DNA of 64,000 bases, taken from contig JADJBR010000007.1 in the NCBI GenBank assembly GCA_016703645.1, positions 1,054,001 through 1,118,000 on the forward strand, in the 5' to 3' direction. The stretch is from Zoogloea sp. (GTDB lineage: Bacteria > Pseudomonadota > Gammaproteobacteria > Burkholderiales > Rhodocyclaceae). The notes beneath the pieces were generated by a model. The model saw only the letters and a program-made list of their open reading frames with translations. It searched no databases and was not told where the DNA came from. Below, in pieces: positions 1 through 64,000 of this stretch (position 1 is its first letter; every line of letters begins with the position of its first letter). The position numbers were made by a program, and so were the translations under genes.

Positions 1-2815
1 CCTGCTTGCAGGTGACCAGCAGCGTGTTGCCCTGGCGACGGGACAGGAACAGGTTGAGCACGCCCCGGGCCAGGGCCATGCGCCGCTGGCGGATGGTGTC
101 GATCTCCTGCCAGCTGCGCAGCAGCCGGATGTGGCGGCTGTCGATGCCGGCCGGGCGCAGGGCAAAGAAGCCGCGCTGCCCCTCGCCGTCGCCGAAGGGC
201 TCGGCAAAGGACTTGAGCAGGCGGGTCAGCCGCTCGGGGTCGAAGTCCGGCAGGGTGTCGCGCCGCAGGGTGTCGCAGAGGCGACGCATGTTGAGGATCT
301 GCCAGCCATCATCGGCGGCATCGGGGGCCAGCTCGCGCAGGGTGGCCAGCAGTGCATCCTCGATGCGCGCCAGCTCGTCCAGGCGCTCGGGGGTGTCCGG
401 GTCCCGGTACAGGGTCACACCGATCTCGGTGTCGTTGGAGAGCAGCCGCCAGGTATCCAGCTCACGCAACATGGCCTGCAGGCGGCGGGAGTCGCTGCCG
501 GTGGCAAGCATCAGCTCGTCGGTGGACAAGCCCTCGTCGTCGGCCGCCTGCATGAGGATGGAGAGGATCTGCTGGTAGGGCGCGATGTCGGCCTCGGCAC
601 CGAGCTTGTGGCGCAGGCGCTCGGTGGCCTCGTCCAGGCTGGCCACCATCAGGCTGCCCGGAAACACCCGGGTGTGGTTCTCGTGGCGTTCGAGCAGGCG
701 GGCCTCTTCCAGCCAGGCCACGGCAATGCGCACCTTGGTATCGGCATCGCGGGCGTCCGGGTCGAGGCGGTGGGACTCGGGCACTTCCAGCAGGATCTCG
801 CCGCTGGTCACCACCACCTCCCCCTCGCTGCGGTCCTTGCGCTCGATGGTGCGCAGGGCCTTGAGGATGGAGAGGATGTCGTGCTGGGTCAGGCGCGAGT
901 TCTTGAGCAGGCGAAACTGCACGTCCAGATCCGCTTCGTCGTAGAGCAGGATGCAGCGCGCCGGTGCCTGGTCGCGCCCGGCCCGCCCGGCCTCCTGCAG
1001 GTAGTTCTCCAGCGAACCGGGCGTATCCAGGTGGATCACCAGGCGCACATCGGGCTTGTCCACCCCCATGCCGAAGGCGTTGGTGGCGGCGATCACCCGC
1101 AGGCTGCCGGCCAGGAAGGCTTCCTGCACCCGGCGCTTGTCGGCCGGCAGCATGCCGCCGTGGAAGAAGCCGCAGTCCAGGCCGCCCTCCTTCAGGAAGC
1201 GGGCCACCTCCTCCACCGTCTTCTGCCGCGCGCAGAACACGATGGCGCCGCCCTCTTCCTGCAGGGCCTCCTGCAGCAGGTGCAGCACCTCGGCATACTT
1301 GGCCTGGGCGGGCACCGGCCGCACCTCGTAACTCAGATTCTCCCGGCTCACCCCGCCCTCCAGCCGCGCCAGGCTCACCCCCAGGCGCGCCTCGAAGTGG
1401 GCGCAGATGTCGTCCACCACGTCGGGCTTGGCGGTGGCCGTGAAGCAGAACACCGGCGAAGGCCGCTCGCCCTGGCGCCGCCGGATGAAGCGTGACACGT
1501 AGAGGTAGTCGGGCCGGAAATCGTGACCCCACTTGGACAGGCAGTGGGCCTCGTCGAACACCCACGCTCCCACATCCCGGTGCGTCAGGGCACTGGCAAA
1601 GGCCGTGCTGCGAAACTGCTCCGGCGCCACGAAGATCAGCCCCAAGTCCCCCAGGCGCAGCTTGTCGAGCATGGCCCGCCGCTCCAGGGGGTTGAGCAGG
1701 TTATTGAGGTAGCCGGCGCAGGTGACACCCCGCGCCTCCAGGTTGTCCACCTGGTCCTTCATCAGCGACTGGAGGGGCGAGATGACCACCGTGAGGCTGC
1801 CATTGCGGTAGTAGCGGGCCAGCGCCGGTAGCTGGAAACACAGGGATTTGCCACCCCCGGTGGGCAGGATGGCCAGGGTGGAGATGCCCGCGAAACCGTT
1901 GTCCACAATGGCCTGCTGCAGGGAGCGCCCGTCCGCCGTGGTGGGGGTGCTGCGAAAGCGCGTGATGCCCGGGAAGAAGCGCGGCAGCAGGGCCTCCACA
2001 TCGTGCTGCTCGCGACACCAGGTGCAGGCCGGATCGCGGCAGGGACGATCACGCAGGGCGGCAATGGCCTCGCGGGTGCGCGGAAAACTCGCCCCCACCC
2101 AGGGCGGCGGCACCGAATTGCCCCCCGCCACCCGCAGCCACGCCAGCACATAGGCCAGGGGCTTGTGCCAGGTGGGGTCCGGCAGCCAGTCGGCCAGGAG
2201 CGCGCGCTGCGCCGTCGTGCACACTTTGCCGGCCGTTGCCCGCTGCCACGCCGCCGCCACGTCCTCCAGAGGCGGACGCACCGCCCGGCGCAGACTGGCG
2301 AAGAAATTCGCCACCCCCTTGCCCGGCTCGGGCGAGAGCAGGAAGTGCAGGCACAGGGCCTCATCCGGATGCTCTGCCACCCGCGCCTGCAGGGCCGCGC
2401 TCTGATCCAGGAAGAGCGCGTAAGCCAGCTCCGCATCCCGCACCGGGTCGTTGCGGGTGGTGGTGCACAGCTTGTAGTCCTTCACCAGGCGGTGATAGGG
2501 GTTTTGCGGAAAGGCCACCGGCGACAGTTCGAGGGTGTCCACCAGGGGCAGGCGATGCAGGGCCAACCCAGGGTATAGCCGTGCCAGGGCCGGCTGATCA
2601 AAGGCCACCACGTTGTGGCCGAGGACGAAGGCCGCATCCTCGGTCAGGGCATCGAGGCGGCGGGCCAGATCAGGCGCCTTGCCGGAAATCCGCAGGCGGG
2701 CGTCCAGATCGGGGCGGAACACGCCCAACTCCCGCAGGGCGTTTTGATCCTGGCGGGCAGTTTCGATATCAAGGCAGAGACACCGGGCACGCGGGGCTTC
2801 AGCGCGTTCCGCCAT
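1..2815 (-). CDS. RecQ-family ATP-dependent DNA helicase with N-terminal 3'-5' exonuclease domain, 3' end beyond window
   Basis: Reading the minus strand from an ATG at 2815 gives an uninterrupted frame to the window edge (about 938 codons visible). The first 200 residues look like a DEDD exonuclease: LCLDIET (D16, E18) is motif I and LGHNVVAFD is motif II. The helicase core follows, with Walker A ILPTGGGKSLCFQLPAL near residue 322, VFDEAHCLSKWGHDFRPDY near 420, and motif VI region EAGRAGRDQAPARC. It would unwind DNA 3' to 5' and perhaps trim it in recombination or repair. The C-terminal domains lie outside the window. No clear ribosome binding site precedes the ATG, so the start is uncertain. 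Plus-strand open frames here are shadows of this gene. Confidence 0.9.
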   Translation of the reverse strand, partial: MAERAEAPRARCLCLDIETARQDQNALRELGVFRPDLDARLRISGKAPDLARRLDALTEDAAFVLGHNVVAFDQPALARLYPGLALHRLPLVDTLELSPVAFPQNPYHRLVKDYKLCTTTRNDPVRDAELAYALFLDQSAALQARVAEHPDEALCLHFLLSPEPGKGVANFFASLRRAVRPPLEDVAAAWQRATAGKVCTTAQRALLADWLPDPTWHKPLAYVLAWLRVAGGNSVPPPWVGASFPRTREAIAALRDRPCRDPACTWCREQHDVEALLPRFFPGITRFRSTPTTADGRSLQQAIVDNGFAGISTLAILPTGGGKSLCFQLPALARYYRNGSLTVVISPLQSLMKDQVDNLEARGVTCAGYLNNLLNPLERRAMLDKLRLGDLGLIFVAPEQFRSTAFASALTHRDVGAWVFDEAHCLSKWGHDFRPDYLYVSRFIRRRQGERPSPVFCFTATAKPDVVDDICAHFEARLGVSLARLEGGVSRENLSYEVRPVPAQAKYAEVLHLLQEALQEEGGAIVFCARQKTVEEVARFLKEGGLDCGFFHGGMLPADKRRVQEAFLAGSLRVIAATNAFGMGVDKPDVRLVIHLDTPGSLENYLQEAGRAGRDQAPARCILLYDEADLDVQFRLLKNSRLTQHDILSILKALRTIERKDRSEGEVVVTSGEILLEVPESHRLDPDARDADTKVRIAVAWLEEARLLERHENHTRVFPGSLMVASLDEATERLRHKLGAEADIAPYQQILSILMQAADDEGLSTDELMLATGSDSRRLQAMLRELDTWRLLSNDTEIGVTLYRDPDTPERLDELARIEDALLATLRELAPDAADDGWQILNMRRLCDTLRRDTLPDFDPERLTRLLKSFAEPFGDGEGQRGFFALRPAGIDSRHIRLLRSWQEIDTIRQRRMALARGVLNLFLSRRQGNTLLVTCKQ

Positions 2816-3076
2816 GCACCACCGCGTAAGGCTTGTTTGTCATGCACGGAATTGTAATGGCATCGGCGGCACTTGCAGCACGGCCGCCCGGATGGACACC
2901 CTCGACCACACTGCCCCAACACCCGCAAGAGGTTGACGTGCACGTTAACACTGACTAACAATCAGCCCAAAACGCGGCCTGCGAATCCGGACGACACGCC
3001 CCCTGTACCGCCCCCGTCCACCGTCATCGCACCGCCCCGACAACCCACGCCCGGCACGCCCCACGAGTCAACACCC

Positions 3077-3895
3077 ATGTCTGATCAACCCCCTGGCACC
3101 GCCCCATGCACCGAAGTGTGGATAGCGCACCCCGAAGGCCGCCTGTTCAGCCGGGTGTGGACACCCGACCCGCCAACCGGCCGGCCCCTGCCCGACGCCC
3201 CCATCATCATGCTGCACGACTCCCTGGGCAGCGTTGAGCTGTGGCGTGACTTCCCGGCAGCGCTGAGCCTTGCCACTGGCCGCCGGGTGGTCGCCTACGA
3301 CCGGCTCGGATTTGGCCTGTCCAGCCCACGCCATGGCCCCCTGCCCCTCGACTTCATCGCCGCGGAAGCCCGCCACGACTTCGCCCTGGTGCGCCAGCAA
3401 CTGGGCATCGGGCCGTTCATCGCCTTCGGCCACAGCGTGGGCGGCGGCATGGCCGTAAACTGCGCCGCCGAGTTTGCCGACGACTGCGAGGCGCTGATCA
3501 CCATCGCCGCCCAGGCCTTTCCCGAAGATCGGACCCTGGACGGCATCCGCGTCGCCAAGGCGCAGTTCAAGGATGTCCGGCAGGTGGAACGGCTCGGGAA
3601 GTATCACGGCGACAAGGCGCGCTGGGTGCTCGACGCCTGGACCGAGACCTGGCTCAGCCCGGCCTTCGCCACCTGGTCACTGGCCCCCGTCCTGCCCCGC
3701 GTAAGCTGCCCCCTGCTCGTCATCCACGGGCTTCACGACGAATACGGCTCAACCCGCCACCCCGAACTCATCGGCCAACTCAGCCGCTCCCGCCGGGTTC
3801 AGGTGGAGATCATGGAGGACTCCCGCCACATGCCCCACCGGGAACATCCGGAGGCGGTGATTGAACGGGTGAAGGGGTTTCTGGAGGGGGGTTGA
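3077..3895 (+). CDS. alpha/beta hydrolase
   Basis: A 272-residue protein of the alpha/beta hydrolase fold. The nucleophile elbow is GHSVGGG (Ser), the acidic residue is probably the Asp of HGLHDEYGS, and the catalytic His is in DSRHMPHREHP near the C terminus. An oxyanion-loop region LHDSLGSVELW lies near the N terminus, and the size fits single-domain family members. The frame stays open upstream to 2873, but that stretch is Pro/Thr-rich and not protein-like, so I chose the ATG at 3077 (MSDQPPG). The substrate cannot be told. It is transcribed alone, divergent from the helicase, and a 10-bp palindrome ACGTGCACGT sits at 2936-2945 in the shared upstream region. Confidence 0.85.
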   Translation: MSDQPPGTAPCTEVWIAHPEGRLFSRVWTPDPPTGRPLPDAPIIMLHDSLGSVELWRDFPAALSLATGRRVVAYDRLGFGLSSPRHGPLPLDFIAAEARHDFALVRQQLGIGPFIAFGHSVGGGMAVNCAAEFADDCEALITIAAQAFPEDRTLDGIRVAKAQFKDVRQVERLGKYHGDKARWVLDAWTETWLSPAFATWSLAPVLPRVSCPLLVIHGLHDEYGSTRHPELIGQLSRSRRVQVEIMEDSRHMPHREHPEAVIERVKGFLEGG

Positions 3896-4289
3896 GGGTG
3901 GATTTCGGGGGGCTCGAAGGGGTGTGGTGCTCCTGTTCGACCTGAACGGTCGTACGACCCTCGCTAGATCAGCGACAGGTGTTCTGCGGTCAGCGGATCT
4001 TCAAGGCAGCGCAAGCTCAAAGGCCGGCATTCGGTATCGGCGTCAGGCGGCACCCAACCCCCGACGGTAGTACCGCCCTCCAAGCTTCCAACAGCAGGTT
4101 CCTGAGCGGAGCAGTATTACGGAGCGCTCAACCGCCGACAGGGCGTCGGCCATGGCCAACCGATCTGGTGTGCCGAATGGGCGAAATATGCCGCTAAGTT
4201 GGAATTGCAGAAACCGGATAAAATTCGAAGCCCAACAGTGCACCGATGGCGCAAACAAGCCATGCGCCATTCAACTTTGGATTCCCTTG
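3896..4289. other. gene-free stretch, probable left edge of the restriction island
   Basis: No convincing gene is seen. It holds a perfect 12-bp palindrome GGTCGTACGACC at 3948-3959. The reading frame of hsdR stays open back to 4152, but the translated stretch has no family resemblance and AT content rises here, as expected for an imported junction and promoter region. Confidence 0.4.
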
Positions 4290-6632
4290 ATGGATAGCAA
4301 CGAGAAGAAGGAACTCAGCGAGTCTGACATCAAGGCCAAGTTCATCACGCCGGCCATCGTCCAGGCGGGTTGGGACGAGATGACGCAACTTCGTCGTGAG
4401 GTAACCTTGACGCCGGGCCCGGTCGTCGTTCGCGGCAATCTATCCTCGCGCAACAAGAAAAAGAAGAAATTCGCCGACTACGTGCTCCAGAAAGAAAAGG
4501 GCGTGCCGGTAGCGGTGGTCGAAGCCAAGGAAAACAACTACACCATCAGCCATGGCTTGCAGCAGGCCCTGGGCTATGCCGACATACTGGAGGTGCCCTG
4601 CGCCTTCAGTTCCAACGGCGACGGCTTTGCCAGCCATAACAAGGCGGCTGCCGAAGGCGAAGACACCGAAACCGAACTCGGGCTGGATGCGTTTCCCTCG
4701 CCTGCGGAACTATGGGCGCGTTACAAGCGTTTCAGAGGCATTACAGAAGATCAGGAAGCGCTCGTCACCGAACCCTATCACGATGATGGCAGCAACAAGG
4801 AGCCCCGCTATTACCAGGCCGAAGCCATCAACCGCGTAATCGAAAAAGTGGCCCAAGGCGAAAAACGCCTGCTACTGGTGATGGCCACCGGCACCGGCAA
4901 GACCTACACCACCTTCCAGATCATCTACCGTCTCTGGAAGGCCAAGAAGGCCAAGCGCATTCTTTTCCTGGTGGACCGCAACATTCTGGCGGACCAGACA
5001 CTGGTCAACGACTTCAAGCCCTTCGGCTCGGTCATGACCAAGATCCGCAATCGCAAGATCGACCCTTCCTATGAGGTTTATCTGGGCCTGTATCAGGCGC
5101 TCACCGGCCCCGATGAGGAAGACAAGATATTCAAGTCGGTCAAGCGCGACTTTTTTGATCTGATCGTGATCGACGAGTGTCATCGTGGCAGCGCCAACGA
5201 TGATTCCGCCTGGAAAGAAATCCTCGAATACTTTAACGGTGCCATCCAGTTGGGCATGACCGCCACGCCCAAGGAAACCAAATACGCCTCCAACATCACC
5301 TATTTTGGCGAGCCGATCTACACCTATTCGCTGAAACAGGGCATTCAGGACGGATTCCTCGCTCCCTACAAAGTGGTGCGTATCGACATCGACAAGGATA
5401 TTCACGGCTGGACGCCCCCGCCCGGCATGAAAGACGATCTCGGCAACGAGATCGAGCAGCGCGAATACAACCAGATCGACATGGACCGCATCCTGGTGCT
5501 CAACCAGCGCACCAAGCTCGTCGCCGAGCGCGTCATGAAGCTGCTCAACGCCACCGACCCGTTCCAGAAGACCATCATCTTCTGTGAGGACATCGACCAC
5601 GCCGAACGCATGCGCAAGGCCATCGTCAATGCTTCCGGCCCGCTGGCGAAAGCCAATAGCAAGTACGTGATGCGTATCACCGGCGACAGCATCGAGGGCA
5701 AGGCCGAACTGGACAACTTCATCGACCCGGAAAGCAGATACCCCGTCATCGCCACCACCTCTGAGCTGCTGACCACTGGCGTTGATGCCAAGACCTGCAA
5801 GCTCATCGTGCTCGACAAGACCATCAACTCGATGACCACCTTCAAGCAGATCGTCGGTCGTGGCACGCGCATCGAAGAATCGCAGAACAAATATTTCTTC
5901 ACCATCATGGATTTCAAGAAGGCCACCGAGCTCTTCAAGGACCCGGATTTCGATGGTGAGCCGGTCGTCATCTACGAACCCGAGGATGACGATGACCCCG
6001 TCCCCCCCGATCCCGAAGGCGACGGAGAAGAGGATGAAGCGGGGAGTGAAGAAGGCGAAATCATCAGGAAGTACCACGTCGGCGGCGTCACGGTTCGCAT
6101 CGTTGCCGAGCGCGTCGAGGTTTATGGCGAAGACGGCCAGATGGTCACCGAAAGCTACCGTGACTACAGCCGCAAGAACATCCGTCAGGAATTCGGCTCA
6201 CTGGACGATTTCCTGCAGAAGTGGAACGGCAGCAAGAAGAAGGCCGCCATCATCGAGGCCCTTGCCGAATACGGCATCGAGCTGCCCAAACTCGCCAAGG
6301 AGGTGGGCACGGACTACGGCGATTTCGACCTCATCTGCCACATCGCCTTTGACCAGCCGCCCCTCACCCGTGCCGAGCGGGCCAACAACGTCAAGAAACG
6401 CAACTACTTCACCCAATACGGCGACAAGGCGCGCGCCGTGCTGGAAGCCCTGCTCGACAAATACGCCGACGAAGGCATTGTCAGCATCGAGAACAACAAC
6501 GTCCTCAAGCTTGATCCCTTCAAGCGGCTGGGCACGCCGGTGGAAATCATCAACGGCGTCTTTGGCGGCAAGGCCAAATACGAAGCTGCCTTGCAGGCCC
6601 TTGAAACCGAACTCTTCAAACAAGCAAGTTAA
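4290..6632 (+). CDS. hsdR: type I restriction endonuclease R subunit
   Basis: A 780-residue motor and nuclease subunit that translocates and cuts unmodified DNA. The N-terminal PD-(D/E)XK nuclease shows D63 and VVEAK (E78, K80). The SF2 motor has Walker A ATGTGKT at 199-205 and a DEAD-box-like DECHRGS, then TATPKE and a second RecA fold ending QIVGRGTRIEE. An acidic linker (EPEDDDDPVPPDPEGDGEEDE) precedes an EcoEI-type C-terminal domain. I chose the ATG at 4290 (MDSNEKKELSESDIKAKF) because this is where family resemblance begins. It is the first gene of an hsdR-hsdM-DUF1016-hsdS operon. It looks intact, although the specificity subunit is frameshifted. Confidence 0.93.
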   Translation: MDSNEKKELSESDIKAKFITPAIVQAGWDEMTQLRREVTLTPGPVVVRGNLSSRNKKKKKFADYVLQKEKGVPVAVVEAKENNYTISHGLQQALGYADILEVPCAFSSNGDGFASHNKAAAEGEDTETELGLDAFPSPAELWARYKRFRGITEDQEALVTEPYHDDGSNKEPRYYQAEAINRVIEKVAQGEKRLLLVMATGTGKTYTTFQIIYRLWKAKKAKRILFLVDRNILADQTLVNDFKPFGSVMTKIRNRKIDPSYEVYLGLYQALTGPDEEDKIFKSVKRDFFDLIVIDECHRGSANDDSAWKEILEYFNGAIQLGMTATPKETKYASNITYFGEPIYTYSLKQGIQDGFLAPYKVVRIDIDKDIHGWTPPPGMKDDLGNEIEQREYNQIDMDRILVLNQRTKLVAERVMKLLNATDPFQKTIIFCEDIDHAERMRKAIVNASGPLAKANSKYVMRITGDSIEGKAELDNFIDPESRYPVIATTSELLTTGVDAKTCKLIVLDKTINSMTTFKQIVGRGTRIEESQNKYFFTIMDFKKATELFKDPDFDGEPVVIYEPEDDDDPVPPDPEGDGEEDEAGSEEGEIIRKYHVGGVTVRIVAERVEVYGEDGQMVTESYRDYSRKNIRQEFGSLDDFLQKWNGSKKKAAIIEALAEYGIELPKLAKEVGTDYGDFDLICHIAFDQPPLTRAERANNVKKRNYFTQYGDKARAVLEALLDKYADEGIVSIENNNVLKLDPFKRLGTPVEIINGVFGGKAKYEAALQALETELFKQAS

Positions 6633-6648
6633 GTCGTCAGAAAGCACC

Positions 6649-8142
6649 ATGAGCAACGTCAGCGGCATCATCAAATCCATCCAGGACATCATGCGCAAGG
6701 ATGTCGGCGTCGACGGCGACGCCCAGCGCATCAGCCAGCTGGTCTGGATGTTCTTCCTCAAAATTTACGATGACCGCGAAGCCGAAATCGAACTGCTGGA
6801 AGACCACTACAAATCGCCGCTGCCCGAGCATCTGCGCTGGCGCAACTGGGCGGCCGACCCCGAAGGCATGACCGGTGACGAGCTGGGCGACTTCGTAAAC
6901 CTCCAGCTCTTTCCCACGCTGAAGAACAAGCTCGCGGTCAGTGGCCCCACCGGCGAGCGCGCCAAGGTCATCCGCAACGTCTTCGAGGATGCCTACAACT
7001 ACATGAAGTCCGGCACCCTCATGCGGCAGGTCATCAACAAGATCTGCGAGATCAATTTCAACAACACGCAAGACCGCCACACCTTCGGCAGCATCTACGA
7101 ACAGATTCTTAAAGACCTGCAAAGCGCCGGCAACGCGGGCGAGTTCTACACCCCCCGCGCCGTTACCAAATTCATCGTCGACCGGGTTGACCCCCAGCTC
7201 AATGAGAGCGTGCTCGACCCCGCCTGCGGCACTGGCGGCTTCCTCGCTTGCGCCATCGACCACAAGCGCAACCGCTACGTGAAGAACGCGGCGGACGAAG
7301 CCGTCCTCGTCGCCAGCATCCACGGGGTCGAGAAGAAAGCCCTGCCGCACATGCTGTGCACCACCAACATGATCCTGCACGGCATCGACACCCCGACCCA
7401 GATCGAGCACGACAACATGCTCAGCCGCCGCGCCTACACCGACTACGGCGAGGCCGACCGCGTCAACGTCATCGTCACCAACCCGCCCTTCGGCGGCATG
7501 GAAGAGGACGGCGTCGAAAACCAGTTCCCCGCGACCCTGCGCACCCGCGAAACTGCCGACCTTTTCATGGCGCTGGTCATCCGCCTGCTCAAGAGCCACG
7601 GCCGCGCCGCCGTGGTCCTGCCCGATGGCTTCCTGTTCGGCGAAGGCATGAAGACCCGCCTCAAGCAGACGCTGCTGGAGCAATGCCATCTGCACACCAT
7701 CGTCCGCCTGCCCAATGGCGTGTTCAATCCCTACACCGGCATCAAGACCAACATCCTCTTCTTCACCAAGAAGCCCGAGGCCGTATGGCCGGCAACCCAG
7801 GAAGTCTGGTTCTACGAACACCCCTACCCCGAGGGCGTCACCAGCTACAACAAGACCCGCCCCATGCAGTTCGAGGAGTTCGCCACCGAATGCGCCTGGT
7901 GGGGTGACGAAGCCGACGGCCTCGCGGCCCGCGTCGAAACCCCGCAGGCCTGGAAAGTCAGCCTTGATGACATTGCCGCCCGCAACTACAACCTCGACAT
8001 CAAGAACCCGCACGTCGGTGAGCAGGTCAGCCACGACCCGGAAGAGCTCCTGCAGCAGTATCGGGCACAGCAGCAGGACATCCAGTCGCTGCGCGACCAG
8101 CTCAAGCGCATCCTCGCCGCCGCCCTGGAGCGCGACGCATGA
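6649..8142 (+). CDS. hsdM: type I restriction-modification system methyltransferase subunit
   Basis: A 497-residue N6-adenine DNA methyltransferase. An N-terminal HsdM bundle (SGIIKSIQDIMRKDVGVDGDAQRIS) is followed by SAM-binding motif I LDPACGTGGFLACAI and catalytic motif IV NPPFGG. The C-terminal helices would contact HsdS. The start at 6649 lies 16 nt after the hsdR stop, and the open frame upstream of it is a shadow of hsdR. The stop overlaps the next start in an ATGA. Methylation of host DNA needs a working specificity subunit, so the state of hsdS decides whether this enzyme acts. Confidence 0.95.
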   Translation: MSNVSGIIKSIQDIMRKDVGVDGDAQRISQLVWMFFLKIYDDREAEIELLEDHYKSPLPEHLRWRNWAADPEGMTGDELGDFVNLQLFPTLKNKLAVSGPTGERAKVIRNVFEDAYNYMKSGTLMRQVINKICEINFNNTQDRHTFGSIYEQILKDLQSAGNAGEFYTPRAVTKFIVDRVDPQLNESVLDPACGTGGFLACAIDHKRNRYVKNAADEAVLVASIHGVEKKALPHMLCTTNMILHGIDTPTQIEHDNMLSRRAYTDYGEADRVNVIVTNPPFGGMEEDGVENQFPATLRTRETADLFMALVIRLLKSHGRAAVVLPDGFLFGEGMKTRLKQTLLEQCHLHTIVRLPNGVFNPYTGIKTNILFFTKKPEAVWPATQEVWFYEHPYPEGVTSYNKTRPMQFEEFATECAWWGDEADGLAARVETPQAWKVSLDDIAARNYNLDIKNPHVGEQVSHDPEELLQQYRAQQQDIQSLRDQLKRILAAALERDA

Positions 8143-9200
8143 GCCGGCTTGAAAACACCGAAAAGACTGCCCTCCCGCCCGAGCTGTACCAGCAGATTCA
8201 CGGCATCCTGCACGCCGCCCGCCAGCAGAGCTACCGCGCCGTCAACACCGCCATGGTCGAAGCCTACTGGCAGATCGGTCGCCGCATCGTCGAGCATGAG
8301 CAAGGCGGCGAGGCCCGCGCCGCCTATGGCCAGGGCGTGCTCGCCGCGCTGGCCGCGCGGCTGACCGAAGATTTCGGCAAAGGCTTCACTACCGCCAACC
8401 TGCGCAATTTCCGTCAGTTCTACCTCACCTTCACCGACGAGCAGATTCGCTACGCACTGCGTAGCAATTTGACCTGGACCCACCTGCGCCAGCTCATGCG
8501 CATCGACAAGCTCGACGCCCGCAACTGGTACATGAACGAAGCCAGCCAGCAAGGCTGGAGCGCCCGCGCCCTGGATCGCCAGATAGCCACCCTCTACTAC
8601 GAGCGCCTGCTTTCCAGCCAGGACAAGGCCGCCCTCCGGCAGGAAGCCAGCAGCCTGATCGCCGCGCAAACCCCGGCCGATCCGCGCGACTTCATCCGCG
8701 ATCCTTACATTCTTGAATTCATCGACGCCCAGCCCGGCGCCACCCTCTTCGAGAGCGAGCTGGAAACCGGCCTCATCCAGCAACTGCAAGCCTTCCTGCT
8801 GGAGCTGGGCAAGGGTTTCGCCTTTGTCGCCCGCCAGAAGCACCTGCGCGTTGAAAATGAAGACTGCTTCATCGATCTGGTCTTCTACAACTACCTGCTC
8901 AAATGCTTCGTACTCATCGATCTCAAGATCGGCAAGCTCGCCCATCAGGATGTCGGCCAGATGGACATGTACGTGCGCGTGTTCGAAGAGCAATACCGCG
9001 CCGAAGGCGACAACCCCACCCTGGGCCTGATCCTTTGTTCCGAGCGCAACGAAGCCGTCGCCAAATACTCGCTGCTCGCCGGCAGCCAGCAACTCTTCGC
9101 CAGCCGCTACCGCCCCTTCCTGCCCTCGGAGGCCGAACTGCAAGCCGAACTGCAGCGCGACCGCGCCCTGCTCGAAAACCAGCGCGAGGCCCAGGCATGA
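8139..9200 (+). CDS. DUF1016 / YhcG-type PD-(D/E)XK nuclease
   Basis: A 353-residue protein of the DUF1016 family. The N-terminal DUF1016_N domain is evident (Q-rich region ending YWQIGRRIVEHEQGG, and NLRNFRQFYLTF). The C-terminal PD-(D/E)XK nuclease contains ENEDCFIDLVFYN followed by CFVLIDLKIG (D, D, K of the active site) and GQMDMYVR. Members of this family are often found beside type I restriction genes. Here the gene is coupled by 4-nt overlaps to hsdM before it and hsdS after it, so co-translation is likely. Its own role (accessory nuclease or separate defence activity) is not known from sequence. Confidence 0.9.
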   Translation: MSRLENTEKTALPPELYQQIHGILHAARQQSYRAVNTAMVEAYWQIGRRIVEHEQGGEARAAYGQGVLAALAARLTEDFGKGFTTANLRNFRQFYLTFTDEQIRYALRSNLTWTHLRQLMRIDKLDARNWYMNEASQQGWSARALDRQIATLYYERLLSSQDKAALRQEASSLIAAQTPADPRDFIRDPYILEFIDAQPGATLFESELETGLIQQLQAFLLELGKGFAFVARQKHLRVENEDCFIDLVFYNYLLKCFVLIDLKIGKLAHQDVGQMDMYVRVFEEQYRAEGDNPTLGLILCSERNEAVAKYSLLAGSQQLFASRYRPFLPSEAELQAELQRDRALLENQREAQA

Positions 9201-10959
9201 ACGCCGTGTCGCCCGTGGAAACCCTCGTCACGGATCACCTCGATCTGTGGACCACCGCCCTCAAACGCAAATCCACCGCCGGCCGGGGTTCGTCCAGCAA
9301 GGTCGAGCTGTACGGGATCAGGAAGCTGCGGAAGCTGATTCTGGAACTGGCCGTGCGCGGCTTGTTGGTGCCGCAGGATCCGAACGACGAACCGGCGAGT
9401 GAACTGCTCAAGAAAATCGCTGCAGAGAAGGCGAAGCTGGTGAAGGCAGGCAAGATCAAGAAGGACAAGCCGTTACCAGTAATTGACGAGAAGGAGACGC
9501 CATTTACCTTGCCAAGTAATTGGACGTTTGCAAGATGGGGGAGATTGCTGAATGGGCTATTGGTTCGGGATTTCCTACCGAGGCCCAAGGAGAAAATGAT
9601 CAAGAGATTCTTTTTTCCAAAGTGAGTGACATGAACTTATTAGGGAACGAAAAGTACATTGTCACCACTGTTAATAGTATTTCTAGAAAAACTGCTGAAA
9701 AAATAAAAGCAAAAGCACATCCGCCCGGAACGGTGGTATTTCCGAAAATTGGCGGGGCGATTGCAACAAACAAAAGACGAATTCTTGTCAGAGAGACAGC
9801 TATCGACAACAACTGCTTGGGTTTGACACCAGGAGCCGGAATCACCACAGACTACTTGTATCTGCTACTGAGTTCGGTTGATCTATCTGCTTACCAATCT
9901 GGCACTTCCGTACCCGCTCTCAGCCAAGGGAACTTGGAGTTGATAGTTGCAGGATTACCGCCTCTTTCCGAACAACACCGCATCGTCGCTAAAGTCAACG
10001 AGCTGATGGCGCTGTGCGACCAGCTTGAGCGACAAACCGATGCCAGTCTCGGTGCCCATCAAACGCTGGTGGAAACCTTGCTGAGTGCGCTGACCAGCGC
10101 TGCCGATCACGCGCAATTTGCCATCGCCTGGCAGCGCATCGCTAGCCACTTCGACACGCTGTTCACGACCGAAGAGAGCATAGCCCAGCTCAAGCAAACC
10201 ATCCTGCAACTGGCGGTGATGGGCAAGCTCGTCCCGCAAGACCCGAACGACGAACCCGTCAGCGAACTGCTCAAGAAGATCGCCGCTGAGAAGGCGAAGC
10301 TGGTGAAGGAAGGCAAGATTAAAAATACAAAGCAGCTTCTGCCTATTGCTGAAGATGAAAAGCCGTTCAAATTGCCGAGCGGCTGGGCCTTTTGTCGCCT
10401 TCAAGAACTAGTTTCTACCCTTGGTGACGGTTTGCATGGAACCCCGATCTACGACAACGCCGGTGATTACCACTTTATAAACGGTAATAATTTAAGCAAT
10501 GGGGACATACTGATTAAGCCGGACACTAGACGTGTTGGGCAGACGGAGTATGAAAAACACAGAAAGGAGTTGAATAACAGTACCGTCCTCGTTTCAATCA
10601 ACGGCACCATCGGAAATGTCGCCTTCTTCAAAGGCGAACAAGTAATTCTTGGAAAGAGCGCTTGCTACTTCAATGTCCTGCCTGGAATTGAGAAGTTGTT
10701 CATTAAAAGACTTATTGAATCGCCATTATTCTTTCATTACGCAGCATCTCAAGCGACGGGGAGCACGATAAGCAATTTGGGTTTGAAAGCTATGAATGCC
10801 TTTCCTATTCCATTGCCTCCGACGTCCGAGCAAGTACGAATCATTGCCAAGCTCGACGAGCTGTTCGCCTTGTGCGACCAGCTCAACTCCCGCCTCAACG
10901 CCGCCCAAACCACCCAGCTCCACCTTGCCGACGCCCTTGTCGAGCGGGCCACCTGCTGA
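9197..10959 (+). pseudogene. hsdS: type I restriction specificity subunit, interrupted by a single-base frameshift
   Basis: Two overlapping frames together make one normal HsdS. The first runs from ATG 9197 and reads correctly to NWTFARWG, then goes wrong and stops at 9625. The second frame supplies the expected continuation (GEIAEWAIGSGFPTEAQ) and runs to 10959. The break is at a run of five G at 9537-9541, and one more G restores a single frame. The full product has the usual two target recognition domains and two copies of a conserved segment: LVPQDPNDEPASELLKKIAA near 9370 and a near-identical copy near 10234. Either this is a real inactivation, a short-tract switch, or a sequencing error. 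The ATG overlaps the DUF1016 stop. Confidence 0.85.
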
Positions 10960-10969
10960 GTGTCAGGAC

Positions 10970-12814
10970 ATGACGCCGGCGCTGCACAAAATCTGGTGCG
11001 ACGAAGACGAGCATTTTCGTTACGAGCACTTTGCCGATTTCAACGAGTGGCTGGATAGCGAGGAGGGGCAAGCGGCCCGGATCGACTATGGCGTTGACGC
11101 CTTGCCCCAGCCCAGCAAGGCGCTGTTTGCGGGGGACAGAAACGGCTACGACGAGGCGTTTCAGGCGTTTCGCGAAGCCTGTCGCCACGAGGCGCTGGGC
11201 AAATCCTGGTTTCAGGAGCAGCTTGGCGATGACCATTGGTTCCAGCGCAATGTGGATCACTTCATTCAGCTAGTCGATCTCATGGTTGCCGGGGCGGTGG
11301 TGCCGTTTGTCGGGGCGGGCATTTCGGCATCGGCGGGGTTTTCAAGCTGGAAGGAGCATCTGCGCCACCAAGGCAAAACTGCGCATATCGCTGAGGAACG
11401 CATCGAAGAACTGTTGGCTGCCGGCGCTTACGAAACGGTGCTGGAAGAGATCGAGGCTGTTCGGGGCCGCGAGGTGTTCATCAACGAAATTCGCGATGAG
11501 TTCTCCCGCAACCCCACTATCCCCGATGTGGTCTGGCGCATCTCCGAGCTGTTCACGGATACGGTGATCACGACCAATTATGATCGCTTGCTTGAGCAGT
11601 CGTTTGAAACCGGCGAGCCTGGCAGGGTTCAGGTGATCAATGGCCTGAATGCGCTGGAGCAGCCCGATCCGAAGAAGATCACGGTCATCAAACTGCACGG
11701 GGATATTCGCGAGCCGAAACGCTGCATCCTCAGCAAGAATCAATACGACGAGGCCTATGGCAACGGTAGCCTCAATTTGCACAAGCCCATTCCCAAGCTG
11801 CTCGCCTACCATTACATAAACAGCAGTCTGCTGTTTCTGGGCTGTAGCCTGAGTAATGACCGAACGGTTCAGGTATTCAGGAAAATCAGGGAAGGCATGG
11901 GCGAAGAGGCGGAGATCAAACAGCACTTCGCCATCGAGCAAGCCCCGGAGACCAAGGAAGGGATCGCTCAGCGCAACGCAGAACTGGCCAAGCTGGGCAT
12001 CACCCCGATCTGGTTCGAAAAAGAGCGGTATGAGCTCGTCGAAAACCTGCTCAGCCTGGCCAAGAATGAACTGCGACACCGGGGCGTTGCACCTGAGCCG
12101 CTACCAGTGGACGAGCCGCCCGTCAAACTGGAGATGGACCTGAGCCATTTCCTCGGCGACTTCATCGACCTGATGCCATTGCTGCACTGGCTGCACCGGG
12201 CTGTTCCGCAGTCCGCAACAGGCCAGTATCTTTCCGCCATGCAGCGAGTGTTTCATGCGCATTCGTTTGCGACGCGGCAGACCGACGAGAATCTGAGGAA
12301 GGCACTGGATAATCTGCTTCGCGTCTTGTCGAGTTCGCCGGAGTTTGATGGTTATGCCCATGGAAAACTGTCAGTGGCCTTCAGGTGCCTGCAGCAATAT
12401 CTGAAATCGATTGGCGAGCAGAATTATCTGGACGATGATTTTGAGTGGAACATTCACGAACTGTTGACCACGCCTGTGTTGCAGCTTGAGCCGTTGTTGG
12501 CGCATAAAGCTGGCGGGAACTTTGACTACCATGCCATTCGCTTGATTTCCGCCCTGTTGCAGCACGGAAAGCGGCAGCATGGATCGAATAAGGCATTTTG
12601 CGAATTGTCGGGCGCGGTAAACCATGAGTTTGGTGATTACATCGCCTTGTCACTCGCTGCGAATCTGGGCCTCACGGTTCCTGATCGCCTTGATCAAACC
12701 TACGCGGATGACATTCAGAGCCTGTGCGAAGACGCCTGGGATAACCTGGATAAGCCAATCGATCTCGGGTTTGTCGAGCGCGTGAAATTGGTAGTTACTT
12801 CGATTTTTAAGTAG
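10970..12814 (+). CDS. SIR2-domain protein, putative NAD-hydrolysing defence effector
   Basis: A 614-residue protein. After about 95 unassigned residues, a SIR2-like domain shows VPFVGAGISASAGFSSW (GAGIS at 115-119), TTNYDRLLEQ, KLHGDI and LFLGCSLSNDRT, the order seen in SIR2_2 proteins. About 240 C-terminal residues have no motif I can name. SIR2 domains in several bacterial anti-phage systems destroy NAD on infection, and that is the likely role here by analogy. It starts 11 nt after hsdS at ATG 10970, in the same direction, so it is probably part of the restriction operon. The upstream open frame is an hsdS shadow. Confidence 0.82.
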   Translation: MTPALHKIWCDEDEHFRYEHFADFNEWLDSEEGQAARIDYGVDALPQPSKALFAGDRNGYDEAFQAFREACRHEALGKSWFQEQLGDDHWFQRNVDHFIQLVDLMVAGAVVPFVGAGISASAGFSSWKEHLRHQGKTAHIAEERIEELLAAGAYETVLEEIEAVRGREVFINEIRDEFSRNPTIPDVVWRISELFTDTVITTNYDRLLEQSFETGEPGRVQVINGLNALEQPDPKKITVIKLHGDIREPKRCILSKNQYDEAYGNGSLNLHKPIPKLLAYHYINSSLLFLGCSLSNDRTVQVFRKIREGMGEEAEIKQHFAIEQAPETKEGIAQRNAELAKLGITPIWFEKERYELVENLLSLAKNELRHRGVAPEPLPVDEPPVKLEMDLSHFLGDFIDLMPLLHWLHRAVPQSATGQYLSAMQRVFHAHSFATRQTDENLRKALDNLLRVLSSSPEFDGYAHGKLSVAFRCLQQYLKSIGEQNYLDDDFEWNIHELLTTPVLQLEPLLAHKAGGNFDYHAIRLISALLQHGKRQHGSNKAFCELSGAVNHEFGDYIALSLAANLGLTVPDRLDQTYADDIQSLCEDAWDNLDKPIDLGFVERVKLVVTSIFK

Positions 12815-12848
12815 TAGCGAGAGACGATGGCCGTTTGAGATCGATGTC

Positions 12849-13142
12849 ATGTTTATGTCTGGATTCGATTCCATATTCGCCGTTGGCGAATCTAATGGCA
12901 ACGGCAAGCCGACAATCACTCCCGCCCCCATAACTGCGCGTCACCGCCCTCGCACCCTGCAGTTGCCGTCCTACACCACCCTGGACCTGTCGGCCGACTA
13001 CACGTTCAGCAAGACCACCCAGGTGGGCTTTCGCATCCGCAATGCCACCGACGAGCTCTATGCGGAATCGGCCTACGGCAACACCCAGGTGTTGATCGCC
13101 AATCCGCGGACTTACGAGCTGTCGCTGCGGATGCGGTTCTAA
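12849..13142 (+). pseudogene. 3' remnant of a TonB-dependent receptor
   Basis: The last 65 or so codons read as the C-terminal beta strands of a TonB-dependent outer-membrane receptor: LPSYTTLDLSADYTFSK, FRIRNATDELYAESAYG and the terminal aromatic signature YELSLRMRF. The first 30 codons are not receptor-like, and no other part of this receptor exists in the window. The remnant directly follows the restriction/SIR2 island, which suggests the island's arrival removed the rest of the gene. A strong terminator that would have served this receptor is still present at 13167. Confidence 0.75.
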
Positions 13143-13166
13143 ACGGCGCCGAACGGGCCGTAGACG

Positions 13167-13203
13167 CAGGACGGGCTCCTTTTCCGGAGCCCGTCCTGTT
13201 TCA
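13167..13203 (+). terminator. rho-independent terminator
   Basis: A perfect 13-bp GC-rich stem (13167-13179 with 13186-13198) with a 6-nt loop, followed by TTTC. It lies 24 nt after the stop of the receptor remnant. Confidence 0.8.
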
Positions 13204-13251
13204 ACATTGCGGTGGGGTCGCCGCGGCGCCCCACCCTGTCTCAAGCGACGA

Positions 13252-14241
13252 TCACGGCAGGATCAGCACCTGGCCTTCCTTCACGTCACGGCGCATTTCG
13301 CGGCCCTCGACGCTGTAGGTCACCCACAGGCGCTTGACCTGGTCCCGGGCCGGGTCATCACCTGCCAGGTCGTTGTTCACCCGCGCGGTCAGGCGGTTCA
13401 TGATGACCCGCTGGCTGAGGCGATGGGTGATGTCGATGCGGTTGCTGTTGGTGCCGTACTCGGCGCGCAGGATCTTCAGCCCGTCCGGGTCACGGTCGCG
13501 GTTGTTGTCGTTGTAGGACGGACGGGAACCACCCCAGCCGCCATTCCAGCCGCCATTGCCCCAGCCGCCGCCGGACCAGCCGGTAAACTGGGCACCATCC
13601 ACCCAGCTGCCTTCGGTGTATTCAAAGGTGCGCTGGCCACGGGGGCCTTCGGCGTAGATGCGCAGCACCTTGACGCGGCCCTTGTCCGGGTCGGTGCCGA
13701 AGGTCTTGTTGCTCAGGACGAAACGCTCATCCCGGCCCGCCAGCTCACGCAGGCGCCGGGTCACGTCCACATTGCGTTCGGCGGTGCCATAGAGCGCCTG
13801 CAGGATGCGGTAGTCACCCTCCTTGCGATCCTGATAGCCGGGGCGCTCACCCCAGCCGGAGGTGTTGCTGTTGCCATCCCCCCAGGACCCGCTGCTCCAG
13901 CCCTGGAACTGGGAACCATCCACCCAGCTGCCTTCCGTGTATTCAAAGGTGCGGTTTCGCCCGCTCGAACTGACCGCCTCGATGCGCAAGGTCTTGACGC
14001 GCCCCTTGTCCGGGTCGGTGCCAAACACACCATTGCCCAGGCGGAAGCGCTCGTCACGCTGGGCCAGCTCCTTGAGGCGCGAGGTCACGTCGACATGCCT
14101 CTCCGGCGTGCCGTAAAGGGCCTTGATGATGCGGTAATCGCCTTCACCCCATTCGGCTGAGGCCGGGCCGGCAAACCCGGCCATCAGGATGAAAAGCGAA
14201 CAAAGGAAGAGCCAGTATCTGCTGAACAACGATTTGGACAT
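13252..14241 (-). CDS. secreted protein with three DUF3395-like repeats
   Basis: A 329-residue protein with a classical signal peptide (hydrophobic LFLCSLFILMAGFAG, cleavage likely after PASA at residue 29). Three repeats follow. Repeats 1 and 2 are close copies: DYRIIKALYGTPERHVDVT, then FGTDPDKGRVKTLRI and FEYTEGSWVDG. Repeat 3 is a diverged DUF3395-like unit (GLKILRAEYGTNSNRIDIT, then VKRLWVTYSVEG, ending REGQ-like VKEGQVLILP). The repeats are joined by Gly/Trp/Asn-rich linkers (GWGNGGWNGGWGG). It is probably periplasmic or surface exposed. No enzymatic motif is visible and the function is unknown. It is likely monocistronic. Confidence 0.75.
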   Translation of the reverse strand: MSKSLFSRYWLFLCSLFILMAGFAGPASAEWGEGDYRIIKALYGTPERHVDVTSRLKELAQRDERFRLGNGVFGTDPDKGRVKTLRIEAVSSSGRNRTFEYTEGSWVDGSQFQGWSSGSWGDGNSNTSGWGERPGYQDRKEGDYRILQALYGTAERNVDVTRRLRELAGRDERFVLSNKTFGTDPDKGRVKVLRIYAEGPRGQRTFEYTEGSWVDGAQFTGWSGGGWGNGGWNGGWGGSRPSYNDNNRDRDPDGLKILRAEYGTNSNRIDITHRLSQRVIMNRLTARVNNDLAGDDPARDQVKRLWVTYSVEGREMRRDVKEGQVLILP

Positions 14242-14422
14242 GACGACCTCATTGGGGCTGTTGAAAATCGCTTCTCAGTATATCCACTCCCGATGACCTC
14301 GCGAATTCGCCCCTGGCGCTTTCAAACATGATGGGAGAGGGCTTGCAGTGGCCCTCCCCGCCCGCTTCATCGCTCCTGGGCTTCCAGCCACGGCGGGTTG
14401 CCCCGACCGACCTGCGACACCC

Positions 14423-16528
14423 TCAAAACTGCGTGCTCAGCGTCACCCTCAGCGTGCGGGGCTCCGCCGGGTGGGTGTGGATGTCGCTGAAACCTTCCGC
14501 GGGCTCACCTCGCAGGCGCGAGGTGTAGTAGTAGTCGATGTCGCTCACCTTGCGGTTGAGCAGATTGAAGAGATCCAGCGACAGCCGGGTATCGGCATTG
14601 ATGCGGTAGCCAATACGAGCGTAGGTCAGGGTGGAGCCCTTCGAGCGCACGCTGTTGTCCTCGATGAGGGGGCGCGGCCCGAAGTGGCGTAGCTGGAGTT
14701 GCCCGAACCAGGGGCCCAGGTCAGTCACCGTGGCGCCGGCCGAGAGCACCCTCCGCACCGCACCGGGCACCTGGCGGCCGGCATTCGGCGCGTCGCCCTG
14801 GATATGCCGGAAACGCGCCTGGGAGAGGGCCAGATCCGCGTCCAGGATCAACCAGGGGGCGGCCACATAGTGGTTGTTGAACTCCACCCCATGGCGCCGG
14901 GATGCGCCGCTGGCCTCGGTCTCCCCCGCATCGCCCACAAAGACCAGTTCGGAGGCAATGTCCAGCTGCCACAGGGCCACGGAACTCTGCAGCCCCGGCA
15001 ACCATTCGCTACGGAAGCCGATCTCGCGCCCCCGGGTACGCACCAGGGGGATCGCCGGGTCGATGGCCTCGCCGGTCTTGGCCGTCACCTTTGCGGTCAT
15101 GCCGCGGGCGTCATTGCTGTGAAAGCCGCAGCCCCAGTTGAGGAAAACCTCGCTCTTCGCCCAGGGCCCGAAGATCAGTGACAGCTTGGGGCTGTTGATC
15201 CAGGCCGAGCGCTCGCCGCTGTTGGCTTCGATGTTGCTCCTCACGTCCACGCTGCTGCGGTCGGCGCGCAGGCCGGCGACGCTGCGCAGCCAGGGCAGCC
15301 AGCGCGTCTCGTTCTGGGCAAACACGCCCACGCCGGTCTGGCGCACCCGGCTCTCCTGGGTGACACCCGTGCGCACCCCGTCCTTGGCCGTGTACAGGCC
15401 CACCGGGCTCAGGCTGTCCCGGCGCCACTGGGCGCCAAGGGTGGTATTGCTCGCCAGCCCGCCGAGGCTGCCCTTCCACAGCCGGCTGAGGCTCCCGCCC
15501 ATGACATTGCGTGACTCGGCCTGTTCGAACTGGTCCCCGTCCACCGGGTTGTCCAGGTAGTAGGTGAAGTTGGAGAAGAGGGCGAGGCGCGAGCGGATGA
15601 AGTAGGCACTGGCCGTCCATTCCCCGTCGTCCTCCGGCTTGAGCATCTGCCAGGACAGGCTGTAGCGGCTGGTCTTGCCCTGATCCGTCGGGTCGATGGC
15701 GCCATAGCGGCCAATCAGCCCGCTGTCGATGGCCCGTTGCGGCACCTGGTCGGTGCTGTGCCAGTGGGAGGTATAGGCCATCGCCGTGAGGCTGTGCCGG
15801 GTGGCGCCCTCGGCCAGGGTGTAGCGCAGCATGCCATTCACGCGGCGGTAGTTCTGCGGGTTCTGCCACGGCCCGTTGTTGTAGGCCCCCTCCAGCGCAT
15901 ACAGCAGGGTGCCGGCATTCAGCGCCACCGATTTGGCCAGCAGGCCGCGGGTGAACTGCCGCTCCCCGAAGGTGACCGAAGCCAGGCCCTTGGGCAGTCT
16001 GTCCACCAGACTCAGCCGGGCCGATCCGGCGGAGCTGAAATCCCCATCCTCGGCCGCGTACAGCCCCTTGCGGTAGTGGATGGACTGGAGCAGCTCGGGG
16101 ATCAGGAAGTTGAGATCGGTGTAGCCCTGGCCGTGGGCGTGGGTGGGCATGTTCACCGGCATGCCGTCCAGGTGGGTGGCGAAGTCGGTGCCGTGGTCCA
16201 GGTTGAAGCCGCGCAGGTAATACTGGTTGGCCTTGCCGTCGCCGCTGTGCTGGGACACGATCACGCCGGGGACGAACTCCAGCACCTCGGCCGGGCGCAG
16301 GGTCGGGCGGCCCTGCAGCAGCTTGCGGGTCACCAGCCCTTCACTCGCCGCATCGGTGGTACCCACGCCATTCTGGTAGTTGCCGGTGACCACCACATCG
16401 GCAAGCGTAGGCACGTCGAACGCCGACGTCTGGGCCACCGCCTCATGCGCCGTGAGCCCGCAGGCGAGCGCCAGGACCAGGGGGCGCAGCCGGAAAGGGA
16501 AGGTGCTGGATCTGCGATCGGGCTTCAT
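14423..16528 (-). CDS. TonB-dependent outer-membrane receptor
   Basis: A 701-residue receptor with a signal peptide ending near AHEAVAQ. A plug domain has VVVTGNY, RPAEVLEFVPGVIVSQHSG and the NQYYLRGFNLDHGTDF motif. A beta barrel ends in TLRVTLSTQF, whose terminal Phe is typical for BamA-dependent insertion. The usual TonB box near residue 40 is poorly defined (PTLADVVVTG). The substrate is unknown. It lies downstream of the response regulator on the same strand, separated by 114 bp that include a GCTTGC/GCAAGC hairpin at 16579-16595. Membership of the toluene regulon is possible but not shown. Confidence 0.88.
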   Translation of the reverse strand: MKPDRRSSTFPFRLRPLVLALACGLTAHEAVAQTSAFDVPTLADVVVTGNYQNGVGTTDAASEGLVTRKLLQGRPTLRPAEVLEFVPGVIVSQHSGDGKANQYYLRGFNLDHGTDFATHLDGMPVNMPTHAHGQGYTDLNFLIPELLQSIHYRKGLYAAEDGDFSSAGSARLSLVDRLPKGLASVTFGERQFTRGLLAKSVALNAGTLLYALEGAYNNGPWQNPQNYRRVNGMLRYTLAEGATRHSLTAMAYTSHWHSTDQVPQRAIDSGLIGRYGAIDPTDQGKTSRYSLSWQMLKPEDDGEWTASAYFIRSRLALFSNFTYYLDNPVDGDQFEQAESRNVMGGSLSRLWKGSLGGLASNTTLGAQWRRDSLSPVGLYTAKDGVRTGVTQESRVRQTGVGVFAQNETRWLPWLRSVAGLRADRSSVDVRSNIEANSGERSAWINSPKLSLIFGPWAKSEVFLNWGCGFHSNDARGMTAKVTAKTGEAIDPAIPLVRTRGREIGFRSEWLPGLQSSVALWQLDIASELVFVGDAGETEASGASRRHGVEFNNHYVAAPWLILDADLALSQARFRHIQGDAPNAGRQVPGAVRRVLSAGATVTDLGPWFGQLQLRHFGPRPLIEDNSVRSKGSTLTYARIGYRINADTRLSLDLFNLLNRKVSDIDYYYTSRLRGEPAEGFSDIHTHPAEPRTLRVTLSTQF

Positions 16529-16642
16529 CCGGGCAGCGTATGAACTTAATTGAAAAGATCATACCGACCCTCCGGCCCGCTTGCCATACGCAAGCCCCCA
16601 TGGCGCCACCCGGCTGACACCGGATCGCCGCCAAGCCCCCGT

Positions 16643-17269
16643 TCAGGAACCCTCGTTGCCCGTCTGCAGGCGTTCGACCATGCGCACCAGATCCGGCAGG
16701 GTCGTCACCCCCATCTTGTGCATGATGTTGTGGCGATGGACCTTCACCGTCATCTCGGACACCCCGAGCTCGGCCGCAGCCTGCTTGTTCAGCGCGCCCC
16801 TCACCATGAAGGTGATCACCTCCTTCTCACGCCCCGTCAGCAAGGCGTAGCGGCGGCGGATCTCGCCCACCTCACTCTCGGCCTGCCGGGTGCTGCGGGC
16901 CTGGGCAAGGGCGCTGCGGATGGCGGCCAGCAGATCTTCATCGCGGAAGGGCTTGGCCAGGAACTCCACCGCCCCCTTCTTGATGGCCCTCACCGCCATG
17001 GGAATGTCCCCGTGGCCGGTGATGAAGATGATCGGGATGGAGGCCCCCGACTCGGCCAGCCGGGCCTGCAATTCGAGCCCCGTAAGCCCGGGCATGCGCA
17101 CATCCAGGATCAGGCAGGCGACCCGGGGCAGCCGCGGCCCCTCCAGAAAGGCCGCCGCAGAGGCATAGGTCTCGACCTGCAGACCCACCGAACGGATCAG
17201 GCTGCTCAGGGCCTCCCGCACCGAGAGGTCGTCATCCACCACATACACCCAGTCCTGGCTATCCGCCAC
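16643..17269 (-). CDS. todT: TodT/StyR/FixJ-type response regulator
   Basis: A 208-residue two-domain regulator. The receiver domain has VYVVDDD, the phosphorylatable Asp in LILDVRMPG, the Thr of FITGHG and Lys of AKPF. The LuxR-type helix-turn-helix contains LTGREKEVITFMVRGALNKQAAAELGVS, split here by family motif. I chose GTG 17269 because TGGAGG at 17275-17280 is spaced 5 nt from it and overlaps the earlier GTG at 17275. It follows the TodS-like kinase on the same strand, so it should be phosphorylated by it and activate the tmo promoter, as TodS/TodT and TmoS/TmoT do in Pseudomonas. Confidence 0.88.
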   Translation of the reverse strand: MADSQDWVYVVDDDLSVREALSSLIRSVGLQVETYASAAAFLEGPRLPRVACLILDVRMPGLTGLELQARLAESGASIPIIFITGHGDIPMAVRAIKKGAVEFLAKPFRDEDLLAAIRSALAQARSTRQAESEVGEIRRRYALLTGREKEVITFMVRGALNKQAAAELGVSEMTVKVHRHNIMHKMGVTTLPDLVRMVERLQTGNEGS

Positions 17270-17354
17270 GCACACCTCCAGGCACTTCCATCCCTGCCAT
17301 GCTTGTCTCCTCTCCTGTCGCCATGCGCCCTTGGTCCGGGCGTCAGAGGGTGTG

Positions 17355-17478
17355 AGAGGGCGTGAATAAATCTACTGCGCGGCCCGATTTCGCGCCTGCG
17401 ATGCTCGCCGTACTCCTGTACGGCTGTGCTTCTCGGCGCGAACTCGAACCGCTCGCGACGATTTCTTCACACCCTCTG
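17355..17478. repeat. ~124-bp palindromic intergenic repeat, full copy in the todS-todT gap
   Basis: One of a family of at least five elements in this window. Its ends are near inverted repeats (AGAGGGCGTGAATAAATC at the left; GATTTCTTCACACCCTCT at the right), and the centre has a perfect hairpin GCCGTAC-TCCT-GTACGGC. It has no coding capacity. This copy is in the opposite orientation, relative to the genes, to those inside the tmo operon. Confidence 0.85.
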
Positions 17479-17530
17479 TGTAAATCTGCTGCGCAACCCG
17501 AGTTCGCTACGATCTCTTCACACCCGCTCA
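17479..17530. repeat. partial copy of the same repeat abutting the TodS-like stop codon
   Basis: About 50 bp resembling both ends of the ~124-bp element without its centre. On the gene strand it begins TGAGCGGGTGTGAAGAGATC, whose first three bases are the stop codon of the kinase gene. Confidence 0.6.
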
Positions 17531-20423
17531 GTTGTCCGGGATGGTGAATTCAAAACACGCCCCGGGGCCGCCATCCCGCGCCAGCCACAGACGCCCGCCA
17601 TGGTTCTCGACAATGCTGCGGCTGATGGCCAGCCCCATGCCCAGCCCATCGGGCTTGGTGGAAAAAAAGGCTTCGAACATCCGCGCATCGGAGCCCGCCG
17701 CAACGCCCGGGCCGTTGTCGCGCACCGAGAACCGCAGCCCCCCTGCCGGGTCGGCCACCACATCGATCTGCAGCAGGTGCGCCCGCTCAGACTGCTCGCG
17801 CATGGCATCCACGGCATTGACGATCAGGTTGATGAGCACCTGCTGCAACTGCACCGCATCGGCAATCAGGCGGGGCGGAGGATCGGGTAGCCGCACGCAG
17901 GGATCGACGCCCGCCTCCGTCAGCATGAGCTGCAGCATCTGCAGCACTTCGTCGAGCATGCGGGCCAGGTCCACCGGCGCCCGCCGGATCTGGCCGGCCC
18001 GCAAAAATCCACGGATGCGCGAGATCACCGCACCGGCCAGGCTCGCATCACGATTGGCCCGCTGCAGCGCCGCCGCCACCTCGACCAGGTTCGGCTCGTC
18101 GTGGGACAACCAGCGCAGCGCGGCCTGGCTGTTGGTGATGACCGCCGCCAGGGGCTGATTGATCTCGTGGGCAATGGAGGCCACCAGTTCGCCCATCGCC
18201 GTGAAGCGGGCCACCCGGGTCAGCTCCGCGCGGGTCGCCGCCAGGGAGCGCTCGGCCTCCATGCGGGCGGTGATGTCCTCGACGATCACCGCCAGCATGG
18301 GGCCATCCTCGTCCATGGCCGGGATGCGGGAGGCGCTCACATTGGCCCACAGGTAGCCGCCTTCCTTCTTCTCGTAGCGCTTCTGCACGGTGTAGCTGGG
18401 GAAGTCACCATCGAACAGGCCATGCACGTTGCGCTCGGTGAGGCCCCGCTCGCACGGCGCCGTGAGCTCGATCAGCGACACACCGACGATCTCATCACGG
18501 GCATAGCCCAGCATGCGCTGCAAGGCGGGGTTGGCGGAGAGGATCTTGCCGTCCCGGTCCGCCAGGGCGATCCCCACCGCGGTGTTCTCGTAGAGGCCCT
18601 GCCAGCGGCGATCGGAAACCTGCAGGGCGGCAAAGCTGCGCTGCAGCGACTTGCGGCTCGCCACCAGCCCGGCGGTGAGCTCCAGGATGTCCGAGGCCTG
18701 GGAGTTGAGTTCGCGCTGCAGGATGTCCACGGTGCGCTTCACCGTCACCAGATTGCGCGCCCGTGCCCGCAGCTCCTGGGCCGAGAACGGCTTGGTGAGG
18801 TAGTCCTGCACCAGGTGCTCCAGCAGGTTCTCGCGCAGGGCATCATCCGCCCGGGCCGACAGCACCAGCACCGGCACATTGGGAAAGTCGCGCCGCTCGC
18901 TGAGGGCACGGACAAAACGCTCGCCGCCCCAGCGCGGCATCATCAGGTCGGTGATGATCAGGTCGGGCGGGTCGGCAATTGCCGCCTGGAAGGCCGCCTC
19001 CCCGTCCTCCCGCAGGATCACGTTGTACTCGTCCGACAGCACGTCGTAGAGAAACAGGCGCAGATCCGGGTTGTCCTCGGCCACCAGCACCTTGGGCTTG
19101 CCCGGGTGAAAGACTTCGGCGGCCGGACGGGGCAGATCCGGCGCCAGGGGGAAGGCCCCCTCCGCCAGGGCCGGCATGTCCTTCCCGCCGCCACTGCGCA
19201 CAAAGGCGCCCTCCGGCGCCCGGGCGGGCAGCTCCACCTGGAAAAGCGCACCGCCCCCGGGGCGCATCCATCACCACCACGGTGCCCCGGTGCAGGTCCA
19301 CAAACTCCTTGACGATGTTCAGCCCCAGGCCGCTGCCGCCGGCCCCCGGGTCATCGCGGCCCTGGGTGAAGCGGTCGAAGATATGCGCCTTCATGGCATC
19401 GGGCACGCCGGGGCCGGTGTCCTGCACGCCGATCAGCACCCGCCCTCCGGGCACGCTCTCCACCTGGCAGGCAATCCGCCCACCGGCGGGGGTGAACTTG
19501 AAGGCGTTGGACAGCAGATTGGCCATCACCCGCACGAACTTGGCCCGATCCACCTCCGCATACAGTTCGTCCTCTCCCCGCAGACCCAGGCTGATGTGGC
19601 GGTCCTCCGCCGCGGCCTCGAAGCCCGCCGCGATCTCCCTCACCAGGGCCACCAGGTCGGCATTGACGTAGGCCATGGGCATGCGGTCGGCGTCGATGCG
19701 GGCCAGATCGAGCAGGTTGTTCACCTGCTGCAGCAGGCTGCGGGCATTGCGCTGGATGGCGGCGAGGCGGAAGCGCTCCCGCTCGCCCAGTCCGGTGCCG
19801 TCCTTGATGAGCTGGTCCACCGGCCCGAGGATCAAGGCCAGGGGTGTGCGCAGTTCGTGACTGACATTGGCAAAGAAGCGGGTCTTGTAGCCGTCCAGCT
19901 CCTTCAGGCGTTCAAGGGCGCCCTGCAGCTCGCTGTTCTTGCGTGACAGCTCGGCATTGCCGGCAATCTTTTCGGTGATGTTGCGCCCCTCGGGCAACAG
20001 AAAGGCCACCTCACCCTCGTCGTCCAGGATGGGCGTGAGGGAGAAGTCGATGACGATGGTGCGGCTGCCCTGGAGGTCGCCGAAGACTTCGAAGTCGCAG
20101 CGCACGAACTGGCCGGTGCGGGCCGTGGCGATCATCTCCCGCACCCGTTGGCGCACCTCTTCCGACACTTCCCACCAGCGGGCTTCCCAGAAGGGCCGGC
20201 CGATCACATCCTCCAGGCCGACACCCGCCCCGTTGAGGGCCGCCTGGTTGATCTCCAGCACCGTCCCGTCCAGGTCCAGCAAGCCCAGGAACTGGTACAT
20301 GGAATCCAGGATGATCCGCGCCATCTTCTGCCGCCGCACATCCCGCGCATCCCCCGCCTCAATCACCACCCCGCGCACCGAGGTGCGCCGTGCGACCCTG
20401 CAGATATCGTCGTCGGGAATCAT
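17528..20423 (-). pseudogene. todS: TodS/TmoS-like hybrid sensor histidine kinase, split by a one-base frameshift
   Basis: Two overlapping frames together reproduce the TodS layout. They give PAS 1 (ARIILDSMYQFLGLLDLDG), histidine kinase 1 (FFANVSHELRTPLALIL, H near residue 188), receiver (VLVAEDNPDLR, LIITDLMMP), PAS 2 (LYENTAVGIALADRDG) and kinase 2 (MGELVASIAHEINQPLAAVI), ending at the 17528 stop. The first frame reads correctly to VVMDAP and then becomes nonsense. The second begins at GGGALFQVELPARAPEGAFV, exactly where TodS reads DAPGGGALFQVKLP. The break is at the C5G4 run 19254-19262, where deleting one base restores the frame. I place the start at ATG 20423 because a hairpin occupies 20456-20490. 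The sensor is the expected toluene receptor for the tmo operon. Confidence 0.88.
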
Positions 20424-20455
20424 GGCTTTCACTTCATCACGCCGGAACACGCACG

Positions 20456-20490
20456 CCAGCCCCACGCACACGGTCTGTGCATGGGGCTGG
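20456..20490 (-). promoter_or_regulatory. strong stem-loop between the porin gene and the TodS-like gene
   Basis: CCAGCCCCA pairs with TGGGGCTGG (9 bp), and after one mismatch GCACA pairs with TGTGC, with loop CGGTC. No T run follows on the minus strand, so it is more likely an attenuator or RNA-processing site than a classical terminator. It supports a start for the kinase downstream of it. Confidence 0.6.
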
Positions 20491-20510
20491 CCCGGTACAA
20501 GGATGCGCGC

Positions 20511-21914
20511 TCAGAATCGATACGAGTAAACAAGCGTCCCATTATCCTGCGCATGGCTCACCCGGATGGGTGCCGACGTGTTGGGTAGCGAGACGTTGTT
20601 CATGTTCTCCTGGAAGGCATGGGACCAGGCGAAATCCACCGTGGAGCTGGGCGACAGCGCATAGCCCACGCCCACCGACACGTGCTTGCGCGGCGTGGCC
20701 GGGATCACCGCGAAGAGGGTCGAGGAGGACAGGGCCTGCTGGGCCAGGCGCAGACCGCCGCGCAGGGTCCAGCGGGAATCCATCTGCCAGGCCGCGCCCA
20801 TGGCGAGGATGGTCTGGTCCTTGTAGTTCTGGGGCAACAGGATGTTCAGGTCGCCGCCAGCATCGGCCACGAAGCCCACCTTGATGTCCTTCATCACGCT
20901 AGACCAGAAGACCCGCGACACATCCGCCGCCAGGGTGAGCTGATCGTTGACCCGATGGCTGACCCCCAGGTTGACCACGGCCGGCATCTGGAAGTCGCGG
21001 ATGCGGATCTTGCCTCCCAGGGGAATCTGCCCCGCCACGCCGTCGATGGCGGTCAGGGTGGCCCGGCCTTCCATGTCAGACATGCGGCTGCGGGTCGTAT
21101 AGGCGGCCCCCAGGCGTGTTGCCGGCGTCAGGGCGTAGGTCATGCCGATGCGCCCGGTATAGCCCCAGGCATTGACCCCGCTGGCCAGGGGTGAATTGCG
21201 GGTGAGGCTGAAGTGGGCGCCGCGCAGATCCGGCAGCCCGCCCAGCACCGGCAGCAGGGAGCCGGACACCCGCGACGCCCCGATCAGGCTGCCCACCTGG
21301 TCGGCGCCGAGCAGCAGGTTGAGGTTGAGGCCCTGCCACACGGCATCGACACTGCCGCCGATGGTCAGGGCCTCCGACGCGCGGAAGCTGGCCGCCAACG
21401 GGATGTTCAGCACCAGCAGCCGGCTGGAGTTCTCGAGGCCGGTGTCAATGCCCCCGGTGGCCCGGGACAGGAAGCTGCTGCGCCCGTACTCGGTGCCCAG
21501 GCCACCCTGGGCAAAGGCGCCAAGGCCGAAGGTCCATTGCCCCACGCGCCGGGTGAGGGCGGCCTGGGGCGCGTAATAGGGGCCACGGTTCTGGCTGTGA
21601 TCGCCCGAATGGACATGCTCACCGGTGCTCCGGTTGGTGACGTCGATATCGGTGGTGACCAGATCGAGCCCGATCTGGGCGGTGTTGTCGGCGGGCATCA
21701 GCGACAGGGTGGCCGGATTGGTCATCATGCCGGCCGCCCCCACATCATGGGCCGTCGCCACGCCCCCCATGCCCCGGGAGATGGCGCCGAAGCCTTCCAG
21801 CCGGAAGACATCGGTGGCGTGGGCCGTGCCACCGGCCGCGGCGATGGCCACTGCCAGCGTCGCGATCCGCAGCCCGCGCGGTGAATGTTGTCCCTTCCCT
21901 TGTCTTGTTTTCAT
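20511..21914 (-). CDS. todX: TodX/FadL-family outer-membrane hydrocarbon transporter
   Basis: A 467-residue FadL-type porin for uptake of toluene-like hydrocarbons. A signal peptide (IATLAVAIAAAGGTAHA) is followed by the family N-terminal hatch pattern (GFGAISRGMGGVATAHDVGAAGMMTNPATLSLM), then a barrel ending GTLVYSYRF. I chose ATG 21914 since GGAGA is 7 nt upstream, although a GTG 12 nt earlier is in frame. It follows tmoF by 31 bp on the same strand and precedes the sensor kinase. The place between monooxygenase genes and the two-component system fits the tod/tbu/tmo pattern, where this porin is TodX, TbuX or TmoX. Confidence 0.9.
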   Translation of the reverse strand: MKTRQGKGQHSPRGLRIATLAVAIAAAGGTAHATDVFRLEGFGAISRGMGGVATAHDVGAAGMMTNPATLSLMPADNTAQIGLDLVTTDIDVTNRSTGEHVHSGDHSQNRGPYYAPQAALTRRVGQWTFGLGAFAQGGLGTEYGRSSFLSRATGGIDTGLENSSRLLVLNIPLAASFRASEALTIGGSVDAVWQGLNLNLLLGADQVGSLIGASRVSGSLLPVLGGLPDLRGAHFSLTRNSPLASGVNAWGYTGRIGMTYALTPATRLGAAYTTRSRMSDMEGRATLTAIDGVAGQIPLGGKIRIRDFQMPAVVNLGVSHRVNDQLTLAADVSRVFWSSVMKDIKVGFVADAGGDLNILLPQNYKDQTILAMGAAWQMDSRWTLRGGLRLAQQALSSSTLFAVIPATPRKHVSVGVGYALSPSSTVDFAWSHAFQENMNNVSLPNTSAPIRVSHAQDNGTLVYSYRF

Positions 21915-21945
21915 TCTTGTCTCCACATCCGTTCCTCGCGGAACC

Positions 21946-22959
21946 TCAAAAGAATCGATCGAAATGGATCTGCTCGAAAGGCACCCGGTGGTCCACCATC
22001 AGCATTTCCTGGAGGGCCTGGGTCATGGGCGGCGGGCCGGCAAAGTAGAACTCGTAGTCCGCCAGCGGTGCCGGCAGGGCTTCGGGCAAACGGGTATGCA
22101 CGAAGCCCGTGGCACCCGCCCAGCCCCCCGCGCCCGGGGAGGAGACCACCGGGCAGTAGGTGATGCGCTCACCGAATCCCTCAAGCGCCGCCAGCATCGG
22201 CTCGCCGCACACGTCGCGGGGTTCCCGCGCGCCATAAAAGAAATGCAGCCGCCGGTTGGCCAGCATGCCGGCCTCCGCCGCCCCCCGGGCGATGGAGATC
22301 ATGGGCGCCAGGCCGGAGCCCCCCGCCACGCACACCAGATCGCGGGGCGAATCGGTGCGCAACCAGGCCACGCCGTAGGGGCCATCCAGCTCCACCTCGG
22401 CACCCGGCTGCAGACCATCGAAGAGCACGCCACTGCCCTGCCCGCCCGCAACCCGGCGGATCTGGAAATGCCACTCTCCGGCCGCGTTGGGGGTGTTCGA
22501 CAGGGAATAGGCCCGGGATGCCGCCACCCCGGGCAGATCGAGCATGGCGAACTGCCCGGGCAGGAAATCCGCCGGCCCTTCGGCCGTGAAGCGGAACTCC
22601 CGCAGGTCGTGGGTGATATCGCTGACGCCGGTGAGCACCGCCCGACGCCGCCGGGGCAGGATCCGCGGCACATACTCCGGGCCGGTGGCCAGCTTGATGG
22701 AGACATCGCCGAGGGCGCGGCACTGGCAGGCCAGGTGCCGGCCCCGGCGCCGGTCCCGCTCGCCCAGGCCGGGCGCGTCGGGCCACAGGGTCTCGACCTC
22801 GCCCGCGAGCAGCTCGAACTTGCAGCCGCCGCAGCCCCCCGAGTTGCATTCGTAGGACAGGCCGATGCCGGCCCGCAGCCCGGCCCGCAGCAGGGTGTCG
22901 CCGGGTAGCTGGGTAAAGCGGCTGCCGTCCCGCTCGTTGTGGATTACTGGGTCGCTCAT
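21946..22959 (-). CDS. tmoF: toluene 4-monooxygenase NADH:ferredoxin reductase
   Basis: A 337-residue reductase that passes electrons from NADH to the Rieske ferredoxin. The N-terminal plant-type 2Fe-2S domain has the cysteine set in YECNSGGCGGCKFELL and HLACQC. The FAD domain shows RAYSLSNTP. The NAD domain shows VAGGSGLAPMISI and ends with YFAGPPPMTQ. The start at 22959 is backed by GGAGAG 7 nt upstream, and the open frame reaching to 23379 is not coding. It is the last structural gene of the tmo operon, 62 bp after tmoE. Confidence 0.92.
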   Translation of the reverse strand: MSDPVIHNERDGSRFTQLPGDTLLRAGLRAGIGLSYECNSGGCGGCKFELLAGEVETLWPDAPGLGERDRRRGRHLACQCRALGDVSIKLATGPEYVPRILPRRRRAVLTGVSDITHDLREFRFTAEGPADFLPGQFAMLDLPGVAASRAYSLSNTPNAAGEWHFQIRRVAGGQGSGVLFDGLQPGAEVELDGPYGVAWLRTDSPRDLVCVAGGSGLAPMISIARGAAEAGMLANRRLHFFYGAREPRDVCGEPMLAALEGFGERITYCPVVSSPGAGGWAGATGFVHTRLPEALPAPLADYEFYFAGPPPMTQALQEMLMVDHRVPFEQIHFDRFF

Positions 22960-23021
22960 GGTGTCTCTCCGGCGCCACTCCGCGGCCTTGATGACCGCGG
23001 CAAGGGCCTTCGGCAAAGGTC

Positions 23022-24008
23022 TCAGAGCCCCGCTCCGCGACGCAGGTCGCGGGTGGCTGCCTTGGCGGCTGCCGCGGCGTTGGGCACATCCGGCAAGGCA
23101 CCGCAGTAGGCTTCGATGGCCCGGTCGGCGAGGGGCTCCCACTTGGCGATCCAGCCCTTGATGAGCTCCAGGTTCCCCGGGGTTTCCATGGCCATGGCGA
23201 CGAAGGCGGCGGTCCACCGGCGGTGGCGGGCGGCGTCGATCAGCTGGGCGTCGGTGATCAGGCCCAGCAGGGTGTCGCCGTTGTGGCGGGCCGCTTCGCC
23301 CAGGCGACGCAGCACGGCCTCCTCGACGGCCGGCTTGACCACCAGACTGAGCACGACGATGGCCTCGCCCCAGTCCCACACGGTGAGTGCCCGCTCCATC
23401 AGCTCGCGGAAGCCCTGCCAGGCGGCGTCCTCTTCCCAGTAGCGCCGCTCGTCCTCACCGAAGCCCTTGTCGGCGAAGGTGCGGGAGAGTTCCCGGGTGC
23501 GGTAGGCGGTGTGGCTGACCCAGCGCAGGCTGTCGGCCATCTGGAAGTAGTTGCAGTTGGTCAGGGTGCTGGCCGGCGACACCTGGCCCACGTAGGCCGA
23601 GGCCATCTGCAGGGTGTGGAAAAGGTAGCGCGCCGGCGTGTAGAGGCGGGCCAGGGTGCCGGCCCAACGGGGGTCGAGGGCCTTGTCGTGCTCGCGCTCG
23701 CTGAACTGGTCGAAGAGCCCGAAGACGTAGGTCTCCTGGCCGTCCTGCATCAGGTTGTAGGTGCGATAGACCACCTCGTCCGGATCGCGGAAGGCGTTCC
23801 AGTCGGCATGCTTGAGGGCGGTGCCGAAGGTGTGCTTCTTGTACCACTCGTTCATGAACATGCCCGGATCCAGCTCGTAGGGCGAATTGGGGTCCCGGTC
23901 GTTGTAGTGCAGGTTGGTACTGACGATCTCGTACTCGCTCGGCTTACGGCGGCGGACGGCCAGGTGGCTCCAGGTTTTCTGGGGCTTCAGGACTTGAATT
24001 TCGGACAT
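23022..24008 (-). CDS. tmoE: toluene 4-monooxygenase hydroxylase beta subunit
   Basis: A 328-residue non-catalytic hydroxylase subunit of the soluble diiron monooxygenase family (MSEIQVLKPQKTWSHLA start; helical body with GFGEDERRYWEEDAAWQGF and LERALTVWDWGEA-like segment). In toluene monooxygenases it forms the (alpha-beta-gamma)2 hydroxylase with TmoA and TmoB. The ATG at 24008 is chosen over an in-frame start at 24164 because GAGGAGA sits upstream and the earlier 52 codons are translated from a dispersed intergenic repeat. Length matches TmoE-type subunits. Confidence 0.93.
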   Translation of the reverse strand: MSEIQVLKPQKTWSHLAVRRRKPSEYEIVSTNLHYNDRDPNSPYELDPGMFMNEWYKKHTFGTALKHADWNAFRDPDEVVYRTYNLMQDGQETYVFGLFDQFSEREHDKALDPRWAGTLARLYTPARYLFHTLQMASAYVGQVSPASTLTNCNYFQMADSLRWVSHTAYRTRELSRTFADKGFGEDERRYWEEDAAWQGFRELMERALTVWDWGEAIVVLSLVVKPAVEEAVLRRLGEAARHNGDTLLGLITDAQLIDAARHRRWTAAFVAMAMETPGNLELIKGWIAKWEPLADRAIEAYCGALPDVPNAAAAAKAATRDLRRGAGL

Positions 24009-24047
24009 GGGTGTCTCCTCGTGTCGTTCTTGTGTGGGGGCAGGGCT

Positions 24048-24173
24048 CAGAGGGTGTGAAGAAATCGTCGCGAGCGGTTCGAGTTCGCGCCGAGAAGCAC
24101 AGCCGTACAGGAGTACGGCGAGCATCGCAGGCGCGAAATCGGGCCGCGCAGTAGATTTATCCACACCCTCTCA
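24048..24173. repeat. ~126-bp palindromic intergenic repeat between tmoD and tmoE
   Basis: A full element with CAGAGGGTGTGAAGAAATC at one end, GATTTATCCACACCCTCTCA at the other, and hairpin GCCGTAC-AGGA-GTACGGC in the centre. Its last three bases on the plus strand are the complement of the tmoD stop codon. Confidence 0.88.
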
Positions 24174-24485
24174 GAGCTTCTTGGTGAAATAGAAGCGCAC
24201 CGAGTCATCGCGGCTCTCGATCTGGCCGGCGAAGGAACTCAGGTCCACCTCCAGGTCGTTCATGCGGAAGGGCCGCCCCAGTTCTTCTTCGATGGTGGCC
24301 TGGCGCAGGATCATTTCCTGTTCGGCGTGGATGCGGATATAGGCCCGCTTGTCGTCCACGAAGATCTCCTTGCCGGGGTTGTCGGTCCGGGCGGCCTCGA
24401 TGACCGCCATCGCCAGATCGCCGGCGCGCATCACCGGCCCCACCATGTTGTTGTGATAGGCCTGCCCGGGAACTGCAGTGCTCAT
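24171..24485 (-). CDS. tmoD: toluene 4-monooxygenase effector (coupling) protein
   Basis: A 104-residue cofactorless coupling protein that docks on the hydroxylase and controls turnover and regiospecificity. The sequence shows the family pattern: MVGPVMRAGDLAMAVIEAA, then YIRIHAEQEMILRQATIEEELGRPF. The ATG at 24485 (MSTAVPGQAYHNNMVG) has AAGGAG 8 nt upstream, and the longer open frame starting at 24632 runs through a degenerate repeat and is not coding. The last codon abuts the ~126-bp repeat. Confidence 0.93.
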   Translation of the reverse strand: MSTAVPGQAYHNNMVGPVMRAGDLAMAVIEAARTDNPGKEIFVDDKRAYIRIHAEQEMILRQATIEEELGRPFRMNDLEVDLSSFAGQIESRDDSVRFYFTKKL

Positions 24486-24564
24486 GTCCTTCTCCTTGTC
24501 GATGGGCAGGCGCGGGAACGCGCCTGCCGATATGGATGCCCGCGCCGGGATGGGCGCGGATGCG

Positions 24565-24645
24565 GGCTCGGGGCGTGTGAAGGAATCATCGCGAGGGGTT
24601 CGGGTTGGCACCGGGCCACGCAGTCGATCCATTCACGCGCGCTCA
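24565..24645. repeat. degenerate, internally deleted copy of the intergenic repeat between tmoC and tmoD
   Basis: About 81 bp keep both ends of the family (GGGCGTGTGAAGGAATCATC and CCATTCACGCGCGCTCA) but lack the central hairpin. The plus-strand end TCA is the tmoC stop codon in complement. Confidence 0.65.
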
Positions 24646-24978
24646 GGTGTGGGCAAACAGCGGCTCGACGCCGTCGGTGCTGACAAGGACGTCCTCCCCG
24701 TCAACGCGCACGGGATACTCGGCCAATGCACAGTCATCCGGGTTGATGCCCTTGCCGGTGATCGCATCGAACTGCCACAGATGGGCCCGGCAGATCACCT
24801 TCTTGCCATCGAACTTGCCCTCGGAAAGGGCGATGTCCTGGTGCGGGCAGATACCCTGGAAGGCCTTGATCTCACCACCTTCGCCACAGACCAGCAGAAG
24901 CTCATGGCCGTTGACGGTGAAGGGCGCCATCTCGCCTTCCCACACGTCGTCCAGGGTGCATACCTTGGTGAAACTCAT
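24643..24978 (-). CDS. tmoC: toluene 4-monooxygenase Rieske ferredoxin
   Basis: A 111-residue Rieske 2Fe-2S protein carrying electrons from TmoF to the hydroxylase. The cluster ligands are in GICPHQDIALS and ICRAHLWQFD (Cys-X-His ... Cys-X2-His). Start MSFTKVCTLDDVWEGEM at 24978 is preceded by GAGAGGAG. It lies 24 bp after tmoB in the operon. Confidence 0.94.
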   Translation of the reverse strand: MSFTKVCTLDDVWEGEMAPFTVNGHELLLVCGEGGEIKAFQGICPHQDIALSEGKFDGKKVICRAHLWQFDAITGKGINPDDCALAEYPVRVDGEDVLVSTDGVEPLFAHT

Positions 24979-25002
24979 GGGGCGTCTCCTCTCGGGCGGC
25001 GG

Positions 25003-25269
25003 TCAGGCATCGGCCGCCTGCCAGACGATATCCACCGTCTCGGTGGGCCTGAAGCCCGCTTCGGCAACCTTCATGGTGCGCGGCAGCAGCTCGGTGGTGC
25101 CATGCAGGCGGACCCGCATGATGTGGCCGGGACGGGGGCGGACACGCCGCCCGACGGAATGGACGGCGGCGGCAGCGGCCACCTCATCCATGGTGTTTTC
25201 CGTATCCACGGGCACCAGTTGCAGAACGAAGTCCCCCTCGAAATTGGAGGTCAGTGGGAACAGGGCCAT
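25003..25269 (-). CDS. tmoB: toluene 4-monooxygenase hydroxylase gamma subunit
   Basis: An 88-residue small hydroxylase subunit with a ubiquitin-like fold in homologues. MALFPLTSNFEGDFVLQLVP, VDTENTMDEVAAAAAVHSVG and RRVRPRPGHIMRVRLHG are highly typical of TmoB/TbuU. The ATG at 25269 has AAGGAG 10 nt upstream; the in-frame start at 25308 adds 13 residues and lacks support. It is separated from tmoA by 197 bp that contain a full palindromic repeat. Confidence 0.93.
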   Translation of the reverse strand: MALFPLTSNFEGDFVLQLVPVDTENTMDEVAAAAAVHSVGRRVRPRPGHIMRVRLHGTTELLPRTMKVAEAGFRPTETVDIVWQAADA

Positions 25270-25344
25270 GACGGCAGTCTCCTTGTAGGGTGATGCGCGG
25301 CCCGGCACACGGGCCGGGCGGTACGACAGGAAGTGGATGTAACC

Positions 25345-25469
25345 AAGCGTGTGAAGAAACCGTAGCGAGCGGTCCGAGTTCGCTCCGAGAAGCGCAGCCG
25401 TACAAGCGGTACGGCGAGCATCGCAGGGGCGAAATCGGGCCGCGCAGTAGGTTTATTCGCGCGCTCTCA
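25345..25469. repeat. ~125-bp palindromic intergenic repeat between tmoA and tmoB
   Basis: A full but somewhat diverged element: AAGCGTGTGAAGAAACCGT at one end, GGTTTATTCGCGCGCTCTCA at the other, and hairpin GCCGTAC-AAGCG-GTACGGC. Its plus-strand end TCA is the complement of the tmoA stop codon. Confidence 0.85.
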
Positions 25470-26972
25470 GCTGGCCTTGCGGGTCTCGCGCAGTGCGCGA
25501 TAGATCTCGGCCCAGGCGTAGTTGTGGGCGTCGTCGCCCATCTCGCCCGGCGCCAGGTTCATGTAGGCCAGGGCGCCTTCCAGGTTCATCGGCTGGATCA
25601 TCCCGGCCAGGAAGCGATCCACGATGGACAGGTGGCCGGCGTAGCGCTCCGGCTCCTGCTCGAAGACCCAGCGGTCGACCTCGGAGCCGAAGTGGTACAG
25701 ACGGCCCTTGTACTCCAGGGGGTAGTCGCGCACGTTCCACTTCTTGCCCGGCACACCCAGGATCGGCAACTGGCACATGTTGCAGACGTAGGGCAGCGTC
25801 TCCGGGTAGGCCTTGGCCATGTTGCCGTCCACCACGTTGTCGATGAAGACGTCCCAGCACTGGCCCCAGGTGTCGTTCCAGCCGGGGTACTTCTCTTCCA
25901 GCCAGGCCCGCTCGTCGGGGGTGACGCCGGCGGCCGGGTTCCACCACAGGGTCGGGCGCCAGAAGTAGGAGCCCAGGTGCATGCCGTGGTGGGTGTCGTT
26001 GAGATCGTTGAGGAAGATGTCCCAGTACCAGGGCAGCTCAAGGCCCATGTCGGTGAGCGCCCGCTCGAACTGGGCGACGATCCACTCTTCCATGAACTCC
26101 TTGAAGGACTGCTTGCGGTGCGCCAGCGGGGTGTAATAGTCCATGATCGGACCGGTGAGCACGGAGAACAGCTTCCACGCCCCCCACACGGCGATATCCA
26201 CGCGCTTCTGGGCCTCGGCCTTGTGGCCGTTCTCGATCAGCACCTTGAGGGCCGGGCCGCCGATCTGGGCGTGGCGCGACTCGTCGGTCTGAATGCTGGA
26301 GATGAGGTTGGCGAAGGTGTGGTCCCCCGCCTCCGCCGCATCGGCCGCCAGCCCCAGGAACTGCATGTTGGTGAAGCCGGTCTCGAAGCTGAAGGTGAGC
26401 ATGATGGAAACGCTGATGGCGTCCCGGGTCATCATGATGTCGTCGAAGAAATGGCGGGCGGCGATCATCGCCCACTCATTGGTGTCGTAGGCCTTGAAGG
26501 CCCAGTCCATCTGCCGGTCCTTGCTCACATGCTCGTGGGGGAAATACAGCTGCATCTGGCCGTGACGGATCTCGTCCATGCAGCCCAGCGTCGACATGTT
26601 GCGCATGCCCGGCGCCTTCGAAAAACGCATCATCCGCGCCTCGGCACTGGCCGCCGCATATTCGCCCCGGGCAATGGCGCCATAGTGGGCCTTCATCACC
26701 GACTTCCAGCCCGGATCGGCATTCTCGAAAATCCGGCTGCGCTCCAGGGCAGCCTTGACCGAATAGGCCCCCGCGTCCTTGTCGCGCTGAACTTTTACGT
26801 ATTCCGGATAGGTCTGCTTGTAAGGCTCGTCGTATTGCTCCCAGGCACTCAGGGGCAATCCGAATTCGCCCGACAGCTTGGGCGGAAACAATTCGTCCTC
26901 GGTAACGTACTTGGGCGTCCAGTTGGTGGATCGGGCCAGGTCATACCAGTCCATCCGATTGAGTACAGCCAT
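25467..26972 (-). CDS. tmoA: toluene 4-monooxygenase hydroxylase alpha (catalytic) subunit
   Basis: A 501-residue diiron hydroxylase that inserts oxygen into toluene. All carboxylate-bridged iron ligands are at the standard positions: E104, E134 and H137 (MDEIRHGQ), E197 (FSFETGF), E231 and H234 (TDESRHAQIG), with T201 after E197. The active-site residues that set regiospecificity are I100, G103 and A107, the same as in the para-hydroxylating enzyme of P. mendocina. ATG 26972 (MAVLNRMDWYDLARSTNW) is preceded by AAGGAG; an in-frame start five codons earlier overlaps that site. It is the first gene of the operon tmoABCDEF-todX-todS-todT. Confidence 0.96.
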   Translation of the reverse strand: MAVLNRMDWYDLARSTNWTPKYVTEDELFPPKLSGEFGLPLSAWEQYDEPYKQTYPEYVKVQRDKDAGAYSVKAALERSRIFENADPGWKSVMKAHYGAIARGEYAAASAEARMMRFSKAPGMRNMSTLGCMDEIRHGQMQLYFPHEHVSKDRQMDWAFKAYDTNEWAMIAARHFFDDIMMTRDAISVSIMLTFSFETGFTNMQFLGLAADAAEAGDHTFANLISSIQTDESRHAQIGGPALKVLIENGHKAEAQKRVDIAVWGAWKLFSVLTGPIMDYYTPLAHRKQSFKEFMEEWIVAQFERALTDMGLELPWYWDIFLNDLNDTHHGMHLGSYFWRPTLWWNPAAGVTPDERAWLEEKYPGWNDTWGQCWDVFIDNVVDGNMAKAYPETLPYVCNMCQLPILGVPGKKWNVRDYPLEYKGRLYHFGSEVDRWVFEQEPERYAGHLSIVDRFLAGMIQPMNLEGALAYMNLAPGEMGDDAHNYAWAEIYRALRETRKAS

Positions 26973-27367
26973 TGATGTCTCCTTCATAACGGGATGCAGG
27001 AGCCCTGCAGCTCCCCCTCTCGCCCGGCCACTCGTTGGCAGCCGGATCGGCCGGTTGAAGGCAGTGGGCGTTTCAACCGTGCAGGGGAAAGTTATAAGGA
27101 AACGAAGGGGGGCGATATTAGACGATGGTTTAGGTGCTTTGCAGCAAATTCAATTTGGATTTCCGAAAGCATGAGTGAAGCTGAATGGGCATAAAATGCC
27201 ATCCAGCTCCCCCAGATCAAGCCGATTGCGCCTGCCCCTCACGCCACCGCCCCACTCCCCCAAGCTTGAGCCCACCCGCCTACCGTCCTCAGCACATGCT
27301 GCAAGCTTGTCGCGACATCCCCATGCCCCACGGCAAGCCATCATGCGGGCCAGTAGAAAGGAAAAAT
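26973..27367. promoter_or_regulatory. divergent promoter region between tmoA and cmr1
   Basis: This 395-bp AT-richer gap must drive the tmo operon leftward and the CRISPR interference operon rightward. On the minus strand a TATAAC at 27091-27096 is a possible -10 element about 120 bp from the tmoA start, with the tod-box candidate 25-40 bp further upstream. On the plus side an AAAGGA lies just before the cmr1 ATG. No small gene is evident. Confidence 0.5.
27118..27133 (-). promoter_or_regulatory. candidate tod box (TodT binding site) upstream of tmoA
   Basis: Read on the minus strand the site is CTAAACCATCGTCTAA. The tod box known from Pseudomonas is ATAAACCATCGTTTAT, so 13 of 16 positions agree, including the whole central AAACCATCGT. 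It lies about 145 bp upstream of the tmoA ATG and next to a possible TATAAC -10. That fits activation of the tmo promoter by the TodT-like regulator encoded at the end of the same cluster. Confidence 0.72.
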
Positions 27368-28459
27368 ATGAAGACCGCACACTACACAATCCTATTTCAC
27401 ACCCCGGCTTTCCTTGGCAACGCGGAGCAGAGCGGCCAGTGGAGAACGCCTCCCTTCAAGGCCCAGTTGCGCCAGTGGTGGCGGGTGGCCTATGCGGCCA
27501 GCCTGGGCTTCACGCCCGATGTGGCGCGGATGCGGGAGGAAGAAGGCAGGCTTTTCGGCCATGCCTGGCTGGAGAACGACCGGGACGAGCAAGGCGAGAA
27601 AGTCGCTGCTCGCAAGAGCCAGGTACGGATACGGCTGTTGCACTGGGACCCTGGCAGCCTGTCGAAGAGCCGCTGGTCGCCCCTGGCTCAGGTGAAGCAT
27701 CCGGAAGCTCCAGACGCTACGGCAGATCTATATCTCGGCTTTGGCCCGGTCGTGCTGCCTCGTGGTGAGAGAACGCCCACGCTCAAGGCCAACGCCGCCA
27801 TCCAGACCGGCGAAGAAAACACCTTCGCCATCGCCTATCCCGATGAACATGCCCCGCTGATCGAACAGGCGCTGGCGCTAATGAGCCGGTTCGGTACCGT
27901 TGGCGGTCGCAGTCGCAATGGCTGGGGCTCGTACAGCCTGCACGACATTGGCGACGTTCCCAGCCTGCCGCTGCGCCCCTGGCAAGACGCGCTGAAGCTC
28001 GACTGGCCGCACGCCATCGGCAGCGACGCCAAGGGTGCGCTGATCTGGCAGACCACGCCGTTTGCGGACTGGCAGCCGCTGATGAGGGAGCTGGCGATCA
28101 TCAAGATCGGCCTGCGAACCCAGCGCCCTGACTTCGAACTCACGCCGGACTACAGCGCAGGTGACCGCGAAACAAGGAATGGGATCAATCATGAGGTACC
28201 GCAGGCACGCCATTGGCTCAGCTATCCCGTAACGCACCATGATGTATCCGGCTGGAAGAAAAACAACGCCCGCCTCCCCAACAGCCTGCGCTTCAAGATC
28301 CGTCCTGCGCCCGACGGCCAGCTCGTCGGCGTGATCTTCCACATGCCCTGTCTGCCCCCGCCAGCGTTCAAGCCGCAACGAGAAGCGATCAATGCCGTAT
28401 GGCAACAAGTGCACGCCTTCCTCGACAAGCAATCCTCACTGACACGAACCAGGGCCTGA
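27368..28459 (+). CDS. cmr1: type III-B CRISPR RAMP protein Cmr1
   Basis: A 363-residue Cas7-group subunit that caps the Cmr complex at the crRNA 3' end. The diagnostic Cmr1 opening is clear: FHTPAFLGNAEQSGQWRTPP, FKAQLRQWWRVAYAA. The glycine-rich RAMP loop is FGTVGGRSRNGWGSYSL. I chose ATG 27368 (MKTAHYTILFH) with AAAGGA upstream; the longer frame from 27185 is not coding. It is the first gene of the cmr operon, 4 bp before cas10. Confidence 0.92.
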   Translation: MKTAHYTILFHTPAFLGNAEQSGQWRTPPFKAQLRQWWRVAYAASLGFTPDVARMREEEGRLFGHAWLENDRDEQGEKVAARKSQVRIRLLHWDPGSLSKSRWSPLAQVKHPEAPDATADLYLGFGPVVLPRGERTPTLKANAAIQTGEENTFAIAYPDEHAPLIEQALALMSRFGTVGGRSRNGWGSYSLHDIGDVPSLPLRPWQDALKLDWPHAIGSDAKGALIWQTTPFADWQPLMRELAIIKIGLRTQRPDFELTPDYSAGDRETRNGINHEVPQARHWLSYPVTHHDVSGWKKNNARLPNSLRFKIRPAPDGQLVGVIFHMPCLPPPAFKPQREAINAVWQQVHAFLDKQSSLTRTRA

Positions 28460-28463
28460 GACC

Positions 28464-31457
28464 ATGGAGAACAAGGACATCATCTGGCAAACCAAACTCG
28501 CCGCGCGCATCCACGACCCGGCGGAGAAAGCCCTCGTGCTGCTGCGCGACCCGGCCGGGCACGAGGGCGGCAGCATCGTAGGCATCGGCAAGGCTCTGGG
28601 CTTCGAGACACATATGCTCAAACGCAGGGACGGCTCGGAGATCGAAAAATTGAAGCTGCCGTCCGAGATGGAGCGGATCATCGGGCAGGCTGACAGGTGG
28701 GCGGCGGCATCGGATCGGCCCCAGTGGCCAATGGATTACCAAGGGAAGTACGAGAAATGGGCGCAAGTCCACTGGTCAAACCGGCCCGTGCTCATCCACC
28801 CGCTGACCGGCACCCACTTCGATCTGCACAGCCTCGCAGACACCGACTTCCACGACATCAAGCAGCGAAGCTTCAAGCATTTCTCGAATCTGCTCGTGGC
28901 GCTGGGCGCCAAGGAAGGCGAAGAAGACCTGCGCAAGACCCTGCTCGCCTTCTGGCGCTTCGGCCCGGAGCTGAATGAAGAGGCCGACAACGGCAAACTC
29001 GGCCCCCTGTGGCAGCAGCTCCCCGCCGACACCCGCGTGCCCGATCACTCGATCTGGGACCACCTGGACCTGACCTCGGCCTTTGCCGGCGCCTTTGCCG
29101 CCGACCCCGATGGGGAAGCAGCCTTGCTGGCCCTGTCCATCGGCCCGGTCCAACCCTTCATCGCCGCCGCCCGCAGCACCTCCGACCTGTGGGCCGGCTC
29201 CCACCTGCTGTCCCGCCTGGCCTGGGAGGCCATGCGCCCGGTCTGCGAGGCGCTCGGGCCGGATGCCATCCTGTTCCCACGCCTGCGCGGTGTGCCCCAG
29301 GTGGATCTGTGGCTGCGCGACCCGATGGGTCTGCCCCATACGCTGTTTGCCAAATGCGACTGGCAGCAAGACGGCACCGACAGCAACCCGCTGTTCTCGG
29401 CCGCCCTGCCCAACCGCTTTGTCGCCGTGGTACCGGCGAGCCGGGCCAGGGCCATCGCGGAAGAAGTAGAAACAGCCGTGCGCGTGTGGCTGGCAAACCT
29501 GGGCCAAACTGTCGTGGACACGCTGCTGGAAGCTGTCGGTATCGAGAAAGACAAGACACAGCCCTGCTACCAGCAGATGCACGAACAGCTCTCGGGCTTC
29601 CCCGAAGTGCACTGGGCCGCCGTGCCCTTCTCGCTGATCACGCCACGCAACAAGGAGAAGCAGACCGACCTGGACACCGTGCAGTTGTCGCAGGCGATGG
29701 CCCCCTTCTTCGACGTCGAACCCGGCCAGCCCTGCGGCTTTCTTGATACGCCGGCCTGGAAGGTGTTGCAGGGTGAAGGCCACGACAGCCGCTTTTTTGC
29801 GCCCAACCCGGGCGCGCTCTACCCGGCCATCTACGAGCTGGCAGAGCGCGTCATGGCCGCTGCCAAGGCAGTGCGCCCCTTCAGCCAGACCCGGCAGGAA
29901 GGCTGGCGCTGCTCGCTGACCGGCGAGACCGAATGGCTGACGACCGATAAGGGGCTGCTCACCGTTCCCGCAGGGAAGCGCCGCAGCCGCAAGGACAAAC
30001 GTGGATTCCGTGAAAGCGAACACGTCGAAACGCTATGGACCAAGATAGCCGATGAGAAAATGTCGTGGGCCAAACCCGGCGAGCACCTCGGCGCACTGCC
30101 GGCTATCAAACGTCTATGGCCGACGCTGTTTGCCGAGGCAGTGGGCAAGGCACTTTCTGCGGTCGACAACGGTGAAGCGATGAAGATTGGCCGCTTCGTC
30201 GTTTCCACCCACACCATGGCGCTGGCGCATCAGCTCGACCAGTGGATGAACGATGAAAAGACCAACAACGCGGAAACCCCGGATGTCGGCGGCGACAGCG
30301 TGGCGCTGCCACGCAAGCTGTTGAAAGAATACGGGCACAAACGTCGCAAGCTCGAAATCGCCAAACGCCTGCCCGGCCTGCTCGACGCCGCCGACGAAGA
30401 GGACAACGACGCGGCCAGCACCGAGGCGGAAAAGCAGGTGCGCCAGACCCTCGGCGTCCAGCGGCTTGAAGCCTATTACGCCCTGCTGCTGATGGACGGC
30501 GACCGCATGGGGCAGATGCTCTACGGCGATCCGCAGTGGGCCATCTCGTACTGCGACAGTTTTCACCCGCAAGTGAAAGATGGTTTCAAGAAGCACGCAG
30601 CCAACCAACCAGCAATCAACAGCTACGGTGAGCAGAAGCGCGCCCTCTCGCCCAACCGACACCTCGCCATCTCCGGCGCACTCAATGATTTCTCGCTCAC
30701 CGTGGTGCGCCACGTGGTCGAGGAGGAACACCTGGGCCGCGTCATCTACGCCGGCGGCGACGACGTGCTGGCCATGCTGCCGGTGGTCGATGCGCTGTCG
30801 GCGGCGCAGCGCCTGCGGCAGGCCTATTCCGGCATTGATCCGGCGCACGAGGGCGGGCGCGATCCGCGCGGCCTGACCTTGCACAAGGGCTTTGCCATCC
30901 TCAAGGTTAAGGGCAAGGACAAGCTCATGCGCATGATGGGCGACACCGCCACCGCCTCCTGCGGCATTGTCATCGCCCACCACCAGGCCCCGCTCACCGC
31001 CGTGCGCCGTGAGCTGGACGCAGCAGAAAAACGCGCCAAGAACGCCGGCCGGGATCGTTTCTCGATCACTGTCATCAAGCGCTCGGGCGGTGCATTGGAG
31101 CTGACCGCCGAATGGGGTGAGCCACTGAAGCTGTTGAACGACTTGCGATGCTTTCTGCGGGAAGAAGGCGTCTCGCGTCGGGCTGTCTACAACACCGCCG
31201 AGTGGCTGCACGACCTACCGGAGCCGGAAGGCGACGCAGCCATGCTCTCCAGCCTTCTGGCCTTCCAGATGGCGCGGCAAGTGAGCCTCAAGGACAAGGA
31301 AAGGCAGGCCAGGCTTAAGGATCAAGCTGGTGTGCTGGCCAAGCCTCTCGCCGAACTGGCTGCGCAACAACCCAAAGACCGCCTTAAATGGCTGGGCAAC
31401 TTCCTCAGCGTGGCCGAATTCCTGGCCCGCGAAACCCGCAGTGGAGCCCCGGAATGA
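28464..31457 (+). CDS. cmr2: type III-B CRISPR Cas10/Cmr2, predicted cyclic oligoadenylate synthase
   Basis: A 997-residue large subunit. Near the N terminus RIHDPAEK (H17, D18) is the HD-type motif of Cmr2. The Palm domain has YAGGDDVLAML with GGDD at 764-767, the polymerase active site that makes cyclic oligoadenylates on target RNA binding. A small acidic stretch (DAADEEDNDAASTEAEKQ) lies before the Palm. Presence of an intact GGDD together with CARF proteins and ring-nuclease candidates in the same locus argues that signalling is active. Its stop overlaps the cmr3 start by 4 nt. Confidence 0.95.
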   Translation: MENKDIIWQTKLAARIHDPAEKALVLLRDPAGHEGGSIVGIGKALGFETHMLKRRDGSEIEKLKLPSEMERIIGQADRWAAASDRPQWPMDYQGKYEKWAQVHWSNRPVLIHPLTGTHFDLHSLADTDFHDIKQRSFKHFSNLLVALGAKEGEEDLRKTLLAFWRFGPELNEEADNGKLGPLWQQLPADTRVPDHSIWDHLDLTSAFAGAFAADPDGEAALLALSIGPVQPFIAAARSTSDLWAGSHLLSRLAWEAMRPVCEALGPDAILFPRLRGVPQVDLWLRDPMGLPHTLFAKCDWQQDGTDSNPLFSAALPNRFVAVVPASRARAIAEEVETAVRVWLANLGQTVVDTLLEAVGIEKDKTQPCYQQMHEQLSGFPEVHWAAVPFSLITPRNKEKQTDLDTVQLSQAMAPFFDVEPGQPCGFLDTPAWKVLQGEGHDSRFFAPNPGALYPAIYELAERVMAAAKAVRPFSQTRQEGWRCSLTGETEWLTTDKGLLTVPAGKRRSRKDKRGFRESEHVETLWTKIADEKMSWAKPGEHLGALPAIKRLWPTLFAEAVGKALSAVDNGEAMKIGRFVVSTHTMALAHQLDQWMNDEKTNNAETPDVGGDSVALPRKLLKEYGHKRRKLEIAKRLPGLLDAADEEDNDAASTEAEKQVRQTLGVQRLEAYYALLLMDGDRMGQMLYGDPQWAISYCDSFHPQVKDGFKKHAANQPAINSYGEQKRALSPNRHLAISGALNDFSLTVVRHVVEEEHLGRVIYAGGDDVLAMLPVVDALSAAQRLRQAYSGIDPAHEGGRDPRGLTLHKGFAILKVKGKDKLMRMMGDTATASCGIVIAHHQAPLTAVRRELDAAEKRAKNAGRDRFSITVIKRSGGALELTAEWGEPLKLLNDLRCFLREEGVSRRAVYNTAEWLHDLPEPEGDAAMLSSLLAFQMARQVSLKDKERQARLKDQAGVLAKPLAELAAQQPKDRLKWLGNFLSVAEFLARETRSGAPE

Positions 31458-32653
31458 GCACCCAGACCACCTTCATCGAGCCGCTGGATGTCCTCTTCCT
31501 GCGCGGCAACAAGCTGTTTGGCGACCCCGGCAGCTACGGCGAATCCCTGGTGCCCCCCTGGCCGTCGGTCGCGGCGGGCGCGCTGCGCTCGCGCATGCTG
31601 GCCGACGAGCGCGTCGATCTGGCCGCCTTCGCCCGCGGCGAGGTCGATCACCCTACCCTCGGCACTCCGAAGCGGCCCGGCAGTTTTGCGGTCACTGCCT
31701 TCCATCTGGCTCGGCGCTTTGCCGATGGTAGGGTCGAACTGCTCATCGCCCCGCCGGCCGATCTGGTCATCAGTGAAAGCGAGGGCAAGGTCAGCAGCGT
31801 GCGCAGCCTGCAACCCACGGTGCTGGCCAGCGGCTTGGAGGCATCGAGCCCCCTGCCCCGGCTGCCCGTGCTGGCCGAAGAGCAACGCAGCAAACCGGCG
31901 GGCGGCTACTGGCTGACGCAGGCAGGATGGGAGAAGTACCTCAAGGGCGAAAAGCCCGCCGCTGACGATCTGCTCAAAGCCAGCCAACTCTGGGCCATCG
32001 ACCACCGGGTCGGCGTCGGCCTCGATGCGCACACCCGCCGCGCCGCCGACGGCAAGCTGTTCAGCGTGCAGGCGGTGAGCATGGTGCAACCGCGGCACGA
32101 GATCGCGAAGCGCAGGGTCATGAAGGATGACAAACAGCATCAAGAGCCCATCCTTGCCGACTATGCCGTGGGTTTTCTGGCGTCCGTCAGCTGCGCTTCG
32201 CTACCCAAGGACGGCAGCCTGCGCCTGGGCGGTGATGGCCGCGCCGCCGCGCTGCACCCCTGCGACGCCCCCCCACCCACCGCCGACCACGCCGCCATCG
32301 CCGCCGCCCGGCGCTGCCGCATCGTGCTTTCCACGCCGGGCATTTTTGCCGACGGCTGGCGCCTGCCCGGCGTCGACGCCCAAGGCCGCTTCGCGCTTGG
32401 CGGCGTGCGCGGCAAATTGGTCTGCGCCGCCGTGCCCCGCTTCGAGGCCATCTCCGGCTGGGATCTGGCCTCGCGTGAGCCCAAGACAGCCCAACGCGTT
32501 GCCCCTGCCGGCAGCGTGTATTGGCTGGACGAACTCGACGCCACGCCCGACGCGCTCGGCAAGCTTGCCGCTGCCGGCCTGTGGGACAAAGCCTGTGAAG
32601 ATGCAGCGCGTCGCGCCGAAGGGTTCAACCGACTTTCCCTGGCCTACTGGTGA
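31454..32653 (+). CDS. cmr3: type III-B CRISPR protein Cmr3 (Cas5 group)
   Basis: A 399-residue RAMP protein that holds the crRNA 5' tag with Cas10. The N terminus FIEPLDVLFLRGNKLFGDPG is the classic Cmr3 opening, followed by PPWPSVAAGALRSRML. The late glycine-rich region is FALGGVRGKLVCAAVP. The ATG at 31454 overlaps the cas10 stop (ATGA). The following gene is not a cmr gene but a RhuM-Fic protein that starts 10 bp later. Confidence 0.92.
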   Translation: MSTQTTFIEPLDVLFLRGNKLFGDPGSYGESLVPPWPSVAAGALRSRMLADERVDLAAFARGEVDHPTLGTPKRPGSFAVTAFHLARRFADGRVELLIAPPADLVISESEGKVSSVRSLQPTVLASGLEASSPLPRLPVLAEEQRSKPAGGYWLTQAGWEKYLKGEKPAADDLLKASQLWAIDHRVGVGLDAHTRRAADGKLFSVQAVSMVQPRHEIAKRRVMKDDKQHQEPILADYAVGFLASVSCASLPKDGSLRLGGDGRAAALHPCDAPPPTADHAAIAAARRCRIVLSTPGIFADGWRLPGVDAQGRFALGGVRGKLVCAAVPRFEAISGWDLASREPKTAQRVAPAGSVYWLDELDATPDALGKLAAAGLWDKACEDAARRAEGFNRLSLAYW

Positions 32654-32663
32654 GGTTCCGAAC

Positions 32664-33641
32664 ATGAATGAACTGCTGATTTTTGAAACCGATAGCAAGC
32701 AGGTCGCTGTCCGGCTGGAGGGCGACACGGTCTGGCTGACCCAGCGGCAGATGGGTGAACTTTTTGGCACCACCTCTGAAAACGTGCTGATGCACCTGAA
32801 AAACATTTTTGGAGAGGAAGAACTGGACGAGGCGGCAACTGCCAAGGATTTCTTAGCAGTTCAAACCGAAGGTAAACGCCAGGTAAAACGCACGCTCAAG
32901 CACTACAACCTCGATGCCATCATCTCTGTCGGCTACCGAGTGAACTCAAAGCGCGGCGTCCGCTTTCGCCAATGGGCCACCCGCGTCCTGCGCGAACATC
33001 TCACCGAGGGATACAGCCTCAACGCAATCCGGCTGGCCGAGCGTGGCCTCGACGAGGCCCGCCAGGCCATCGACCTGCTCGCCCGCAGCCTGGCCGATCC
33101 GGCCCTCATCAGCGACACCGGGCGCGAGCTCATCGGGCTCATTGCCGGCTATGCCAAAACCTGGCACCTGCTGCTCAAGTACGACGAAGACGGCCTGCAA
33201 CTGCCTGCCGCTTGCCAGCCGGCGCGGGGCATTCTCGATTACGCCACCGCCCGCCGCGCCCTCGACGACCTCAAAGCCAGCCTGCACGCCTACGGCGAGG
33301 CCACCGACCTGTTTGCCCGCGAACACGGTGAGAGCCTGCACGGCATTCTGGGCAGCATCGAGCAAACCATGTTCGGCGAGCCGCTCTACCCGAGCCGTGA
33401 GGAGAAGGCAGCCCACCTCTTCTATTTCGTCATCAAGGACCACCCGTTCGCCGACGGTAACAAGCGCAGCGCGGCCTTCTTGCTGCTGCTCTACCTGCGG
33501 CAGGAAAGCATGCCGAGCAGCATCAACCCGGCGGCGCTGACCGCGCTGACCCTGCTGGTGGCCGAAAGCCAGCCGCAGAACAAGGATCTGATGATCCGCC
33601 TGATCGTCAATCTGCTGGCCGCCAGCGCACCGAATTTCTGA
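32664..33641 (+). CDS. RhuM family protein with C-terminal Fic/Doc domain, inside the cmr operon
   Basis: A 325-residue protein. The N-terminal half matches RhuM-type proteins (TVWLTQRQMGELFGTTSENV, KRTLKHYNLDAIISVGYRVNS, FRQWATRVLREHL, each a family hallmark). The C-terminal half is a Fic/Doc domain with HPFADGNKR (H260), the motif that transfers AMP or phosphate to target proteins. In many genomes such proteins sit with defence or toxin genes, but their role is unsettled. It lies between cmr3 and cmr4 in the same direction with gaps of 10 and 21 bp, so it is almost surely co-transcribed with them. Codon usage resembles the neighbours. Confidence 0.9.
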   Translation: MNELLIFETDSKQVAVRLEGDTVWLTQRQMGELFGTTSENVLMHLKNIFGEEELDEAATAKDFLAVQTEGKRQVKRTLKHYNLDAIISVGYRVNSKRGVRFRQWATRVLREHLTEGYSLNAIRLAERGLDEARQAIDLLARSLADPALISDTGRELIGLIAGYAKTWHLLLKYDEDGLQLPAACQPARGILDYATARRALDDLKASLHAYGEATDLFAREHGESLHGILGSIEQTMFGEPLYPSREEKAAHLFYFVIKDHPFADGNKRSAAFLLLLYLRQESMPSSINPAALTALTLLVAESQPQNKDLMIRLIVNLLAASAPNF

Positions 33642-34942
<1,301 letters not shown>

Positions 34943-34944
34943 GC

Positions 34945-36336
34945 ATGCCCATCGCCGCCGTACCGGCCTATCTTGGCCGTGACTTCAAGGATGCCTCGCC
35001 GGGCCTGCGCTTCGGCATGTTTCTGCCAATCTGGACCGAGCGTGCAGACCAAGAGGCCGACGTTCGCAGGCGCGCGGACGCAAAAAGCCGTGAGGGCGCC
35101 GAAGTGGCGGACATGCTGCAAAGGCTGGGCATGGATGCCACGATCCGTAACCTCCAGAACCGCCAGCAAAAGCCGCTTGCCGGCCTGTGGAACAAGAATG
35201 ACTTCGCTGCCAAGCAGGCCTGGAAGCAAGTCACGGCGCTCGCCAAGAAGGACAAAGTTCTGGCAGCGAGCCTGCTGGAGCGACAGCGTCATCTGGCTAT
35301 GCGGTCGGGAGACGAGTCACTACTTTGCCTTGAAGCCCTCGCCACGGCCCCCTTCACCACCGGCCTGGGCAACGAGCACCCGCTGGAAAACGGCTTCGCC
35401 TTTCTCAACCCCTACGGCCTGCCCTATCTGCCCGGCAGCGGCGTGAAGGGTGTCCTGCGGCAGGCGGCCAGGGAGCTGGCTGCCGGTGAATGGGGTGATC
35501 GGCACGGCTGGTGTACCGACGACAACTTGGTGCTGCGCGTCGGAAACACGGATCTTCGGTTTTCCACCATTGATGCCCTGTTCGGCCTGCAGTCCGCCGA
35601 TGGCGCATCCCAGCACCTGCGCGGCGCCCTCACCTTCTGGGACGTCATCCCCCAGATCAAGGGAGACAGTCTGACGGTGGACATCATGACGCCCCACCAG
35701 GGCCACTACTACCAACAGAAACCGGACAAGAAGACCGGCGACAGCACCACACCCCACGACTCCGGCCAGCCCATTCCCATCTCCTTTCTGACCCTTCCGC
35801 CCGGCTCCGGCTTCACCTTTCATGTGCAATGCGATCTGGCGCATCTCAACCGTATCGCGCCGGAACTGGCCACCGAAGGGCGCTGGAAAGCCATGCTCGA
35901 AGCCGCCTTTGCCCACGCCTTCCTGTGGCTGGGCTTTGGGGCCAAGACGTCCGTGGGCTATGGCGCGATGCAGGAAGACCCGAAAGCCGGAGCGCGCGAA
36001 GCGGCCAGACAGCAGGCGCAAGCCGAAGCAACCCGGCGCGCCCAGAAGGAAGCCGAGCGTGAGGCTGCGCTGGCGCAGATGTCGCCCCTCGACCGCGAGG
36101 TCCGCGAGTTCCTCGATGCTCGTCAGGACAAGAACCAGCCGGATCTGAGCGCGCTGATCGGCGGCTTGAAGAAAGGTCGATGGTCCGGCGTGAACAAGAT
36201 CGCCGTGGCGGAGCGCGCCAAGGCCATGATGCTGAGTGCGAAGAAATGGAGGGAAAAATCCGAGAAGAAGAACCCGGACAAGGACAACGACTATCAGGAC
36301 ACACTCAAGGTAATGGCGTGGATCAAGGGGCAATGA
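34945..36336 (+). CDS. cmr6: type III-B CRISPR RAMP protein Cmr6
   Basis: A 463-residue Cas7-group subunit, longer than many Cmr6 proteins because of an N-terminal charged region and a C-terminal Ala/Glu/Arg-rich coiled-coil (about 350-400). The RAMP core is evident in TTGLGNEHPLENGFAFLNPY, GLPYLPGSGVKGVLRQAAREL, MTPHQGHYY and FLWLGFGAKTSVGYGAM. The gene ends 75 bp before the vapB antitoxin and is the last canonical cmr gene. Confidence 0.93.
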   Translation: MPIAAVPAYLGRDFKDASPGLRFGMFLPIWTERADQEADVRRRADAKSREGAEVADMLQRLGMDATIRNLQNRQQKPLAGLWNKNDFAAKQAWKQVTALAKKDKVLAASLLERQRHLAMRSGDESLLCLEALATAPFTTGLGNEHPLENGFAFLNPYGLPYLPGSGVKGVLRQAARELAAGEWGDRHGWCTDDNLVLRVGNTDLRFSTIDALFGLQSADGASQHLRGALTFWDVIPQIKGDSLTVDIMTPHQGHYYQQKPDKKTGDSTTPHDSGQPIPISFLTLPPGSGFTFHVQCDLAHLNRIAPELATEGRWKAMLEAAFAHAFLWLGFGAKTSVGYGAMQEDPKAGAREAARQQAQAEATRRAQKEAEREAALAQMSPLDREVREFLDARQDKNQPDLSALIGGLKKGRWSGVNKIAVAERAKAMMLSAKKWREKSEKKNPDKDNDYQDTLKVMAWIKGQ

Positions 36337-36411
36337 TCCGCCTCGCCCGCCGCCTTGTACCCTCTACAACCCGACACTAGAATGAATCATGTCATTTTTC
36401 AGGATTGCGCC

Positions 36412-36672
36412 ATGAACACCGCAATAATGTCACAAGGCGGCCGCGTGGTTATACCCAAACAGTACCGCGAAAAACTCGGCGTCAAAGAAGGCGACGAAGT
36501 CATCTGGACCGAGGTGGATGGGCAGATCGTCCTGACCTCGCGTCGGCAGGAGTTGGAGCGCGCCGAACGCTTTTTCGACCGGCTCATGGCTGATTACACC
36601 GGCCCTTCGCTGGCCGATGAGCTCATCACCGAGCGGCGCGCCGAGTCCGTGCGCGAGGATGAGCATGAATAG
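36412..36672 (+). CDS. vapB: AbrB/SpoVT-type antitoxin of a VapBC pair
   Basis: An 86-residue swapped-hairpin AbrB protein: SQGGRVVIPKQYREKLGVKE, GDEVIWTEVDGQIVLTS, then an acidic tail (LADELITERRAESVREDEHE) that should block the toxin. In-frame ATGs at 36355 and 36382 exist, but family resemblance starts at MNTAIMS (36412). It overlaps the toxin gene by 14 nt. Confidence 0.88.
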   Translation: MNTAIMSQGGRVVIPKQYREKLGVKEGDEVIWTEVDGQIVLTSRRQELERAERFFDRLMADYTGPSLADELITERRAESVREDEHE

Positions 36673-37066
36673 CGTGCTCGACGCCTCGGCGATCCTCGCC
36701 TGGATTCTCAGGGAACCAGGCAGCGAACGGGTGCGCGAACTGATGGCGACCGGAAATTGCCTGCTGTCCGCCGTCAATGCCGCCGAGATCATCACCAAGC
36801 TGGCCGACAAGGATCGGCCGGAGACGGCCTTGCGGCAGGTGATCGCCCATATCGGCGCCGAATGCCTGCCCTTCGACGCCGCGCAAGCGACCGAAGCCGG
36901 CCTGCTGCGCCCGCTCACCCGCCACCTCGGCCTGTCGCTCGGCGACCGGGCCTGCCTGGCGCTGGCACGGCTGCATGGCGGCACCGTCATCACCGCCGAC
37001 CGCCCCTGGCTGCAACTGGCCGAACCACTCGGCCTAAGTATCGAATGCATTCGGCCACCGTCGTGA
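36659..37066 (+). CDS. vapC: PIN-domain toxin of a VapBC pair
   Basis: A 135-residue PIN-domain ribonuclease. The acidic active site is complete: D8 (VLDASAIL), E43 (VNAAEII), D96 (LGDRACLALA) and D114 (TADRPW). ATG 36659 gives MSMNSVLDAS; ATG 36665 is an equal alternative. The start lies inside the antitoxin gene, and the last 22 nt overlap the start of cas6 in another frame. So the toxin pair and cas6 are translationally linked within the CRISPR operon. Confidence 0.9.
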   Translation: MSMNSVLDASAILAWILREPGSERVRELMATGNCLLSAVNAAEIITKLADKDRPETALRQVIAHIGAECLPFDAAQATEAGLLRPLTRHLGLSLGDRACLALARLHGGTVITADRPWLQLAEPLGLSIECIRPPS

Positions 37067-37994
37067 TATCTCTTCCCCTCGCCCGCTACCGCCTCGACTT
37101 CACCGTCACCACGCCTCTCACCCTGCCCGCCTTTGCCGGCTCCACCCTGCGCGGCGCCTTCGGCAGGGCGCTGCGCGCCGACATCTGCATGACCCATGCC
37201 AAGATATGCGACGGCTGCGCCTTGCTGGCCTCCTGCCCGTATGCCGTGGTGTTCGAGCCACGGCCGCCATCCGCAGCGCACCCCTTGCAAGACTTCAATC
37301 AGATTCCCCGTGCCTATGTCATCGAGCCGCCCCAGTGGGGCGAAAAAACCTATGCGCCAGGCGAAACACTGAGCTTTCACATTGTGCTGGCCGGGCACGC
37401 AATCGAGCAGTTGCCGCTGATCCTGTGGGCGTTTCACAAGGGCTTTCAGCGTGGCGTTGGCCGGGGCGACGGCACGGCCACGCTGACGCAGGCCTGGCAT
37501 GTGATCGGTAAAGACGCCACGCCGATCCTTGACGGCCCCGGCGGCAACATCGCCCGGCATGCAACCACCGTGCCGCCGGCGCCCGACTTTGCAGGCCACG
37601 CAGTCACCCTGCATTTCGACTCGCCGCTACGTCTGCAAACCAACGGCCGCCGCGCCACGGCAGAAGAATTTACCCCGCGCAAGCTGCTCATGAGGTTGGT
37701 CGGACGCATCGCGCTGATCCACGAATTCCACGGCGCAGGCTCGTTGCCGCTGGATTTCAAGGCCCTGGCGGCGCAGGCCGAAACGCTCGGGAGCGACAAG
37801 CAACTCAAATGGCGCGACTGGAGCCGCTACTCCAGCCGTCAGCAGCAGAAAATCGACCTGGGGGGCGTCATCGGTAGCTGGCGCCTGACCGGTGAGATCG
37901 CCCCCTTCATTCCGTTCCTGTATCTGGGGCAATGGCTCCATGTGGGCAAGGAAGCCACCTTCGGCCTGGGTGGCTATCGTCTGGAACTCCACCT

Positions 37995-37998
<4 letters not shown>
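37045..37998 (+). CDS. cas6: CRISPR pre-crRNA processing endoribonuclease Cas6
   Basis: A 317-residue RAMP-type Cas6 that cuts the repeat RNA. The N terminus has TTPLTLPAFAGSTLRGAFGRAL and the cysteine cluster CMTHAKICDGCALLASCPY (C48, C55, C58, C64), seen in the Cys-containing Cas6 family. The C-terminal glycine-rich loop is LHVGKEATFGLGGYRLEL. The ATG at 37045 lies within the vapC 3' end. The expected cut leaves an 8-nt 5' tag ATTAAGAC from the array repeats. Confidence 0.92.
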
Positions 37999-39451
<1,453 letters not shown>

Positions 39452-39467
39452 ACATGTAGGGACATTG

Positions 39468-39497
39468 GCCATTGCCGTCTCAGGCAGTGGCTTTTTT
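39468..39497 (+). terminator. rho-independent terminator after csx2
   Basis: GCCATTGCC (39468-39476) pairs with GGCAGTGGC (39483-39491) with a single T-G wobble, loop GTCTCA, followed by six T. It separates the interference operon from the adaptation genes, which must have their own promoter in 39498-39593. Confidence 0.88.
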
Positions 39498-39593
39498 ATT
39501 GCTCGCAGACTCGCTCTGCAAGCTTGCCGCCCCCGGCCCCGCTCCCCAGTCAGCCCATACTCGCCCCAGCTTCTCGAAACCGGAGACAAGAGC

Positions 39594-39878
39594 ATGGCCC
39601 AGCGGGACTTCTATCTGGCGGCCTACGACGTCACCCACCCCCGCCGCCTGGCCGCGGCACTGGCGCTCGTCAGGGGCTACACCACGGGTGGCCAGAAGTC
39701 CGTTCATGAGGTTTTTCTGACCCGGGCCGAGCGCAGTGAGCTGCTGCACAGCATGGCGCTACTCCTGGACGAGGACAGCGACCGCTTCTTTCTCCTGCGC
39801 CTTGACCCCCGGGCGCGAACCTACGCCCTTGGGCTGGCAGCCCAGCCCAAAGACCCCGACTACTTCTACGTGGGATGA
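39594..39878 (+). CDS. cas2: CRISPR adaptation protein Cas2 (first copy)
   Basis: A 94-residue ferredoxin-fold Cas2. FYLAAYDVTHPRRLAAALALVRGY carries the conserved Asp after strand 1, and FFLLRLDPRARTYAL is the second strand region. The ATG 39594 follows GGAGACAAGAGC; the earlier in-frame start at 39444 precedes the terminator and is excluded. It is 4 bp before cas1, and the unusual cas2-cas1 order is mirrored by a second pair downstream. Confidence 0.9.
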   Translation: MAQRDFYLAAYDVTHPRRLAAALALVRGYTTGGQKSVHEVFLTRAERSELLHSMALLLDEDSDRFFLLRLDPRARTYALGLAAQPKDPDYFYVG

Positions 39879-39882
39879 CACC

Positions 39883-40872
39883 ATGGCCACCCTCCTCCTC
39901 GACCGCGCCGACCTTGAAGCACGCATGTCCGATGGCGCCCTCGCCCTCTACGAGAACGGCACGCGCACCCAGACCGTGCCGCTTCGCCTGCTGGAGCGAG
40001 TAGTCATCCAGGGCGCCCGCACAAAACTCGACACCAGCGTACTGCTCAAGCTGGCCGAGGCGGGGGTACCCACCCTTCTTCTCAGCCCGCGGGCCGGCCG
40101 CCAGGTCGCTGTCATCCTTGGCCCCCAGCACAACGATGCCGCCATTCGGCTCGCACAGGCCCGCCGCGTGACCGACGATGCATTCTGTGCCAACTGGGCC
40201 AGGCAGATGGTCACGGCCAAGCTACGTCGACAGCACCGCCTGCTGACGCAAGCCGAAGCCCGTCGCCCCGATCTTCGCAAAGCCCTCTTTGATGCCCGGG
40301 AGGGCGTTGCCAACGCACTGAACCACCTTTCGCCCAGCAGCGACACGCCGCCCTGCGCCCGCCTGAGAGGCCTCGAGGGTGCCGCCGCACGGGCCTACTT
40401 TGGCGGCTACACCGCGCTCTTCGCGCCTCAACTGGGCTTTACCGGCCGCAACCGCCGTCCGCCTCGCGACCCGGTGAACGCCTGCCTCTCTCTGGCCTAC
40501 ACGCTACTGCACTTTGAAGCCGTGCGTGCGGCCCATGGCGCCGGCCTTGACCCCCTGCTCGGCTTCTATCACCGGCCCAGTTTCGGTAGGGAATCCCTTG
40601 CCTGCGACCTGATCGAGCCACTGCGCCCCAGCGTCGACGAATGGCTGTGGAACCAGTTCACCTCCGGCCCCCTGCGCCCCGAACACTTCACAAGCGACAA
40701 GGGCGCCTGCCTGCTGGGCAAAGCCGGGCGAGCCCACTTCTACGCCCAGTGGGAAGCATGTGCACCGCCCCTGCGGCGATGGCTGAGACAAACCTGCAGG
40801 CAACTGTCCCGAAGCCTGCGCAGTGAAGGCCTGCCCTGGCTCGGCAACGATCTCGACGACGAGGAGTTCTAG
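39883..40872 (+). CDS. cas1: CRISPR adaptation integrase Cas1
   Basis: A 329-residue integrase. The metal ligands are all present: E165 in RLRGLEGAAARAYF, H230 in LLGFYHRPSFGRESLA, and D242/E245 in CDLIEPLRPS. The N-terminal beta domain is LLLDRADLEARMSDGALALY with GVPTLLLSPRAGRQVA. It is preceded by cas2 (4 bp) and followed after 2 bp by a Cas1-like gene, so the four adaptation genes form one operon. Confidence 0.95.
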   Translation: MATLLLDRADLEARMSDGALALYENGTRTQTVPLRLLERVVIQGARTKLDTSVLLKLAEAGVPTLLLSPRAGRQVAVILGPQHNDAAIRLAQARRVTDDAFCANWARQMVTAKLRRQHRLLTQAEARRPDLRKALFDAREGVANALNHLSPSSDTPPCARLRGLEGAAARAYFGGYTALFAPQLGFTGRNRRPPRDPVNACLSLAYTLLHFEAVRAAHGAGLDPLLGFYHRPSFGRESLACDLIEPLRPSVDEWLWNQFTSGPLRPEHFTSDKGACLLGKAGRAHFYAQWEACAPPLRRWLRQTCRQLSRSLRSEGLPWLGNDLDDEEF

Positions 40873-40874
40873 CG

Positions 40875-41666
40875 ATGCCAAGCCGCGCCCACAACGGTCT
40901 TTCAAGTGGCACGCCCGACCGCAAGCCGCTCTATCTTTTCGCGGGCGCGCGGATCGACGCCGGCAGCGATCACCTGCTCCTGCGTCGAGACGGCACAGCC
41001 CCCCAGCGCTTCCCGGTTGCACGCATCACCCGCATCATCTGCAACCATCAGGCATCCTGGAGCGGTCAGGCGCTCTCACTCTGCCTCACCGAAGGCATCG
41101 CCATCACCTGGATTGACGGGCATGGACACGCCATCGGCAGCGCCCAGAGCAACCATCATCCCCCATGCAACCTGGCGACCCTGATCGAAACCTACCTGGA
41201 ACTGCAGGACTGGCCCCAGCGTTTCGCAAACTGGCTCGCCCACCGGCGGCTCGACCTCCTTCTGAACTGCGCGCGTAGAGCCAGCGCCGAAGAGCACCCC
41301 ATGGAGAAAGAGGTATTCCAGGAACTCAAGCGCCAGTTCGTCTACAACGGCACCCACCCGCTGGCCTTCGAGCCTGAAGGTGAAGGCTTCTGCCACGCCT
41401 TAACGGTTGACCACCTGAATCGCGCGCAACTGCAGGCCACCTACTGGGGCTTCGATGCCAGCCCCTTCGAGCTCGCCAAACACCTGGCCGCCCTGCTCTG
41501 GGCAGAGCTGAATCTGGAGTGCGGCACGCTTCCGGCCAGCGCCGACCACCGCACCGTTGTCGCCCGCCTGTTCGAGACCTGGGCCCATCAGAGGGAAGCC
41601 CAGCTACAAAATCACTTACGCGACCTCAAATGCCACCTCGCCCGGGAGGTCAACACATGGCAATGA
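40875..41666 (+). CDS. Cas1-like protein lacking the recognisable Cas1 active site
   Basis: A 263-residue protein. Residues about 18-95 match the Cas1 N-terminal beta domain (LYLFAGARIDAGSDHLLLRR, VARITRIICN, GIAITWIDGHGHAIGSAQ), closely paralleling the neighbouring Cas1. The C-terminal helical part (LQDWPQRFANWLAHRRLDLL, then VDHLNRAQLQATYWGFDASP) does not contain the LEG...YF glutamate motif or the paired His and Asp/Glu motifs that hold the metals. It is therefore probably a structural or targeting partner rather than an integrase. It starts 2 bp after cas1 and overlaps the second cas2 by 10 nt. Confidence 0.75.
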   Translation: MPSRAHNGLSSGTPDRKPLYLFAGARIDAGSDHLLLRRDGTAPQRFPVARITRIICNHQASWSGQALSLCLTEGIAITWIDGHGHAIGSAQSNHHPPCNLATLIETYLELQDWPQRFANWLAHRRLDLLLNCARRASAEEHPMEKEVFQELKRQFVYNGTHPLAFEPEGEGFCHALTVDHLNRAQLQATYWGFDASPFELAKHLAALLWAELNLECGTLPASADHRTVVARLFETWAHQREAQLQNHLRDLKCHLAREVNTWQ

Positions 41667-41986
41667 ACGCACCCTGCGGCTGGCTGGTCACCTACGACAT
41701 TGCCAGCCCACGCCGCCTCGCTCGCCTGCACCGGTTCCTTGTCAAGCAGGCCACACCCATCCAGTACTCGGTTTTTCACTTTGAGGGCAGCCCCGGGGAA
41801 ATGGGCCGCCTCATCAAGGAAATCGAAGCCTATATCGACCCAAAAGCAGACGACGTTCGCGCCTACGCCTTGCCAACGGAGCTTTCCATCGACACATACG
41901 GAAAAGGAAAGAGCATCAAGGGCACTTCGCTGCTCTCCGCCTGCGCGCCTTATCTGCAGAAGCTCCTGCAAGCAACCGCCAAGTGA
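41657..41986 (+). CDS. second Cas2-family protein
   Basis: A 109-residue Cas2 with WLVTYDIASPRRLARLHRFL (conserved Asp) and PIQYSVFHFEGSPGEMGRL, the best-known Cas2 segment, then IDPKADDVRAYALP. It is more typical of the family than the first copy. The ATG 41657 lies inside the end of the Cas1-like gene. It is the last adaptation gene, 120 bp before the first repeat. Having two Cas2 proteins and two Cas1-type proteins in one operon suggests a mixed integration complex. Confidence 0.88.
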   Translation: MAMNAPCGWLVTYDIASPRRLARLHRFLVKQATPIQYSVFHFEGSPGEMGRLIKEIEAYIDPKADDVRAYALPTELSIDTYGKGKSIKGTSLLSACAPYLQKLLQATAK

Positions 41987-42106
41987 TACGATCCAGCCAT
42001 GCAACACGGCAAGTATCTGCCACAACAATCCACTCGGCACACCACCGAAAAGTGTGGCGCCCCGCTCTTCAACAACCTGAATTCATTCACGTTATTTGAA
42101 ATAGCA
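41987..42106 (+). promoter_or_regulatory. CRISPR leader
   Basis: 120 bp between the second cas2 and the first repeat, with an AT-rich end next to the array (AATTCATTCACGTTATTTGA). It is placed as leader because repeats here are perfect, while the repeat at the far end of the array is decayed, and because repeats end in ATTAAGAC on this strand. Confidence 0.75.
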
Positions 42107-44743
42107 GTCCGGACTGATGCCCTGATCTGAAAGGGATTAAGACATCGCCTCGGGCATATAGCCCATCTTCGCCGCAGGTCCGGACTGATGCCCTGATCTG
42201 AAAGGGATTAAGACCGCAGCTTGGTGCCGAGCTGCGTGCCGGACAGTCCGGACTGATGCCCTGATCTGAAAGGGATTAAGACGGCCGCGCGAACGGCCTT
42301 TAGCAACGCAGCGGTTGGTCCGGACTGATGCCCTGATCTGAAAGGGATTAAGACAGCGCTGCGAGCTTGACCAGACCGTTGCCTTCAGTCCGGACTGATG
42401 CCCTGATCTGAAAGGGATTAAGACTTGTTAGATTGGCGCTTAGTCCAGGTGTCGGCTAGGTCCGGACTGATGCCCTGATCTGAAAGGGATTAAGACCTTT
42501 TAGCCTCCACTGGGTTAGTCGTTGATATCGTCCGGACTGATGCCCTGATCTGAAAGGGATTAAGACGACGCAGCGTCCGAAGGGAGAGACGCCGGCCTCG
42601 TCCGGACTGATGCCCTGATCTGAAAGGGATTAAGACTTCCGGTGTCGATGCTCTTAACCCGGTGAGTAAGTCCGGACTGATGCCCTGATCTGAAAGGGAT
42701 TAAGACTCAGGCGCTTCCATGCCGGAGAAGGAAGGAATGCCGTCCGGACTGATGCCCTGATCTGAAAGGGATTAAGACCCGATACAGGCGCTTCGCCCAT
42801 TTTACGTAGGCGGTCCGGACTGATGCCCTGATCTGAAAGGGATTAAGACTCACCAAGTTGAATAATGTATCCGAGTTCCGAGGTCCGGACTGATGCCCTG
42901 ATCTGAAAGGGATTAAGACGTCCTTAGTAGCGTCAGGCGCGCGGGCCTCAACGTCCGGACTGATGCCCTGATCTGAAAGGGATTAAGACGTCGATCGCCT
43001 CGGGCATGTAGCCCATCCTCACGTCCGGACTGATGCCCTGATCTGAAAGGGATTAAGACGCGCGACGTGCCGTTCGATGTGCTTTGGCACGCTGTCCGGA
43101 CTGATGCCCTGATCTGAAAGGGATTAAGACTCATTTTCGTTCTCCTGCTTGTTTTGATCGGCCGTCCGGACTGATGCCCTGATCTGAAAGGGATTAAGAC
43201 CCCATATGGCACGCGCCCGCCGTTCCAGTAGTCCGGACTGATGCCCTGATCTGAAAGGGATTAAGACACCGCCACTTTGTATCGATCATGCTCGCCCGTC
43301 CGGACTGATGCCCTGATCTGAAAGGGATTAAGACTTTGACACTGAATGTCAGCTTGAATCCGGCGAAGGTCCGGACTGATGCCCTGATCTGAAAGGGATT
43401 AAGACGCTTCCAGCTTGGCGTAGGCAGCGGCGATAGCGGGGTCCGGACTGATGCCCTGATCTGAAAGGGATTAAGACGGATCGACACAGCGCACCGAGGC
43501 GTACTCGGAAGTCCGGACTGATGCCCTGATCTGAAAGGGATTAAGACGGCCCAGACAGCCATGCCGACCATCGTGCTGCGGTCCGGACTGATGCCCTGAT
43601 CTGAAAGGGATTAAGACGGACCCTCCGGCCTACTTACGCGGCGCGGCGACCGTCCGGACTGATGCCCTGATCTGAAAGGGATTAAGACTTATCGGTAGCG
43701 ATCACGCTGCCAATCGTCGCACGTCCGGACTGATGCCCTGATCTGAAAGGGATTAAGACTCCATGTTGCCCGCTAGTGCCTCGTCAGGCATGCGTCCGGA
43801 CTGATGCCCTGATCTGAAAGGGATTAAGACGCTGCCCCCTTTCCGGCCTTTTCGCTGCCCCAGGCGTCCGGACTGATGCCCTGATCTGAAAGGGATTAAG
43901 ACGCCGCGGTCGCCGTCGAGGTTGGGGACATGGTGTCCGGACTGATGCCCTGATCTGAAAGGGATTAAGACCTGTACATTTGCATGTAGCCATCGTTTTT
44001 TTGTGTCCGGACTGATGCCCTGATCTGAAAGGGATTAAGACGGGGGTTGCTGATGATCTGCTCGGCCACGGCGGTCCGGACTGATGCCCTGATCTGAAAG
44101 GGATTAAGACATATCTCGGTCAGCGCCCAGCGTGCCGATGTCCGTCCGGACTGATGCCCTGATCTGAAAGGGATTAAGACTTCCGCCCGGCAGCGCTACA
44201 CAGAGCATGCAGCGCGTCCGGACTGATGCCCTGATCTGAAAGGGATTAAGACCCTTCGGCCGCATATACCAAGTTATTTCCGCCGTCCGGACTGATGCCC
44301 TGATCTGAAAGGGATTAAGACTGTCGAACCCGCTCACGTTGGGGTCGTCATAGAGTCCGGACTGATGCCCTGATCTGAAAGGGATTAAGACGGCAGTGTG
44401 GGCATGAACTCCTCCGAAAGCTTCGTCCGGACTGATGCCCTGATCTGAAAGGGATTAAGACTCAGAAAACGGATTCACCTCATTGCCCAGCGTCGTCCGG
44501 ACTGATGCCCTGATCTGAAAGGGATTAAGACAGTTCGGCGTCGATCTCGGCAGCCAGGAAGCTGTCCGGACTGATGCCCTGATCTGAAAGGGATTAAGAC
44601 ACAGCTGCAATGAGGTCTGCTTCAGAGATGCTGACAGTCCGGACTGATGCCCTGATCTGAAAGGGATTAAGACACCGGAAGCTTTTTCGCCACGATCACG
44701 GCGGCGGTCCGGAATGATGCCCTGCCCGAAAGCGGCAGGCACA
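42107..44743 (+). CRISPR. CRISPR array, 37 intact 37-nt repeats plus one decayed terminal repeat, 37 spacers
   Basis: Repeats are 37 nt, begin GTCCGGACTGATGCCC and end GAAAGGGATTAAGAC, with the first at 42107-42143 and the last intact one at 44637-44673. The final repeat at 44707-44743 keeps only the first 19 or so bases with a C-to-A change, then diverges, which marks the trailer end. Spacers are 30-36 nt (mostly 33). The 3' end ATTAAGAC would be the 8-nt crRNA 5' tag after Cas6 cutting, so transcription runs on the plus strand. Open frames seen on the minus strand here (repeating LNPFQIRASVRT) are translations of the repeat and not genes. Confidence 0.98.
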
Positions 44744-44762
44744 CCGATCCGACAAAGTCCTT

Positions 44763-45110
44763 CTACATTTCCCGCTTGATCAACATGAACGAGTAGCCAA
44801 CCTGTTCAACCTCTTCCGCACTGACCAGCACCTGGCCCTCGCCAAGACGGCGGGCCAGGCGTAGCACCAGGGCCTGCTGGCCAGGCAACTGGACGCACGC
44901 CCTTCTGCACATGGGGCATTCGATGTGCAGCAAGCGGGATATCAGCTCTGCGGTCGGGGCATGCCCGATGGCGCTGCAAAAACCGTGCGCCTCGACGAGG
45001 GCACGCGCTTCGGAAAGACTCAGTGTGCTGCTGCGAAACAGGCCTTCTGCGGTGATGATTGGCGCATTGAGCAGCCACACTGGCGTACCGGGCGGGAAAG
45101 ATGAAGTCAT
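44763..45110 (-). CDS. DUF1874 / Crn2 (AcrIII-1 fold) ring nuclease candidate
   Basis: A 115-residue protein with the DUF1874 pattern: WLLNAPIITAEGLF, an Ala-rich EARALVEAHGF helix, SAIGHAPTAELISRLLHIECP with the key histidine H50 (the SIGH...T motif of AcrIII-1), and ARRLGEGQVLVSAEEVEQVGYSFML. In viruses this fold (AcrIII-1) and in hosts Crn2 degrade cyclic tetra-adenylate. The normal VPVNR segment is replaced by CPMCRRAC. ATG 45110 is chosen where resemblance begins; the upstream frame to 45242 overlaps the divergent gene. It sits right after the array, opposite in direction, and shares a promoter gap with the CARF gene. Confidence 0.8.
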   Translation of the reverse strand: MTSSFPPGTPVWLLNAPIITAEGLFRSSTLSLSEARALVEAHGFCSAIGHAPTAELISRLLHIECPMCRRACVQLPGQQALVLRLARRLGEGQVLVSAEEVEQVGYSFMLIKREM

Positions 45111-45223
45111 TTCGCCATATTTGCGCAAGCAGGTGGTGTGATCGCCACCTTGCAAGCTTGCATGCCGCCGCGCCTGTGGGCTGCGCCTTAGAATGCGGAT
45201 TCCTCTGCACATCGCCCCTCCGA

Positions 45224-46357
45224 ATGGCCTCCACCCCCTCACCCAAGCGCATTCTCCTGGCCGTCACGGGCCTCACGCCCCAGATCGTTACCGAAACGCT
45301 CTATGCCCTGGCCTGCCGTGACGCCGACCCTTGGGTTCCCCACGAGATTCATCTGATCACTACGACCACAGGCGCCGAAAGCGCCCGGCTCAACCTTCTG
45401 CATGGGAACGGCTGGTTCCATCGCCTGTGCCGTGACTACGACCTCCCCCGGATCGTCTTCCCAGCCGAGAACATTCATGTCCTGCGGGACGCGGCGGGCG
45501 CACCGCTGGACGACATCCGCACCCAGGCCCAGAACACCTTGGCCGCAGATTTCATCATGGACAAGGTGCGTGAACTCACCCAAGAGCCGTCCCACGAGCT
45601 GCATGTGTCGATAGCAGGCGGACGCAAAACCATGGGCTATTACCTGGGCTATGCCCTGTCCCTGTATGGCCGCCCCCAGGACCGCCTGTCCCATGTGCTG
45701 GTTTCCGACCCCTATGAAACCAACCGGGATTTCTATTATCCGACCCCCTACGATCATCCAATTCACGGTAGCCGGGGCAACAAGGACGTGACGGTGGATG
45801 CGCGCAACGCAAGGGTGGAGCTGGCGGACATTCCGTTTGTGCGTCTACGTGAAGGCCTTCCTGAACGCCTGCGCGAGGGGCATGCTTCGTTCTCCCAGGT
45901 GGTGGGCGCGGCCAACCGGAGCCTGGACGAACCTCGGCTCGTCCTCAACGTGGCTCAGCGCCAAGTGTGGGCCGATGAGGTGGAGATCAAACTCAGCGAA
46001 ACGGAGTTTCTGCTCCTGCTGTGGCTGGCCCAACGCAGCCAGCGGGAGGAAGCGGATACGGACTGGTCATCCGACACCATGGTCGATGAGTTCCTCGATC
46101 TGGCAAGACAGGTGCTGAACGAGATGAGCAGCGCCTATGAACGCATCGAATCGGCACTGCTGCAGAATCGCTCGATTGCCATCAAGACGGCCAAATACTT
46201 CGAGCCCCACAAATCGCGAATCAAGAAGGCTTTTGTCGCGATCCTGGGGGAGCAGGCGGCCAAGCGCTACCTGATCGTTCGCCAGCGTGGCGAGGATACG
46301 GCCCTCTACTTTCTGCCGCTGGGTGCAGAACAGATTGAGATCCTTGCAAATCGCTGA
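45224..46357 (+). CDS. NE0113-family CRISPR CARF protein with winged-helix region
   Basis: A 377-residue protein of the Cas_NE0113 (TIGR02584) family. The CARF domain opens RILLAVTGLTPQIVTETLYAL and contains VSIAGGRKTMGYYLGYALSL. After a linker, residues about 235-300 resemble an OmpR-like winged helix (RQVWADEVEIKLSETEFLLL), followed by helices. Database pipelines often call members ring nuclease or Csm6-like; sequence alone allows a cyclic oligoadenylate-responsive regulator or a nuclease without HEPN motif. ATG 45224 is chosen over an upstream in-frame start that overlaps the divergent DUF1874 gene. Divergent promoters lie in 45111-45223. Confidence 0.85.
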   Translation: MASTPSPKRILLAVTGLTPQIVTETLYALACRDADPWVPHEIHLITTTTGAESARLNLLHGNGWFHRLCRDYDLPRIVFPAENIHVLRDAAGAPLDDIRTQAQNTLAADFIMDKVRELTQEPSHELHVSIAGGRKTMGYYLGYALSLYGRPQDRLSHVLVSDPYETNRDFYYPTPYDHPIHGSRGNKDVTVDARNARVELADIPFVRLREGLPERLREGHASFSQVVGAANRSLDEPRLVLNVAQRQVWADEVEIKLSETEFLLLLWLAQRSQREEADTDWSSDTMVDEFLDLARQVLNEMSSAYERIESALLQNRSIAIKTAKYFEPHKSRIKKAFVAILGEQAAKRYLIVRQRGEDTALYFLPLGAEQIEILANR

Positions 46358-46395
46358 GAGGATGTGCCCCTCGCCCTGCGCACCGGAGTTGACCG

Positions 46396-46737
46396 ATGCA
46401 TGAAATGTCCCTCGCCGAAGGCGTCCTCCAGATCATCGAGGAGACGGCACGCCGGGAAGGTGCCCGGAGGGTCAAGCAGGTGGTTCTGGAGATCGGCCGG
46501 CTGTCTTCGGTGGAAGCATCCGCCCTTGCCTTCTGCTTCGACGTGGTCACCCGCGGCAGCGTGGCGGAGGGTGCCGAACTGGTCATTGACGAGATACCGG
46601 GCAGCGGCTGGTGCATGCCCTGCGGCAAGACGGTGGCCATTGGCGAACGTTACGCACCCTGCCCGCTCTGCGGCGGTTTCCAGGTCGAGCCGACCGGCGG
46701 CACCCGCATGCAGGTTCGCGAGATCGAGATTGAGTGA
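46396..46737 (+). CDS. hypA: hydrogenase maturation nickel metallochaperone HypA
   Basis: A 113-residue HypA: MHEMSLAEGVLQIIEE with the Ni-binding N-terminal His2, and a zinc site made by CMPCGKTV and CPLCGG. It delivers nickel to NiFe hydrogenase with HypB. It starts 38 bp after the CRISPR CARF gene, on the same strand, and leads a hypABCDE run. Confidence 0.96.
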   Translation: MHEMSLAEGVLQIIEETARREGARRVKQVVLEIGRLSSVEASALAFCFDVVTRGSVAEGAELVIDEIPGSGWCMPCGKTVAIGERYAPCPLCGGFQVEPTGGTRMQVREIEIE

Positions 46738-46758
46738 AAGAACAGGAAGGATCCAGCC

Positions 46759-47652
46759 ATGTGTACAGTCTGCGGTTGCGGCGCGGGTGAAACCCGCATC
46801 GAGGGGCAGCCCCCCCACGAACACGAGCATGAACATGCCGACGGCACCCGCCACACCCACACCCATGACCACCCCTACGTGCCCGCCGGCACCCTGCATT
46901 ACGGTCAGGGCCCGGCGCGTGCCCATGCGCCCGGCCTCAGCCAGGCGCGCATGGTGCGGATCGAACAGGACATCCTGGGCAAGAACGACGCCTACGCCCG
47001 CGCCAACCGCGAGCACCTGGCCGGGCAGGCCATCCTTGCCCTCAACCTGGTGTCCGGCCCGGGGTCGGGCAAGACTTCCCTGCTCACCCGAACCCTGACC
47101 GCCCTGAAGGACCGCCATCCGCTGGCGGTCATCGAAGGCGACCAGGAGACCGCCTTCGACGCCGATCGCATCCGCGCCACCGGCGTGCCCGCCCTGCAGA
47201 TCAACACCGGCAAAGGCTGCCACCTGGACGCCCACATGGTGGGCCAGGCCCTGGCGCAGATTGCCCTGCCGGCGGGGGGCATCCTGTTCATCGAGAATGT
47301 GGGCAACCTGGTTTGCCCGGCGGCCTTCGACCTGGGCGAGGCGGCCAAAGTGGCCATCCTGTCGGTCACCGAGGGCGCCGACAAGCCGCTCAAATACCCG
47401 GACATGTTCCATGCGGCACGCCTGATGATCATCAACAAGATGGATCTGTTGCCCTATGTGGATTTCGACGTGGATCAGGCCATTGCCTACGCCCGGCGCA
47501 TCAATCCGCAGCTCCAGGTACTCACCGTCTCCGCCACCCGGGGCGACGGCTTCGACGCCTGGCTTGCCTGGCTCGACACCGAGCTGGGCGCCGTCAAGCA
47601 GACCCGCATCGACAGCCTCGAGAGCGAACTGGCCCGGCTGCGGGGCGCCTGA
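46759..47652 (+). CDS. hypB: hydrogenase nickel incorporation GTPase HypB
   Basis: A 297-residue GTPase. The N terminus has the high-affinity nickel motif MCTVCGCG followed by a His-rich stretch ([19 protein letters not shown]) for nickel storage. The P-loop is [11 protein letters not shown], with [17 protein letters not shown] (with conserved Cys) and NKMDLL as G motifs. It provides GTP-driven nickel insertion in hydrogenase maturation. Confidence 0.96.
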
Positions 47653-47705
47653 ACAACCATGCACCCAACATTGCCCCCCACCACGCTTGCCCGGAGCCTT
47701 TCATC

Positions 47706-47933
47706 ATGTGCCTAGCCATTCCCGCCCGCGTGGTCGAACTGCGCGACGGTGATCTCGCCGTGGTCGACCTGGCCGGGGTACGCAAGGAGATCTCCCTGGC
47801 CCTGGTCGAGGACGTCGCCCTTGACGACTACGTCATTGTCCACGTGGGCTTTGCCCTCAGCAAGCTCGACCCGGAGGAAGCCGCGCGCACCCTGGCCCTC
47901 TTCGCCGAGCTGGATGGCAGCACCGCGCCGTGA
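47706..47933 (+). CDS. hypC: hydrogenase maturation chaperone HypC
   Basis: A 75-residue HypC/HybG protein beginning [12 protein letters not shown], whose Cys2 carries the Fe(CN)2CO unit with HypD. The ATG 47706 is chosen from the family start; a much longer frame from 47313 is a hypB shadow. It overlaps hypD by an ATGA-type 4-nt overlap. Confidence 0.95.
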
Positions 47934-49048
47934 AATACATCGACGAATTTCGCGATGGCGCACTGGCCCGCAAGCTCGGTGCCGACATCGCCCGCGCCGC
48001 CGACCCCGGGCGCCGCTATCACTTCATGGAATTCTGCGGCGGTCACACCCACGCCATCTCGCGCTATGGCGTTGCCGATCTGCTGCCCGCCAACGTGCGC
48101 ATGATTCACGGGCCGGGCTGCCCGGTCTGCGTGCTCCCCATCGGTCGGGTGGACCAGGCCATCCGCCTGGCCCTCGACCACGGCGTCATGCTGTGCACCT
48201 ACGGCGACTGCCTGCGCGTGCCCGCCTCCGACGGCCTGTCGCTGCTGAAGGCGCGGGCCCGCGGCGCAGACGTCCGCATGGTCTATTCCAGCGCCGATGC
48301 GGTGGCCCTGGCCCGGCAGCACCCGGACCGGCAGGTGGTGTTCTTCGCCATCGGCTTCGAGACCACCACGCCACCCACGGCGGTGGCCATCCGGGAGGCC
48401 GCAGCGCTGGGCCTGGGCAACTTCTCGGTGCTGTGCTGCCATGTCCTGACCCCGCCGGCCATGACCGCCATCCTGGAAGCGCCCGCCAGTGCGGGGGGCG
48501 TTCCCCTCGATGGTTTCGTCGGCCCGGCCCATGTGTCCACCATCATCGGCAGCGCGCCCTACGCCTTCTGCGCCGAGCGCTACGGCAAACCGGTGGTGAT
48601 CGCCGGGTTCGAGCCCCTCGACGTGATGCAGGCCATCCTGATGCTGATACGCCAGACCAACGAAGGCCGGGCCGAGGTCGAGAACGAGTTTGTGCGCGCC
48701 GTCAGCCACGAGGGCAATCGCAAGGCCCAGGCGCTGGTGGCCGAGGTGTTCACGCGGCGTCCGGACTTCGAGTGGCGGGGCCTCGGCACCATTCCCGATT
48801 CCGCCCTGAGCCTGGCGCCGGCCTATCAGGCCTTCGACGCCGAGGCGCGCTTCCCGGTGGCCTACCGGAGCGTCGCCGACCACAAGGCCTGTGAATGCGG
48901 CGCCATCCTGCGCGGTGTGAAGCGCCCCCAGGAATGCCGGATCTTCGGCACCGCCTGCACCCCCGAAAACCCCGTCGGCTCGTGCATGGTGAGTTCGGAA
49001 GGCGCCTGCGCCGCCCATTACACCTACGGCCGCTACAAGGACGCCTGA
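47930..49048 (+). CDS. hypD: hydrogenase iron-ligand assembly protein HypD
   Basis: A 372-residue 4Fe-4S scaffold for the Fe(CN)2CO centre. [30 protein letters not shown] and [10 protein letters not shown] are family motifs, and the cluster cysteines are in [20 protein letters not shown] and [13 protein letters not shown]. Two bases separate it from hypE. Confidence 0.97.
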
Positions 49049-49049
49049 C

Positions 49050-50105
49050 ATGCCCGCGCCGAAAAACCGCAGCAGTCTTGGCCGTGCCCTCGATCTCAAA
49101 CAGGGCCGCATCGATCTGGCCCACGGTTCGGGTGGCCGGGCCATGGCCCAGCTCATCGAAGAACTGTTTGCCCGCCACCTGGACAACCCCTTCCTGGCCC
49201 AGGGCGACGACGGCGCCGTGCTGCCCGGCGCCGATGGCCGGCTGGTGATGGCCACCGACAGCCACGTGATCTCCCCCCTCTTCTTCCCCGGCGGCGACAT
49301 CGGCAGCCTGTCGGTGCACGGCACCCTCAACGATCTGGCGGTCATGGGCGCACGGCCCCTGTGGCTGTCCGCGGCCTTCATCCTCGAAGAGGGCTTCCCC
49401 CTGGCCGACCTTGCCCGCATCGTCGAGAGCATGGGTGAGGCGGGCCGTGCGGCCGGCGTCCCCATCGTCACCGGCGACACCAAGGTTGTCGAGCGCGGCA
49501 AGGGTGACGGCGTGTTCATCACCACCACCGGCGTCGGCAGCCTGCCCCCCGGCCGCGACGTGTCGGGCCGGCATGCCCGCCCGGGGGACGTGGTGCTGGT
49601 CTCCGGCACCCTGGGCGACCATGGCATGGCCATCATGGTCGCCCGTGAAAACCTGGGCTTCGAAACACCCATCGTGTCCGACAGCGCCGCACTGCATGGA
49701 CTGACCGAAGCCCTGTTTGCTTCCGGCGCCCGGGTGCACACCCTGCGCGACCCGACACGGGGCGGCCTCGCCACCACCCTCAACGAGATTGCCCGCCAAT
49801 CCGGCGTCGGCATCGTGCTCGACGAAGCCGCGCTGCCGATCAACCCGGCCGTCGCCGCCGCCTGCGAGTTCCTCGGCCTCGACCCCCTGTATGTGGCCAA
49901 CGAAGGCAAGCTCGTCGCCATCGTCGCCCCCGACGACGCCGATGCCGCCCTGGCGGCCCTGCGTGCCCACCCCCTCGGCGCGCGGGCGGCACGCATCGGC
50001 ACGGTCCAGGCCGACACGCACCGCTTCGTCCAGATGACCACCACCCTGGGCGGGCGGCGCATCGTGGACTGGTTGAATGGTGACCCGCTGCCTCGCATCT
50101 GCTGA
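49050..50105 (+). CDS. hypE: hydrogenase maturation carbamoyl dehydratase HypE
   Basis: A 351-residue AIR synthase-fold protein: DLAHGSGGRAMAQLI, QGDDGAVLPG, GDIGSLSVHGTLNDLAVMGA, and the C-terminal PRIC whose Cys receives the carbamoyl group from HypF and turns it into cyanide. HypF itself is not in the window. The stop codon is immediately followed by a partial copy of the intergenic repeat seen in the tmo operon. Confidence 0.97.
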   Translation: MPAPKNRSSLGRALDLKQGRIDLAHGSGGRAMAQLIEELFARHLDNPFLAQGDDGAVLPGADGRLVMATDSHVISPLFFPGGDIGSLSVHGTLNDLAVMGARPLWLSAAFILEEGFPLADLARIVESMGEAGRAAGVPIVTGDTKVVERGKGDGVFITTTGVGSLPPGRDVSGRHARPGDVVLVSGTLGDHGMAIMVARENLGFETPIVSDSAALHGLTEALFASGARVHTLRDPTRGGLATTLNEIARQSGVGIVLDEAALPINPAVAAACEFLGLDPLYVANEGKLVAIVAPDDADAALAALRAHPLGARAARIGTVQADTHRFVQMTTTLGGRRIVDWLNGDPLPRIC

Positions 50106-50150
50106 GCGGGTGTGGCGAGATCTGCTGCGCAGTCCGGGGGCTCGCTGGCA
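50103..50150. repeat. partial intergenic repeat at the hypE stop codon
   Basis: TGAGCGGGTGTGGCGAGATC followed by TGCTGCGCAGTCCGG resembles the end of the ~125-bp element, especially the partial copy at 17479-17530. As in the tmo operon, it begins with the stop codon. Confidence 0.55.
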
Positions 50151-50192
50151 GCAGGCCCAGCGGCACGTACCGTTCATTGGGCGCGCCGCCCC

Positions 50193-51203
50193 CTACCCCG
50201 CAAAACCGGCAGTCTTGCCCCGATACTCCCCCGGGCTGGCCCCCGTCCAGCGGCGGAAGGCCCGGTAGAAGGCGCTGTGCTCGGAGAAACCCAGGGCAAA
50301 GCCGATGTCATCCACCGAGCGGGTGGTGTTGCACAGCAGGTCGATGGCCATATCGCGGCGCAGGTCGTCCTTGATCACCTGGAAGGATGAGCCCTCGCGC
50401 TCCAGGCGGCGGCGCAGGGTGGACGGGGTGGTGTGCAGGGCGCCGGCCAGCGCTTCGAAGCTCGGCCACTCGGCGAGGGGCCGTTCCGACAGCAGCCCGC
50501 GGATGCGGGCCACGTCGCCGGCCTGGCTGCGGTACTTGACCAGGAAGTTGGCCGGCGCCTGCCGCAGGAAGAGCCGCAGCGCGGCGGCATCGCGGATCAC
50601 CGGCAGGCCAAGCAGCCGGGCATCCAGGGCCAGGGCACTCGCCGCCGCCCCAAAATGCAGCGTGTTGCCGAAGACCAGCCGATATTCGGCCAGGTTGGGC
50701 GGGCTGGGCTGGCAGAAATTCACCTCCATCAGGGGCAGGCGCCGCCCCCCCAGCCAGCAGGCCACCCCGTAAAGCACCACGAACAGGGTACCGTGGGCAA
50801 ACAGGCGGCCGGGCGGCCCCCGGTCGGCGAGCACCACTTCGGCGCGGGCGCCGTCCACCCGGAGCTGGCCGCTCAGGTCGTCCAGAACCAGCGCAAAGAA
50901 ACGCAAGGCCCGCTCAATGGCACGCCCTACGGTCGGGCAGTCCAGCAGCGCATGGCACAGGATCGCAAAGCTGCCCCGCCGCATGGGGTGGGAATCCATG
51001 CCGAAGAACTCGTCATTGAGCGCATCGGCCAGGGCATGCCAAAGGGCGCCGTACTGCTCGGGTGACACCCGGGCCTGGGGAATCGCCAACAGCTCCGGCG
51101 ACAGTCCGGTGCCGGCCACCAGGGCGGCAATGTCGAGCCCGCGCTGGCGAGCCACCAGCAAGGCTTCCGCCACGAAATCCATCGAGATCGTGCCCTTCTC
51201 CAT
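50193..51203 (-). CDS. AraC-family transcriptional regulator
   Basis: A 336-residue regulator with an N-terminal ligand domain of the arabinose-binding-like PF12625 type (DIAALVAGTGLSPELL, ALNDEFFGMDSHPMRRGSF) and a C-terminal double helix-turn-helix (LHTTPSTLRRRLEREGSSFQ, DIGFALGFSEHSAFYRAFRRW). ATG 51203 (MEKGTISMDFVAEALL) is chosen; the frame reaches 51293 but is not family-like. It is divergent from the thiolase and acyl-CoA dehydrogenase genes and probably regulates them. Confidence 0.9.
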   Translation of the reverse strand: MEKGTISMDFVAEALLVARQRGLDIAALVAGTGLSPELLAIPQARVSPEQYGALWHALADALNDEFFGMDSHPMRRGSFAILCHALLDCPTVGRAIERALRFFALVLDDLSGQLRVDGARAEVVLADRGPPGRLFAHGTLFVVLYGVACWLGGRRLPLMEVNFCQPSPPNLAEYRLVFGNTLHFGAAASALALDARLLGLPVIRDAAALRLFLRQAPANFLVKYRSQAGDVARIRGLLSERPLAEWPSFEALAGALHTTPSTLRRRLEREGSSFQVIKDDLRRDMAIDLLCNTTRSVDDIGFALGFSEHSAFYRAFRRWTGASPGEYRGKTAGFAG

Positions 51204-51350
51204 CGTCGCATGCCGCCTCCAGGCCGGCCGGGGTGGTAAATCCGTGCACGTATTTTGAGGGTTTTTGACGTGGGAAGGCAGGCAGGCCGCCACCTAGACT
51301 ACGCCGCGCCACTCGAGGCACCCCAATAACAAGTACACCAGGAGAACACA

Positions 51351-52529
51351 ATGCCAGATTCCATCGTGATCGTTGCCGCCCGCCGCACCCCCATCGGGGC
51401 CTTCCAGGGCTGCCTCACCCCCCTCAGCGCACCACAACTGGCCAGCGCCGCCATCCGCGGCGCCTTCAGTGGCCTCGGCGAGCTGGGCCGGGAGGTGGAC
51501 GAAGCCGTCTTCGGCTGCTGTCTGATGGCCGGCGTCAAGCAGGCGCCGGCCCGCCAGGCGGTCATCGGCGCCGGCCTGCCGGACTCGGTGCCGGCCACCA
51601 CCCTGACCAAGATGTGCGGATCGGGCATGAAGGCCACCATGCTGGTCCATGACATGCTGCTGGCGGGCAGCTGCAGCGTGGGCCTGGCCGGCGGCATGGA
51701 GTCCATGTCCAACGCCCCCTACGTGCTGACCCGCGCCCGCGGCGGCTACCGCCTGGGCCACGGCCAGGCCTTCGACCACATGTTCCTGGATGGCCTGGAG
51801 GACGCCTACGAAGGCAAGCTGATGGGCTACTTTGCCGACCTGGCGGCGGCCGAGTTCGGCATCGCCCGGGAGCGCCAGGACGCCTACGCCGCCGAATCGG
51901 TGCGCCGGGCCCAGCATGCGGTGGCCAGCGGTGCCTTCCGCGAAGAGATCGCGCCGGTTGCCATTCCCGGCCGCCAGGGCGAGAAGGTCATCAGCGACGA
52001 CGAGACGCCCGGCACCTGCGACATCGCCAAGATCCCCAAGCTCAAGCCGGCCTTCACCAAGGACGGCTCGATCACCCCCGCCAACGCCTCGTCCATCTCC
52101 GATGGCGCCGCGGCCCTGGTGATGATGCGTGAATCGGAAGCCCTGCGGCGCGGCATCACCCCCCTGGCCCGCATCCTCTCCCACGCCACCCATGCCCAGC
52201 AGCCCGGCCGCTTCCCCACTGCACCGGCACCGGCCATCCGCCGCGCCCTTGAGCGGGCCGGCTGGGGCGTCGGTGACGTGGACCTGTTCGAGATCAACGA
52301 GGCCTTTGCAGTGGTCACCCTGCTGGCCATGGACGAGCTGGGGCTGCCGGCCGAGGTGGTCAATGTGAATGGCGGCGCCTGTGCCATGGGCCACCCGGTG
52401 GGCGCCACCGGCGCACGCATCCTCGTCACCCTGATCCACGCCCTGCGCACCCGGGGTCTGCGGCGCGGGCTGGCCAGCCTGTGTATCGGCGGTGGCGAAG
52501 CCACGGCCATGGCCATCGAAGTGCTGTGA
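51351..52529 (+). CDS. acetyl-CoA acetyltransferase (thiolase)
   Basis: A 392-residue thiolase. The nucleophilic Cys is in TLTKMCGSGMKA, the second active Cys in NVNGGACAMGHPVGATGARI and the His in the same GHP motif. ITPANASSISDGAAALV and NEAFAVVTLLAMDELG complete the signature. It cleaves 3-ketoacyl-CoA or condenses acetyl-CoA. It is followed 13 bp later by an acyl-CoA dehydrogenase, so the pair probably acts in one fatty-acid or branched acyl-CoA degradation step series. Confidence 0.94.
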   Translation: MPDSIVIVAARRTPIGAFQGCLTPLSAPQLASAAIRGAFSGLGELGREVDEAVFGCCLMAGVKQAPARQAVIGAGLPDSVPATTLTKMCGSGMKATMLVHDMLLAGSCSVGLAGGMESMSNAPYVLTRARGGYRLGHGQAFDHMFLDGLEDAYEGKLMGYFADLAAAEFGIARERQDAYAAESVRRAQHAVASGAFREEIAPVAIPGRQGEKVISDDETPGTCDIAKIPKLKPAFTKDGSITPANASSISDGAAALVMMRESEALRRGITPLARILSHATHAQQPGRFPTAPAPAIRRALERAGWGVGDVDLFEINEAFAVVTLLAMDELGLPAEVVNVNGGACAMGHPVGATGARILVTLIHALRTRGLRRGLASLCIGGGEATAMAIEVL

Positions 52530-52542
52530 CGGGAGCGCAACC

Positions 52543-53670
52543 ATGATCCTCACCCAGGAACAGAAAATGATCCGGAGCACCCTGCGCGACTTCGCACAGG
52601 CGCGTCTGGCCCCCTTCGCCGGCGAATGGGACCGGACCCGGCGCTTCCCGGCGGAAGCGCTCAAGGAGCTCGCCGCCCTCGGCGGCCTGGGTATCGTCAT
52701 CCCCGAGGAATGGCAGGGCGCCGGGCTGGACTATGTCTCGCTGGTGCTCATCATCGAGGAGATCGCCGCCGGCGACGCGGCCACCTCCACCGTGGCCTGC
52801 GTGCAGAACTCCCTGCCCTGCGGCATCACCCTGAACTACGGCACCCAGGCGCAGAAGGAGCGCTACCTGGGGCGCCTGGCCAGCGGCGAATGGCTGGGCT
52901 GCTTCTGCCTGACGGAGCCCCACGTGGGCTCGGACGCGGCGGCCATCCGCACGACGGCCACCCGCGACGGCGACCAGTGGGTGCTCAACGGGGTGAAGCA
53001 GTTCATCACCACCGGCAAGAATGCGCAGATTGCCATCGTCATCGCCGTCACCGACAAGTCGGCCGGCAAGCGGGGCATCTCGGCCTTCCTGGTCCCCACC
53101 GACACGCCGGGCTACATCGTCGGCCGGGTGGAGAACAAGATGGGTCAGCACGCGTCGGACACGGCGCAGATCATCCTCGAGGACTGCCGCATCCCTGCAG
53201 ACCACCTCCTGGGCAAGGAAGGCGAAGGCTACCGCATCGCCCTCTCCAGCCTGGAGCCCGGACGCATCGGCGTGGCCGCCCAGGCCATCGGCATCGCCCG
53301 GGCGGCGCTGGAGGCGGCGACGGCCTACGCCAAGGAGCGCCAGTCCTTCGGCCAGGCCCTGATCGAACACCAGGCGGTGGCCTTCCGCCTGGCCGACATG
53401 GCCACCCGCGTCGAGGCCGCCCGCCAGCTCGCGCTGCACGCCGCAAGCCTGAAGGACGCCGGGCACCCCTGCCTGAAGGAGGCGTCGATGGCCAAGCTGT
53501 TTGCCACCGAGATGGCCGAGAAGGTGTGCTCCGACGCCATCCAGATCCACGGCGGCGCCGGTTACATCGCCGACTACCCGGTGGAACGCCACTACCGGGA
53601 TGTGCGGGTCAGCCAGATCTACGAGGGGACATCGGACATCCAGCGGATGGTGATCGCGCGGGCGCTCTAA
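52543..53670 (+). CDS. acyl-CoA dehydrogenase
   Basis: A 375-residue FAD enzyme with both family signatures: CLTEPHVGSDAAAIRTTA and QIHGGAGYIADYPVERHYRD, and the likely catalytic Glu in IYEGTSDIQ. It oxidises an acyl-CoA to the 2-enoyl-CoA; the chain type is not certain. ATG 52543 has GGGAG upstream. A 20-bp perfect hairpin follows 2 bp after the stop. Confidence 0.94.
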   Translation: MILTQEQKMIRSTLRDFAQARLAPFAGEWDRTRRFPAEALKELAALGGLGIVIPEEWQGAGLDYVSLVLIIEEIAAGDAATSTVACVQNSLPCGITLNYGTQAQKERYLGRLASGEWLGCFCLTEPHVGSDAAAIRTTATRDGDQWVLNGVKQFITTGKNAQIAIVIAVTDKSAGKRGISAFLVPTDTPGYIVGRVENKMGQHASDTAQIILEDCRIPADHLLGKEGEGYRIALSSLEPGRIGVAAQAIGIARAALEAATAYAKERQSFGQALIEHQAVAFRLADMATRVEAARQLALHAASLKDAGHPCLKEASMAKLFATEMAEKVCSDAIQIHGGAGYIADYPVERHYRDVRVSQIYEGTSDIQRMVIARAL

Positions 53671-53671
53671 G

Positions 53672-53714
53672 CCGCCGGGTGCCGGGGGGTGTCTCACCCC
53701 CCGGCACCCGGCGG
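53672..53714 (+). terminator. long GC hairpin after the acyl-CoA dehydrogenase gene
   Basis: A 20-bp perfect stem (53672-53691 with 53695-53714) and 3-nt loop. There is no T run, so it is either a hairpin-only terminator or an RNA-stabilising element. Confidence 0.65.
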
Positions 53715-53756
53715 GGGTTGGAGAGGCTTGGCTGTTGGGGGTGTGGGGCGCGTTCC

Positions 53757-53929
53757 GGGCTTTCCCTTGTATTACGTCACATTGGCCGGGTCTCGCCCCG
53801 GCGGGCGACCGACTTCTTTGTTGTACGACAAAGAAGTCGGCAAGAAAACGTACCCCGCTGCCGCGCCCCCTTCGGGGGTGCCCTCTTTCCGGGTCCGTCA
53901 GGCGGGGTCTGCGCAAACTCGCCCTGCGG
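53757..53929. repeat. gene-free palindromic repeat block with a 13-bp hairpin
   Basis: No coding gene is seen. At 53809-53840 CCGACTTCTTTGT pairs perfectly with ACAAAGAAGTCGG around a TGTACG loop. The flanks (GGCCGGGTCTCGCCCCGG and CTCGCCCTGCGGGCTCA) recur in the two long repeats that follow and near 63.1 kb, so this is one module of a composite intergenic repeat. Confidence 0.7.
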
Positions 53930-54292
53930 GCTCAAACATGCGCAGCCCTTTTTCCGCCTGCCGAACCCTCCACTCAGCGCGCCAGAGGGGACAGGAAATG
54001 CAGGTGATCAACGGCCAGTACCGACCTTACCGTCCGTAGAGGCTCGGTGCATCCGAAAAGCCCGTTCCGACCCGCCGAGCAGCGCACCAGCAGGCGGGGA
54101 AGTCCGGCGCGGCTGTCTGAGCCCGAAGGGCGAGTTCCGCGCCGGCCGCCTGCTGGGAGCAGCGCAGGGCAGTCATTCGCGTAGCGAATGACCGGGGTGG
54201 CCGGGTCGCCTTCTTTGCTGACTTTCTTGGCGACGCAAGAAAGTCAGTCGGCCGCCGGGCCGAGACCCGGCCAACGTTACACCGAACATGGG
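53930..54292. repeat. long direct repeat, copy 1 (period 487 bp)
   Basis: About 363 bp that recur at 54417-54779 with roughly 95% identity by eye. Inside are hairpins CATTCGC-GTA-GCGAATG (54173-54189) and CTGACTTTCTTG with CAAGAAAGTCAG (54218-54247). Open frames on either strand here have unnatural composition and I do not call genes. 54293-54416 is the 124-bp spacer between copies. Confidence 0.85.
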
Positions 54293-54416
54293 GAAAACCG
54301 GCCAGCAAGGCTGTAAGGGCTCAACGGCTCAATACCCCCCGGGCCCGGCATACGGCTCACCATACTTGTACGACACCGCCAGCAACAGGGAATCCACACC
54401 CACGGCAATGAAGCGG

Positions 54417-54779
54417 GCTCAGACATTCACAGCCCTTTTTCCGTCTGCCGAACCCTCCAGTCGGCGCACCAGAGGGAAAAGAAAATGCAGATGATCAACG
54501 GCCAGTGCCCGACTCAATTTCCGCAGAGGCTCGGTGTATCCGAAAAGCCCGTTCCGCCCCGCCGAGCAGCGCACCAGCAGGCGGGGAAGTCCGGCGCGGC
54601 TGTCTGAGCCCGAAGGGCGAGTTCCGCGCCGGCCGCCTGCTGGGAGCAGCGCAGGGCAGTCATTCGCGTAGCGAATGACCGGGGTGGCCGGGTCGCCTTC
54701 TTTGCTGACTTTCTTGGCGACGCAAGAAAGTCAGTCGGCCGCCGGGCCGAGACCCGGCCAACGATACGCCAAACATGGG
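54417..54779. repeat. long direct repeat, copy 2 (period 487 bp)
   Basis: The second copy, shifted exactly 487 bp from copy 1 and differing at scattered positions. It abuts the HpaI-type aldolase gene 3' end, so the array lies between two convergent genes, where insertions do no harm. Confidence 0.85.
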
Positions 54780-54814
54780 AAAGCCGGCCCGGAAGGGCAC
54801 GAGCGCTCCGAAGC

Positions 54815-55614
54815 TCAATACCCACCCCCCGGCCCGGCATACGGCTCGCCATGCTTGTATGACGCCGCCAGCCCCGAGGTGGCCGCGGCCAGCAGCAGGG
54901 AATCCACGCCCACGGCGATGAAGCGGGCACCGGCGCTGCGGTAGCGATGCACCAGCTCCCGATCACCGCACAGCACACCGCCGGGCTTGCCGGCAGCGGC
55001 GCTGCGGCGAAGGCCTTCCTCGATCATGGCCACGATGTCCGGGTGGTTGGGCTCGCCCAGGAGGCCGCAGGAGGCGGCCAGATCGGCGGCGCCGAAGAAC
55101 ACCCCATCGACACCTTCCACCGCCAGGATCGCATCCAGTTGCGCCATGCCCGCGCGGGTTTCCACCTGCACGAGCAGACACATCTCGTCGTTGGCGCGCT
55201 GGGTGTAGTCGCCGATCCGCCCCCAGCGGGAGGCCCGGGCAAGGGCACTGCCCACCCCGCGGATGCCGGCCGGCGGATAGCGCATGGCTTCGACCAGGTG
55301 AGTGGCCTGCTCACCGGACTCCACCATGGGGATCAGCAAGGTCTGCACCCCGGTCTCGAGGAGCTGCTTGATCAGTACGTGGTCGCCCTGGGGTGGGCGC
55401 ACCACCGGCTGGGTGTCGTAGGGGGCGATCGCTTGCAACTGGGCGAAGATCGTGCGCAAATCGTTGGGGCCATGCTCGGCGTCGATCAACAGCCAGTCAA
55501 AGCCCGCCCCGGCACAGATCTCGGCACTGAAGACCTCGGACAGCCCCAGCCACAGGCCATATTGCACGTCGCCCGCCCGCAGGCGCTGCGGAAGCGGTTT
55601 TCGGGAAAATCCAT
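54815..55614 (-). pseudogene. HpaI/HpcH-family class II aldolase, frameshifted near its 5' end
   Basis: From about 55580 down, the minus strand encodes an almost complete HpaI-type pyruvate aldolase: [64 protein letters not shown] and [15 protein letters not shown]. The true start is probably ATG 55614 ([11 protein letters not shown], typical for HpaI, with GGAG upstream), but it is in another frame. One missing base around 55580-55586, in GCGCCTG where GCGCCCTG is expected, explains this. If the gene is real as read, translation could only start at an internal GTG at 55567. HpaI enzymes split hydroxy-oxo acids to pyruvate and a semialdehyde. Confidence 0.85.
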
Positions 55615-55634
55615 TGTGTTCAACTCCAGGTGGT

Positions 55635-55760
55635 CTGAAAGGGGTGAAGAAATCGTAGCGAGCGCTTCGAGTTCGTCCCGAGAAGCGCAGCCGTAAGCGG
55701 GTACGGTGAGCATCGCAGGGGCGAAATCGGGTCGCGCAGCAGATTGATTCACACCCTCTG
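55635..55760. repeat. ~126-bp palindromic intergenic repeat upstream of the HpaI-type gene
   Basis: A full member of the family found in the tmo operon: CTGAAAGGGGTGAAGAAATC at one end, AGATTGATTCACACCCTCTG at the other, with a degraded central hairpin (GCCGTAAGCGGGTACGGT). Here it is upstream of a gene instead of at a stop codon. Confidence 0.85.
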
Positions 55761-55835
55761 AACCCTCAATCTACCGCAGACCGGGGGCACGGGTCAGGTC
55801 CACACCGTCCGGTGGCCTGGCGCATTCATCATTCC

Positions 55836-55872
55836 AAAAAAATCCCCTTCGCGAGCCGCCCTCGCGAAGGGG
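55836..55872 (-). terminator. rho-independent terminator closing the lower meta-pathway operon
   Basis: On the minus strand a perfect 12-bp stem (55872-55861 with 55855-55844, CCCCTTCGCGAG and CTCGCGAAGGGG) with a 5-nt loop is followed by ATTTTTTT. It lies about 330 bp after the tautomerase stop, so the HpaI-type gene is a separate transcription unit. Confidence 0.92.
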
Positions 55873-55935
55873 AAGAACACGACCGAGATCCTGGGAGGGG
55901 AGGATGTGTATCGGTCGAGAGAGGTGATGGGACGG

Positions 55936-56190
55936 CCCCCACGCTCGCCCCGCTACGCGGGGGTCACTGCCCCCCGAGGGGGTGGCGCCTGCCTTGGGGC
56001 GGCCCGGCGGCTGGCGTTGGCCCCCACGCTCACCCCGCCAGGCGGGGGTCGCTGCCCCCCGAGGGGGCGGCGCCTGCCTTGGGGCGGCCCGGCGGCTGGC
56101 TTGGACCCCCACGCTCGCCCCGCTACGCGGGGGTCGCTGCCCCCCGAGGGGGTGGCGCCTGCCTTGGGGCGGCCCGGCGGCTGGCGGGGT
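55936..56190. repeat. tandem repeat, three copies of an 85-bp unit
   Basis: Units start at 55936, 56021 and 56106, each opening CCCCCACGCTC and containing GCCCCCCGAGGGGG and GGGGCGGCCCGGCGGCTGGC. The inner GCTACGC/GCCAGGC variants show copies 1 and 3 are closest. No gene is encoded; plus-strand open frames through it are artefacts of the high GC content. Confidence 0.95.
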
Positions 56191-56200
56191 CCGGCCTCCT

Positions 56201-56629
56201 TTACGGGGGTGGGGTGTTCAGGGCGGCGCGGGCGGCGACTTCGTCCTTGCGGATGACACTGGCGGGTTCGCCGCCGATGGCCCAGTCCTGGGGTTCGACA
56301 CGGCGGCAGCTGCCGCGCACCAGATCGCGGCGCACCCCCAGGGCGTCCACCAGCAGGTCGGTGAAACCACGCATCAGGCGGTGCCGGTCTTCCAGGGGAC
56401 GACCGTCGAGAACGATGAATTCGAAATAGGGGGCGTGCAGGCCGTTGTGGGCTGCCAGACCACCGGCCAGGGCGAAATGCGTCGCCTTGTGCAGGGTGAT
56501 GAAGGCCCTCACCCGCTCCATCGGCGCCTTGAGCACTTCGGCGTACAACTGGCAGGCGCCGATCAGCAGGCGCTCGTCCTGGGCGGGGGTGGTCAGGCCT
56601 TCGACCAGATGAAAGTTCACGATGGGCAT
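56201..56629 (-). CDS. tautomerase-superfamily protein
   Basis: A 142-residue protein with the N-terminal Pro (after Met) that acts as the catalytic base in this superfamily (MPIVNFHLVEGLTTPAQDERL). Its length is twice that of 4-oxalocrotonate tautomerase, as in the cis-CaaD-like or fused members: two similar halves, the second beginning APYFEFIVLDGRPLEDRHRL. A good GGAG precedes the ATG. It is the last gene of the meta operon. It may tautomerise a pathway dienol, but the reaction is uncertain. Confidence 0.8.
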   Translation of the reverse strand: MPIVNFHLVEGLTTPAQDERLLIGACQLYAEVLKAPMERVRAFITLHKATHFALAGGLAAHNGLHAPYFEFIVLDGRPLEDRHRLMRGFTDLLVDALGVRRDLVRGSCRRVEPQDWAIGGEPASVIRKDEVAARAALNTPPP

Positions 56630-56648
56630 GTTCGGGACTCCGGGGGAA

Positions 56649-57404
56649 TCAAGGCAGGCCGCGACGGCGGCCGGAGTCCAGCATCAGGCTGGAGCCGGTC
56701 ATGGCGTCGGCCTCGGGTGCCAGCAGGATGGACACGGCCCAGGCCACCTGCTCCGGCGTGGTGAAACGGCCGATGGAAGACTCGGCCAGCATGCCGGCCA
56801 TCACCTCGTCCACGCTGATGCCGCGCAGGGCTGCCCGATCGGCGGCAACGCGACGCAGACGCTCGGTGTCGGCCGGCCCGGGGGCAATCAGGTGGGCCGT
56901 CACGCCCCGGGGGCCGTAGGCCAGGCTGAGCTGGCGTACCACATTCGCCAGGGCGGCGTTGGCCACCCCCGCCGAGGCCGCGTAGGCGGTGGGCTCGAAG
57001 CCGTAGTGGCCGCCGATAGCGACGATCCGCGACCCCGCCGCCAGCCGGCCGTCCACCGCCCGGGTCAGGCGCAGCAGGCCGCCCACCTTGATGTTGACGG
57101 CGTCCACCATGCTCCCGGTGGGCGCCGTGAGGATGCCGCCGGCCACGGCGACCCCCGGCCCATGCACCACCATGCGCACGGGCCGGTCCACCGCGGCGGC
57201 AATCGCCTCAATGGCCGCATCGTCGGCGATGTCGGCGGCACAGGCCACCAGGCCCGGCACCCTGTCCCGCAGGGCGGCCAGGGAATCAACGCTGCGTGCC
57301 ACGGCCACCACGCCAAGGCCTGCGGCGGCGAGGCGATCCACCATGGCCTTGCCAAAGGCGCCGGTCGCACCGACGACGACGGCCAGTTCCGCTTGTCTGT
57401 CCAT
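56649..57404 (-). CDS. short-chain dehydrogenase/reductase
   Basis: A 251-residue SDR. The nucleotide-binding loop is VVVGATGAFGKAM, then ADIADDAA and HGPGVAVAG in place of the usual NNAG. The active-site Tyr and Lys are not in the standard YxxxK spacing: the region reads GGHYGFEPTAYAASAGVANAA, with no Lys four residues after Tyr. It may be an atypical or inactive SDR. AAGGAG precedes the start, and 19 bp separate it from the tautomerase. Confidence 0.82.
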   Translation of the reverse strand: MDRQAELAVVVGATGAFGKAMVDRLAAAGLGVVAVARSVDSLAALRDRVPGLVACAADIADDAAIEAIAAAVDRPVRMVVHGPGVAVAGGILTAPTGSMVDAVNIKVGGLLRLTRAVDGRLAAGSRIVAIGGHYGFEPTAYAASAGVANAALANVVRQLSLAYGPRGVTAHLIAPGPADTERLRRVAADRAALRGISVDEVMAGMLAESSIGRFTTPEQVAWAVSILLAPEADAMTGSSLMLDSGRRRGLP

Positions 57405-57421
57405 ATGAAGGGCTCCTTCGA

Positions 57422-58486
57422 TCAGGCTGCCACGGCCTTGAGCAGGCCACGTTCGCGGGCCATGGTCATGGCCGTATCCATGATCATGTCCTCCTGGCCG
57501 CCGATCATCTTCCGGCGCCCCAGCTCCACCAGGATGTCCCGGGCTGAAACGCCGAAACGGTCGGCCGCACGCTTCGAATGTAGCAGGAAGGTGGAGTACA
57601 CCCCGGCGAAGCCAAGGGTCAGGGATTCCCGATCGACGCGCACCACGTGTTCCATCATGGGCACGATGATCTCCTCGGCCACATCCATGAGCTTGAAGAG
57701 ATCGACCCCGGTCTCGATGCCCATGCGCTCGCAGACGGCGGCAAAGACCTCCAGCGGGGTGTTGCCCGCGCCGGCCCCCAGCCCCGCGGCGGAGCCGTCG
57801 ATGCGGGTGGCACCGGCCTCGATGGCGGCGATGGAGTTGGCGATGCCCATGCCCAGGTTGTGGTGGCCATGAAAGCCGATCTCGGTTTCGGGCTTGAGCA
57901 CGGCACGCAGGGCGCTGACGCGGGCCTTCACGTCGTCCGGCAGCATGTAGCCGGCACTGTCGGTCACATACACCGTGTGGGCACCGTAGCTCTCCATCAG
58001 CTTGCCCTGCCGGGCGATACCTTCGGGGTCGTTGAGGTGGGCCATCATCAGGAAGCCGGTGGTGTCCATGCCCAGCTTGCGGGCATAGGCGATGTGCTGG
58101 GGTGCGGTGTCGGCCTCGGTGCAGTGGGTGGCCACATGCACGCTGCGCGCCCCGCAGTCGAAGGCGGACTGCAGCTCGCGCATGGTGCCCAGGCCGGGGA
58201 TCAGCAGCACCGACACCTTGGCCTGGGTCATCTTCGCGGCCACGGCCGAGATGTATTCCTCGTTGCTGTGGGGGGCAAAGCCGTGCTGCAGGGAGTTGCC
58301 CCCCAGGCCGGCGCCGTGGGTGACCTGAAGATAGGGCACGCCCGCCGCATCGAGGGCGGTGGCGACGCTCACCATCTGATCAACGCTGATCTGTTCGCGC
58401 TTGGCATGCATGCCGTCGCGCAGGCACATGTCGTGGAGGATGACCTTGCGGCCCTTGAGGCTGGAAGTGTTCGACTGACTCATCAT
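57422..58486 (-). CDS. dmpG: 4-hydroxy-2-oxovalerate aldolase
   Basis: A 354-residue metal-dependent aldolase that splits 4-hydroxy-2-oxovalerate into pyruvate and acetaldehyde. The catalytic RDG is in [18 protein letters not shown]; metal-binding His residues are in [11 protein letters not shown]. The C-terminal domain that channels acetaldehyde to DmpF is present. It overlaps dmpF by 4 nt (ATGA), consistent with the known tight DmpF-DmpG complex. Confidence 0.96.
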
Positions 58487-59403
58487 GCAATCTCCACTGC
58501 GTTGAGCTGGATGCGCCCGGCCAGGATTTCCTCGGCGAACATCTCGGCGGTGCGGGCGGCGGCGGCGGTCATGATGTCCAGGTTGCCGGCGTAGCGCGGC
58601 AGGTAGTCGCCCAGGCCGGCCACCTCCATGAAGACCTGCACCTTGTTGCCGTCGTAGATCGGGCCATTCACCAGACGGTAACCGGGCACATACTTCTGCA
58701 CCTCCTTGATCATCTGCAGGATGGACTCGGTGATCTTCACGTGGTCCGGCTCGTCATCGGTGAGGCAGGAGATGGTGTTGCGCATGATCATCGGCGGCTC
58801 GGCCGGGTTGATGATGGCCAGGGCCTTGCCCTTGCGCGCACCGCCCACCTTCTCGATGGCGCCGGAGGTGGTGTAGGTGAACTCGTCCAGGTTGGCCCGG
58901 GTGCCCGGCCCCACCGACTTGGAGGCCAGGCTGGCCACGATCTCGGCGTAGGCCACGCTCTGGATGCGCGACACGGCATTGACGATGGGAATCGTCGCCT
59001 GGCCCGCGCAGGAGATCATGTTGACGTTCATCTCCACTTTTTCCGCGTGCTCCCGAAGGTTCACCGGCGGCACGCACAGGGGGCCGATGGCCGCGGGGGT
59101 CAGGTCGATCATCATCACTCCCAGGGCATTGAGCTTGCGGCTGTTCTCCGCATGCACGTAGGCGCTGGTGGCGTCGAAGGCGATCTGGATGTTGTCTTCC
59201 AGCACATGGGGCAGGAGTCCATCCACCCCGTCGGCAGTGGTCTTCAGACCCATCTCCCGGGCACGGGCCAGGCCTTCCGAGGCGGGGTCGATGCCGACCA
59301 TCCACACGGGCTCCAGCACCGGGCTGCGCTGGATCTTGTAGATCAGGTCGGTGCCGATGTTGCCCGAGCCGATCAGGGCACAGCGGATCTTCTTGGTGCT
59401 CAT
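58483..59403 (-). CDS. dmpF: acetaldehyde dehydrogenase (acylating)
   Basis: A 306-residue enzyme making acetyl-CoA from acetaldehyde, NAD and CoA. The Rossmann motif is [12 protein letters not shown], the catalytic Cys is in [12 protein letters not shown], and [16 protein letters not shown] follows. ATG 59403 ([12 protein letters not shown]) is chosen; the longer frame starting at 59517 overlaps dmpI. Four-nt overlaps on both sides show translational coupling. Confidence 0.96.
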
Positions 59404-59615
59404 GCGGTTTTCTCCTGGGTCCGGGCGGCGGCGCGCTGGGCCATGGTCTGGCCGGCGACGTAAAAGCCGTCGCCAGCGTGTTCGGTGATGAGGATGCGCA
59501 CCGTGTCGGCGCTGCACTCCAGGCTCTTTGCCACCGCCTCGGTCACCGCAGCGGCGACCTTGTTCTTCTGCTCGGTGGTGCGGCCCACCATCATGTGCAT
59601 TTCGATGATTGGCAT
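59400..59615 (-). CDS. dmpI: 4-oxalocrotonate (2-hydroxymuconate) tautomerase
   Basis: A 71-residue tautomerase, [20 protein letters not shown], with catalytic Pro1 after Met removal and Arg in position 11-12. It converts 2-hydroxymuconate to 2-oxo-3-hexenedioate. It overlaps dmpF by 4 nt. Confidence 0.93.
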
Positions 59616-59666
59616 GGGGCTGTCTCCGGGGGTTGGGGGAATGCTGTTTCTGCCATGGGCGCGTCG

Positions 59667-61319
59667 CTACTCGACGAAGCGCATGGATACGCTGCCAAGC
59701 GCCTGGAAGCGGGCAATCACGTTGTCACCGGGCTTCACGGCGATGGCCTCGGTGATGCCGCCGCTCATCACGAAGCTGCCGGCGGGTAGCCCTTCGCCCA
59801 GCTCGGCCAGGATGTTCACCAGCATGGCGATGGCCTCGGCCGGGTGGCCGAGCACGGCGGCAGAGGCCGCCATGGCCACCAGCTCGCCGTTCTTCTCCAT
59901 CACCACGCCCAGGGTGTCCAGGTCGATGTCTTCCACGTAGCGCGCCCGGCCGCCGCCCACAAAGCGGGCCGACGAGCCGTTGTCGGCCACCACGCTGGGC
60001 AGGTCGAACTTGAAGCCGGAGAAGCGCGAATCGATGATCTCCACCGCCGGCAGCACGTAGTCGGTGGCGTCCAGCACGTCCTGGCGGGTGCAGCCGGGGC
60101 CTTGCAGGGCCTTCTTCATCACGAAGGCCACCTCGCATTCGACGCGGGGGTGCACCAGGTCAGCGGTGGAGATGGCCGAATTTTCGGGTCGGGCCATGCG
60201 GTCGGTGAGGAAGCCGATGGAGGGCACATTGACGCCCATCTGGATCATCTTGGCCTTCGAGGTCAGGCCCGCCTTCCAGCCCACCTGCTTGTGACCGGCC
60301 GCCAGGAAGCGCTGCCGCAGCGCCATCTGCACGGCGTAGCCGTCACCGATGGTCATGCCCGGGTATTCGTCGGTGAGCTTGGGGATGGCGTAGGCACGGG
60401 TCTGGGCACCTTCGATACGCTCACACAGGCGCACGATGTCCTCGCGGCCCAGGGTGAGGTTCATGCCGGCGGTGCTGCTGCCAGATCGGGCCTCGCTGCC
60501 AGGTGCGGCCGCAGGGGTGGCAGCGGTGGCGCTCTGCCCCGCAAACTTCACCCGGCAACTGCCCAGGCCACCCACGGTGCACACCAGTTCGTCGCCATCG
60601 ACCACCGGCACCAGGGCCGACTGCGATCCCGACAGGATCACCTCGCCGGCCTTGAAGGGAATGCCCAGCTCGCCCAGGGTGTTGGCCAGCCAGGCCACCG
60701 CGTTGGCGGGGGAGCCCTGCACCGCGGCACCGACGCCCGTGGAAAACAGCTCGCCGTTCTTCTCCAGCACCATGCCGGCCAGGGTGAGGTCCAGCCTGCG
60801 CGGATCGCCCCGGGTGTTGCCCAGCACGTACACGCCGCAGGAGGCGTTGTCCGCCACCGTGTCCTGGATCTTGATCTTCCAGTCGGTGATGCGCGAATCG
60901 ACGATCTCGAAACAGGGCAGCACGTAGTCGGTGGCGCGGATCACGTCCATGGCGGTGATGCCCGGGCCTTTCAGATCCTCCTTGAGCACGAAGGCCAGCT
61001 CGGCCTCGGCCTTGGGCTGGATGAGCCGGCCGAGGTCGATGGTGTCACCTTCGGTGTAAACCATGCCCGACAGCAGGATGCCGAAATCGGGCTGGTACAC
61101 GCCCAGGAAATCCTGCACCGGCTTGCTGGTGGCGCCAATCTTCTTGCCGATCACTTTCTCGCCGGCCGCCACGCGGCGGGCCACGAAGCGCTCCTGGATG
61201 CGGTAGGCGTCGGCGATGGTGATGTCCGGCTCACGCTCCAGCAGGGGGCGGATGGGACGGCAGCGGACGAAGGCTTCATAGAGCTCGTCGCCGTACTGTT
61301 GGATCTTTTCGTCGTTCAT
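59667..61319 (-). CDS. fused 2-hydroxypenta-2,4-dienoate hydratase (DmpE) and 4-oxalocrotonate decarboxylase (DmpH)
   Basis: One uninterrupted 550-residue frame holds two full enzymes of the same fold. Residues 1-262 are DmpE-like ([46 protein letters not shown]). An Ala/Ser/Gly-rich linker follows (about 263-285, [20 protein letters not shown]). Residues 286-550 are DmpH-like ([46 protein letters not shown]). In Pseudomonas the two are separate genes whose products form a complex and pass on an unstable dienol. The DmpH part starts with ATG 60464 but has no ribosome binding site, so a true fusion is likely. Confidence 0.93.
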
Positions 61320-61353
61320 TCGGGTGTCCTCTTCCAGGGAATCGATCCGCCGA

Positions 61354-62814
61354 TCACAGCTTCACGCAGACGTTCCGGGTCTCGGTGTAGAACTCCAGCG
61401 AATGCACCCCGCCCTCGCGGCCGATGCCCGACTGCTTCGAGCCGCCAAAGGCCGTGCGCAGGTCGCGCAGGAACCAGCTGTTGATCCAGGTGATGCCCAC
61501 CTCGATACGCGCCGCCATGCGGTGGGCGCGGGCCAGGTGGGTGGTCCAGATCGTGGTGGAGAGGCCATAGTCGGTGTCGTTGGCCAGGGCCACCACCTCG
61601 TTCTCGCTGTCGAAGGGGCGGATGTGGCAGCACGGGCCGAAGATCTCCTCCTGCACCACGGCTGCGGTTTCGGGCAGGCCGGTCCAGATGGTGGGCTGCA
61701 CCCAGGCACCCTCGGCCAGCTCGCCGGGCATGTCGGGTACGCCGCCCCCGGTCACCACGGTGGCGCCCTCCTCCACCGCCTTGCGGTAGTAGGACAGCAC
61801 CTTCCGGCGGTGCTCCTGGCTGATCAGGGGGCCGTAGTTGGCGGCCGGGTCATCGGGCCGGCCAAACTTCACCGCCTCCGCCCTGGCCATGAGGGCCTGC
61901 ACGAAGCGCTCGAAGATGGGCCGCTCCACATACACCCGCTCGGTGCCCAGGCACACCTGCCCGGTATTGAGGAAGGCGGAGCGGAAGATGCCATCCACCG
62001 CCGCGTCAAAGTCGGCGTCGGCAAACACGATGCCGGCGTTCTTGCCGCCCAGCTCGAAGGACACGTCGCGCATGCCGTCGGAGGCCGCCTTCATGATGGC
62101 CGCGCCGGTGCGCGTCTCGCCGGTGAAGGTGATGGCATCCACGCCCGGGTGACGGGTCAGGAACTCGCCGGCCGAGTCCGGCCCGAAGCCCTGCACCACG
62201 TTATAGACGCCCTTGGGGATGCCCACTGCGTTCATCACCTCGCCCAGCAGGGCCGCCGTGTGGGGCGACTCCTCGGAGGGCTTCACCACCACGGTGTTGC
62301 CGCAGGCCAGGGCCGGACCCACCTTCCAGGTCATCAGCAGGAAGGGCGCGTTCCACGGACTGATCACACCCACCACGCCCTTGGGTGCACGAACCGCGTA
62401 GTTGAGGGCGCCCCGGCCGTCGGGCGTGGACATCTGGAAGGTCTCGGTGGGCACGTTCTTGACCACGTCGGCAAAGACCTTGAAGTTGGCCGCGCCGCGG
62501 GGGATGAACACATGGCGCATGACGTGGGAGGGCTGGCCGGTGTCGGCCATCTCGGCGGCCACGAAGTCCTCGAAGCGGCGGGTGATCTCGTCGGCCACGC
62601 CGTAGAGCAGATCGACACGCTGATCCACGGTCAGTCCGCCCCACTCGCCATGGAGGGCTGCGCGGGCGGCACATACCGCCGCGTCCACCTCGTCGCGCCC
62701 CGCCTCGGTGATGCGGGCGATCACGCTGTTGTCCAGGGGCGAGCGCTTCTCGAAGGTCTTGCCGCTGAGCCCGGCGGTGTATTCGCCGCCGATGAAGTTC
62801 TGGATGAGACGCAT
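61354..62814 (-). CDS. dmpC: 2-hydroxymuconic semialdehyde dehydrogenase
   Basis: A 486-residue aldehyde dehydrogenase: PWNAPFLLMTWKVGPALA, the general base in SFELGGKNAGIVF and the nucleophile Cys in NTGQVCLGTERVYV. It oxidises the ring-cleavage product of catechol to 2-hydroxymuconate, which DmpI and DmpH then process. ATG 62814 (MRLIQNFIGGEYTAG) is preceded by GAGGA; the open frame up to 63153 is not coding. It is the first gene of the operon. Neither catechol 2,3-dioxygenase nor the semialdehyde hydrolase is in this window. Confidence 0.94.
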   Translation of the reverse strand: MRLIQNFIGGEYTAGLSGKTFEKRSPLDNSVIARITEAGRDEVDAAVCAARAALHGEWGGLTVDQRVDLLYGVADEITRRFEDFVAAEMADTGQPSHVMRHVFIPRGAANFKVFADVVKNVPTETFQMSTPDGRGALNYAVRAPKGVVGVISPWNAPFLLMTWKVGPALACGNTVVVKPSEESPHTAALLGEVMNAVGIPKGVYNVVQGFGPDSAGEFLTRHPGVDAITFTGETRTGAAIMKAASDGMRDVSFELGGKNAGIVFADADFDAAVDGIFRSAFLNTGQVCLGTERVYVERPIFERFVQALMARAEAVKFGRPDDPAANYGPLISQEHRRKVLSYYRKAVEEGATVVTGGGVPDMPGELAEGAWVQPTIWTGLPETAAVVQEEIFGPCCHIRPFDSENEVVALANDTDYGLSTTIWTTHLARAHRMAARIEVGITWINSWFLRDLRTAFGGSKQSGIGREGGVHSLEFYTETRNVCVKL

Positions 62815-63303
62815 GCTGTCCTCGATTGGAAGTCTGGAATCGCCAAACCTTGTGGCTGGCATGAAGATCAGTCTATGAACCGGCACCAATACCGTCCAAT
62901 ACCTAATAACAACAGTCTCATTACCGTCTAGGTATGAACTTAAGGGCACGCAACGGCAGACTGTCCGCTGGGGTGTGCTTTTACTGGTGGGCTTTTTTTT
63001 CACCTTGAGCTGGCCGGGATTTTTCCACGGCCGCGTTTGCACACCCGGCCGGCTACGGCGGCGCGGAACTCGCCCTGCGGGCTCAGACAGCCGCGCCGGC
63101 CGCCCGATGCGAGCAGTGTGCAGGGGCGACTTCAGTCGCCCCTGCATGAGCAAGAAAGGGGTCGCCTGCCGGGGCGAGACCCGGCCAACTCAAGGTGAAA
63201 AAATGGAAAGCCGCCCAGTAAAGGCTCAAGCGCAGTGTGACCACCAAGACCACCTGGACAACACAGCTTCGTCAAGGCGCCCGCGAAGCAGCAGGTATCG
63301 CCC
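62815..63303. other. intergenic region: candidate operator, promoter of dmpC and a palindromic repeat relative
   Basis: Near dmpC there are direct repeats CCAATACC at 62886-62893 and 62896-62903 (10-bp spacing) and an inverted repeat TACC-GTCTA-GGTA at 62922-62934, candidate operator sequences. From about 62960 on it holds an inverted, partial relative of the 53.8-54.8 kb repeat (GCGGAACTCGCCCTGCGGGC, GGCGAGACCCGGCC) and a perfect 11-bp hairpin CAGGGGCGACT-TC-AGTCGCCCCTG at 63121-63144. No gene is seen. Confidence 0.55.
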
Positions 63304-64000
63304 TCAAGCCTGCAGGAAGCCGCTCAGGCGGGTGAAGAAGTCCTTGTCGCGCTCGTACTGGGCACTGGAGATCTGTCCGCGATGGGCCTCCAGGGCGGAC
63401 AGGAAATCGCTGACGAGTCGGCGGTAGCTGTCGATGTCGTCGGCCTTGTAGGCGGTGGGCACGTTCTGCCCGTCGATCCGCAGGCCATGGACGGCACCAT
63501 GCATCATCAGGCTGTAGGTGAGCACATCGCCGTCCTCCATGGAGGCCGTCGTCTGGAACCATGCCTCGCGAACGGCGGCGGGGGCCTCCCTGGGCGGGAA
63601 GTGGGCGACGAGGGCCGCGCCCACTTCCTCAAAGCCATCGCGGTTCATGTCAACGCCATAGCCCTCGGGCAGGAGCAGGTTGCGCGCCCCCTCCTCGCTG
63701 ATGGCACCCACGTCGATGGGGTCGGCGAGGCAGTGGTTACGGCGAACCGCCTCCAGTTCCTCGGCGGAGAGACTGCCGAGGAACTGGCGGGCATTGCCCA
63801 TGGCGCCGCTGCCATAGGCTTCATCGAGCACCTGGGCGTACCGGGCCTGACTGTCGGAATCCACGCCCCGCAGGGCGGACAGTTCGACATGGGTGCGCCC
63901 GAGGATGGCCTCAAGGGCCTCGGCGGAGGTCGGGCCGGCAGCGCTCGCGCCGCTGGCAGTGCCCTCAACTCGGCCACCGGCGGCCGCAAAGGCAGACTGA
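63304..64000 (-). CDS. hypothetical protein, 5' end beyond window
   Basis: A minus-strand frame ends at 63304 and stays open to the right edge (about 232 codons visible). The first visible part is Ala/Gly/Ser-rich (SAFAAAGGRVEGTASGASAA), then SAEALEAILGRTHVELSALR and a folded-looking domain with RQFLGSLSAEELEAVRRNHC, MNRDGFEEVGAALVAHF and LMMHGAVHGLRIDG. No signal peptide, membrane segment or known motif can be named. An internal GTG at 63864 could also be a start. The function is not recognised. Confidence 0.6.
   Translation of the reverse strand, partial: QSAFAAAGGRVEGTASGASAAGPTSAEALEAILGRTHVELSALRGVDSDSQARYAQVLDEAYGSGAMGNARQFLGSLSAEELEAVRRNHCLADPIDVGAISEEGARNLLLPEGYGVDMNRDGFEEVGAALVAHFPPREAPAAVREAWFQTTASMEDGDVLTYSLMMHGAVHGLRIDGQNVPTAYKADDIDSYRRLVSDFLSALEAHRGQISSAQYERDKDFFTRLSGFLQA

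What the first reader, a model, noticed from the sequence alone, without database searches (positions are those of the whole stretch)
40875..41986. Dual adaptation module: cas2-cas1 followed by a Cas1-like protein without an active site and a second Cas2
Four overlapping or near-overlapping genes read cas2, cas1, cas1-like, cas2. The first Cas1 has the full ligand set (E165, H230, D242/E245). The second shares the N-terminal beta domain but lacks all catalytic motifs. Such a degenerate partner could make an asymmetric integration complex, fix spacer orientation, or bind the leader. I do not know a described system with this exact composition.
Basis: partly seen in the sequence, partly recalled or inferred. 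Interest (0 to 1): 0.85.

Follow-up and report, generated by a model that had tools for sequence, protein, structure and literature searches.

The report
Four-part CRISPR spacer integrase with dead Cas1
Some proteobacteria carry a four-gene version of the machine that writes new memories into CRISPR, in which a catalytic Cas1 sits beside a second Cas1 that has lost its active site and two different Cas2 proteins, suggesting that one protein's two jobs have been split between two specialised partners.

Summary
Downstream of a type III-B locus lie cas2A-cas1-cas1L-cas2B (39594-41986), then a CRISPR array. Cas1L has the Cas1 fold (AlphaFold pLDDT 87.8; PDB matches are Cas1) but not the active-site residues. 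The family is catalogued as a profile (PADLOC PDLC01185, "Cas1, diverged variant, second in the loci"); ten paper searches gave no description of its function. All 24 loci found through Cas1L hold the quartet with an intact Cas1 directly upstream; four more came through Cas2A, one cut by a contig end. Cas1L is under purifying selection. The four genes co-diverge (r 0.90-0.95, nine loci) but not with cmr4 (0.13-0.27). Nine related loci hold Cas1 and both Cas2 genes without Cas1L and one keeps a remnant, so it can be lost. Best explanation, inferred: Cas1L is a dedicated version of the non-catalytic Cas1 protomer ("Cas1b") of solved Cas1-Cas2 complexes, giving two Cas1:Cas1L heterodimers around a Cas2A:Cas2B pair; any inequality of the ends would come from Cas2. 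No complex was modelled or assayed.

The parts
39594..39878 (+). cas2A, first Cas2 (94 aa); GGQKS-type Cas2 with conserved C-terminal DPxxFYVG
   Evidence: PF09827 1.4e-6; Y11, D12, G32, G33, Q34, S36 invariant in 23 sequences
39883..40872 (+). cas1, catalytic Cas1 (329 aa) with E165, H230, D242, E245
   Evidence: PF01867 1.3e-67; catalytic residues kept in the family
40875..41666 (+). cas1L, Cas1 fold without the Cas1 active-site residues (263 aa)
   Evidence: PADLOC PDLC01185 3.5e-101; AF2 pLDDT 87.8, pTM 0.86; Foldseek best E 4.1e-10, 4xtk Cas1
41657..41986 (+). cas2B, second Cas2 (109 aa), overlaps cas1L by 10 nt (a start at 41663 is also possible)
   Evidence: PF09827 2.2e-14; Y11, D12, R18 invariant in 23 sequences (numbering from 41663)
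41987..42106 (+). leader-like stretch between cas2B and the first repeat (120 bp)
   Evidence: position; similar-looking stretch in relatives, with and without Cas1L
42107..44743 (+). CRISPR array, 37-nt repeat GTCCGGACTGATGCCCTGATCTGAAAGGGATTAAGAC, 37 intact repeats plus one degenerate terminal repeat at 44707, spacers 30-36 nt
27185..36336 (+). type III-B effector genes cmr1, cas10/cmr2, cmr3, cmr4, cmr5, cmr6, with an extra gene at 32127-33641
   Evidence: Pfam Cmr2_N 4.5e-32, Cas_Cmr3 5.4e-62, Cas_Cmr5 3.5e-20 and RAMPs; NCBIfam Cmr4 2.9e-61, Cmr6 4.5e-31; PADLOC Cmr1 only 1.1e-7
36757..37998 (+). cas6 (PADLOC match from residue 105 of this frame on)
   Evidence: PF10040 9e-13, PADLOC Cas6 2.2e-98
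38285..39451 (+). CARF-HEPN Csx1-type effector
   Evidence: PADLOC CARF2--CARF_HEPN 3.2e-151
45101..46357 (+). CARF protein of the NE0113 / ring nuclease Csm6 family
   Evidence: PF09623 3.3e-49, TIGR02584 5.6e-72

Best explanation
The four genes encode one heteromeric spacer integrase. In solved Cas1-Cas2 integrases four identical Cas1 subunits form two dimers around a Cas2 dimer. In each dimer one Cas1 (Cas1a) takes the 3' end of the new DNA into its active site, while its identical partner (Cas1b) is non-catalytic and, in E. coli, makes the contacts to Cas2. Here the two jobs have been given to two genes: Cas1 is a dedicated Cas1a and Cas1L a dedicated Cas1b. Likely assembly: (Cas1:Cas1L)2 around a Cas2A:Cas2B pair. 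Cas1 at each end joins the 3' ends; Cas1L dimerises through its N-terminal beta domain, holds Cas2 and lines the repeat channel; the two different Cas2s could make the two ends unequal. Shown here: fold, loss of the site residues, constant neighbourhood, selection, co-divergence. Inferred: the heterodimer, the stoichiometry, the Cas2 heterodimer and any effect on orientation.
For: Quartet in 24 of 24 loci found through Cas1L and 4 more through Cas2A (one, L102, ends before cas2B). Cas1L matches Cas1 by profile over 252 columns (hhalign 95.5) and by fold. No catalytic set in any of 28. dN/dS of cas1L 0.15-0.30 in 6 of 6 pairs. Distances of the four genes correlate at r 0.90-0.95 on the same 9 loci, against 0.13-0.27 with cmr4. 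In Cas1L the N-terminal domain (the dimer domain, recalled) is more conserved than the C-terminal (2.21 against 1.74 bits per column); in Cas1 it is not (2.74 against 2.85, borders set by me, no significance test). Cas1L's model matches one protomer class of solved hexamers better: TMq 5vvj B 0.60, D 0.63, A 0.41, C 0.40; 4qdl D 0.58, B 0.55, A 0.47, C 0.39. In 5dqz chains B and C (0.61, 0.59) have target lengths 301 and 300, so they seem to include the Cas1b tail that PMC6395717 places at the PAM; chains A and D are not in the list. PMC6395717 (passages): 3' overhangs thread into Cas1a; Cas2 is adjacent to Cas1b and does not touch Cas1a. PMC8102632 (passages): 'non-catalytic Cas1b', 'catalytic Cas1a'. 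[quoted passage not shown]
Against: Cas1L is dispensable in some lineages: 9 related loci have Cas1 and both Cas2 genes in the same order without it (in 2 of them cas1 is broken), 2 more have another order without it, and one has only a remnant. Presence needs 5 changes on the Cas1 tree. cas1L evolves faster than its cas1 in 6 of 6 pairs (cas1 dN/dS 0.07-0.25), so it is less constrained. The control model of the catalytic Cas1 settles nothing: its N-domain is uncertain (pTM 0.73), its 50 listed matches hold none of the entries compared above and show no clear split by chain. rmsd of 6-8 A for the better chains shows that the domain angle is not reproduced. Which class is Cas1b is my inference from target length. 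Co-divergence could come from linkage alone. No complex was modelled.
Confidence: 0.58

Rival explanations
1. Cas1L (with or without Cas2B) is a separate accessory factor that does not enter the integrase as a Cas1 protomer: it selects or orients prespacers, as Cas4 or Csn2 help to do in other systems, or bridges to the effector or host factors.
For: None of the 16 window proteins from cmr1 to the NE0113 CARF gene (27185-46357) scanned with Pfam matched Cas4, Csn2 or a reverse transcriptase (neighbours in the other loci were not scanned for these). Dual-Cas2 modules can do without Cas1L, as expected of an accessory.
Against: Cas1L keeps the whole Cas1 fold including the dimer domain, its better conserved part. 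Its divergence does not follow cmr4 (r 0.25, n 9) or cmr6 (r 0.10, n 11), against an effector bridge.
Confidence: 0.22
2. One end of the complex carries a Cas1 homodimer and the other a Cas1L homodimer, so that only one strand is joined by Cas1 and direction is fixed absolutely (the strong form of the reader's asymmetry).
For: Two Cas2 types could recruit different dimers: the gene order cas2A-cas1 and cas1L-cas2B looks like two pairs.
Against: A spacer needs joining at both ends, and arrays beside the quartet carry up to 51 regular repeats (L029). Cas1 with both Cas2s exists without Cas1L, so Cas2B does not need a Cas1L dimer.
Confidence: 0.1
3. Cas1L has its own, different catalytic or nucleic-acid-processing site.
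For: Conserved residues exist (P47, C70, L181 invariant in the 20 rows; W62 in 24, W120 in 25 and R153 in 19 of 28), and the protein is basic (median pI 9.0).
Against: No conserved acidic or histidine cluster was seen across the family; the relic D is in 16 of 28; the C-terminal domain is the less conserved one.
Confidence: 0.06
4. Cas1L is a decaying duplicate without function.
For: Absent from several related lineages and present as a remnant in L101; faster evolving than cas1.
Against: dN/dS 0.15-0.30 in 6 of 6 pairs, open reading frame in genomes of 16 family-level groups, tight gene overlaps.
Confidence: 0.04

Closest known systems
PADLOC-DB PDLC01185, 'Cas1, diverged variant, second in the loci'
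   Same: Same protein family: window protein 3.5e-101; all 20 members of alignment A1 match (17 of them were found with this profile)
   Different: As shown to me, a profile with a one-line name; no partner genes, function, structure or distribution
Canonical Cas1-Cas2 integrase (E. coli type I-E, PDB 5dqz, 5vvj, 4qdl)
   Same: Cas1 with complete active site, Cas2, leader and repeats; functionally unlike Cas1 protomers already exist within each homodimer
   Different: There both protomers come from one gene and Cas2 is a homodimer; here a separate inactive Cas1 gene and two Cas2 genes
RT-Cas1 / Cas6-RT-Cas1-Cas2 integrases of type III systems (PDB 7kft, 7kfu)
   Same: Type III adaptation modules; non-catalytic Cas1b described (PMC8102632, passages)
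   Different: No reverse transcriptase domain in either window Cas1 (Pfam)
Dual-Cas2 modules cas2A-cas1-cas2B without Cas1L (Sphaerotilus sulfidivorans plasmid NZ_CP035707, Aeromonas media plasmid NZ_CP047963)
   Same: Same Cas2A, Cas1 and Cas2B families and gene order
   Different: Cas1L absent, so Cas1 would have to fill both protomer places there

Membership tests
Cas1 (catalytic integrase) | Cas1 fold: N-terminal beta domain plus C-terminal helical domain | tested here: met
   Cas1L AF2 model, Foldseek best E 4.1e-10 to 4xtk; hhalign over 252 columns
Cas1 (catalytic integrase) | Catalytic E, H, D/E residues | tested here: not met
   0 of 28 Cas1L hold the set; E165 column is a gap in 28
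PADLOC PDLC01185 family | Profile match over most of its length | tested here: met
   3.5e-101, profile positions 8-245 of 246
PADLOC PDLC01185 family | Second Cas1 in a locus with another Cas1 | tested here: met
   24 of 24 loci found through Cas1L
Cas2 | Cas2 domain with conserved N-terminal YD | tested here: met
   PF09827 for both; Y11, D12 invariant in 23 of 23 for each
Non-catalytic Cas1 protomer (Cas1b) as a role | Physical heterodimer with Cas1 and contact with Cas2 | not testable with these tools
   No multimer prediction or assay; only the chain-class match, with an uninformative control
Type III-B CRISPR-Cas | Cas10/Cmr2 with Cmr1, 3, 4, 5, 6 | tested here: met
   (Cmr1 weakly, 1.1e-7)

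The most novel reading that the evidence does not exclude
A naturally split, four-subunit CRISPR integrase: a dedicated catalytic Cas1, a dedicated non-catalytic Cas1 and a Cas2A:Cas2B heterodimer whose unequal halves let the complex tell the leader end from the spacer end, fixing spacer orientation without Cas4 or another PAM-reading factor.
Probability: 0.4. Interest if true: 0.78.

Novelty: new variant of a known kind. Interest (0 to 1): 0.62.

Why it matters
In the Cas1-Cas2 complexes described in the papers I saw, identical Cas1 chains do different jobs within one dimer, so the jobs cannot easily be mutated apart. A system in which evolution has put the two jobs on two genes would let each role (catalysis; holding Cas2 and the repeat) be studied separately, and would allow a test of whether a Cas2 heterodimer sets spacer direction. 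It would also be a clear case of a self-assembling enzyme splitting its labour after duplication.

Tried and rejected
Pseudogene: rejected on dN/dS and breadth. Independent second integrase with the Cas1 chemistry: rejected for lack of the residues. Leader recognition as the specific role of Cas1L: weakened, since L106, L110 and L113, which lack Cas1L, carry a similar-looking leader (by eye). Link to the effector: not supported. Mobile or phage carriage: the window Cas1L has no tblastn match among 72,556 plasmid or 50,697 phage records at 1e-5, and the viral contig scan with P0003 confirmed none; distant Cas1L could be missed, and close relatives of the window genome may be left out there. Spacer targets: no phage match for the window array, so spacer orientation could not be tested. 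phmmer against PDB sequences found no Cas1 for Cas1L; only the fold search did. The AF2 model of Cas1 was meant as a control for the protomer argument and proved uninformative.

Papers. Passages only were seen of PMC3150331, PMC12669027, PMC6395717, PMC9048733, PMC10910872, PMC6452270, PMC6895254, PMC12259127 and PMC8102632, at most 12 places per call (of the 2025 classification, PMC12669027, 12 of 47 places). Others were seen as search listings only. 'Not found in print' rests on ten searches of an open-access library; supplementary files could not be read and most subscription papers are missing. The source of the PADLOC profile was not traced.

Full report
What is there. The window holds a type III-B locus: cmr1, cas10, cmr3, cmr4, cmr5, cmr6 (27185-36336), cas6, a CARF-HEPN Csx1, then cas2A-cas1-cas1L-cas2B (39594-41986), a 120-bp leader-like stretch, a CRISPR array (42107-44743) and a CARF protein of the NE0113/Csm6 ring nuclease family. 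The array has 37 intact 37-nt repeats and one degenerate repeat at the far end, which fits a leader on the cas2B side. The second Cas1 (P0003) matches Pfam Cas1 only over residues 24-135.

The active site. Two alignments (hhalign of two family profiles; MAFFT merge) agree. In 35 of 35 Cas1 proteins E165, H230 and D242 are kept, and E245 is E in 33 and D in 2 (28 rows have a Cas1L neighbour, 7 do not; L049, L101, L103, L107, L108 and L109 were left out). In 28 Cas1L proteins the E165 column is a gap in 28, H survives in 1, D242 in 16, E245 in 1. In the window the D242 position is a histidine and the E245 position an alanine. The relic D in 16 of 28 fits descent from an active Cas1.

The fold. 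AlphaFold2 on 20 aligned family members gave pLDDT 87.8 and pTM 0.86. Of the 50 Foldseek matches listed (152 have E up to 0.001), 49 are titled Cas1, Cas1-Cas2, Cas-DNA or casposase; the other, 2yzs, is titled an uncharacterised Aquifex protein; best E 4.1e-10. So Cas1L has kept the whole Cas1 fold while losing the site residues.

Distribution. Searches with PDLC01185 found it in 5 of 399 genomes of the order, 13 of 369 of the class, 3 of 23 of the genus, 5 of 249 of the family and 1 of 398 of the phylum (window genome included each time; the first three at E 1e-10, the last two at 1e-18, so the last two would miss the weaker members; samples overlap). Distinct genomes: 22. With two contigs from genome contigs (one is Thauera phenylacetica) this makes 24 loci. 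All 24 have cas2A-cas1-cas1L-cas2B in that order on one strand. A search with Cas2A (32 of 258 class genomes, 16 of 140 order genomes at 1e-8) led me to fetch 17 neighbourhoods, mainly the strongest hits not already in hand; the weaker ones were left. Four new genomes have Cas1L (L098, L100, L104; L102 reaches the contig end before cas2B), two were already counted (L099, L105). Without Cas1L: L110-L114 (cas2A-cas1-cas2B); L106 and L107 (same, cas1 broken); L108 (cas2A-cas2B-cas1). L101 has a 160-bp gap whose start reads like the first codons of cas1L, a remnant. L103 is cut by the contig end and L109 is a broken locus. Three plasmid records also lack it: Sphaerotilus sulfidivorans L047 and Aeromonas media L048 (cas2A-cas1-cas2B) and Allochromatium vinosum L049 (cas2A-cas2B-cas1). 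The nine loci without Cas1L in the usual order are L106, L107, L110-L114, L047 and L048. The 26 sampled genomes with Cas1L fall into 16 family-level groups.

Evolution. A maximum-likelihood tree of 41 Cas1 rows, drawn with the two cas2-cas2-cas1 loci on the far branch, places Cas1L-bearing loci at several deep forks, with the loci lacking it (L110-L114; L048 with L107; L047; L101) set among them. Presence needs 5 changes (L103 and L109 not counted). With the remnant, an early gain followed by several losses is the simplest reading, but the tree cannot prove direction, the root is a midpoint, and several rows are long.

A unit. Start and stop codons nearly touch: cas1 to cas1L is -11 to +19 nt in 20 of 22 loci, cas1L to cas2B -10 to +3 nt in 19 of 22 (starts were chosen nearest to the preceding stop, which favours small gaps). 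cas1L dN/dS is 0.15-0.30 in six pairs (three of the six come from one trio, and the L035-L036 pair uses a part of the gene). It is higher than that of the neighbouring cas1 in 6 of 6 pairs. Pairwise distances correlate across 27 or 28 loci: cas1-cas1L r 0.84, cas1L-cas2A 0.79, cas1L-cas2B 0.81, none of 1000 permutations as high. In the nine of 28 loci that also had a clear cmr4 in the stretch fetched, the adaptation genes correlate at 0.90-0.95 with each other and 0.13-0.27 with cmr4; with cmr6 (n 11) r is -0.10 to 0.10. The module appears to travel as a block and to change effectors. Linkage alone could give part of this.

How it most likely works. Published Cas1-Cas2 structures show that identical Cas1 chains take two roles. 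PMC6395717 (passages): the 3' overhangs thread into Cas1a and Cas1a', and the Cas2 dimer is adjacent to Cas1b and does not touch Cas1a. PMC8102632 (passages) names catalytic Cas1a and non-catalytic Cas1b. [quoted passage not shown] A Cas1 that has lost its site but kept its fold and its partner is what a dedicated Cas1b would look like. In Cas1L the N-terminal domain is the better conserved one (2.21 against 1.74 bits), in Cas1 it is not (2.74 against 2.85). The Cas1L model fits one of the two protomer shapes better: 5vvj B 0.60, D 0.63, A 0.41, C 0.40; 4qdl D 0.58, B 0.55, A 0.47, C 0.39. In 5dqz the listed chains B and C have target lengths 301 and 300, which suggests that they are the Cas1b chains whose tail reads the PAM; this last step is my inference. 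The control model of the catalytic Cas1 did not help to decide.

Limits. No complex was predicted, no spacer target was found, and the role of the two Cas2s is inferred from their joint presence. Dual-Cas2 modules without Cas1L show that Cas1L can be absent.

Known or new. The gene family is already in a public profile library under a descriptive name. In ten searches of open-access papers I found no text describing the quartet or its mechanism; supplements and most subscription papers were out of reach. I therefore call it a new variant of a known kind.

Noticed in passing
window 25351-25467 and 55644-55759: A 117-bp element with 43 matches in this genome (83-100% identity, a few of them partial), a dispersed repeat family of unknown kind.
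   Followed up: partly
window 32127-33641: A RhuM-Fic protein gene (PF13310, PF02661) lies inside the effector operon between cmr3 and cmr4.
   Followed up: no
window 36355-37066: A MazE-like antitoxin gene followed by a PIN-domain gene (2.3e-17), a likely toxin-antitoxin pair, sits between cmr6 and cas6.
   Followed up: partly
window 55934-56186: Three tandem copies of an 85-bp GC-rich unit (92% matches).
   Followed up: no
window 53926-54225 and 54413-54712: Two 300-bp direct repeats, 93% identical, starts 487 bp apart.
   Followed up: no
L115:7705-8631: The same genome encodes a separate type I-E Cas1e on another contig.
   Followed up: partly
L047-L049, L106-L108, L110-L114 against the Cas1L loci: Repeats are 36 nt in 8 of 11 loci without Cas1L (37 in L047, L106, L107) and 37 nt in 20 of 22 Cas1L loci where an array was detected (36 in L043, L044). 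May be shared descent only.
   Followed up: no
cas1 C-termini in the Cas1L loci: Several catalytic Cas1 proteins of the nearer relatives end in an acidic tail closing with F (such as DDEEF, DDEDF); most distant ones do not.
   Followed up: no
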